This document shows positions 1 through 36,438 of a DNA stretch of 36,438 bases, piece after piece. Positions within the stretch are counted from its first letter, which is position 1; each line of letters opens with the position of its first letter. The DNA comes from Leptolyngbya sp. Prado105. GTDB taxonomy: Bacteria; Cyanobacteriota; Cyanobacteriia; Leptolyngbyales; Leptolyngbyaceae. The notes under the pieces were generated by a model, which was not told the DNA's origin, did not search any database, and worked only from the letters and a program-made list of their open reading frames with translations. The position numbers and the translations under genes were made by a program. The stretch lies in NCBI GenBank assembly GCA_025454375.1, contig JALOOO010000018.1, positions 1-36,438 on the forward strand, read 5' to 3'.

Positions 1-233
1 AAAGCGAGGAGTCGGTGGAAGAGCACGGCAAAGAGTCGAAATTGTTGAATAATGTAGTGATATAGACTGGTCGTACCAGCTTTCTGTGCCCCCAGTATTA
101 CATAGGACGGCGCCGGACGAGTGCCGAAATCTTGATGTCGATCCATCGAACGACGGGTTTGACAACTAACTTCACCTGGTCGTAACTGCATTGTCGGGAT
201 CTGTTCTACTCCCTCTTCGTCCATGTAATCCAT
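1..233 (-). CDS. Sulfotransferase-like protein, N-terminal part (runs off window)
   Basis: The minus strand is open from an ATG at 233 to the window edge (77 codons). Residues 45-56 read VILGAQKAGTTS, followed by LYHY, which matches the 5'-phosphosulfate-binding loop of PAPS-dependent sulfotransferases; these transfer sulfate from PAPS to sugars, lipids or proteins. The first ~40 residues are a non-conserved leader. An in-frame TGA at 299-297 limits the start to 233 or to the ATG at 224. The residues after the loop (QQFRLFAVLFHRLL) do not show the proline and KE pattern I expect next in this family, so the gene may be divergent or decaying. The catalytic half lies outside the window. The next gene is divergent. 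Confidence 0.6.
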   Translation of the reverse strand, partial: MDYMDEEGVEQIPTMQLRPGEVSCQTRRSMDRHQDFGTRPAPSYVILGAQKAGTTSLYHYIIQQFRLFAVLFHRLLA

Positions 234-408
234 AAATGAACGGACGCGATGATCATCATTACAATTGGAGACGGCGTATTTGCTTGATTGTTCATTTCAC
301 ACCTTACTGATCTCATTCTCAGTTTTGCGTCAGAATTTCCTGAGCGCGATCGCTTCTAGATATCGCGCAGTTTTGCTTTTTCTCCAAACTTGATCCCGGT
401 AACGACCT
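234..408. other. Intergenic region between divergent genes
   Basis: These 175 bases should carry the promoters of the sulfotransferase-like gene (minus) and the giant gene (plus). A HIP1 site (gcgatcgc) lies near 348. I see no convincing -35/-10 pair and no strong Shine-Dalgarno sequence before the ATG at 409. A second minus-strand ATG at 295 opens a short reading frame (starting MNNQANTPSP) out of frame with the sulfotransferase, which might mark an ancestral start lost by a frameshift. Confidence 0.4.
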
Positions 409-3400
409 ATGCAATCTGATGCTCTACTTCGCAATGCTCTAGTAGGTTCTACAACGGCAATCGCCCCCGCGCCGCTTGAGATTAACTTAAGTCCAGCACT
501 AAACGAGATCTCTCGATCAAGTTCGATTGCATTTGTCGATCGTGGAATTCAAGGATATGAGCAGCTAATCGCAAATGCTGCATCTGGAATTGATTTCTAT
601 GTGCTTGATCCAGTCAAAGATGCTGTTTCTCAAATCACAGACATTCTGCTAGAACGAAAGAATGTGTCAGCAGTTCACATCCTCTCGCATGGTAGCAGTG
701 GTGGACTAGCACTAGGAAAAAGTTGGCTCGATAGCAATGCGTTAGAACGGTATGCGGATCAGTTTCAGAGTTGGTCAAAAGCACTGACTCAAGATGCTGA
801 TATTTTACTATATGGATGTGATGTCGCAGCAGATGAAGCAGGGGAAGCATTTGTCAAGATTCTCAGCCAATTGACTCAGGCAGATGTTGCAGCATCAACA
901 GATCTAACCGGAAGTGCAAACCTCGGTGGAGACTGGACTCTCGAATACAACCAAGGCAAGATCGAAGCAGGCTTAGCAATTCAATCTGCTGCACTAGCTA
1001 ACTATCAATCCGTTTTCGGGATTAGTTTTACTGGAACTGCGATCGCGAATGCTGGAATTAATACGGCAAGTGCGATCGCACGAGTGACAGGCAATGCCAT
1101 TCTGAATGTGCTTGGAGACATTACGATTGATGCAAATGGCATCACCGGAGATGGAACGGGTGGAGCCGATAATCTCACGCTAACAGCAACGGGTAAAGTT
1201 GATATTCGAGGCTTAGTTGGAACAGGCGGACTTGATAATCTTACGATCAATGCAAAGGAAATTATCGTTGCAGATAATGTCCGAATTGAAGCACTCTCAG
1301 ATGTCACTTTTGCTGCTAAAGATCTACGAATTACGATTGAAAGTCTTTTGCCCGGTGTGCTGCCTATTTCCGCTGACATCAAATCGGCAGGAATTACGCT
1401 CGGAAACAATGCTGTCATGCAGGCTGAAAACATTGATCTGAGTGCAGAAGCCAAAGACATCAATCCAACAGACGGACTGAACGAATTTCTAGACGGAATT
1501 ATTGTCCAACCGTTGCTAGAGTCCTTTGCAGGGCAATTACCATCCTTGCCTGTGAGTGTGATGATTCGGAAATCTAACGCGAACATCACGATCGGGAATG
1601 GCTCTCAGATTCTTGCCTCCGGAGACGTGAATATTGCTGCAACAGCAGAAGCAGATGCAACTGGGGAAGCAAGCGGCGAATTTCTCAGCGTAGGTTGGAG
1701 TGATGCGACCGCCTCTGCGACCACAAACATAGGGCAGAATGTTGTCATCCAAGCGAGTGGAGATGTGGATATCACGGCAACGGCAGGCGCAGTTGCCAAC
1801 ATGACGACTGAGACTGCACCTCCAGAAGAAGGTGAATCTCAAGTTCCAGGGGTTGCTGCCTCGCTTGCGGTTGCGAGAGCCGATATCACCGCGAAAACCA
1901 CGATCGCTCAAGGCGCAACTATCACCGCTGGCGGCAACGCGAACATCCTAGCAACCGGAAGCGTCGAGCGAGAAGCTGGATCTGGATCTGAAGCAAGTCA
2001 GGGTGGAAAAGCGGGCGTTTCACTCGGATTAGGGTTCACGAAATCTGATATCCAAGCGATCGTCAATGGAGAAGTCACTGCTAGAACAACGAAAGAGAAC
2101 GTTTTTAGCCCAGCTTCTGCCATCAACAACAATGCAGACACCATTACCCTCTCAAATCACGGCTTCAAAAACGGTCAAGCTGTCGTTTACAGCAAAGGCA
2201 GTGGTTCTGATATTGATGGATTGGAAGATGGCAGCACTTACTTTGTGATTGTCGTCAACAGCAACACAATTAAACTTGCAGAATCGGCGAAGGCGGTTGA
2301 AGAAAACGAAGCGATCGATCTGTCTAATGCAGGGGTTCAAGGGACAGATCATGTTCTCAAAGATCCAGGAATTCGAGTCGTTGCTCAGTTAGAAACAGAA
2401 GACAAAGCCTCAGCAACATCGGGCGTGAGTGACGAAGAGGAAGAAACACCAGATGCTAAAGGTGCAGATGGCGCATCAACCTCCGTTGATCCAAGTGCTT
2501 TGATCCAAGGTCTGACAGCAAACAATGCGTCTCAAAATGCAGGAGCAGGCGGAAGCGGATCTAAATCAAACTTTAGTGCAGCAGGTGCATTTGCGTTCTC
2601 CAGAGTTCAGAACAATGTTGCAGCAACCGTTGGACTTACAGGAATCCTCAAATCTGAAGCAGACATCTCGGTGCTAGCCACGATCGAGAACAAAAATCAA
2701 ACGCAAGCAGAAGCAAGTGTTGAACCGAATGAAGGCGCACAAGCTTCAACAGCAAGTGCTGCGGTAATCGTTGGCTTGTATTCTAATAGCGCGATCGCAA
2801 AAGTTGATGGAACAACCGATGCCCGAAAAGCAACGACGATCAGTTCTGAAGTGATTTATCCATTCCTCTCAACTGTTGAAGAGAATTTTGATATCCTCGG
2901 AAAGCTTAAAGAAGATGGAATTGCCGGTCTAGTTGAACACTTTGATGATGGAACTTTAGGCTTCAAGAGTTCATTGTTCAATTCTTGGGCGAAGAGTACT
3001 GCAAAAGCCGAGAAACTGGGAATTGCAGGTTCGGTGAATTTCCAGCAATTTACGAGTAATGCTCAAGCGATCGTCGGTTCCAATGCCAAGATTAATCAAA
3101 CCGCAGCATTCCAGACGAATGAACAGACTGTTTCGGTTGAAGCAAAAACAGAACTGCATCAAATTAATATTACGGGTGTCTTCGATTTTGAGTTGACGAC
3201 TGAAAAGCTTCAAGAATTAAAAGATTCCAAAGATCGTCTAGCAGATCTGAATCCGGCTGGTTCACAGTCTGGCAAAGGCGGTATGGGTGGATCATTGTTC
3301 CTATTGTTCAACAATAGCAATACGATCGCAAAAGTTGAATCAGGAGCGCTGATTCGGACAGGAGCCGATGGAGATCTCACGGTCAATGCAGAGTCTAAAA

Positions 3401-6400
3401 ACATTGATATTAACGTTGCACAATCGGGTGCAAGCGGTAAGCAGTTTGGAGTCGGTGGGACTTTTGTTTACACCCAGCAGACAAGCAATACGATCGCTCA
3501 AGTTGAGAGCGGTGTGAAGTTCCAAGGTGGAGCGCTCAACATTACAGCCGCAGACGAAACGACGCGCGTGAATGCAGTTGGGGGCGTTGCGAAAGGCGGC
3601 AACGTTGGGATTGGTCTATCTGTGTCGCTCAATAATATGGATCGAACCGTTTCTGCCTTTATTGGTCAAGTCGCAACGACGACACCCATTACTGGCACAG
3701 ACATTGATGCAGGCGATATTACGATTGCGGCGAAGGGAACGGGTGGCTTGTGGTCATTCTCCCTAGCAGCCGCGATCGCGTCTAAAAATCCCCAAGATCA
3801 AACCGATCAAAATCCCCCCGAACAATCCACCGATGTTGCTGATTCTCAAGGGCAGTCTGATGATCCTTTAGATGGAGTGACTTTGCCGACGCTCTTTGGA
3901 GAAATGACCCCGGAAGAGTCCCCAGGCAATCAAAATAATAGTGCTGCAAATACCTCCAATGACAAAGGCAATCAAGGAAAATCAGGCATTGGTATCTCTG
4001 GAGATGTTTCGATCAATACAGCGACCGATCGCGTTTCTGCTTTTATCAATGATGCAGGCACAATCAAGGGTGAGAAAGTTGCACTAGAAGCAACCAATGA
4101 CACAGTAATGCGAGTCTCTTCTGGCTCTGCTGCATTTGCGAAATCTGCTGATCCAAATGCCACATCGGTGGGAATTGCAGGTTCTGTCAGCGTTAATACT
4201 TTGACAGGAACGACAAATGCTTTCATTTCGGGGACTGCAACAGGTGGACAAAAACTCGCACTAATCGCAAGTGAACTCTCCTTAAAAGCAACTCGGAGCG
4301 GAGATTTGTTTGCCCTGTCTGCAAGCGGTTCTGGCGCTCCAGGTAAGAATGGAATTGCGATCGCAGGGTCTGTCTCAGTCAACCGCATTACAAATACAAC
4401 TCAGGCTTATTTAGATGGCGTGCAAGCTGCAATCACAGGCAGTGTCTTGCTCGATGCTCAGGATAGTACTCACATCTTTGCGATTGGGGGTGCAGCGAGT
4501 TTAAGTGGAAAGGCTGGATTTGGTGCAGGTGTCGGTGTCAATATCATCAAAAATGCTGTTAAAGCAAATAGCAATAACACCACGCTCGATCTGGGTACAA
4601 GTCTCACTCTGTCTGCTGTGAATGGCTCTGAAATTCAAGCAATCGCATTATCGTTTGGGGTTTCTTTAGCCCAAAATGGAATCGGTGGAGCAGGGACGAT
4701 TTCGGTGAATAACATCACGCTCACAACCGAAGCCTCGATCGCTCAAACCAATCGCACGATCGCTGTTCCTTTACCCACAGGCGCAATTGCTCTGACAGCC
4801 AAAAATACGGCAGAGATTCGATCTCTAGCAGGGGCAGTGGGTGGTGGCAGTAGTGTTGGGTTCGGGGCTGCTGTCGCTTACAATGGCATCACGAATAATA
4901 CTCAAGCCTCGATTAGCCAGTCCAATCTAGCAACAACCGCAGGCACAGAGATCAGTGCAGAATCTTCGGGCACAATCCAATCGCTAACGCTAGGCGTTGG
5001 AGGCGGAAAAGATCTTGGTCTAGGTGGCTCTGTTGCAATCAATGTGATCCGGGGTGGAACTCGTGCATTCGTTGACCAAAATACAGTTCTACTCGCAGGC
5101 GGTCAAATTAACCTGAGAGCGAAAGATACCAGCACGATCGAAGGATTGTCAGGCGGCATTGCAGGCTCTCAAAAAGCCGCGATCGGGGCAGCAATTTCAG
5201 TCAACGATATTTCGACAACAACGACAAGCTACATTGAAAAATCCGTCGTTACTTCACAGAATGCAGGAGTTCATTCTCGTGCAGAAGCAAGCGCAACGAT
5301 TAAGACGATCACAGTTGGGGGAGTTGTTTCTGGGAAAGTCGCGATCGCAGGTTCTGTCTCGGTCAATTTGATTCGTAAAACTGTAGATAGCCATATTGCA
5401 GATACTGCTACAGTTACGGCGGCTCAAGATGTGAAAGTCGAAGCGATCGCATCTTCAACTTTAGAGGCGAACGGAGGCGCTCTAGCCGTTGCCGGTAAAG
5501 TAAGTGTTGCAGGCTCGCTTGCCGTCAATGATGTAGAAAATAGAACGATCGCGCGGATTGCAGGCTCTACAGTCACAAGTTCTCAAGGTAATGTGATTGT
5601 GAGTGCAGATTCTCGTGACACAGTGCGGACAATTTCTGTCGGTGGCTCTGGTGCAGGTAAAGTCGGCGTTGCAGGTTCTGCCTCGGTCAGCATGATGGGG
5701 AATAACACCACAGCAGAGATTGTAGGTAGCACAGTCAGCGCGGATGACAACGTACTCGTACTAGCAAATAGTCGAAATTCAATTGAATTTTATGGCGGCA
5801 CAATTTCGATCGGAGGGGTAGCAGGGGTTGGCGGTCTTGCGAATGTCAATACGATCGCAAACACAACTCAAGCCTCAATTCGCCAAGGCGCGAATGTTAC
5901 CGCGAAGGGCAATGCAACCAGTTTGATTCCAAAAGCTGATGGGACTAAAACCATCAATGGGAATCAACTTACTGAACTTACACGAGGCATCGCAGTTATC
6001 GCAACCAGCGAAGAGCAGGTAGATGTCGTCTCAGTCAATCTTGCAGGCGGCGGTAAAGCAGGCGTAGCAGCAACAGCATCGGTCACTGTGCTAGAAAGTC
6101 AGACAACAGCATCGATTGATAGTGCATCCATCAATGCAAACAATACTGGGGCAAATGCGGGTCAAACCGTAAAAGTTAAAGCATCGAACAACTCCACTGT
6201 GGATATCAAAGCAGGCTCGATCGCGGGTAGTGGCGCAGTCGGTGTCGGTGCGACAGTTGATGTCACTGTAATTGGCAATACGACTCGTGCCTTTATTAAC
6301 AATGCTCCGATTGTGAATGCTCAAGCTGGCGTTGATGTCACTTCCTTCACTCGTGAAAAATTTGGGTCTGTTGTTGCAAGTGGTGCAGGTGGATTTTTTG

Positions 6401-9400
6401 CAGGGGTAGCAGGTTCACTTCTAGTCAGTGATATTCGCAGTCAGAATGAAGCATTCATTGCAGGTTCGACCATTAATACCTTTGGCAATCTGCGAGTTAT
6501 CGCTGATGATCAAGTCGAAGCAACCGGGGCAGCAGGAGCAGCAGGACTTGCGGGTAAGGGAGTGGGTTTTGGTGCGACGATTTCCGTCATTACGATCGCC
6601 AATTCTACAACGGCAAGAATCACGAATTCGACAACAAATGCAAGTGGACTGACTGAAGTTAAGGCAAACTCGGTAGAAAGCGTGACAACAGGCGGCGCAT
6701 CTTTAGCAGCAGCACTATTTGGAGGAGTCGCAGGCACATCATTAGTCTCCTCGCTCACCACTCGCACGATCGCAACAATTGATGGCACGAGTCGAGTCAA
6801 TCAAGACCAGGCTTATCGCACAGCCACGCAAGATGTCCGGGTAACTGCTGCAAACAGTTCTACTCTGACAGGAGGAGTCGCGTCCTTAGGTGGCGGAATC
6901 GTAGGCTTCGGTGCTTCGGTCATGGTGTCGGGAATCTGGAATACGACCTCAGCCTCGATCGGCGATAACGCAATTGTGAGTGCAGGACGCAATATTACAG
7001 TCAATGCCGTTTCTAATAAGTCTGTAACCACGGCTGTGATGGCATTTGCAGGCGGTGGCGTTGGGGTTGCAGGGGCAGTCTCCGTTGTCAATATTGGCAG
7101 TGGCATGTCCAGTGATGGAACGAGTTCTGTTTCTGGCACTCAATCGACAACCGATGATCAACTCAATAAGAGCCATGTTGATAGCGGATTAGGTAGCACT
7201 AGCTATGCAAATCGTGCCAAGACTAGGGCAGATAGTAAAACTGTCGGCATGAGAACTGTAGGATTTGGATCAACTGCTCCAGTTCTCAACGGAACGAGTG
7301 CCTTTATCGGTGTGAATGCAGTCGTGAATGCTGGAACAGATGTCAATGTGACTGCAACTGAGACGATTACCTTAAATCAAGGGATCGGTAATATCGCAGT
7401 TGGGGCGGTTGGGGTCGGAGGATCGGTTGCGATCGCAAATATCAACGGCAATACTCAAGCTTTTCTAGCAGCAGGCTCTACCGTTAATGCAGGCAACAAT
7501 ATTAATGTGAATGCCAACTTCACCAATACCCTGAATAGCATTGCAGGTGCAGGACAAGGTGGACTAGTAGGCTTGGGCGCTCAAGTCGTGATCGTCAACG
7601 ACAATAGCAGTCAACTTGCAGCCATTCGCAACGGAGCCAGAATTAATCAAGCCAACAATGTCTCGGTAAATGCTCGTGCGAATCGAACAAATACAAGCAC
7701 AATGGTTAACCTGCAAGCGGGAGGCTATGTTGCTGGAGCCGCGATCGCTCGATTAACAGGGAATGGCTCAACTCAAGCTCTCGTCGGCAATGATGCTCAA
7801 ATTGGTCAAGTCGAAGGCAGCACTGTCGGCAGTCTGTCTATCTCAGCCGATGCAAATCTGACTGCAACCGCAACCACTCGATCGCTCTCAGTCGGAATTG
7901 GCTCCGCTAGTGCAAATGTTGCGATCGTTGATTTTAGTCCAACGATTTCTGCCAACATTGGTGCAGGAGCCGATATCAAGACCCTACGAAATATTAATGT
8001 TGTATCAAGTGGTACTGCAAATGTCTCAACAGATGTTGCTGGGGTAAATGCGGGAGGATTCGCGGTTGGTTTATCGGACGCAAGATCTCAAGTCAGCACA
8101 ACCCTAACAACGAATGTTGGAAATGGATCTGTGTTGGATGCAGGCACAAATATTCTCCTTGCAAGCCGATTCAACCGGGATACGAACGGTCAACTCATTT
8201 CAAGTAAGCAAGTCAAAGCGTCTGCGTCCTCTTCAGCAGGTGCATTGATCGGCTTAACTGGCTCAAACGCTGAAGCAAAGATGACAACCAATGTGGCTGC
8301 TGCTGTCGGGAGTAATGCCACATTGAAAGCGGGAAATAATGTCTTGATTCAGTCCCTAGCCGGAAATGTCGTCGATGCTTATGCAAGTGGGCAAGCACTT
8401 GGGATAGCAGCAGCAGGAGTGACCTCAGCGCGAGCAGAAATTGACAATACGAGTACTGCTTCTACAGACGCGAACGTCCAAATCAATGCAGGACAGAATA
8501 TTACGATTTCGGCTCAGTCTGATAATCGAGTGATTCGTTCAGAAGCGATCGGGGGTGCAGGTGGATTGTTCGCCGGAGCCAGTACTTCTGGAACCGCAAT
8601 TATTACTGACAACACCACAGCATCCGTCGGGGCAAATACTCGCATTACGGCTCTGAGCGGAACCATTAAGGTAGAATCCCTAGTCAGCAATGAGGCGCGT
8701 AGTCGTGGTTCAATTTCAACGGGTGGTGCAGTTACTAGTAACCGTACTGATTCAACAAGTAATGTCACTTCTCAAGTTCGTACAACAATCGGAGATGGTG
8801 CGAACCTATTAAGCGATCGTATTCAACTGCACTCAAAAGTCACCAAGCTTGATGTCGATGCAGATGCCTACTCGAAGACGATCGCAGTGAATTCCACGAC
8901 GAATGCTCAATCGAATGTCGATACCAATGTTGACACCAAAGTTACAAATGGAATTGGCGCAAGTCTAAATGGTCAAAATCGTCTTGAAATCATCTCGCGA
9001 CAAGATGGAGTCGATACAGATAGCAAAGCAAAATCAGAAATTGCCGCAGGTCTAACAGGTTCAGTGTTTGCAACGGCTCATAACAATATGGATCTCGATG
9101 CTGATATTGATATCCTGTCGCGATCGAATCTTTCTGGACTTGATATTTTACTAGAAGCTGTTTCTCCTCAAGATCGCAATGCTATCTATGTTCTCGATCC
9201 TGAAACCGTTGCCAAAACTGTTGTGAACTACGTCTTGACAGCAGTAGAAGAAGTCGTCAAAGTCGTGAGTAGAATTCCGATTATTGGTTGGTTTGTCAAA
9301 TGGGTGACTCGGACAGTCATGAGGCTCGTCGAGCAAATTCTGAACAGCGAAACGGAAGCGAAACGCTCTGGTAACTTCTCCAGTAACAATACAATTAATC

Positions 9401-12400
9401 TTGCAGGTGACATCTATCAAGGCGCACCCAGCCGTGCTTCTCTGGTGATAAATCCAGATTTGTCCGTTCTGACTCAGGGTAATATCTCAGCCCAAATTGT
9501 TGGAAATGAAGTCGTTGTCAGCGATGTGACGACAATGCCACCTGGACAGATCTTGATCAATTCTCCTTTCGGAACGGTGACTGGAGATGTGGTGATTCAC
9601 AAAAATAGCGTTCTAGAAAGCGTTGACATTACAAACAACTCAACAAAGGATCTGCGGATTAATCGCATTCGGACGATTAACAATGCAGTTGAGTCTCCTG
9701 ATTTAGATATTCGAGCAGACATCAATACTGCGAATGTCACAACTGTTACAGATGTTGTCGGTTTACCTTCCATCACAATTCAGAACAACACTGCTTCTAA
9801 TGTGATTTTTGCAGGACTAATCGAGAATTCAACGGGTAGCTTGCTGGTTGCCAATCAAGGCGGAAGTATTCTCATGGGTAGCAATGTTCAGCTAGAGAAT
9901 GCAAGCGCGGATTTGAATGCAGCACAAGGTCGGATTGGAGATCTCACGAATCGTTTGAATTTACGCTTGTTTGATGAAACGACGAATGCAACATTGCAGG
10001 CAAATGCTGGACAGAGCATCTCTCTCAATCTTCAACTATCCAGCAATGCTCTTAGCACTGGCATCACGCAGCTTGATGGGCTAGACCTTAACAGTATTAC
10101 GGCTGGACAAGACATTGATCTAACCATTCGACAATCTGATATTTATCAGTTTGATCTCGATACTTTTGTGCTGTCTCGCGTTGCGATCGATGGAATTTAC
10201 AATCTCAAGAATCTCTCCTCGACTCAAGGTTCTGTCAAAGTTGATATTGCTCAAGGCACAGCAAATATTAGCAAAGTCCAGGCTCAATCTGGCACAGTAA
10301 ATCTAAAAACCGTTGGACAATTGGTTGATGTCAATACAATTGGGGCAGACATTATCGCTCAAGATGCAATCTTGCAAGCCACTGCCGGAATCGGGTCTAC
10401 CAGTAATGCGATCGACACAGCCGTTTCTCGACTAGAAGCCAATGGCTCAGGGGGAATGTGGATTAACAACACTGGGAATTTATCGATCGGCGGAATTAGC
10501 CCGATGATCGGTTTAACAATCACAGGTGACCTTTCTCTAACCAATGCAGGATCAGTGACTGTAACTGAGAATGTTACTGCATCTGGTAATGTCCAAGTAA
10601 CCACAACCGACACACAGAATCAAGGCGAAGACATTGAAGTTGTCGCAAATACTAAAGTCGAAAGTACAGGCGCTAACGTTTCTCTGCTTGCAGGTGATAA
10701 TTTCACATTGAATCCAACAGGTACGATCGCAGCTAGAACTCAAATTCTAATCAAAGGCGACCACGGCAACGCAGATAGTATAGGCAGCACGATCGACATT
10801 CGCGGAGCACTCCAAGCTCCAGTTATCGAAATTACTGGAGATAGCAACACAGATCGAGTCAATCTCACCAATGTCTCGACAGGTTCACCTGTGGCAATTA
10901 GAACCTTAGACGGGGATGACACGATCAATATCGGCAGTAATTCCACACCTACAGCAAATGCAAATGGCACTCTGAATCGGATCAATGCGAATTTGACGAT
11001 CGACGGAGGAACCGGAAGCGATCAGTTCAAAGCAGACGACTCAGGTGATACAACCGCCAATACTGGAACGCTTACCAGTAACCAATTGCTAGGGTTGGGC
11101 ATGACAGGCACAATCAACTATGCAGGAGTCGAAGCGATCGAGGTCGCACTGGGTTCTGGGGCGGATACGTTTACCGTTGCTAGCACGATCGCAGGAACAA
11201 CCACAGTCAATACTAATGCAGGCACGGACACCGTAAATGTTCAATCGATCTCTGGTGCAACTACAGTCAATGCAGGTGGAGATAACGACACAATTAATGT
11301 TGGAAACGCTAGCAATACCGTTAACGATATTGCTGCGACTCTAACTGTTCAAGGTCATGTGGGTACTGATGCTCTCAACGTGATTGATTCGGGTGATACT
11401 ACTGCAAACACAGGCAATTTAACCAGCACTCGCGTCTCAGGCTTAGGAATGACAGGCACGATCGATTATGACACTGTTGAAGCTTTAGATATTACGCTCG
11501 GTTCAGGTGGAGACACCTTTACGATTCAAAGCACTCACACAGGTTCTACGACTCTCAATAGTGCTGCGGGTGCTGATACGATCTCCATTCAATCCAATAC
11601 AGGCGCAACAACTGTCAATGCAGGCGCAAATGACGACACTGTAGCCGTCTCAGTTACGACTCCAGGTAGCACTGTAGTCGTCAATGGTGAAGCAGGCAAT
11701 GACTCACTCAATGCAACGACTTCCACACGTGGGGTTGTCCTGAATGGTGGAGATGGAGACGATACGCTTCAAGGCGGCTCAGGAAATGACCTGCTTGGTG
11801 GCGGTTCAGGAAACGATCGCATTGAGGGTAATGCCGGAAATGATGAAATCTATGGTGATTCGACTTTCCCAGTTCAAGCCACAGATGCAGCTTATAGCAG
11901 TTTTACCTTTGATGCGAATGTGATGACGGCTCCTGCGGGATCGCGTCCAAGTCCTACACAGCAAGCTTCTCAAGGAAATGACACAATTTCCGGTGGAATT
12001 GGAAGCGATACAGTTTACGGGGAAGGTGGCAATGACAACATTGTTGGCGGTAGCTTTACCATGAATATAGTAGATGGAACGGACTATCTATTTGGTGGAG
12101 CCGGAAATGATGCGATCGCGGGTGACAATGCCACGATTGATATCAATCGCTCGATCGCTGTTTTCAATGACAATAACGGCGCGGTCGATTACATCTTTGG
12201 TGATACTGGAACGCTCAAATTTGCCCCGACAGGTGAAGTGACTCGTGCCGCGAATGCTTCGGTCGCAGGAGATGGAAATGATACGATCGCGGGTCAAATT
12301 GGTAATGATGCAATCTTCGGGGGGGCTAGCAATGATGTGCTTGCTGGCAATTTGGGGGATGACCTCTTAATTGGTGATCAAGGCACGATCGACTTCATCA

Positions 12401-15400
12401 ATAGCAAAGTGACGAATATCGAAACGACAGAGTTTGGGATAGGTGGCAGCGATACGATCACAGGAGATGAAGGAAACGATATCGCGATCGGTGGATTTGG
12501 AATCGATACGATTAGCGGAAATGCTGGCGATGATATTCTACTCGGCGACAATGGTAAGGCAAGCTTTACAGCAGGTGTCGTTGTTAATGTCGAGACAACT
12601 GCTCCTAGCATTGGTAGTAACGACATCATCAATGGCAATGATGGAAGTGATATCGTACTCGGTGGATTTGGAGCCGATGTGATGACTGGCGAGACTGGCG
12701 AGGATGTTCTAGTCGGTGACAATGGACGAGTACAGTTTGCGACTGGAATTCTGACGAAAGTTGAATCGATCGATCCGGGTCAAGGGGGCAATGATGTGAT
12801 CGCTGGAAATGCTGGAAACGACATTGCGATCGGGGGATTGGGTGACGATACGATTTCTGGCGATGCAGGACTCGATACCTTGCTGGGTGACAATGGTAGT
12901 GTTGTCCGAGCAGATGGAACCCCTCAAGCGAATGATGTCTATTCCACTGATCCGACTTTTGGAGGTCGAGATGTAATCACAGGCGGACTCGACAATGACC
13001 TAATCATTGGTGGCTCTGGCAATAGCGATGCACTGGACTTAGGGGGTGACACACTCTCCGGCAACGAAGGAGACGATATTATCATTGGCGACAATGCTGA
13101 TATCACTCGCGATAGTAGCGATAGTACTGAACTCGTTGAATCTCTCTTCCCGATCCAAGGTGGAGACGACACGATCAATGGAAACGATGGGAATGACCTG
13201 ATCCTAGGCGGATTTGCAAACGATACGATCAGCGGAAATGCGGGTAGTGACATCATTTTGGGCGATCACGGCAAAATTACCCTACCGAATGGAGTCATTG
13301 CCAGAATCGAAACAGCAAATCCGCTCAATGGTGGTAATGACTCCATTCAAGGGAATGAGAATGCAGATATCATTCTCGGTGGTTCTGGAGATGACACGAT
13401 CGCAGGTGGACTTGCAAACGATGTGATTTTGGGAGATCACGGTGTGATTGTCCGTGCAGATGGCTCATCTCAAGCGAATGATATCTACTCAACTGATGCA
13501 GCCAATGGAGGGAAAGATACAATTACTGCTGGTCTGGGTGATGACATTGTGCTAGGGGGTGCAGATGCCGATCGCATTTCTGGCGATGAAGGTAACGATG
13601 TAATTTTCGGAGATCATGCTGATATCACTCGCAATGCCAGTGATGTCATTGAGAAAATTACTTCTACTTTTGCCGACCAAGGAGGAGACGACACACTTGA
13701 AGGCAATGATGATGATGATGTCTTACTGGGTGGAGCAGCGAATGATGCAATTCTTGGAAATTCAGGTAAAGACATCATTCTAGGCGACAACGGCAGCTTA
13801 GACTACTCGCTCGATAGTAACCTCAGCACTTTAGATCTGATTACCACAACTCAGCCCACAATCGGCGGCAATGACAACATTCAAGGCAACGAAGATAACG
13901 ACATCGTACTGGCTGGAGCCGCAAACGATACGGTAACGGGTGATGCTGGCGATGATGTACTAATTGGCGACCATGCTGAAGTCACTTTAACAAACAACCA
14001 GATCGAGCAAGTCGAGAGCATTGATCCAGGCATCGGCGGAGATGACAGCGTTTCAGGCGGAGATGGTATTGACCTAATTCTTGGTGGATTCGGACAAGAT
14101 ATCCTCTACGGCAATGCTGGAAATGATCGAATGCTCGGAGACAATGGCTTGTTTGATTTTGCCTATGCAGGAGATACTGCTGTCGGTGCGGACACGAATC
14201 TATCAACCTTAGATGTGATCAAAACAACTGATCCAACACTGGGTGGGAATGACAGCATTTTTGGTGGTGCAGGTGAAGATCAAGTCATCGGTGGATCAGG
14301 TTCCGACTTTGTAGCAGGCGATGATGGAGTTGACCCAACGGTTGTCCTAACTCGCGAGTGGACAGTTGCAGAGCGCGGAGATTTCAATGGGGATGGAAAC
14401 GTCGATATTCTCTGGCGTAATCAAGTGAGAGGCGATGTTGCTGTCTGGTTGATGAATGGTAAAGATATTCTCGATTATGCAGTCATCTTGCCAAGTGTGC
14501 CTTCTAACTGGTCGATCGCAGGAGTCAATGACTTCAATAATGATGGCAAAGATGATTTGCTCTGGCGCGATCGTAACAGTGGCGATGTTGCGGTCTGGTT
14601 GATGAATGGTAGAAGCATTCAATCTTCTGCAATTACACTCTCTAGTGTCCCTCTCAACTGGACAATCAAAGGGATTGCTGACCTCAATAACGATAAGAGA
14701 GCAGATCTAGTCTGGCGCGATCGTAACAGTGGCGATGTTGCTGTCTGGTTAATGAATGGCACTCAAATTCAATCGAGAGGCATTGCGCTCTCTAGCGTGC
14801 CGCTCAGTTGGGAAATCGAAGGCGTTGTCGATCTCAATAACGATGGAAATACAGATCTAGTCTGGCGCGATCGCAATACTGGTGATGTTGCAGCTTGGTT
14901 AATGAATGGAATTCAGATTCAATCTTCTGCAATCATCCTTGCGCGTCTGCCGCTTAGCTGGAAAATTGCAGGATTTGGAGACTTTAACAACGATCAAAAA
15001 GCAGATATCATCTGGCGAGGGCAAGACAATAACGAAGTTGCAATCTGGCTAATGAATGGGCTTCAAACAGCTAGCACAGGGATTCTACTAGCTGGTGTTA
15101 CTTCAAACTGGACGATCGAAGGCGTAAGTGATCTAAACAACGATGGTCGGTCAGATATCGCTTGGCGCAATCGCACTAACGGTGACGCTGCGGTTTGGTT
15201 AATCAACGGAACGCAGCTTGCTGGAGCCGCAGTAGTGCTTTCTGCAATTCCGTCTAGCTGGGAGATTGAAGGAGTTGATGACTTTAATCAAGACGGTAAG
15301 GCTGAACTCTTCTGGCGCAATACTGTAAGTGGCGAGGCTGCAATTTGGATGATGAATGGTCTGACTCTCACAGAGTCAACACTCTATCGTGAAGGTTCTC

Positions 15401-18006
15401 TCCAACCCACTGCAACGCCCTCTGATGATTTGGTCATGGGAGACCATGCGATCGTCTACCAAGCATTACAACACGATCGCAATTTCGTCTCGATCGACAC
15501 GCAGGCAACCGATGGGGGTGGAGAGGATGTCTTGTATGGAAATCAGGGAGATGATATTCTGCTGGGTCAGCAAGGCAATGACACGATGTACGGTGGCATC
15601 GGTGAAGACGATATGATCGGCGGTCACAATGTCTTGGGTGGAGCCGATGGCAATGATGTCATGGATGGCGAAGGTAATGCGGATGTGATGCTCGGCGATA
15701 ACGGAAGGATTACTCGTCGTCGAGTGAACAATGCTTGGCAGCGATTTGTTGCTCCCTTTGCGACTGTGATTCGAGACATGACGCGATTTGATGATGTCGA
15801 TCGCATCAGTGGGAATGACACGATGCGAGGCGGAACGGGTGATGACATTATTCAAGGTCAGCGCGGGGATGACATCATTGATGGCGGGGCTGGCGATGAT
15901 GAACTCTACGGTCAGCTTGGAAATGACACTATTCAGGGTGGAGAAGGTCAAGATACAATCCTAGGAGATGCTGGCATTATTACTCGCGACTCGAACCCAG
16001 ATGGTTCTGCTCGTCGAAATCTCAATGGTTCATGGCATCGAGATGTAATTCTGACTGATGTGGGTCGAGTAACTGGAACCTTTAGCAGTACTCCAACCGC
16101 CGGACAGTTCCAGACTCCAGATCTCCTGCTGCTCAGTGGTTCTGCTGGCTATCAAGTGGAATTCCTAGGAGATGGAAATGATGTGATTGATGCGGGTGCT
16201 GGCGATGATGCAGTCTTTGGTCAACGCGGAAACGATATGATCCAAGGCGGCTCAGGCAATGATTACATCGAAGGTAATGCAGGTAATGATCAAATTGATG
16301 ACAGCACTGGAGATGACTTTATCGTTGGGGATGATACCTCGAATCTGCCCCCGTTTAATACTGAACTGCCGATCGTCACTCGCGGCATCCACTTAATTGA
16401 GCAAAATGCAAATCTAGTGCTTGATTTCTTTGGCACGATCGTCACGCCACAGTTGACCTTAACACCTGATCCAATTTCGGGCTTGCTCCCGGCTCTGACG
16501 CTCTCACCAACCTTGACCCGCGATCATTCTCTAACGCCAATTACTGGAAACTTGAGAACGTCCTCTGGTGCAACGCTGCAAACTCTAGTCGCAGTCATTC
16601 CAGACATTCTGAATCACCTGGATCTACTCGCAGGAAATGATCGACTCAACTCTGGTACTGGCTTAGATACCGTCGTCGGAGATAACTACACGAATACGAT
16701 TCCACTCAGGACTGGGAATGCTGCGATCGATCAATCCTTAGATACAATGGTGCGATCGCTCTATCACTTGAACTATGATCTGCATGGTTTAGAACTTGCA
16801 CTCACAGGAACAAGTGGCGCTCAACCTAGAGAACTGACAATCGGTAGCGATGTCATTGATGCGGGTAGCGATCGCGATTTAGTGATGGGCGATAATGCTT
16901 TCTTTATTGGCGGTTTGACGATTAACTCACCTAGCAATGCAGCGGTTCTGTCCTCACTCCTTGGTGAACTGCAACAGGTGATCTCAAGTTTCAATAGCAC
17001 CGTGAATTTTGTCCTGAATCCACTCGTCAATCGACCCATGACTCAACCCATTACATTAGCAATCGGCAATGATCAAATCACTGGCAATGCTGGGGATGAC
17101 AAATTGCTCGCCGATGACACCTTTATCATTGCGCCAAACTTCAAGAATCCGAACTATGTGAAAGGGAGTTTCTGGAACTACACAGTTAACGGTGCAAACA
17201 GACCTGCGCGTCCGACCCTGCGCGAATTCAACTTGAAGCTAGGCAATGATCTGGTCAATGGAGGTACGGGCAATGATTTGATGATTGGAGGCTATAGTAA
17301 TGTGATTCTGCCGCTAGCAAATCAAGCTCCAACGACTCAAGCTGAGCGCACCCAGTTCCAACGAGATTTAGAACTCATTGCAGAGGATGTGAGAACGTTC
17401 ATTCGCGACCTGCACAATACCAATCATGGAATTGATTACGTCAATAACAATCAGTCTCATACCCTGATTGCTCAAAATGATGTGATGAACGGCGAAGCGG
17501 GAGAAGATGTAATGCTCGGTGATAATGCGACCCTACTCTTGCCGATCGTGAACGGTCAAATTAATCTCAGCTTTGAGCTTGTGAATGGTTATCTCGATTC
17601 TAGCGATTCGTCTCATAATTTTAGCCAGGGCTTACTACATCAGTACGACTTGATTTATCGCAATCCGAATCTTGGAGTCACACAATTTGCAGAAGACACG
17701 ATGACAGGTGGCGATGGCAATGACATTCTGTTTGGTCTACGAGGCATTGATAGGATGCAGGGAGAGAGTGGTGATGATTATCTATTGGGTGGAGCAGAGA
17801 CAGATGTGATTAATGACACACTCGGTAACAATGTGATTCGAGCAACAAATCCAAGTGCTGGAGATATCACGATCATCAATCCTCGGATCAATACCTATCT
17901 GACGAATTTTCTTAGCCCTGCCCTTCAACGCTATGTCACTGAGCTAGATCAAGAGAAAAACAGCCTGACGATCGAAGGACAGTTTCAGCTTTCTTTCCCT
18001 GGCTAA
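409..18006 (+). CDS. Giant DUF4347 / beta-repeat / RTX / FG-GAP surface or secreted protein (5865 aa)
   Basis: One unbroken frame. Residues ~39-204 are a DUF4347 domain (SSIAFVDRGIQGYEQL, HILSHGSSGG, DILLYGCDVA, ending near ANYQSVFG), found at the N terminus of very large cyanobacterial repeat proteins. Residues ~205-2915 are Gly/Ala/Ser/Asn-rich beta repeats with recurring AGSVSVN-like motifs, probably a beta-solenoid stalk. Residues ~2925-2975 are a helical hydrophobic patch (VVSRIPIIGWFVKWVTR) unlike its surroundings. Residues ~3760-4640 and ~5005-5315 are calcium-binding RTX repeats (GGxGNDxI). Residues 4645-4994 are seven FG-GAP-like repeats. There is no N-terminal signal peptide; RTX proteins usually leave by type I secretion, but no transporter genes are in this window. 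Its role is inferred as a large adhesin or matrix protein; no catalytic domain was recognised. Confidence 0.9.
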   Translation: MQSDALLRNALVGSTTAIAPAPLEINLSPALNEISRSSSIAFVDRGIQGYEQLIANAASGIDFYVLDPVKDAVSQITDILLERKNVSAVHILSHGSSGGLALGKSWLDSNALERYADQFQSWSKALTQDADILLYGCDVAADEAGEAFVKILSQLTQADVAASTDLTGSANLGGDWTLEYNQGKIEAGLAIQSAALANYQSVFGISFTGTAIANAGINTASAIARVTGNAILNVLGDITIDANGITGDGTGGADNLTLTATGKVDIRGLVGTGGLDNLTINAKEIIVADNVRIEALSDVTFAAKDLRITIESLLPGVLPISADIKSAGITLGNNAVMQAENIDLSAEAKDINPTDGLNEFLDGIIVQPLLESFAGQLPSLPVSVMIRKSNANITIGNGSQILASGDVNIAATAEADATGEASGEFLSVGWSDATASATTNIGQNVVIQASGDVDITATAGAVANMTTETAPPEEGESQVPGVAASLAVARADITAKTTIAQGATITAGGNANILATGSVEREAGSGSEASQGGKAGVSLGLGFTKSDIQAIVNGEVTARTTKENVFSPASAINNNADTITLSNHGFKNGQAVVYSKGSGSDIDGLEDGSTYFVIVVNSNTIKLAESAKAVEENEAIDLSNAGVQGTDHVLKDPGIRVVAQLETEDKASATSGVSDEEEETPDAKGADGASTSVDPSALIQGLTANNASQNAGAGGSGSKSNFSAAGAFAFSRVQNNVAATVGLTGILKSEADISVLATIENKNQTQAEASVEPNEGAQASTASAAVIVGLYSNSAIAKVDGTTDARKATTISSEVIYPFLSTVEENFDILGKLKEDGIAGLVEHFDDGTLGFKSSLFNSWAKSTAKAEKLGIAGSVNFQQFTSNAQAIVGSNAKINQTAAFQTNEQTVSVEAKTELHQINITGVFDFELTTEKLQELKDSKDRLADLNPAGSQSGKGGMGGSLFLLFNNSNTIAKVESGALIRTGADGDLTVNAESKNIDINVAQSGASGKQFGVGGTFVYTQQTSNTIAQVESGVKFQGGALNITAADETTRVNAVGGVAKGGNVGIGLSVSLNNMDRTVSAFIGQVATTTPITGTDIDAGDITIAAKGTGGLWSFSLAAAIASKNPQDQTDQNPPEQSTDVADSQGQSDDPLDGVTLPTLFGEMTPEESPGNQNNSAANTSNDKGNQGKSGIGISGDVSINTATDRVSAFINDAGTIKGEKVALEATNDTVMRVSSGSAAFAKSADPNATSVGIAGSVSVNTLTGTTNAFISGTATGGQKLALIASELSLKATRSGDLFALSASGSGAPGKNGIAIAGSVSVNRITNTTQAYLDGVQAAITGSVLLDAQDSTHIFAIGGAASLSGKAGFGAGVGVNIIKNAVKANSNNTTLDLGTSLTLSAVNGSEIQAIALSFGVSLAQNGIGGAGTISVNNITLTTEASIAQTNRTIAVPLPTGAIALTAKNTAEIRSLAGAVGGGSSVGFGAAVAYNGITNNTQASISQSNLATTAGTEISAESSGTIQSLTLGVGGGKDLGLGGSVAINVIRGGTRAFVDQNTVLLAGGQINLRAKDTSTIEGLSGGIAGSQKAAIGAAISVNDISTTTTSYIEKSVVTSQNAGVHSRAEASATIKTITVGGVVSGKVAIAGSVSVNLIRKTVDSHIADTATVTAAQDVKVEAIASSTLEANGGALAVAGKVSVAGSLAVNDVENRTIARIAGSTVTSSQGNVIVSADSRDTVRTISVGGSGAGKVGVAGSASVSMMGNNTTAEIVGSTVSADDNVLVLANSRNSIEFYGGTISIGGVAGVGGLANVNTIANTTQASIRQGANVTAKGNATSLIPKADGTKTINGNQLTELTRGIAVIATSEEQVDVVSVNLAGGGKAGVAATASVTVLESQTTASIDSASINANNTGANAGQTVKVKASNNSTVDIKAGSIAGSGAVGVGATVDVTVIGNTTRAFINNAPIVNAQAGVDVTSFTREKFGSVVASGAGGFFAGVAGSLLVSDIRSQNEAFIAGSTINTFGNLRVIADDQVEATGAAGAAGLAGKGVGFGATISVITIANSTTARITNSTTNASGLTEVKANSVESVTTGGASLAAALFGGVAGTSLVSSLTTRTIATIDGTSRVNQDQAYRTATQDVRVTAANSSTLTGGVASLGGGIVGFGASVMVSGIWNTTSASIGDNAIVSAGRNITVNAVSNKSVTTAVMAFAGGGVGVAGAVSVVNIGSGMSSDGTSSVSGTQSTTDDQLNKSHVDSGLGSTSYANRAKTRADSKTVGMRTVGFGSTAPVLNGTSAFIGVNAVVNAGTDVNVTATETITLNQGIGNIAVGAVGVGGSVAIANINGNTQAFLAAGSTVNAGNNINVNANFTNTLNSIAGAGQGGLVGLGAQVVIVNDNSSQLAAIRNGARINQANNVSVNARANRTNTSTMVNLQAGGYVAGAAIARLTGNGSTQALVGNDAQIGQVEGSTVGSLSISADANLTATATTRSLSVGIGSASANVAIVDFSPTISANIGAGADIKTLRNINVVSSGTANVSTDVAGVNAGGFAVGLSDARSQVSTTLTTNVGNGSVLDAGTNILLASRFNRDTNGQLISSKQVKASASSSAGALIGLTGSNAEAKMTTNVAAAVGSNATLKAGNNVLIQSLAGNVVDAYASGQALGIAAAGVTSARAEIDNTSTASTDANVQINAGQNITISAQSDNRVIRSEAIGGAGGLFAGASTSGTAIITDNTTASVGANTRITALSGTIKVESLVSNEARSRGSISTGGAVTSNRTDSTSNVTSQVRTTIGDGANLLSDRIQLHSKVTKLDVDADAYSKTIAVNSTTNAQSNVDTNVDTKVTNGIGASLNGQNRLEIISRQDGVDTDSKAKSEIAAGLTGSVFATAHNNMDLDADIDILSRSNLSGLDILLEAVSPQDRNAIYVLDPETVAKTVVNYVLTAVEEVVKVVSRIPIIGWFVKWVTRTVMRLVEQILNSETEAKRSGNFSSNNTINLAGDIYQGAPSRASLVINPDLSVLTQGNISAQIVGNEVVVSDVTTMPPGQILINSPFGTVTGDVVIHKNSVLESVDITNNSTKDLRINRIRTINNAVESPDLDIRADINTANVTTVTDVVGLPSITIQNNTASNVIFAGLIENSTGSLLVANQGGSILMGSNVQLENASADLNAAQGRIGDLTNRLNLRLFDETTNATLQANAGQSISLNLQLSSNALSTGITQLDGLDLNSITAGQDIDLTIRQSDIYQFDLDTFVLSRVAIDGIYNLKNLSSTQGSVKVDIAQGTANISKVQAQSGTVNLKTVGQLVDVNTIGADIIAQDAILQATAGIGSTSNAIDTAVSRLEANGSGGMWINNTGNLSIGGISPMIGLTITGDLSLTNAGSVTVTENVTASGNVQVTTTDTQNQGEDIEVVANTKVESTGANVSLLAGDNFTLNPTGTIAARTQILIKGDHGNADSIGSTIDIRGALQAPVIEITGDSNTDRVNLTNVSTGSPVAIRTLDGDDTINIGSNSTPTANANGTLNRINANLTIDGGTGSDQFKADDSGDTTANTGTLTSNQLLGLGMTGTINYAGVEAIEVALGSGADTFTVASTIAGTTTVNTNAGTDTVNVQSISGATTVNAGGDNDTINVGNASNTVNDIAATLTVQGHVGTDALNVIDSGDTTANTGNLTSTRVSGLGMTGTIDYDTVEALDITLGSGGDTFTIQSTHTGSTTLNSAAGADTISIQSNTGATTVNAGANDDTVAVSVTTPGSTVVVNGEAGNDSLNATTSTRGVVLNGGDGDDTLQGGSGNDLLGGGSGNDRIEGNAGNDEIYGDSTFPVQATDAAYSSFTFDANVMTAPAGSRPSPTQQASQGNDTISGGIGSDTVYGEGGNDNIVGGSFTMNIVDGTDYLFGGAGNDAIAGDNATIDINRSIAVFNDNNGAVDYIFGDTGTLKFAPTGEVTRAANASVAGDGNDTIAGQIGNDAIFGGASNDVLAGNLGDDLLIGDQGTIDFINSKVTNIETTEFGIGGSDTITGDEGNDIAIGGFGIDTISGNAGDDILLGDNGKASFTAGVVVNVETTAPSIGSNDIINGNDGSDIVLGGFGADVMTGETGEDVLVGDNGRVQFATGILTKVESIDPGQGGNDVIAGNAGNDIAIGGLGDDTISGDAGLDTLLGDNGSVVRADGTPQANDVYSTDPTFGGRDVITGGLDNDLIIGGSGNSDALDLGGDTLSGNEGDDIIIGDNADITRDSSDSTELVESLFPIQGGDDTINGNDGNDLILGGFANDTISGNAGSDIILGDHGKITLPNGVIARIETANPLNGGNDSIQGNENADIILGGSGDDTIAGGLANDVILGDHGVIVRADGSSQANDIYSTDAANGGKDTITAGLGDDIVLGGADADRISGDEGNDVIFGDHADITRNASDVIEKITSTFADQGGDDTLEGNDDDDVLLGGAANDAILGNSGKDIILGDNGSLDYSLDSNLSTLDLITTTQPTIGGNDNIQGNEDNDIVLAGAANDTVTGDAGDDVLIGDHAEVTLTNNQIEQVESIDPGIGGDDSVSGGDGIDLILGGFGQDILYGNAGNDRMLGDNGLFDFAYAGDTAVGADTNLSTLDVIKTTDPTLGGNDSIFGGAGEDQVIGGSGSDFVAGDDGVDPTVVLTREWTVAERGDFNGDGNVDILWRNQVRGDVAVWLMNGKDILDYAVILPSVPSNWSIAGVNDFNNDGKDDLLWRDRNSGDVAVWLMNGRSIQSSAITLSSVPLNWTIKGIADLNNDKRADLVWRDRNSGDVAVWLMNGTQIQSRGIALSSVPLSWEIEGVVDLNNDGNTDLVWRDRNTGDVAAWLMNGIQIQSSAIILARLPLSWKIAGFGDFNNDQKADIIWRGQDNNEVAIWLMNGLQTASTGILLAGVTSNWTIEGVSDLNNDGRSDIAWRNRTNGDAAVWLINGTQLAGAAVVLSAIPSSWEIEGVDDFNQDGKAELFWRNTVSGEAAIWMMNGLTLTESTLYREGSLQPTATPSDDLVMGDHAIVYQALQHDRNFVSIDTQATDGGGEDVLYGNQGDDILLGQQGNDTMYGGIGEDDMIGGHNVLGGADGNDVMDGEGNADVMLGDNGRITRRRVNNAWQRFVAPFATVIRDMTRFDDVDRISGNDTMRGGTGDDIIQGQRGDDIIDGGAGDDELYGQLGNDTIQGGEGQDTILGDAGIITRDSNPDGSARRNLNGSWHRDVILTDVGRVTGTFSSTPTAGQFQTPDLLLLSGSAGYQVEFLGDGNDVIDAGAGDDAVFGQRGNDMIQGGSGNDYIEGNAGNDQIDDSTGDDFIVGDDTSNLPPFNTELPIVTRGIHLIEQNANLVLDFFGTIVTPQLTLTPDPISGLLPALTLSPTLTRDHSLTPITGNLRTSSGATLQTLVAVIPDILNHLDLLAGNDRLNSGTGLDTVVGDNYTNTIPLRTGNAAIDQSLDTMVRSLYHLNYDLHGLELALTGTSGAQPRELTIGSDVIDAGSDRDLVMGDNAFFIGGLTINSPSNAAVLSSLLGELQQVISSFNSTVNFVLNPLVNRPMTQPITLAIGNDQITGNAGDDKLLADDTFIIAPNFKNPNYVKGSFWNYTVNGANRPARPTLREFNLKLGNDLVNGGTGNDLMIGGYSNVILPLANQAPTTQAERTQFQRDLELIAEDVRTFIRDLHNTNHGIDYVNNNQSHTLIAQNDVMNGEAGEDVMLGDNATLLLPIVNGQINLSFELVNGYLDSSDSSHNFSQGLLHQYDLIYRNPNLGVTQFAEDTMTGGDGNDILFGLRGIDRMQGESGDDYLLGGAETDVINDTLGNNVIRATNPSAGDITIINPRINTYLTNFLSPALQRYVTELDQEKNSLTIEGQFQLSFPG
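2071..2370 (+). other. Inserted beta domain in the stalk of the giant protein
   Basis: Residues ~560-655 break the AGSVSVN-type repeat pattern with a different segment (ADTITLSNHGFKNGQAVVY, then GLEDGSTYFVIVVNSNTIKLA). From memory, this GHGL/GDAVVY-type module recurs in large bacterial surface proteins between stalk repeats. Its function is unknown. It is followed by an acidic linker rich in Glu and Asp near nucleotide 2430. Confidence 0.5.
11686..14340 (+). repeat. RTX array 1 with a 57-residue (171-nt) super-repeat
   Basis: This is coding repeat DNA inside the giant gene. Nonapeptides of the GGxGNDxI type bind calcium in RTX beta-rolls. They are grouped into longer units that end in a [LV][LI]GD[NH] station followed by a short strand and then GG.D.I.GN. 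Stations start at 12370, 12541, 12712, 12883, 13084, 13258, 13429, 13606, 13780, 13963 and 14134. Five of the ten steps are exactly 171 nt; the others are 174, 174, 177, 183 and 201. This suggests duplication of whole super-units rather than of single nonapeptides. Confidence 0.85.
14341..15390 (+). repeat. Seven exact 150-nt (50-aa) FG-GAP/VCBS-like repeats, predicted seven-bladed propeller
   Basis: Seven consecutive units each contain a calcium-loop-like D[FL]N.D motif, then W R, then a WLMNG-type strand. The WLMNG motif (WLING in unit 6, WMMNG in unit 7) ends at 14460, 14610, 14760, 14910, 15060, 15210 and 15360, so every step is exactly 150 nt. FG-GAP repeats of integrin type form seven-bladed beta-propellers, so seven copies suggest one complete propeller (residues ~4645-4994). 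The block sits between two RTX arrays. Units 2-4 are the most alike, which points to recent duplication. Confidence 0.85.
15421..16350 (+). repeat. RTX array 2 of the giant protein
   Basis: RTX nonapeptides resume directly after the propeller (GGEDVLYGNQGDDILLGQQG, later GNDYIEGNAGNDQI). Single isolated RTX units continue in the less repetitive C-terminal part, for example near 16630, 17060, 17260 and 17710. The C terminus itself (ending LSFPG) is not repetitive and may carry the secretion signal; this last point is inference from RTX biology. Confidence 0.75.
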
Positions 18007-18022
18007 ATCTTTCAGTAAATCG

Positions 18023-18049
18023 GGCGTATTGAGTTATAAATAATACGCC
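18023..18049 (+). terminator. Stem-loop after the giant gene
   Basis: GGCGTATT (18023-18030) and AATACGCC (18042-18049) form a perfect 8-bp stem with an 11-nt loop, 17 bases after the stop codon. The tail is TTCACTT, a poor T-run, so it may be a leaky terminator or a transcript-stabilising hairpin ahead of the outer-membrane gene that starts 26 bases further on. Confidence 0.5.
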
Positions 18050-18074
18050 TTCACTTCCCTATCAGGACTATATT

Positions 18075-19199
18075 GTGAAAAAGAACCAAGCCCCCGCGAT
18101 TGCGATCGTCGCATTTTTTTTAGCTTCTCCTGCGATCGCTGAACCTTCTCTGAATCCTGAGCTACTCAGAAAACTCCAATTACTAGAGCAAAAACAACAA
18201 GAGCTAGAGCAAGAGATTGACACCTTACGCCAGCAAATTTCGCCAAAGACTGGGAACACTCCCGTATTGGATAAAGTAACAATTTCTGCGCCTGAGAAGC
18301 GACCTCAACAAATCCAGGTTTCAGCAGAAGCCTTGTTCTTAAAAACTCGAACTAGCAATGCGATGGATTTTGCGATCGAAGATCCAGGGCAGGCTTTAGC
18401 CGTCAGTGGCAATCTTGCTAAGGTGCGTTACGACGATCCGACTGCACTGCGCGTTGGTTTAGCTTATCGTCCTGAGAATACAGCTTGGGAAGTGGCTGCA
18501 ACTCATATGTTTTTTAACTCTGATGGTCAGCAGAGTGCTGTTCGACCTGCTCAGGGATTTTTGTATTCTACCTTGACGCATCCGGTTCAGAATGATTCTG
18601 CGGATACGGCTGAGGCTGAGGCTCGGATGAACTATCATTCGACGGATGCTGAGCTAGCTTATCGCTTTAAGGTGGGTCAGAGTTTCGGAGTGCGTGTTTT
18701 TGGTGGGTTGCGCTTTGCGGCTGCAAATCAAGTCATGAATGTTGCCTACAATGGGCGAGATTTTAACAATGCAACTGCTCGAATTGAGAATCGTTGGAAT
18801 GGGTTCGGACCTCGAATGGGGGCGCAAGTTGATGTGAAGCTTGCCAGTGATTTGAGCCTGTTTGGGCGGGGAGCGGGAATGGTACTCGTTGGAAATCGAA
18901 CCACGAGCTATGAAGAGACCGATAACAATCGCTCGGATCTGGTCGCTCGGATCTCACAGGATAAATATCAAACGTTTGTTCCGGGATTAGAGGCGGCTTT
19001 AGGGATTAGCTGGCAGCCAAAGATTAGTCAGACTACAACTTTTGATATCAGTGCTGGATATGAATACCAGCATCTTTTTAATGTTTCAAATTCAATCCGC
19101 TTTGTGGATGGGGCTAGTCCAGGGGTCTTCTCTGAGAGTCAAAATGACCTGAGTTTCCAGGGGTTCTTTATCAAGTTGGGGATCAATTCTGAGTTCTAG
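18075..19199 (+). CDS. Lpg1974-family pore-forming outer-membrane protein
   Basis: The 374-residue product starts at GTG with AGGA (18064-18067) seven bases upstream. Residues 1-22 form a signal peptide ending ASPAIA. Residues ~27-55 are a Gln/Glu/Leu-rich coiled coil (LLEQKQQELEQEIDTLRQQI). From ~80 onward there is a predicted beta-barrel with alternating polar and hydrophobic strands (LRVGLAYRPENTAWEVAATH, FGVRVFGGLRF, TTFDISAGYEYQHLF). The family, related to the Legionella major outer-membrane protein, forms outer-membrane pores; its substrate is unknown. The last residues (FIKLGINSEF) end in aromatic Phe, as in many outer-membrane barrels. It lies 68 bp after the giant gene on the same strand and could be co-transcribed, perhaps helping to anchor or export it (inference). 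Confidence 0.75.
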   Translation: MKKNQAPAIAIVAFFLASPAIAEPSLNPELLRKLQLLEQKQQELEQEIDTLRQQISPKTGNTPVLDKVTISAPEKRPQQIQVSAEALFLKTRTSNAMDFAIEDPGQALAVSGNLAKVRYDDPTALRVGLAYRPENTAWEVAATHMFFNSDGQQSAVRPAQGFLYSTLTHPVQNDSADTAEAEARMNYHSTDAELAYRFKVGQSFGVRVFGGLRFAAANQVMNVAYNGRDFNNATARIENRWNGFGPRMGAQVDVKLASDLSLFGRGAGMVLVGNRTTSYEETDNNRSDLVARISQDKYQTFVPGLEAALGISWQPKISQTTTFDISAGYEYQHLFNVSNSIRFVDGASPGVFSESQNDLSFQGFFIKLGINSEF

Positions 19200-19268
19200 T
19201 CATTGGAGTGGCAGACGGGGACGGAAAGTAGCACCATAGGCTCAAAGACCCGATTTGCAGCGTTGACA

Positions 19269-19309
19269 CATCCCAGTTGCTACCACTAACGGCAATGGCA
19301 ACTGGGATG
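19269..19309. repeat. Perfect 12-bp inverted repeat between convergent genes
   Basis: CATCCCAGTTGC (19269-19280) and GCAACTGGGATG (19298-19309) are perfect reverse complements around a 17-nt spacer; two more pairs (one G-U) extend the stem. It lies between the ends of the outer-membrane gene and the minus-strand 62-residue gene. It has no T-run on either side, so it is not a classical intrinsic terminator. It could be a bidirectional hairpin or the relic of a mobile-element end. Confidence 0.6.
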
Positions 19310-19347
19310 CCCTATAGACCGATTGGAGCCGCGCTTACACCACCGCT

Positions 19348-19536
19348 TCAGTTGACATCAGGTTGCGCTTGTTGGAGTAGCGCGGCTTCGATTTCTGTCA
19401 ACGCTTCTTTGCGCCAATTCTCAACATCCGCTTCGATCGAGTCTAAGTTCGCATTCTTCAGATTCACCTGCTTGGCTGGCTTTTGACTGATAATATTGCC
19501 ATCGTCGTCTCGAATCATGACTTCGATGCTTGCCAT
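19348..19536 (-). CDS. Small conserved 62-residue protein (possible remnant of an IS-associated ORF)
   Basis: The product begins MASIEVMIRDDDGNIIS and continues with a charged helical segment (IEADVENWRKEALTEIEAAL) to residue 62. I chose the ATG at 19536 because a hydrophobic/acidic beta strand typical of a real N terminus starts there; an upstream ATG at 19560 adds eight unremarkable residues. From memory the layout (short beta part with D-x-x-G-N-I-I, then an acidic helix and LLxQAQ) resembles the small ORF that precedes ISKra4-type transposases in cyanobacteria. No transposase frame follows, so if that is right this is a truncated element. I cannot assign a function. Confidence 0.55.
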   Translation of the reverse strand: MASIEVMIRDDDGNIISQKPAKQVNLKNANLDSIEADVENWRKEALTEIEAALLQQAQPDVN

Positions 19537-19929
19537 ACTTCTGACTCCGACCGTCTCCAAGGTCGTCTCGCCGGAGTCTGACGCAATGAAAAATCAATTT
19601 GGTATTATCAGGAATGCTGAATAGACTTATGGAAGAAGTTTGACGCTGTTGCTTATTTTCTGCGGTGGACTTGCAGTATCCATTTTTGAAACGATCGACA
19701 ATAGTGTGTCTGAGCTTTCTAGTATTAGATAGAAACGCGATAACTCCGCATGATAAAAGAGCAACTTTAAATGCTTCTATGGAACATAAAATGATAACTT
19801 AGACATAATAAAAAGCATAGAAATAAAACAAACTAATAAATCTTTCTGAAATATTTCTGTAAACAATAGAACGAATAATGAAGTTAAAACTACTAGCAAT
19901 ACAGAACCAAAAAATATTTGGAGATTATA
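19537..19929. other. AT-rich intergenic region
   Basis: This stretch of almost 400 bases has no convincing gene on either strand. The second half (from about 19740) is markedly A/T-rich with long A tracts. It should contain the promoter of the lipoprotein gene; TTTCTG occurs twice near 19843-19860 but no clear -35/-10 pair stands out. Confidence 0.5.
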
Positions 19930-21066
19930 ATGCTAAATCGTTCATTGCTTGTAACGCTGCTATTCGGGAGCTTGGTAGCTTGTACTCCCGGAACAAAAGA
20001 TAGTTCTAGCACGATGAGTTCTCCTGCAAGTCCGCAAGCTGCACCTTCTACGCCAGCGAGTCGATCGACGACTTCCCCAACTAAAACCACAACCATTCAA
20101 GTCGAAGGGGAAACTCAACAAATTCCCCTTGAATTGCTGCAATCGTCTTACTTTTCCACCTACTTTCCCAGCGATCGCTTCAAGATCGTCCAGGTGGGTT
20201 CAGGCGAAGGGTCAGCGACCTGGTTTTACTGGAAACAATCCGATGGCACTACGAACAAGAATGCTTATGTGCAGGTATTTCTTCCGGGGCAACGCTTATC
20301 GGTTGATCAAGCGCGGCAATTCCTGGTGGGAAATCGTGCCCTATTTGAAACGAATGATTGGCAAAGACTCGATCGAGGTTCAGGCGATCGATATGCTGAA
20401 TCTGCTTATTCCTCGTGGCTTCGTGACCTGATTCGGTTTGAACCGCGCACTAATCCTCAAAGCATCGCAGGAACGGCTTATATCGGTGAAATCGAGGGTC
20501 GCGCTTTCTATGTGATTTCGCACTATCCCCGCGAGTATGGAGATGGTTTTTTACCAAGAGCCGATGTGATTCTCAAAAACATCAAAGGCAAAGAAACAGG
20601 CTTGAGCAGCAATTCTAAGTTAGCGCTGAAAGGAATTGGGGCGGTTCAGGTTGGAATGACGGTTGCACAAGCTTCAAACGCAATGGGGCAACCTCTGATT
20701 TCACAAGGAGAACCTGCGCCTGGAAGTAGTTGTAGCTATGTTGCTCCGCAGCAGTCGATTCAAGGCTTGAACTTTATGGTGATTAACGATCGTATTGTGC
20801 GGATTGATGTGCGACGCTCTAGCCCAATTACGACACTGAGCGGAGCCAAAATTGGAGACTCAGAAGCTCGAATTAAGCAACTCTATCCGGGACAACTTAC
20901 AATAACTCCGCACAAGTATCGCCCGAATGGTCACTATCTAACATTCACGCCAAAAGATGCGGCGGATCGCAACTATCGATTGATTTTTGAAACCGATGGC
21001 AAGCAAGTGACGGATTTTCGCTCCGGGCGATTGCCTGAAGTGACTTGGGTGGAAGGTTGCAGCTAA
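19930..21066 (+). CDS. Predicted lipoprotein with BamE-like/hypothetical C-terminal domain
   Basis: The 378-residue product starts at the ATG at 19930, preceded by GGAG at 19920-19923. Residues 1-18 are a lipoprotein signal with lipobox LVAC, so it should be lipid-anchored. A Ser/Thr/Pro-rich linker follows (to ~60), then an alpha/beta region (~65-225) that I do not recognise. The C-terminal ~140 residues begin GIGAVQVGMTVAQASNAMGQ, the pattern (G-x-V-x-x-G-M-T, then A-x-x-x-M/L-G) seen in small periplasmic BamE/YpmB-like domains, with cysteines C-S-Y-V and a final E-G-C-S that could form a disulfide. Its stop codon directly abuts the stop of the convergent pentapeptide gene. Function unknown. 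Confidence 0.75.
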   Translation: MLNRSLLVTLLFGSLVACTPGTKDSSSTMSSPASPQAAPSTPASRSTTSPTKTTTIQVEGETQQIPLELLQSSYFSTYFPSDRFKIVQVGSGEGSATWFYWKQSDGTTNKNAYVQVFLPGQRLSVDQARQFLVGNRALFETNDWQRLDRGSGDRYAESAYSSWLRDLIRFEPRTNPQSIAGTAYIGEIEGRAFYVISHYPREYGDGFLPRADVILKNIKGKETGLSSNSKLALKGIGAVQVGMTVAQASNAMGQPLISQGEPAPGSSCSYVAPQQSIQGLNFMVINDRIVRIDVRRSSPITTLSGAKIGDSEARIKQLYPGQLTITPHKYRPNGHYLTFTPKDAADRNYRLIFETDGKQVTDFRSGRLPEVTWVEGCS

Positions 21067-21624
21067 TTAGGTCGCCAGGTTTGGATCATCGCCTTCTAAA
21101 ATCGTACCCTTGAGCGTCGTATCTTTGAGGTCTGCGCCGCTCAAGTTGGCATCTTCTAGAGCAGCATCCGTCAAATTCGCTTGCTCTAGTTCGGCATTAG
21201 CGAGGTCTGCTTTACTCAAATCCGCAGCTTCTAAATTTGCACCACTCAGCGTTGCTTGATTGAGATCTGCCTGGGTTAAAGTCGCTTGAATTAGATTAGC
21301 AACTTCGAGATCGGCATTGCTCAAATCTGCACGATCGAGCAATGCGCCTTCTAAAATCGTGCCCGTCAGTATGGCATTGCTTAGGTTTGCTCCTGTTAAA
21401 TCGGCTCCCGCTAAATCTGCTCCACTCAAATCGGTGCTGCTAAGGTCAGTATTGACCAAGTTAGCGTTTTTTAGAATCGCGCCTTCTAGATTTGCCTGTG
21501 CAAACATCGCACCGCTCAGATTCATGCCTTCTAAGTTCGCTTCTGCAAGATCTACATTACTGAAGTCGCGATCGCCGCTTTCGTACCGTTGCTGTAGTTG
21601 CTGGACATCAATCGGTTGTACCAT
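21067..21624 (-). CDS. Pentapeptide-repeat protein
   Basis: The 185-residue product consists, from about residue 20 to 175, of A(D/N)LXX pentapeptides (LSGADLAGADLTGANL and similar), with LEGA/LEGT variants. Such proteins fold into a right-handed quadrilateral beta-helix. Some mimic DNA and bind gyrase, but most cyanobacterial members have no known role, and nothing here points to a target. There is no signal peptide, so it is probably cytoplasmic. AGGAGG lies seven bases before the ATG, a strong ribosome-binding site. It ends exactly at the end of the lipoprotein gene with no spacer. Confidence 0.9.
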   Translation of the reverse strand: MVQPIDVQQLQQRYESGDRDFSNVDLAEANLEGMNLSGAMFAQANLEGAILKNANLVNTDLSSTDLSGADLAGADLTGANLSNAILTGTILEGALLDRADLSNADLEVANLIQATLTQADLNQATLSGANLEAADLSKADLANAELEQANLTDAALEDANLSGADLKDTTLKGTILEGDDPNLAT

Positions 21625-21980
21625 TGCAAACCTCCTAGTCCTTCTATGTGGCTTCCTTTGTAACGCTTGAGTCTATCGGTTCTGACTGCAAAAAGCGTCT
21701 ACCTGATGTCATACGCACATCAATAGACACATTGCTTAACTTCTTCAATTTGCTTCTGTCCGACGTTATAGCATTTTCGGTTAAGCTGATAAGAACCTTT
21801 ATGTCATGAGCATAGCGAAAATCCCTGAATCAATTGGCTGATGCTGAATTTGCTAAGGATCTAAGGCACAGTTGAGTAACTTCTGGTTAGAACCATTACA
21901 CTGCTGACCTTTAGAGTGATGTTGTTTTAGAGAAAATTTTGCACGATCAGAACCGTACTCAATGAATTGGGGTAGTTCCG
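21625..21980. other. Intergenic region between divergent genes
   Basis: These 356 bases lie between the pentapeptide gene (minus) and the alpha/beta-hydrolase gene (plus) and should hold both promoters. The symmetric motif GGTTAGAACC lies near 21885, and a looser GGTT...AACC pair near 21778-21797. I find no reliable promoter pair, RNA gene or ORF. Confidence 0.4.
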
Positions 21981-23231
21981 ATGTTTGTACCATCTGGATT
22001 TGGAACAGAATTACTCAAGTCTTCTCTGGGTCAGATTGCCTACTACACGGCGGAAGGAACACTCTGGCAACAATCTCAAGCTACTTCAGAGACATTAGTC
22101 TTTCTCCATGCGTTGGGAGGCGGTTCCTCTGCTTACGAGTGGTCGAAAGTGTATCCTGCGTTTGCGGCTGATTACCGTATTCTTGCTCCAGATTTGATTG
22201 GTTGGGGACGCTCTGATCATCCGACTCGAGACTATCGCCCTGAAGATTACGTCCAAATGATCGTCGAGTTCATCAAACAAACCTGCGATCGACCTGTCAC
22301 CGTGATTGCTTCAGGACTGACCGCAGCTTTTACCATTCGCGCCGCAACCGAATCGCCCAGCTTGTTCAAATCGCTAATCTTGGTCACTACGGCAGGTTTG
22401 AACGATTTTGGGCATAACTATAGCGAAAATTTGTTTGCTCAGATCATTAGACTGCCAATTTTAGATCGATTCTTCTACAGTGCTGGAGTTGCGACACCTA
22501 CAGGAATTCGCGGCTTTTTAGAACAACGTCAATTTGCTAGTCTCGATCGCATTTATCCCGAAATCATCGAAGCCTATCTCCAATCGGCACAACAACCGAA
22601 TGCAGAATATGCAGCCCTTGCCTTTGTTCGCGGTGACTTAAGTTTCGATTTAGCCGAATATATTCCCAAGCTAACAACGCCTACTGCCTTGATTTGGGGA
22701 CAAAAAACCGAGTACACCAATCCAGATCTAGGGCGGCGATTTATGCAGATGAATCCGATTGCTATCCAAAGTTCTGAATATCTCGATGATGCTCGACTCA
22801 CCCCCCATCTAGAACTTCCTGGCATAGCGATCGGACTGATTCGCAAGTATCTAGCCTTGCTGAATTTAGGAGAAAATCAAATGGTTCACACACTTCAACC
22901 CACTGATTTAGAATCGACGCTCAACATCTTGCAGCAAGATTTGATGGCGGCTGATCCAGCGATTACGATCGCATTAATCGAGCGCTGGGAAACACAACTG
23001 CAAGAAACTCACTTTTTTGGAAAGTTAAGCGAACTCAAGCAGGCGATTCTAGAAGGGCGTTCAAGCGCGATTGCAACTCTTCTTGAGGAATTAGGACAAG
23101 CCACCTGTGCTACGGTTTCCCATCTTAGCGATCGCGGCTCAAACAATGTTGAAATGCAAGTCGATCAACTCGGTCAAGCCCTAACTCAAGCAGGTCAAGT
23201 CCTGCATGAATCTCTAACAGAACAACGATAA
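21981..23231 (+). CDS. Alpha/beta-hydrolase-fold protein lacking catalytic residues, fused to a helical C-terminal domain
   Basis: 416 residues. Residues 1-296 are an alpha/beta-hydrolase fold: oxyanion region FLHALGGGSS (41-50), DLIGWGRS (71-78), elbow strand VTVIASGLTAAF (106-117). The nucleophile position of GxSxG is Gly112, so the motif reads A-S-G-L-T. The usual Asp after the WG motif (WGQKTEYT) and the His before HLELP (DARLTPHLELP) also look replaced. It is therefore probably not an active hydrolase, unless Ser111 or other residues substitute. Residues 301-416 are a separate helical, acidic domain; Met301 (22881) keeps its own AGGAG seven bases upstream, so it may also be made as a separate protein. 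The NTF2-like gene follows 13 bp downstream, probably in an operon. Confidence 0.8.
   Translation: MFVPSGFGTELLKSSLGQIAYYTAEGTLWQQSQATSETLVFLHALGGGSSAYEWSKVYPAFAADYRILAPDLIGWGRSDHPTRDYRPEDYVQMIVEFIKQTCDRPVTVIASGLTAAFTIRAATESPSLFKSLILVTTAGLNDFGHNYSENLFAQIIRLPILDRFFYSAGVATPTGIRGFLEQRQFASLDRIYPEIIEAYLQSAQQPNAEYAALAFVRGDLSFDLAEYIPKLTTPTALIWGQKTEYTNPDLGRRFMQMNPIAIQSSEYLDDARLTPHLELPGIAIGLIRKYLALLNLGENQMVHTLQPTDLESTLNILQQDLMAADPAITIALIERWETQLQETHFFGKLSELKQAILEGRSSAIATLLEELGQATCATVSHLSDRGSNNVEMQVDQLGQALTQAGQVLHESLTEQR
22868..22883 (+). promoter_or_regulatory. Internal ribosome-binding site and start inside the hydrolase gene
   Basis: AGGAG at 22868-22872 sits eight bases before an in-frame ATG at 22881, exactly where the hydrolase fold ends and the helical domain begins. 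It would give a 116-residue protein. A site of this quality at a domain border is unlikely to be chance, and suggests that two genes became fused by loss of a stop codon. Confidence 0.5.
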
Positions 23232-23244
23232 GAGGAACCGAATT

Positions 23245-23766
23245 ATGCAATCGAGTGAACAGCAGTATCGCGATCGCGTCCAGCAAAACGACTTCTTTGA
23301 TGCCGATCTAGAGGACGCTCATCGAAAAGTCAGCGCTCAAACTGCCCATACTTCTGTAAATCCTGAAAGCAACCAGAAAACCGAGGGCAGCTTAGCGGAA
23401 CGATTTATGCAAACGCTCCAACAGATAGAAGAAACAAAGAACGTAGATCCACTCGTTGCTTTATTTGCCGAAGATGCTGATCTGAGCAACCTTGTAATGC
23501 ACCAACCGATTCAAGGACACAAGATGATTCAGCAATTTTGGCAGAATTATCTATCGGTGTTTGATCAGATCCATTCTCGGTTTACATATACCAGTGAAGG
23601 CAACGGCACGATTACGCTAGAATGGGTTTCTGAAGGAACATTATCATCCGGTGAACCGTTCAGTTACCGAGGTGTCAGCATTCTTGAAACTCAGAATGGC
23701 AAAGTTCAGCATTTTCGGACATACTATGACTCTGCAACTTTTCTACCACAGGGTGCAAAACAGTAA
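23245..23766 (+). CDS. NTF2-like (SnoaL-type) fold protein
   Basis: 173 residues. Residues 1-50 are a polar, probably disordered leader. Residues ~53-168 match the NTF2-like alpha+beta cone: a long helix (ERFMQTLQQIEE), PLVALFAEDADL, then QGHKMIQQFWQNYLSVF and curved strands ending GKVQHFRTYYDSATF. Members include isomerases, cyclases, dehydratases and stress-response proteins; no catalytic set is evident here, so the substrate cannot be given. AGAGGA precedes the ATG. It is the last gene of a likely two-gene operon with the hydrolase-fold protein. Confidence 0.75.
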   Translation: MQSSEQQYRDRVQQNDFFDADLEDAHRKVSAQTAHTSVNPESNQKTEGSLAERFMQTLQQIEETKNVDPLVALFAEDADLSNLVMHQPIQGHKMIQQFWQNYLSVFDQIHSRFTYTSEGNGTITLEWVSEGTLSSGEPFSYRGVSILETQNGKVQHFRTYYDSATFLPQGAKQ

Positions 23767-23768
23767 GC

Positions 23769-23815
23769 AAAGTGCTGGGTGCTAAAACACAAGTTCAAGC
23801 CCTTCTTAGCACTTT
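23769..23815 (+). terminator. Possible terminator after the NTF2-like gene
   Basis: AAAGTGCT (23769-23776) pairs perfectly with AGCACTTT (23808-23815) across a 31-nt loop that can fold further (GGG with CCC). A short T-stretch lies at the end of the stem. It starts three bases after the stop codon. Confidence 0.4.
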
Positions 23816-23886
23816 CCTATTGCAAATTAATCAATCTGCATTCCCAATGTGCCTGGATAGTCCTTAACTCGAAGGGAATAGTCGGG

Positions 23887-24210
23887 TTAGATGCTGCGGA
23901 GGATCTCGGAGATGTGTTCGGTTACGAGATCGGGGCGGGATAGAAACGGGTGATGACTGGTCGGCAGGTCGATCGATCGAGTAGCGCGGGCAGCGTGAAA
24001 GCGCTATTCACCTGCTGAGTTCACTTGCTCGACTGGTGAACCGACTTGCCAATCTGAGCGAAGTTGCCCTTCTTCCCAATATTGTTGAACGAAGGAATCA
24101 CTCGTAATGGCTTCCCAGAGTTGTTCGATCGTCGTCGTAATATAGGTCACGTAAACAAAGGTCGGTTTACCTCGATATTCTAGATAGGCAACAGTTTTCT
24201 CATTCAGCAC
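23887..24210 (-). pseudogene. Composite remnant: SRPBCC N-terminus joined to an alpha/beta-hydrolase C-terminus
   Basis: From a GTG at 24210 the minus strand reads VAYLEYRGKPTFVYVTYITT..., then SDWQVGSPVEQV. This is the start of an SRPBCC/AHSA1-like protein, which should be over 130 residues. It stops after 68 residues at a TAG (24006-24004). In the same frame, beyond the TAG, the reading continues as SIDLPTSHHPFLSRPDL and VTEHISEIL to a TAA at 23889-23887. That is the typical end of an alpha/beta-hydrolase: the catalytic His lies in a SH-P-F context. The two halves belong to different families, so an internal deletion probably joined two neighbouring genes near 24004-24025. Almost certainly non-functional. 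Confidence 0.65.
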
Positions 24211-24260
24211 TTTGGCTGGAACCTAAACCAATCCAGAACTGCGACGATTCTATTAATGAA

Positions 24261-24311
24261 GCTTCCTGACTTGATGTTCATTTTATCAGGAAATTCTAGA
24301 CTGCTTCCTGA
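24261..24311. repeat. GCTTCCTGA repeats with an inverted copy
   Basis: GCTTCCTGA occurs at 24261-24269 and 24303-24311 (period 42), with its inverse TCAGGAA at 24286-24292 between them. The inverted copy can pair with either side, giving alternative hairpins with loops of about 11-16 nt. It lies upstream of the secreted-protein gene at 24377 and may be a regulatory site; this is speculative. Confidence 0.35.
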
Positions 24312-24376
24312 ATATATTCTTACGTCTAGGTTGCTTCAGTTCTGCCTAGTTCGTGTTTTCAAGTTTGGGTAAAATC

Positions 24377-24928
24377 ATGAGTTCTAGTACAAAATTGCTC
24401 AATGCTGGCACAATGTTAGGCTTGTTGGGTTTGGGAGTGATACTATCCTCCGCTCTACCTACAATGGCACATCCATCGGAGAATCCTGTCCAGATTGCTC
24501 GGATAACACCTCGCGCTTATGTTGGGCTGACTTATCGTGATCTTCCAAAAGGGCTGGAAAATCGAGGCGGTTGGGTGATTGACAGCGATCGTAGAGACCC
24601 AACTCACGGAGGGGCAATCATTCGTCAAGGTCAATCTCAAATGCTGTGGTTAGAACGATACATCAGCCGTGATGCAGCAGGCAGAGTCACTTATCAAGTG
24701 GTGGATGCGTTGAATTTGCCCGAGATTTTGAAATCGCGGGAGCTTGCTGTTGGGTTTTGTCGGTTGAATGGTAGATCAGATCGCAGAATTGCCGCGATCG
24801 TGGAGGCAACGAATACTGAATTCAGAACAAGAGTGCATCGAGCATGGCAACTGAACATTAATACAGGTAAGATTGTCCCGATTAGCACCAGAAGAATTGC
24901 TTGTGAAAATCCAGGATGGGGCGTGTAA
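24377..24928 (+). CDS. Secreted protein of unknown function (paralogue A)
   Basis: 183 residues from the ATG at 24377; an in-frame GTG at 24353 would add eight residues ahead of the signal peptide and is less likely. Residues 1-32 are a signal peptide (hydrophobic LGLLGLGVILSSALP, cleavage after TMA), so it is probably periplasmic or exported. The mature part has GGWVI, then VVDALNLPEI, GFCRLNG, AAIVEATNTE and a final ISTRRIACEN, with two cysteines that could form a disulfide. I do not recognise a named family. A related reading frame lies on the opposite strand at 26127-26486, with an oxidoreductase gene in between. No clear operon partner. Confidence 0.7.
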   Translation: MSSSTKLLNAGTMLGLLGLGVILSSALPTMAHPSENPVQIARITPRAYVGLTYRDLPKGLENRGGWVIDSDRRDPTHGGAIIRQGQSQMLWLERYISRDAAGRVTYQVVDALNLPEILKSRELAVGFCRLNGRSDRRIAAIVEATNTEFRTRVHRAWQLNINTGKIVPISTRRIACENPGWGV

Positions 24929-25065
24929 CATGAAGCTTATAGTTTCTACTTACTGGTGTTTATCAACCTCAGCACCAGGCGAGACTGCTTGTTCTGAAAA
25001 TGGTTGGATAGACCGTAATTGAGCCAAGACTCAGGCGATACATTGGCGAGTGATGGATCGGCGGC

Positions 25066-26034
25066 TCAAACTCGAATCGCAACTTTCCCCGTCACTTGCC
25101 GCTGTTCAACATAGCGAATTGCTGTGGGCAGTTCACTAAATGGATAGCATTGATCAATCAAAGGAGTAAGATGTCCTGCTTCTATCCATGCCTTTAATGT
25201 CAGCAGATCAGTTTGATTCGGCTTGACCACAAGGCTTTTTACTTTTCGATCGCTGATTCTCGAAATGACAGATCCAAACAATAACACTTGAAACAATCGA
25301 ACCGTTGATCCGCCCACCATTACGTAAGTTCCTTGAGACACTAATCCTGGTAGATAGTCAAAAACGGAACGAAAAGCGGCTGCATCCAGCATTAAGTCAT
25401 ATTGCTGTCTAGCTTGGGTGATATCTGTTTGAGTGTAGTCAATGACATAATCAGCACCAAGCGATCGTACTTTCTCTATTTTTTTCGTGCTACAGACTGC
25501 CGTCACTTCAGCACCCAAAATTTTCGCGATCTGCACGGCAAACGATCCCACGCCACCAGAAGCCCCATTAATCAAAACTCGCTGTCCTGGTTGAAGCTGT
25601 CCTACGTCTCGCAGTCCTTGCAATGCGGTTAGTGCGGCTCCAGGAACCGCCGCAGCTTCTTCAAAACTTGTATTCATCGGTTTATGAACCAATGCGGATT
25701 CAGGCGGACAGACATACTCAGCAAATGCGCCAAACCCACATTCAGACAAATCACCAAACACCTCATCACCAGGTTTGAACTGTGTCACGGCTTTGCCCAC
25801 TGCTTCCACTTGTCCTGCAACATCAAAGCCGAGGATCTTGACCTTGGGCTTGAGCAATCCATATATCAGGCGCACAATAAAAGGCTCTCCCCGCATCAGA
25901 TGCCAATCGCCTGAATTGATCGAGGTGGCATGAACTTTGATAAGTACATTGTTGTCAGTTAAGATGGGTCGATCGACTTCTTGTAAGCTCAGTGTGTCTG
26001 ATGAACCATATTGGGTTAGCACGATCGCTTTCAT
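25066..26034 (-). CDS. NAD(P)-dependent quinone oxidoreductase / zinc-independent MDR alcohol dehydrogenase family
   Basis: 322 residues, the normal length for the family. The N-terminal GroES-like domain (1-~125) begins MKAIVLTQYGSSDTL and has VLIKVHATSINSGDWHLMRG and GFDVAGQVEAVG. The Rossmann domain carries the nucleotide loop GASGGVG at 157-163, and the family signature GADYVIDY follows at 193-200. The structural zinc-binding cysteine cluster of classical alcohol dehydrogenases is absent, so it should act like zeta-crystallin/QOR enzymes that reduce quinones or enones with NADPH. The substrate cannot be assigned. It is a single minus-strand gene, flanked by the two paralogous secreted-protein genes. 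Confidence 0.9.
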   Translation of the reverse strand: MKAIVLTQYGSSDTLSLQEVDRPILTDNNVLIKVHATSINSGDWHLMRGEPFIVRLIYGLLKPKVKILGFDVAGQVEAVGKAVTQFKPGDEVFGDLSECGFGAFAEYVCPPESALVHKPMNTSFEEAAAVPGAALTALQGLRDVGQLQPGQRVLINGASGGVGSFAVQIAKILGAEVTAVCSTKKIEKVRSLGADYVIDYTQTDITQARQQYDLMLDAAAFRSVFDYLPGLVSQGTYVMVGGSTVRLFQVLLFGSVISRISDRKVKSLVVKPNQTDLLTLKAWIEAGHLTPLIDQCYPFSELPTAIRYVEQRQVTGKVAIRV

Positions 26035-26126
26035 AGCTTTACCTTGCGATTTGAGATTGGGTGAACGATCCCTACTTTGTCACAAATACTGATACAGAAT
26101 CAAAAATTAATTCTGTATCAATCTGT

Positions 26127-26627
26127 CTACTCCATATTTTCGCAAGCAATGCCTTGGGGACTGATTGGCTCGATCTTCTCTGTCTTGGTATTAGCACGCC
26201 ACGCTTGATAGACATGGGATCGGATTTTGGTATCGGTCGCTTCTACGATCGCAAAAATCTCTCGATCGTAGGTTCCATTCAGCATACAAAACGCATAGTG
26301 AAGTCGCTGCGATTTAGAGAGTTCAGGTAGCTCCAGGACATCCACCACTTGTCTGGGAAGGGGACCCCTTTGATTGCTCTCCAGGAATTTTGCATACCAT
26401 AGCACTGTGGTTTTGTCCTGTTTGAAGATCTGACCGATGTACCCTTTCGGAATCACCCAACCTCCATCGTCTTGCAGATCAGTCACAGATTGCTAGTCTC
26501 GGTAGAACCTGGGCGAACTATTAACAACTTGTTCAACCTTACAATCTTTTCCGCTAGCCGATTGACAGGCTCTACGAGCATTGCGTTCTGCTCGACGGCG
26601 CTTTTCAGCCCTGATACAGCCCACCAT
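26127..26627 (-). pseudogene. Degraded paralogue B of the secreted protein, interrupted by an in-frame TAG
   Basis: From a GTG at 26486 the minus strand encodes 119 residues clearly related to the protein at 24377: DGGWVIPKG, VVDVLELPELSKS, FCMLNG, AIVEATDTKI, ISPQGIACEN at the end. It lacks a signal peptide. In the same frame upstream, an ATG at 26627 with AAAGGA before it encodes 44 residues (EKRRRAERNARRACQS, then NSSPRFYRD) ending at a TAG (26495-26493). Translating through this TAG gives SPRFYRD, stop, QSVTDLQDDGGWVI, which aligns with TPRAYVGLTYRDL and GGWVI of paralogue A. So this appears to be one gene split by a nonsense codon, with a signal peptide already lost. Restart at 26486 is possible. 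Confidence 0.65.
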
Positions 26628-27114
26628 TGCTGTCCTTTACAACTGGTTATTTCAGAAAGTGGGGGACAGTGTGTCTCAAGCAACTTAAAACACTTTCAGT
26701 GAGCCTGAATATGAGATTTTGTATGAGATTTATAGATTTCAAAATTTTAGGGGAAACGCTAAGATAATCAGCAAGCACACGAAAATGTGAAAGCAAATCA
26801 CAATCACCTTTCAATGCTGCTGAAACCATAAAATTAAGAAAAACTAAATTTATGGCTGCAATCGATCGATTTAAAGGGGTCGCCAACTTTGGAGAACGCC
26901 TAAGCTATTGTCTGTAATAATTTCAGGTTGTATCTCTAGGTCTTGACTGAAGAGATCCCTATAATCCTCGCTTGAGATGCTCAATCAGGCTCGTCGTTAT
27001 CTGAGGAGAGAAACAACAATGCGATTGTGCCTCTTCAATAAACTAGCCCTGCTGTAAACAGGGAAGCCTTATTAATTTAGTAAGTAGACACCATAACTAC
27101 TGAGGGAGAGAGTC
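26628..27114. other. Intergenic region (487 bases)
   Basis: No convincing long gene. A minus-strand frame at 26647-26886 gives 79 residues without recognisable motifs or a good ribosome-binding site. The right end holds the short leader-like ORF at 27019 and the ribosome-binding site (GAGGGAGAG) of the propeller-esterase gene. Confidence 0.4.
27019..27057 (+). CDS. Possible 12-residue leader peptide upstream of the propeller-esterase gene
   Basis: ATG at 27019 follows a strong Shine-Dalgarno sequence (GAGGAGAG at 27003-27010) and encodes MRLCLFNKLALL before a TAA. The end of the ORF lies in a small hairpin: CCCTG (27047-27051) and CAGGG (27059-27063) with a 7-nt loop that holds the stop codon. 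The main start is 57 bases further on. It could be a regulatory upstream ORF, or chance; no amino-acid run of the attenuator type is present. Confidence 0.3.
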   Translation: MRLCLFNKLALL

Positions 27115-29079
27115 ATGGCTGAAACAGTTACATCTTCGGATTTTGAAACAGTAGAACCTCTTCAGAATCTAAAAATTGAGGTCATAGCAAGCGGTCTGGA
27201 TGGTCCACGCAAACTGAGTTTTGGTTTAGATGGGGCGCTTTACGTTGCCGAAGCAGGTCGGGGAGGACCGGGTGCAAGTATTCCGTCTCCTAGCATACCG
27301 GGCGCGGTGCTATCCTATGGCGCAACAGGTGCGATTATTCGCATTCAAGATGGGAATGTCGATCGAGTCGTAACCGGATTGCCATCGCTGGCATTACCCG
27401 ATGGTGGAGATGCAACAGGAGTAAACGATATTGCCTTTGATGCGGCTGGAAATGCCTATGCGCTCCTTGGTTTTGCCAGCAATCCTGCCAATCGGGATAG
27501 TATTGTGCAAGTGCCTGATTTTGCTCAGTTGATCGCGATCGACAACTTCGATGGCGGTTCGTCCTGGACTCGGCTGATCGATTTTGGCGCATACGAACTC
27601 AACAACAATCCTGACGGGCAAGACATCAATACAAACCCCTATGATTTGCTGATTCAGGATAATACGGTCTATATGATTGATGCAGGCGGAAACAATCTGC
27701 TGAGTCAACGTGCCTTTAGCAATCAATTAGAACTAGAAACGGTCTTTCCAAGTCGGAGTGCGATCGATCCATTCACAGGTCAAACCGTGGTGCAGCAATC
27801 CGTCCCCACTGCGATTACGGTTGGTCCCGATGGCGCTTTTTATGTAGGTGAACTCACAGGATACCCGCTGCAAGCAAGAGCCGCACAAGTCTATCGACTC
27901 AATGCAGCAGGACAGCCAGAAGTCTACGCAGGTGGATTCACCAACATTATTGATCTAGCTTTTGATCAGGCGGGTGGCTTGTATGTGTTGGAGTACGATG
28001 CAGATGGTCTTTTGACAGGCGATGATGCAGGTGCTTTAATTTATGTCTCTCCGGATGGCAAAACGCGCACCACAGTCACCGATGCGCTTTTGAATCCAAC
28101 GGGGTTAGAAATTGGCTCTGACGGTGACATTTACATCTCAAACAAAGGCTTCGTTGCGGGACAAGGTGAAGTGCTACGGTTGAGTCAAGAGGAACCATTT
28201 AACCCTTGTCCAATCTATGACCAGGTAAAACGCTACACCACAACCATTGCAGCCGATGGGGATCAAGCAGATGTCTACTATCCAATCGTACCAAATTCGA
28301 CTGCGGATCAACTGCCGATCGCGCTACTGCTCCAAGGGGCTTTGATTGACAAAGCAGACTACTCTAACTATGCCCAAGAAGTTGCAAGCTATGGGTTTGT
28401 GGTAGTGGTTCCGAACAACGAGCGAACCGTCACTGCACCCAATGGACAAACAGTGACAGGGCTGTTAGCGGATCAACAACAAGTAAATGATGTCCTAGCT
28501 CAGATGAAACTAGAAGATGCAGATTCTCACTCACCGATTTTTGAAATTGTAGACACTAGCAAACTCGGACTGCTAGGACATTCATTAGGGGGATTTGCAG
28601 GACTTGCAGCAATTCAAAATATTAATAGTCCACAGGTTTCTTCCGGTAACTATACTCGACCGCCTGAACTCAAAGCGGGTATCTTTTATGGCACCAATTT
28701 TCAGGCTGGGGAAAATAGCGGTGTGTTTCCACCTATTGATAATCAAGGAATTCCAGTCGGACTGATTGCAGGAACATTGGATGGCGTGTCTGATTTAGGT
28801 GAAACTGCTTCTACTTATGTCAAAATTCAAGACCCGTCGAAAGCGTTGATTACCGTTGAAGGTGCGAATCACTACGGCATTACTAATCAAGATAGCGATC
28901 GCGATCCCAGTCGTCCTGAGATCGATCAAGCGACCGCAAACGGAGCGATCGGACGATGGAGCGGATTGTTTTTGCGATCGCAACTCCTCGGCGATCAAGG
29001 CGCATTTAACTATGTCTACAAAACAGGAGGCGACCTCGATCCGACCGTGAATGTCACCTCCATACTCCCAAAATCTTAA
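27115..29079 (+). CDS. ScyD/ScyE-like beta-propeller fused to a serine esterase
   Basis: 654 residues with two domains. Residues ~20-365 match the ScyD/ScyE family (IEVIASGLDGPRKLSF, GALYVAEAGRGG, DGGDATGVNDIAFD, AITVGPDGAFYVGELTGYP), an NHL-like propeller named from scytonemin gene clusters. Residues ~380-650 are an alpha/beta-hydrolase of the dienelactone-hydrolase / PAF-acetylhydrolase type: GHSLGG with Ser490, then GTLDG with Asp556 and GANHYG with His586, a complete triad. There is no signal peptide (start MAETVTSSDFE), so its location is unclear. The ATG has GAGGGAGAGAG just upstream. No scytonemin genes are nearby. The substrate is unknown; the propeller may bind a polymer or ligand for the esterase (inference). 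A terminator-like hairpin follows. Confidence 0.8.
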   Translation: MAETVTSSDFETVEPLQNLKIEVIASGLDGPRKLSFGLDGALYVAEAGRGGPGASIPSPSIPGAVLSYGATGAIIRIQDGNVDRVVTGLPSLALPDGGDATGVNDIAFDAAGNAYALLGFASNPANRDSIVQVPDFAQLIAIDNFDGGSSWTRLIDFGAYELNNNPDGQDINTNPYDLLIQDNTVYMIDAGGNNLLSQRAFSNQLELETVFPSRSAIDPFTGQTVVQQSVPTAITVGPDGAFYVGELTGYPLQARAAQVYRLNAAGQPEVYAGGFTNIIDLAFDQAGGLYVLEYDADGLLTGDDAGALIYVSPDGKTRTTVTDALLNPTGLEIGSDGDIYISNKGFVAGQGEVLRLSQEEPFNPCPIYDQVKRYTTTIAADGDQADVYYPIVPNSTADQLPIALLLQGALIDKADYSNYAQEVASYGFVVVVPNNERTVTAPNGQTVTGLLADQQQVNDVLAQMKLEDADSHSPIFEIVDTSKLGLLGHSLGGFAGLAAIQNINSPQVSSGNYTRPPELKAGIFYGTNFQAGENSGVFPPIDNQGIPVGLIAGTLDGVSDLGETASTYVKIQDPSKALITVEGANHYGITNQDSDRDPSRPEIDQATANGAIGRWSGLFLRSQLLGDQGAFNYVYKTGGDLDPTVNVTSILPKS

Positions 29080-29142
29080 ATTGATATGGGGAACGAACGG
29101 ATAAAGTGTTGATGCCATTGTTGAGCTTGATCCCGGACTACT

Positions 29143-29184
29143 GAAGCTTTAAGCGCGAACGCATCTTGCCTTAAAGCTTCTTTC
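29143..29184 (+). terminator. Terminator hairpin after the propeller-esterase gene
   Basis: GAAGCTTTAAG (29143-29153) and CTTAAAGCTTC (29170-29180) form a perfect 11-bp stem with a 16-nt loop, followed by TTTCT. It lies between the convergent propeller-esterase gene and the 58-residue gene, and overlaps neither coding region. Confidence 0.6.
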
Positions 29185-29191
29185 TCATGAT

Positions 29192-29368
29192 TTAGAAGTA
29201 CTTGTCTTTGGCAGGTTCGCCTTCAAAAGGTTGTACACCCGTTTCAGGATAGTCATCATCACTCACACCAAAAATTCGGACGATCGCACCTGAAATGAAT
29301 TGAATCACGTTGTGCGGAATTGCTTTCACCGTTTGCCAGAGGTCTTGTACACGAGTGTTAGTAGACAT
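29192..29368 (-). CDS. Small conserved 58-residue protein
   Basis: The product starts MSTNTRVQDLWQTVKAIPHN and continues VIQFISGAIVRIFG, then an acidic tail with SDDDYPETGVQPFEG. GAGGAG lies ten bases before the ATG. The amphipathic helix followed by an acidic conserved-looking Y-P-x-T-G-V-Q-P-F motif suggests a real small protein; from memory similar short proteins occur in other cyanobacteria. Function unknown. It begins 23 bp after the end of the 73-residue gene upstream on the same strand, so the two probably form an operon under the direct-repeat promoter at 29681-29700. Confidence 0.7.
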   Translation of the reverse strand: MSTNTRVQDLWQTVKAIPHNVIQFISGAIVRIFGVSDDDYPETGVQPFEGEPAKDKYF

Positions 29369-29391
29369 ACAAATTTCTCCTCAAGTGAATG

Positions 29392-29613
29392 TTAGCTTTC
29401 GTCCCTTGCTGCTCGCATATGAGCGGTTTCTTGACGTTGTTCTTTGTGTTGACGTTCCTGAGTCACAGTTTCTCGCATCGCTTGATCCAAATCGCCTTCC
29501 TGCATTGTTTCGAGTGCCTCTTCAGCACGTTGATGAATACTGTGTTGCCGATGCTCCTCTGCGAGGCGATTTTGTGTGACAGTACTCCGCAGATGCTCTT
29601 CTGAATTCAGCAT
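29392..29613 (-). CDS. Small charged coiled-coil protein (73 aa)
   Basis: The start is the ATG at 29613, because AGGAGAG lies just upstream; the frame is open to 29667 but without another good site. The product is helical and very rich in Glu, Gln, Arg and His (RLAEEHRQHSIHQRAEEALE, then QERQHKEQRQETAHMRAARD), has no cysteine or membrane segment, and looks like a soluble coiled coil. I do not recognise a family. It is first in a two-gene operon, and the direct-repeat element lies 67 bp before its start. The promoter context suggests stress-linked expression (inference). Confidence 0.65.
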   Translation of the reverse strand: MLNSEEHLRSTVTQNRLAEEHRQHSIHQRAEEALETMQEGDLDQAMRETVTQERQHKEQRQETAHMRAARDES

Positions 29614-29665
29614 ATCTGTCTCTCCTAGCTTTTTTCGATCAGAGTGGGTAGTTCGCTCTAAGCTC

Positions 29666-29700
29666 AAGATAGAAAAATAATGTGAGGAAGTTGTGAGGAA
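29666..29700 (-). promoter_or_regulatory. Direct-repeat activator box and promoter, copy A
   Basis: On the minus strand TTCCTCACA (29700-29692) and TTCCTCACA (29689-29681) are perfect 9-bp direct repeats with an 11-bp period. After the second TTCCTCA core come exactly 11 bases and then TATCTT (29671-29666), a -10-like hexamer. No -35 hexamer is present where the box lies. This is the arrangement expected for a tandem-binding OmpR/PhoB-type activator. It points toward the 73-residue gene. Confidence 0.6.
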
Positions 29701-29710
29701 AGGGGATCAC

Positions 29711-32110
29711 TCAAGTTTGCAAAGCGTGATTCGATTCAGCAGGTAGAATTGAGCTAGCCGAATGCTGTAGATGGGTTGCTTCTCGCAACTGTTTCGCTTG
29801 GCGCAGGGCTAAATCTGCAATGCGATAGAGGGTCTTCAAGTCTTTGCCATCTTCGGGATGTTGGGCAACACCAGCGCTAAAGGTAACATGAATAATTTCT
29901 CCGGTTTCTGTCGTGAATGCCTGGTAAGGTAAGCGCTCTAAAACATGGATCAAGCGTTGTACGCCATCTTCACGTGTCATCCCATACATGCCAATCACAA
30001 ATTCTTCTCCGCCCCAGCGTGCCACGATGTCTTCATTGCAGAATGATTGTCTGAGTAAATGCCCAAATTGTCGTAAGACGGCATCTCCTGCGGCATGACC
30101 ATATTGAGCATTCACATCGCGTAAGCGATCGACATCGATCACCGCGATCGCAACGGGTTGCTGAGAACGGTCGGACGATCTCAAAAAAGCTTCTAGTTCT
30201 TGAGTCGATTTCTGCCGATTTTTGGCTCCAGTAAGCGGATCAGTTTCGAGCAATTGTCGCAGCAATTTGACGCGCTCCAAACGGTTGAGAATGCGTGTGA
30301 CCAATTCTGCACCAACAATCGGTTTGCTGACAAAATCATCTGCACCTGCCGCAAACACTTGCGAGATGAGTTCCGATTCGGAGTGAGCCGTCAGAACCAC
30401 GACAGGGAGATGATTCCAATTGATATCATTCCTGACGATCTGACAGAGTTCAATCCCATTGAAATTCGGAAACTCGATATCTAGAACCAACACATCAGGC
30501 ACAACTGTTTCCAGGGTTTCCCAAAAGCGTTTGGGGTCGTTCAAGGTAAAAATCTTCAAGCCCCAGGGCTTCAGCAAAGTTGTGACTGCATCGAGTAGAG
30601 CGACATCATCATCAACAACTAAAATTTTGGCTTGAGTTGGAATGATGCGTTGGAGAATTTGTGAGGCTGCTTCTAGAACTTGCGAGGCTGGAAGCGACTT
30701 CTGTAAGAGTAATCGTCCACCGTGTCTAGAAACTTCTAAGCGCTCGGTAAGTTCATTGCGAGAAGTCAGAACAATCGCTGGAATCGCAGGCGAGTACTGC
30801 TGAAATGAAGCGAGAAGTGTGAGGCTTGTCTCGATCGCATCAAAGCAATCGAGATCGAGAAGGACTAAACTTGGGGCATCATTCTCACAAATCTTGGTGA
30901 CAGCTTTAGCAGTTGTTGCACTCTCACATTGATAATTCCACTGCACAGCTTCGTTGTTTAAGGCAGGGATCAAGGTTTGGTCTTGTGAGATAACGAGAAT
31001 CGACGGTTGCTGAATTGTTTTTCGATCGAGCAATTCCGATTCTGCTTCTGAACAAATTGGCTCAGTCGTAGAGGCAGGAACATCAATCACTCGACGCAGA
31101 GAATTGAGCGATTCTTGGAGTTGTTTTAAGGCTCTCGGTTTTAGAGGGCAACTCGCGAGGATTTGTTCAATGGTTCTAGCAATCTGAGAGCCTTCTGTAA
31201 AGCCAAATGTGCCTAGAGATCCGGCTAAGGTGTGGGCTTGTTGAGTCGCTTGCGCTTGTAGGGTGAGATCCGATTGACAGGCAACTTGCTCAATGATGGC
31301 GATTTGTTCATTCACTCGCTCTTTATACTTTGTCCAAACCGTGCCGAGTTTCGATCGGACTTCTTGCGCGGTTGAGTTTGAAGTGTCCGATGGAGTCCGG
31401 CTGCTGAGCGGTCTAAGCCGATATCCAATGCCATAGACCGTCTCAATAAAATCAGCAGGCGCACCTGCTGATTTGAGTTTTTGGCGTAATCCTTTGATAT
31501 GGGTTCTGACTGCTTCTTCGCCGGGTGCATCGTATGTCCATAGGTGTTCTAAGATACTGCCGCAGCTAAAGACTCTGCGACTGTTCCGCAAAAAAAGCTC
31601 TAAGAGTCCATATTCTTTGGGAGTTAGGATGAGCGGTGCGGAACGGTAGGTGACTTCGCAAGCGCTGGGGTTTAGTTGCAAATCGCCCCATTCGAGCAAA
31701 GGAGTGGCAGTTGATTTGGCGCGGCGGAGAAGTGCCCGAATGCGGGCGACGAGTTCTTCTTCATCAAAGGGTTTAATGACGTAATCATCGGCTCCTGCGT
31801 CCAATCCAAGTGCGCGATCGTGGTGACTTCCGTAAGCTGTTAGTAACAAAATGGGCAGTTGAGCAGACTCTATGTTCTCAGCGTGCTGGGCTAAGAGTCG
31901 CACTTGCCGACAGAGTTGGATTCCATCGATATCAGGCAAGCCAACGTCTAGAATTAATAGATCGTATTCAAAGCTTTGCAGGAGAGCGAGTCCTGATTTT
32001 CCATCTTTTGCGACTTCTACAGCGTAATGATGGGCAGTGAGAATCGTAGTCAGTGCCTGAGCCATTAATTCATCATCTTCAATGATCAGAATTCTCATAG
32101 GCTGATTCAA
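29711..32110 (-). CDS. Multi-domain response regulator: REC, winged helix, HPt, REC, REC, GGDEF
   Basis: 799 residues. REC1 (~6-120) has acidic pair EDD and phospho-acceptor Asp55. The OmpR/PhoB winged helix is at ~135-233 (ILTPKEYGLLELFLRN, VRTHIKGLRQKL, YGIGYRL). An HPt domain (~255-345) has AHTLAG with His293. REC2 (~370-485) has Asp419 in LVLLDLD but a weak N-terminal acidic pocket, so it may be degenerate. REC3 (~495-612) has VVDDD and Asp544. The GGDEF domain (~618-778) has an intact GGEEF at 700-704, so it probably makes cyclic di-GMP; the inhibitory-site RxxD is changed to CNED (691-694). It may relay phosphate within itself and link transcription to cyclic di-GMP. No histidine kinase gene is adjacent. 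Confidence 0.9.
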   Translation of the reverse strand: MNQPMRILIIEDDELMAQALTTILTAHHYAVEVAKDGKSGLALLQSFEYDLLILDVGLPDIDGIQLCRQVRLLAQHAENIESAQLPILLLTAYGSHHDRALGLDAGADDYVIKPFDEEELVARIRALLRRAKSTATPLLEWGDLQLNPSACEVTYRSAPLILTPKEYGLLELFLRNSRRVFSCGSILEHLWTYDAPGEEAVRTHIKGLRQKLKSAGAPADFIETVYGIGYRLRPLSSRTPSDTSNSTAQEVRSKLGTVWTKYKERVNEQIAIIEQVACQSDLTLQAQATQQAHTLAGSLGTFGFTEGSQIARTIEQILASCPLKPRALKQLQESLNSLRRVIDVPASTTEPICSEAESELLDRKTIQQPSILVISQDQTLIPALNNEAVQWNYQCESATTAKAVTKICENDAPSLVLLDLDCFDAIETSLTLLASFQQYSPAIPAIVLTSRNELTERLEVSRHGGRLLLQKSLPASQVLEAASQILQRIIPTQAKILVVDDDVALLDAVTTLLKPWGLKIFTLNDPKRFWETLETVVPDVLVLDIEFPNFNGIELCQIVRNDINWNHLPVVVLTAHSESELISQVFAAGADDFVSKPIVGAELVTRILNRLERVKLLRQLLETDPLTGAKNRQKSTQELEAFLRSSDRSQQPVAIAVIDVDRLRDVNAQYGHAAGDAVLRQFGHLLRQSFCNEDIVARWGGEEFVIGMYGMTREDGVQRLIHVLERLPYQAFTTETGEIIHVTFSAGVAQHPEDGKDLKTLYRIADLALRQAKQLREATHLQHSASSILPAESNHALQT

Positions 32111-32166
32111 GCTGATTCACAATTTCTATTTTCAGATAGTTTGATAACGTTGGTCATTTCTTCTGT

Positions 32167-32194
32167 GTAATAGTTACAAAAGTTCAAATGACAA
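32167..32194 (-). promoter_or_regulatory. Candidate promoter of the response regulator gene
   Basis: On the minus strand TTGTCA (32194-32189) is separated by 16 bases from TATTAC (32172-32167). The -35 matches 5 of 6 consensus bases and the -10 matches 4 of 6. It lies about 57 bp before the ATG at 32110. Confidence 0.4.
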
Positions 32195-32228
32195 GGGATA
32201 CGGGGGCAGGTACGAACTCTAGAACTCT

Positions 32229-32263
32229 TTCCTCACAACTTCCTCAAATTTCAGCAGTACTCT
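32229..32263 (+). promoter_or_regulatory. Direct-repeat activator box and promoter, copy B
   Basis: TTCCTCACA (32229-32237) and TTCCTCAAA (32240-32248) repeat with an 11-bp period; the 18-base core TTCCTCACAACTTCCTCA is identical to copy A. Exactly 11 bases after the second TTCCTCA comes TACTCT (32258-32263), in the -10 position. It points toward the secreted-protein gene at 32526. Confidence 0.55.
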
Positions 32264-32420
32264 CTAAAGTGTTCTCTTTTAAGGCTTTCGATGCACGATT
32301 GCTAACGCTGCTCGGTTCAGGTGTAGAACAAATCGGTGGATAAAATCATGATCGAGGAATTCAGAATAACGTCTACTTGTCCTTGCTACGATCTCCTGCT
32401 TATATCGCTGCCTGGAAGAC

Positions 32421-32449
32421 GGTTTTAGGGGTGCGGTTTTAAAGGGTGC
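32421..32449 (+). repeat. Tandem GGTTTTA(A)GGGTGC pair
   Basis: Two adjacent near-identical units of 14 and 15 bases lie in the presumed leader of the secreted-protein transcript. A third partial GGTTTTAG follows near 32502. Role unknown; they could be protein-binding sites or an RNA element. Confidence 0.4.
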
Positions 32450-32525
32450 GAATAGGAGCGAGGAGTCGTTCGATCGCTGAATTTTGCAGTCATCGCGACT
32501 CGGTTTTAGAAAGAAGGTATGAGTT

Positions 32526-33074
32526 ATGTTAGCTCAGAAGATATTTCAAGTTGCTGTTGCATTGTCTTCCTGGATGGGTGGGATGATATCCATTCATGCG
32601 ATGCCCCCTCAATTTCCAGTGCTAGCAAATCTGAGCGATGGGAACTATCAAATGTGTAGTCAACCTCCTCCTCAAAGTTGGCAGCAAGGAGCGGGAGTCT
32701 GTTTGGTCTTTACAAAGCAAGGCGATCGAATTGAGGGATACTATGGCTATCCGCATTCAGATGCCTTTGTCTGCCTAAGGGGAACGAGTCGTGCGACACA
32801 GGTGAGTGGGCAGGGGTATCTTGTTTTGTGGGAAGGAGCGCCTTGGGAAAAGCCGACTCAGCCATTGATTTGGGATAAGGAGCAACGACTTCGATTAGAG
32901 CAAGCGAAACTTGTTCGGAGTAGTGCTAAGAGCCAGTCGGAGATAGAGCGGATTTTGTTTCAGAAAGCAACGTTAGATGTTCGATCGTTCTATCTCTACA
33001 ACAGTCCTAAGATGACCTCACCCAAACAGTTATGCAATTGGAACTTTCAGAGTACATTCGGCTTTAACAGTTAG
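32526..33074 (+). CDS. Secreted protein of unknown function
   Basis: 182 residues. AGAAGG lies a few bases before the ATG. Residues 1-~35 are a signal peptide (QVAVALSSWMGGMISIHA, a second plausible cleavage after VLA). The mature part starts with NLSDGNYQMCSQPP and contains GAGVCLVF, GDRIEGYYGYP and FVCLRG, with four cysteines that suggest two disulfides in the periplasm. From memory, short cyanobacterial proteins with a DGxYxxC...GxCxxF...GxxxxGxY pattern are common but uncharacterised. Box B lies 277 bp before its start. Its stop codon overlaps that of the convergent acetyltransferase gene. Confidence 0.65.
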   Translation: MLAQKIFQVAVALSSWMGGMISIHAMPPQFPVLANLSDGNYQMCSQPPPQSWQQGAGVCLVFTKQGDRIEGYYGYPHSDAFVCLRGTSRATQVSGQGYLVLWEGAPWEKPTQPLIWDKEQRLRLEQAKLVRSSAKSQSEIERILFQKATLDVRSFYLYNSPKMTSPKQLCNWNFQSTFGFNS

Positions 33075-33571
33075 TTCTTTGCTAAAAACCCTTGATGGAA
33101 GGTCACAATGCCTTTTGGTATCTTTTCAGTAAATGGTAAAGCTAGAAAGAACTCTTGAGGAATGCCCTCATAAATCAAGTCTGGATAATTCCGAAAACCG
33201 AAGCGTATGTAGTAAACAGGATCACCCACAAGGCAGCATCCTAGCCCGCCGAATTCTTTGATCTGTGACAATCCTGCTTGCATCAGGGCTGTTCCGATAC
33301 CTTGCCTTTGATATTCTGGCAGAACTGAAATTGGTCCTAGCCCAAACCAGTTTTGTGTTCCGTCTGAGATAACGATCGGTGAAAAAGCAATATGTCCAAC
33401 AATCTGCCGATCAATTTCTGCGACAAGTGAGACAGCCAGCACGCCCGCAGCACGCAAAGCATGAATAATGAATTGCTCTGTGTGCTGACTGATCGGATGA
33501 TTCTTAAAGGCGGCGATTGTTACTTCTGTAATTGCGTCGATGTCTGAAGTAGTTTCTTTTCTGATAATCAT
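33071..33571 (-). CDS. GNAT-family N-acetyltransferase (YhbS-like)
   Basis: 166 residues, a typical single GNAT domain. It starts MIIRKETTSDIDAITEV, has the central strand VGHIAFSP, then GLGPISVLPEYQRQGIG, whose QRQGIG (88-93) is the acetyl-CoA pyrophosphate loop, and later GDPVYYIRFGFRNY, the signature of the YhbS group (COG3153). These transfer an acetyl group from acetyl-CoA to an amine; the acceptor is not known here. The minus-strand gene converges on the secreted-protein gene and their stop codons overlap. The next gene upstream is divergent. Confidence 0.88.
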   Translation of the reverse strand: MIIRKETTSDIDAITEVTIAAFKNHPISQHTEQFIIHALRAAGVLAVSLVAEIDRQIVGHIAFSPIVISDGTQNWFGLGPISVLPEYQRQGIGTALMQAGLSQIKEFGGLGCCLVGDPVYYIRFGFRNYPDLIYEGIPQEFFLALPFTEKIPKGIVTFHQGFLAKN

Positions 33572-33702
33572 TGAGAGTTCCTATTTATTCTTTGAAGTGA
33601 TGTCATAAACAATCGGCGCAATCCTGGCAGTCTGAGCGTAAATCTTTTGTGCATGGCTTATCGATCGTGACGAATGGTGCAATTGATTATATCGTGATGC
33701 TC

Positions 33703-33737
33703 TTGCTCACAAGTTCCTCAACTTTGTAGTTTATAAC
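33703..33737 (+). promoter_or_regulatory. Direct-repeat activator box and promoter, copy C
   Basis: TTGCTCACA (33703-33711) and TTCCTCAAC (33714-33722) have the same 11-bp period as copies A and B and match 16 of the 18 core bases. Exactly 11 bases after the second TTCCTCA comes TATAAC (33732-33737), a good -10. It lies 64 bp before the universal stress protein start, almost the same distance as copy A to its gene (67). Confidence 0.6.
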
Positions 33738-33786
33738 TCAGAGTGTAGGAGGAGCCTGGTACTGAACCAACTAGTGAGGTTAAGGT

Positions 33787-34293
33787 ATGTTTCACAAGAT
33801 TTTAGTCGCGATCGATGATTCTGAACTGAGTCAGATTGTGTTCGAGCAAACCCTAGCCCTAGCAAAGGAAAATCAGGCAGACTTGCTGCTGCTGCATGTG
33901 CTGGAGCCGTTTGAGGATAGCTATCCGGGTGATCCTTATATGGGCATTTCCGATTCGGCAAAGCAGGCTTATTTGAAACACTGGAAGGAATGGGAACAAA
34001 CTGGAATTGATAGACTAAAATTACTGGAAGAACGTGCAACGGCAGCCGGAGTATCGACAGAATTTACGCAAAGTCTGGGGCATCCGGGTAAGGTGATCTG
34101 CGCGCTAGCGAAGACTTGGAATGCAGATTTGATTGTGGTAGGTCGGCGGGGATTTAAAGGGCTTCAAGAGTTTTGGATAGGCAGTGTGAGCAACTATGTG
34201 CTGCACCATGCACCTTGCCATGTGCTGACGCTGCAAGGGAATATCCAGGTTGGGAAAATGGAGGATGCGATCGCGGCTTACCCTCAAAGATGA
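33787..34293 (+). CDS. Universal stress protein (UspA family, ATP-binding type)
   Basis: 168 residues, one Usp domain. It starts MFHKILVAIDDSELS (Asp10 binds ATP in the family) and has LLLLHVLEP. It carries the ATP-binding motif G-x2-G-x9-G-S in full (Gly119, Gly122, Gly132, Ser133), followed by VLHHAPCHVLTL. This puts it among the ATP-binding members, cytoplasmic and induced by stress. The start ATG lies after GAGGTTAAGG. Box C is in its promoter and a terminator-like hairpin follows, so it is probably transcribed alone. Confidence 0.92.
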   Translation: MFHKILVAIDDSELSQIVFEQTLALAKENQADLLLLHVLEPFEDSYPGDPYMGISDSAKQAYLKHWKEWEQTGIDRLKLLEERATAAGVSTEFTQSLGHPGKVICALAKTWNADLIVVGRRGFKGLQEFWIGSVSNYVLHHAPCHVLTLQGNIQVGKMEDAIAAYPQR

Positions 34294-34307
34294 TCTGTTG
34301 AGTTTGC

Positions 34308-34334
34308 AAGCGATCGTCATATGCGATCGCTTTT
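34308..34334 (+). terminator. Terminator built from HIP1-like palindromes
   Basis: AAGCGATCG (34308-34316) and CGATCGCTT (34324-34332) form a perfect 9-bp stem with a 7-nt loop, ending in TTTT. The two arms are HIP1-type sequences, so the palindrome element appears to double as a terminator after the universal stress protein gene. Confidence 0.6.
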
Positions 34335-34503
34335 CAATTTAGATTTTGCGGACGATTCACATCACTCTATGCAGTTTTCTTTCAACTTTTCAATTAACTT
34401 GAGGCTGCCTTGATAAGCATCCATTGTCACTGACCCCAATTTGCTGCTTCCTGCTTAACCTATACTCAAGCTAGACTAGAGCCAGAGTACTTATTTGAGT
34501 TGC

Positions 34504-35457
34504 ATGGTAGAAACAATTACACTCTCCCTGCCGAATCCAGAAAGTGCGATCGCGCTTGCTGGCAATCAAGAAGATAATCTGAAAACGCTTGCCCATCAGA
34601 CAGGCGCAAAGCTTGTGATGCGAGGTCAAGATTTACTGATTACAGGCACAACCAATCAGATTGATCTGGTAAAACGTTTAGTCGAATCGTTGGAAGACAC
34701 TTGGAGTAAGGGACAGGTCATTTCCAGTGTCGATATTCTCACCGCTCGTCATGCCCTCGATACACATCAAGAAGGCGAATTGCAGACGATTCAGCAAGAT
34801 GTGTTGGGACGGACTCGGCGGGGAGAAGCGATTCGAGCCAAAACGTTTCGGCAGCGGCAGTACATTCAAGCCATTCGATCGCATGATCTCACCTTCTGCA
34901 TTGGACCTGCGGGAACTGGCAAGACTTATCTCGCGGCAGTGATGGCAATTCAAGCGCTCTTATCCAATCAATATGAGCGGTTAATTTTGACTCGTCCTGC
35001 CGTTGAAGCGGGAGAAAGATTAGGATTTCTGCCAGGAGATTTGCAGCAGAAGATTGATCCCTATCTGCGACCGCTTTACGATGCGCTTTACGAATTTGTC
35101 GAGCCTGAGAAAATTAGCGGTCTCATGGAGCGCGGCATTATCGAAGTTGCGCCGATCGCTTATATGCGCGGGCGCACTTTAAACAATGCTTTTGTGATTA
35201 TCGATGAAGCACAAAATACAACGCCAGCACAAATGAAAATGCTCCTGACTCGACTAGGATTTAAATCCAAAATGGTCGTTACAGGAGATTTGACTCAAAC
35301 CGATTTACCGATGCACCAAGAATCAGGTCTGGCAATGGCACAAAAGATCTTGAAACCGATCGACTCGATCGCATTTTGTAATCTCTCAAAAGGCGATGTC
35401 GTTCGTCATTCCCTGGTTCAAAAAATTGTTGAAGCTTATGAACGCTATGAATCTTGA
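34504..35457 (+). CDS. phoH: PhoH-like ATPase
   Basis: 317 residues from ATG 34504, chosen over a TTG at 34495. An N-terminal KH-like region (~1-75) has NPESAIALAG and GAKLVMRGQDLLITG. The PhoH domain (~110-315) has Walker A GPAGTGKT at 134-141, then LTRPAVEAGERLGFLPGD and Walker B FVIIDEAQN (DE at 234-235), and ends in VVTGDLTQTDLP. PhoH proteins are P-loop ATPases, named after a phosphate-starvation gene and often linked to RNA metabolism (neighbouring YbeY in many bacteria), but YbeY is not seen here. A -10-like TATACT lies at 34461-34466 without a clear -35. The next gene starts inside its last codons, so the three genes from here on are probably one operon. Confidence 0.92.
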   Translation: MVETITLSLPNPESAIALAGNQEDNLKTLAHQTGAKLVMRGQDLLITGTTNQIDLVKRLVESLEDTWSKGQVISSVDILTARHALDTHQEGELQTIQQDVLGRTRRGEAIRAKTFRQRQYIQAIRSHDLTFCIGPAGTGKTYLAAVMAIQALLSNQYERLILTRPAVEAGERLGFLPGDLQQKIDPYLRPLYDALYEFVEPEKISGLMERGIIEVAPIAYMRGRTLNNAFVIIDEAQNTTPAQMKMLLTRLGFKSKMVVTGDLTQTDLPMHQESGLAMAQKILKPIDSIAFCNLSKGDVVRHSLVQKIVEAYERYES

Positions 35458-35629
35458 TACGTTGGGCGTGATTCTCAAAGTTATGGCTGCATCGTTGGTA
35501 TTATCGATCGCAATTAAATATCTCGCCCCATTTGCAGAGATTTCGCCGACAACATTGAATGTATTATTTGCGGTATTATCTCCGGCTGCAATTTTAGCGA
35601 TCGTTCTTCTGTTCAATCAACATGACTAG
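35438..35629 (+). CDS. Small two-helix membrane protein
   Basis: 63 residues from ATG 35438 (or 60 from ATG 35447). It has two predicted transmembrane helices, residues ~10-30 (LKVMAASLVLSIAIKYLAPF) and ~37-58 (LNVLFAVLSPAAILAIVLLF), with a short polar loop. It overlaps the 3' end of the PhoH gene by 20 bases and the GH1 start by eight, which favours translational coupling. No family recognised; the function is unknown. Without overlaps on both sides it would be easy to dismiss. Confidence 0.65.
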   Translation: MNAMNLDTLGVILKVMAASLVLSIAIKYLAPFAEISPTTLNVLFAVLSPAAILAIVLLFNQHD

Positions 35630-36438
35630 CTATCAATTTCCACCTGGATTTCAATGGGGAACTGCAACTTCTGCTTATCAAATTGAAGGTGCAATCGATC
35701 GAGATGGGCGAAAACCTAGCGTTTGGGATACTTTTAGTGCGAAAAAGGGACGCACATTTCAAGGGCAGACGGGTGCGATCGCATGTGAACATTACGATCG
35801 CTATAAAGATGACATCAAACTGATGGCAGAATTGGGCATCAAGAACTATCGCTTCAGCATTTCTTGGTGTCGAATTGTGCCTGATGGGCGGGGAGAGGTG
35901 AATCAAGCTGGACTCGATTTTTATGAAAGACTAGTCGATTGTTTGTTGGATCATGGGATTACACCGTTCGCAACCTTGTTTCATTGGGATAGCCCTCAGG
36001 CTTTAGAAGATCAGTACGGCTCCTGGCGCAGTCGAGAAATGGCGCAGGACTTCGCCGACTATGTGAAAGTCGTGGTTTCGAGATTGGGCGATCGCATTAC
36101 AAACTGGATGACGCTCAACGAAATCACCTGCTTCACCCAGATGGGATATGACGTATTGCAGACTCCACAACATGCCCCAGGAACCCGAGTCGGCTCAAAA
36201 AAAGAAGTGTGGCAGACTTCTCATCATGCTCTACTCGCACATGGACTCGCCTGTCAGGCAATTCGGACAACCTCTCCCAAATCTTGCTCGATCGGGCTAG
36301 TCGATAACTTTGGCGTGACTGTTCCCATCTATGACTCTCCTGAACATATCGAAGCTGCAAAAAAAGCCTTTCCCTACCACTGCGGCAATGGTGGAATTCT
36401 CTATCCAGCCTTGACGGGTGAATACAGTCCAGCATTAC
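35622..36438 (+). CDS. Beta-glucosidase, glycoside hydrolase family 1 (3' end outside window)
   Basis: 272 codons are present before the window ends; GH1 enzymes usually have 440-480. It starts MTSYQFPPGFQWGTATSAYQ, the classical GH1 N-terminal signature, and continues with IEGA. RFSISWCRI (77-85) and ATLFHWD (117-123) follow. TLNE puts the acid/base Glu at residue 167, but the usual Pro after it is Ile (TLNEITCF). HAPG follows. The nucleophile motif (TENG) lies beyond the window. It should hydrolyse beta-glucosides or related sugars in the cytoplasm; there is no signal peptide. Its ATG overlaps the end of the small membrane-protein gene. Confidence 0.92.
   Translation, partial: MTSYQFPPGFQWGTATSAYQIEGAIDRDGRKPSVWDTFSAKKGRTFQGQTGAIACEHYDRYKDDIKLMAELGIKNYRFSISWCRIVPDGRGEVNQAGLDFYERLVDCLLDHGITPFATLFHWDSPQALEDQYGSWRSREMAQDFADYVKVVVSRLGDRITNWMTLNEITCFTQMGYDVLQTPQHAPGTRVGSKKEVWQTSHHALLAHGLACQAIRTTSPKSCSIGLVDNFGVTVPIYDSPEHIEAAKKAFPYHCGNGGILYPALTGEYSPAL

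Follow-up and report, generated by a model that had tools for sequence, protein, structure and literature searches.

A direct-repeat promoter element that occurs three times in the window (the whole 36,438-nucleotide stretch of Leptolyngbya sp. Prado105 analyzed here) is best explained as a class-II activator box, read by a subfamily of RcaC-like response regulators and controlling a regulon for low oxygen or dark energy limitation; we give this explanation as a whole a probability of roughly 0.7. What the sequences show is a motif with fixed spacing, the genes that it precedes and a statistical association with one regulator subfamily; binding of the box by the regulator, activation, and O2 or redox as the signal are inferred. 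Two direct half-sites spaced by 11 bp would take the place of the -35 region before a TAnnnT -10 hexamer, giving a class-II-type activator site, and would be bound by RcaC-like REC-wHTH response regulators, including that encoded at 29711-32110. Once phosphorylated, the regulator would form a head-to-tail dimer on the box and recruit RNA polymerase. The regulon, which is probably an oxygen- or redox-responsive RcaC-like regulon for anoxia and fermentation, would comprise a fermentation arm (PFL, PFOR, AdhE-like enzymes, phosphoketolase, hydrogenase subunits and a maturation protease), a glycolytic and pyruvate arm (PFK, PEP synthase, acetate-CoA ligase) and a dormancy-like protection arm (USP, Hsp20). 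The relevant features of the window are as follows.

29192..29368, minus strand: 58-aa conserved protein with relatives elsewhere, gene 2 of the putative box-1 operon
29392..29613, minus strand: 73-aa gene, homolog of an Hsp20 C-terminal tail (69% identity over 67 residues)
29666..29700, minus strand: box 1, TTCCTCA-N4-TTCCTCA, N11, -10-like TATCTT (leave-own-out matrix score 42.7)
29711..32110, minus strand: proposed regulator, with REC, OmpR-type wHTH (helix EEAVRTHIKGLRQKLKS), Hpt, a further REC and GGDEF (GGEEF motif)
32229..32263, plus strand: box 2, divergent from the regulator gene, -10-like TACTCT (leave-own-out matrix score 39.6)
32365..32430 (right edge approximate), plus strand: possible decayed MSTCPC zinc-ribbon gene (weak)
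32526..33074, plus strand: 182-aa probable secreted protein (judged by look), doubtful target of box 2
33703..33737, plus strand: box 3, -10-like TATAAC (leave-own-out matrix score 33.8)
33787..34293, plus strand: universal stress protein, the gene downstream of box 3 and its presumed target

The first-pass annotation had located the three repeats correctly (29700-29683, minus; 32229-32246 and 33703-33720, plus) and had rightly placed a hexamer exactly 11 bases after the second repeat in each. Boxes 1 and 2 have the same letters, TTCCTCACAACTTCCTCA, and box 3 reads TTGCTCACAAGTTCCTCA. The hexamers of the first two boxes follow the TAnnnT pattern that it gave for all three, but TATAAC at box 3 is not strictly TAnnnT because its final base is C. 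The interval from the second repeat to the ATG, put at 64-67 bp, measures 69 nt at site 1 and 66 nt at site 3.

Its list of targets also changes. The first of the two small genes turns out to be an Hsp20 C-terminal tail missing the alpha-crystallin core: its product matches the last part of a 215-aa Hsp20 (locus L195). Relatives of the 58-aa protein come after Hsp20 behind boxes in three other genomes (G002, G005, G007). The secreted protein, which has no Pfam match, becomes a doubtful target of box 2, because its start lies ∼260 bp downstream of the box and an apparently decayed regulon gene intervenes. The evidence for that remnant is weak, 21 identities over 23 bp with the beginning of C329, an MSTCPC zinc-ribbon gene of a kind preceded by boxes in other genomes. 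A near-identical counterpart of box 3 precedes a USP gene in genome G014.

The window by itself does not decide whether the boxes arose by chance, since its statistics are unremarkable: at up to three mismatches it holds 8 matches where 5.1 are expected, and 14 of 100 shuffles reach 8. Whole-genome and cross-genome counts took the place of this measure. Elsewhere in the same genome and in the window together, both repeats are exact at only 3 places, with 8 further places at one mismatch, and TAnnnT or TATAAC stands exactly 11 nt downstream in 7 of these 11. No hexamer was found at N11 in the 19 two-mismatch loci opened (L012-L030); three two-mismatch places outside this series do carry one. 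The leave-own-out matrix score exceeds 21 at ten of the 22 candidate places of this genome, and the box is common to many cyanobacteria, so that the earlier idea of a "local regulon" was wrong.

Across 115 genomes, the window's own included, the full pattern TTCCTCA-N4-TTCCTCA-N11-TAnnnT with at most one mismatch has 132 sites in 39 genomes, against 1 site for the backwards control. The motif withstood two of the checks proposed with it, for random placement in the genome and for missing conservation upstream of orthologous genes. The consensus of 130 sites (two G027:C118 sites were dropped as a duplicate contig), wTCCTCACAAgTTCCTCAaaTT, extends to positions that had not been searched for: in N4, C is conserved at 82% and the two A residues at 88% and 83%, and T reaches 87% at +21. 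The exact 18-mer has 59 copies in 39 of the 388 genomes of the class (control, 0). When the hexamer was left out of the query and 30 loci were opened, TAnnnT appeared at N11 in 21 of 31 distinct exact copies, the next best spacing having 3; TA occurs at N11 in 30 of the 31. The flanks of the boxes contain little information outside the promoter. Half-sites with an 11-bp period, a fixed distance to the -10 element and no -35 hexamer, as first described, are therefore supported by the consensus and by the N11 hexamer in 21 of 31 copies, and this is the promoter layout of the OmpR/PhoB type.

A dispersed repeat or another sequence artefact would explain why two boxes of the window are identical across 18 bp, yet we consider it hardly credible given the fixed -10 spacing, the near-zero controls, the information-poor flanks and the coherence of the target genes. 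Chance and repeat-element origins were both rejected on the cross-genome counts and the matrix scan; judged on these comparisons, the three boxes of the window are real.

The gene between the boxes gives domain matches to three REC domains, a wHTH (Pfam Trans_reg_C), Hpt and GGDEF, and thus has the REC and Trans_reg_C wHTH of an OmpR/PhoB-type regulator. Its subfamily carries the recognition helix signature AVRTHIKGLRQKL, which was defined post hoc, after inspection. Protein searches of the 115 genomes scored the best 8 or fewer, or the best 24 or fewer, candidates per genome. With up to 24 candidates scored, a REC-wHTH of at least 63% identity occurs in at least 27 genomes, and the box is present in 25 of these 27, compared with 14 of the 88 others (p = 3e-13). 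Within the window's family, two or more boxes are found in 18 of 20 genomes with the regulator and in 3 of 22 without it (p = 1e-6). Among 86 regulators fetched by homology, 16 combine the signature with a box within 1.5 kb, 15 have the signature only, 2 the box only and 53 neither (p = 3e-7; regulators below 40% identity were excluded from this table and from the tree). The window's group in the tree comprises 34 rows, 31 of them with the signature (SH-aLRT 95). The helix signature goes together with the box, both inside single genomes and from genome to genome, and the proposed link between the box and the OmpR-type regulator is supported by co-occurrence, by the helix-box association and by the tree. 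A contig search with the full-length regulator retrieved 13 loci at 35-55% identity, and a matrix scan of six of them (L053-L058) found no box.

Another protein might bind the box, the RcaC-like gene being a mere neighbor or member of the regulon. We regard this as improbable in view of the strong co-occurrence and helix-box association and because the regulator-adjacent boxes face away from the regulator in the window and in several relatives. It would account for box-bearing genomes with no signature regulator among the homologs opened: G019 (3 homologs), G003 (2), G038 (1) and G068 (1). It would also fit five signature regulators whose nearest box lies 0.5-1.4 kb upstream of them and on their own strand, an arrangement from which the box could partly serve the regulator's own operon. 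Box-bearing G085 has a near variant of the signature only, and G022, G025 and G044 have a signature regulator and lack a box at the one-mismatch limit; in G025 a weaker one lies close to the regulator.

The motif, which the first-pass annotation did not recognize, resembles the L box of RcaC, which it did not name. Both boxes consist of 7-bp direct repeats with N4 spacing, and the window regulator belongs to the cyanobacterial REC-OmpR-wHTH-Hpt-REC family; it has what we take to be the domain order of RcaC, REC-wHTH-Hpt-REC, with GGDEF in addition. A TAAT-like stretch follows the L box by ∼11-13 nt in 19 of 32 printed contexts (counted by eye). The half-sites differ, however: the window boxes have TTCCTCA and do not match the L-box half-site, presumably TTGCACA. 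The helices differ as well, AVRTHIKGLRQKL in the window's subfamily versus TVRSH[LV]RRLR in the regulators of the other type, which adjoin L boxes. Exact L boxes, separate from TTCCTCA boxes, number 37 in 28 of the 115 genomes. The L-box clade (3 tree rows, SH-aLRT 100) stands apart from the window's group and does not contain the window regulator, so that RcaC proper was rejected. Targets likewise diverge: fermentation and stress genes for the TTCCTCA box, phycobilisome genes for the L box (chromatic acclimation, Fremyella). Two helix types paired with two half-sites inside one regulator family pose a specificity puzzle. Binding of an L-box by RcaC is described in the excerpted text of PMC8256508.

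For targets we considered 134 sites, the 130 plus 4 two-mismatch sites of the window's genome; 2 lack an ORF and 8 have short unclustered ORFs only, which left 124 first genes to scan. These include 11 Usp, 8 HSP20, 6 PEP synthase, 4 PFK and 3 AMP-binding/acetate-CoA ligase genes, and the families in the target enrichment test were selected from the targets themselves. Fermentation and anaerobic enzymes do stand behind boxes in relatives: HoxE, phosphoketolase, PFL and PFOR as single targets above NCBIfam cut-offs, with PFL-activase and a hydrogenase protease also above. An NiFe hydrogenase large subunit, an AdhE-like aldehyde dehydrogenase, two partial PFORs and an NrdG-like protein fall below the cut-offs. 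NO reductase is a further target. By these family assignments, the genes downstream of the boxes are a coherent set that covers fermentation and hydrogen metabolism along with stress proteins of a dormancy-like kind; pentapeptide, carotenoid-isomerase-like, zinc-ribbon and ComFB-like proteins are classes with no clear role in anoxia. The box targets recognized in the window's genome are USPs, PEP synthase, a weak Hsp20-like protein, and ComFB-like, zinc-ribbon and CheY-like proteins, with no fermentation enzyme among them.

In many relatives the input would come from a histidine kinase with a FixL-like PAS, either fused to the regulator or beside it, an arrangement seen in 15 of the 23 genomes holding the PAS, among the matches listed. 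The best PDB matches of this PAS are FixL (E = 2.6e-20) and then DosP (3.6e-14). Ten of 11 FixL-like PAS domains have a His aligned with the FixL His and may bind heme; L191 has Tyr there (the PAS alignment used 9 of the 11, excluding L191 and L256). Three kinases beside signature regulators (L176, L127, L147) have no such PAS. In the window's genome, where the regulator ends in GGDEF, no FixL-like PAS kinase was found at E = 1e-20 among all 35 candidates, and its best kinase, C250, was rejected as a FixL-like partner for its different PAS; the same search in some genomes of the genus scored the best 38 of up to 58 candidates. The oxygen link is thus made by analogy for the window's genome, which has neither this kinase nor a recognized fermentation target.

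The box and the regulator subfamily might be as described and the signal be not oxygen but darkness, the color of light or energy stress in general; fermentation genes would then be switched on simply because fermentation is what cells do in darkness. We think this unlikely, since FixL and DosP are the best matches of the PAS that most often accompanies the regulator, fused or adjacent, and the targets include the O2-sensitive PFL, PFOR and hydrogenase. Some observations would suit it: the kinship of the subfamily with RcaC, a light-color regulator in the excerpted literature; GAF domains in some neighboring or fused kinases (L220, L160, L127); the ethylene-receptor-like N-termini of two kinases (L154, L176); and the missing FixL-like PAS in the window's genome. 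Returning to oxygen as the signal, a bolder form of the proposal has about an even chance: a previously undescribed oxygen master regulon, in which a FixL-like heme-PAS kinase, often fused to the RcaC-like regulator, would act on the TTCCTCACAAGTTCCTCA box to turn on fermentation and hydrogen metabolism together with dormancy proteins like those of DosR, the sensor being replaced by a diguanylate cyclase module in the window's genus.

Parallels with known systems are partial. The pho-box-type promoters of PhoB have 11-bp direct repeats replacing the -35 element at a fixed distance from the -10, and the present system shares this layout and the Trans_reg_C wHTH; its half-site is different and the window regulator is multidomain. 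The mycobacterial DosR regulon contains USPs, Hsp20 and phosphofructokinase, a likeness in targets and low-oxygen logic that we take as analogy only: DosR belongs to the NarL type and its box is palindromic, whereas here an OmpR-type regulator is paired with direct repeats. The relatives' kinase PAS, a putative heme binder, is closest to the FixL heme PAS, but the partner is RcaC-like and not FixJ, and the window's genome yielded no FixL-like kinase.

Many cyanobacteria meet dark anoxia. For dozens of genomes our analysis predicts a binding site, its regulator, a specificity helix, an oxygen sensor and a target list, with a bearing on hydrogen and ethanol production. Neither the box nor the regulon was named in the literature found by a limited search of open-licence titles and abstract openings. 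The excerpted part of a review on redox regulation in cyanobacteria, dated 2026 (PMC13421787), assigns RpaA and CyAbrB to hox and contains no mention of RcaC, anoxia or hypoxia. It presents ChlR as an oxygen-sensing activator; ChlR was rejected as the box binder because its site is palindromic (PMC13421787) and the box is a direct repeat. In Synechocystis, control of fermentative genes, hox and nifJ among them, is ascribed to SigE and cyAbrB2, with LexA and Rre34 named as possible helpers, in the excerpted text of PMC11368403. The kinds of target, hydrogenase and PFOR, are alike, but that system comprises a sigma factor and a nucleoid protein and has no direct-repeat box. The same excerpt gives the SigE -10 consensus as TANNNT (PMC11368403).

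The first-pass annotation had described three TTCCTCA-N4-TTCCTCA boxes around the response regulator encoded at 29711-32110 (minus strand), and their positions and strands, as well as the spacing of 11 nt ahead of a -10-like hexamer, were confirmed in the window sequence:

29666-29700, minus strand, box 1, hexamer TATCTT
32229-32263, plus strand, box 2, hexamer TACTCT
33703-33737, plus strand, box 3, hexamer TATAAC

Two boxes are the same over 18 bp and the third carries one mismatch. The significance of the box is undecidable from the window alone, where 8 matches with at most three mismatches were found and 5.1 expected, and decidable from the genome. The window's own genome holds three exact and eight one-mismatch copies, with a -10-like hexamer exactly 11 nt on in 7 of these 11. 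Such a hexamer at that distance is absent from all 19 two-mismatch loci examined and present at three two-mismatch places outside those 19. A matrix built without this genome was applied to the 22 candidate places given by a prior search, and ten of them score above 21 (three on contig C20, two divergent ones on C272, two on C369, and one each on C329, C150, and C173).

A scan of related cyanobacteria had been proposed, and TTCCTCA-N4-TTCCTCA-N11-TAnnnT indeed recurs there, with 132 sites at no more than one mismatch, spread over 39 of the 115 genomes searched, the window's own among them, and a single site in the same genomes for the backwards control pattern. Sites were retrieved with their flanks, and 130 aligned sites gave the consensus wTCCTCACAAgTTCCTCAaaTTtttttttcTAnncT, in which conservation extends to positions outside the query (C 82%, A 88%, and A 83% in N4; T 87% at position +21). 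A matrix scan of 1.49 Mb of box loci, a few stretches overlapping and the training sites included, returned 174 matches at a score of at least 20, and none in the reversed sequence. As an independent check on the spacing, the exact 18-mer TTCCTCACAAGTTCCTCA was searched without the hexamer, yielding 59 copies in 39 of 388 genomes of the class (control, 0). TAnnnT stood at N11 in 21 of 31 distinct copies from 30 opened loci, and TA in 30; at any other spacing TAnnnT was seen in at most 3 of the 31.

The window regulator has the domain order REC-wHTH-Hpt-REC-GGDEF with a GGEEF motif, and its closest orthologue (80% over the protein), in the relative G002, is flanked by boxes on the same two sides. 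REC-wHTH homologues at 63% identity or more occur in 27 of the 115 genomes, and the box is present in 25 of these 27 versus 14 of the 88 others (p = 3e-13); within the window's family, two or more boxes are found in 18 of 20 genomes with a homologue versus 3 of 22 without (p = 1e-6). Among 86 regulators fetched by homology, a box lies within 1.5 kb of 16 of the 31 that carry the recognition-helix signature [AS]V.T[HQ]IK[GC], which was defined post hoc, versus 2 of the 55 others (p = 3e-7). In the tree, one group of 34 rows (SH-aLRT 95) contains 31 rows with the signature; four further signature rows lie outside it, one without a box (L318) and three with a box (L147, L127, and L196), whose helix reads AV[SN]TQIKGLRQKL. 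The adjoining boxes are mostly divergent or behind the gene, and five signature regulators have a box upstream on the same strand, 0.5 to 1.4 kb away. No signature regulator was found among the homologues opened in four box-bearing genomes (G019, G003, G038, and G068), and two genomes (G022 and G044) lack a good box despite carrying the signature. The window's genome (L127, C369:5336-7162) and G002 (L196) also encode another regulator, which is divergent, has the helix AVNTQIKGLRQKL and slightly different adjoining boxes, and possibly governs a paralogous sub-regulon.

We infer that the regulator binds and activates at the boxes. A dimer would sit head-to-tail on the two half-sites in the -35 region and contact RNA polymerase in class II fashion at the TAnnnT -10, a hexamer that agrees as well with the -10 consensus reported for SigE of Synechocystis (PMC11368403).

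First genes downstream were surveyed at 124 of 134 sites. The families comprise Usp (11), HSP20 (8), PEP synthase (6), a carotenoid-isomerase-like FAD protein (6), pentapeptide (5), phosphofructokinase (4), response-regulator domain (4), AMP-binding acetate-CoA ligase (3), and ComFB (3); sequence clusters add to these, two of them lacking a firm Pfam name (MSTCPC zinc-ribbon-like protein, 10 sites; ComFB-like protein, 9 sites) and one of a hydrogenase maturation protease (4 sites). Targets seen once are HoxE, phosphoketolase, PFL, and PFOR, which pass their NCBIfam cut-offs, a NiFe hydrogenase large subunit and an AdhE-like acetaldehyde dehydrogenase, which fall short of theirs, and a NO reductase. 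Exact 18-mers precede a PFL-activating enzyme and a hydrogenase protease (above cut-off) and two partial PFORs and an NrdG-like protein (below). The stress and anaerobic set accounts for 40 of 94 targets versus 56 of 1128 neighboring genes of the same loci, an enrichment that is only descriptive, since the targets themselves supplied the families and the neighbors may include many operon partners. The targets recognized in the window's genome comprise USPs, PEP synthase, ComFB-like, zinc-ribbon, and CheY-like genes, and an Hsp20-like protein with a weak match (E 0.0065, below cut-off). With a ComFB-like box target on C150 (L128) and GGEEF in the window regulator, a link to c-di-GMP is conceivable.

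In the relatives G002, G005, and G007, box 1 is followed by Hsp20 and then the 58-aa protein; in the window the promoter, the start, and the Hsp20 C-terminal tail are kept and the alpha-crystallin core is gone. The remnants are as follows:

29392-29613, minus strand, 73-aa gene, Hsp20 C-terminal tail with 69% identity to relatives, strong box still ahead
32365-32430, plus strand, probable decayed copy of an MSTCPC zinc-ribbon gene start (weak evidence), located after box 2 and ahead of the gene for the secreted protein

The core loss and the decayed start suggest that two of the three local targets are damaged, with their boxes well kept. Behind box 3 the target is the USP gene, and an almost identical box precedes USP in G014.

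Among the 35 signature regulators, many in short loci, a motif search identified a fused histidine kinase module in six and a nearby kinase gene in eight; ten of these proteins were domain-scanned. Beside or near HisKA, 11 kinases carry a very similar PAS (78% conserved among nine aligned), whose best PDB matches are FixL (2.6e-20) and then DosP (3.6e-14); of 14 matches below 1e-10, 13 bear the name FixL, DosP/yddU, or heme PAS, the other being an unnamed multi-sensor kinase. The residue aligned with the His that serves FixL as proximal heme ligand is His in 10 of the 11 and Tyr in L191. This FixL-like PAS was found in 23 of the 115 genomes, and 15 of these have it fused or adjacent to a signature regulator. 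Among the candidates scored, a subset in some of the genomes, it was not found in the window's genus (G000 to G007), and the window regulator has GGDEF in its place. An ethylene-receptor-like ETR1_N domain is present in two kinases neighboring box-associated regulators (L154:10586-12610, plus strand; L176:8173-10347, minus strand).

The arrangement resembles that of RcaC, whose L box is TTGCACA-N4-TTGCACA. Exact L boxes numbered 37 in 28 genomes (control, 0). Four regulators were found no more than about 1.5 kb from an L box (L294, L338, L339, and L396), all with the helix TVRSH[LV]RRLR; the three present in the tree form a clade of their own. Helices and neighboring boxes together thus separate two regulator types, with different helices adjoining different half-sites. 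The box system is probably an RcaC-like two-component regulon, differing from RcaC in its new half-site, its new targets, and its probable oxygen sensor. No description of either box or regulon was found in searches of open-licence papers. The window's genome has one exact L box (L283, C376:16822-16839, minus strand), followed, as in several relatives, by a TCTAAT stretch.

Elsewhere in the window, a 5865-aa ORF (409-18006, plus strand) with many calcium-binding-type repeats looks like a giant surface or secreted protein. Two small proteins on opposite strands, at 24353-24928 (plus) and 26127-26486 (minus), appear related by eye and share the stretches IVEATxT, AW, PIS, and IACEN.
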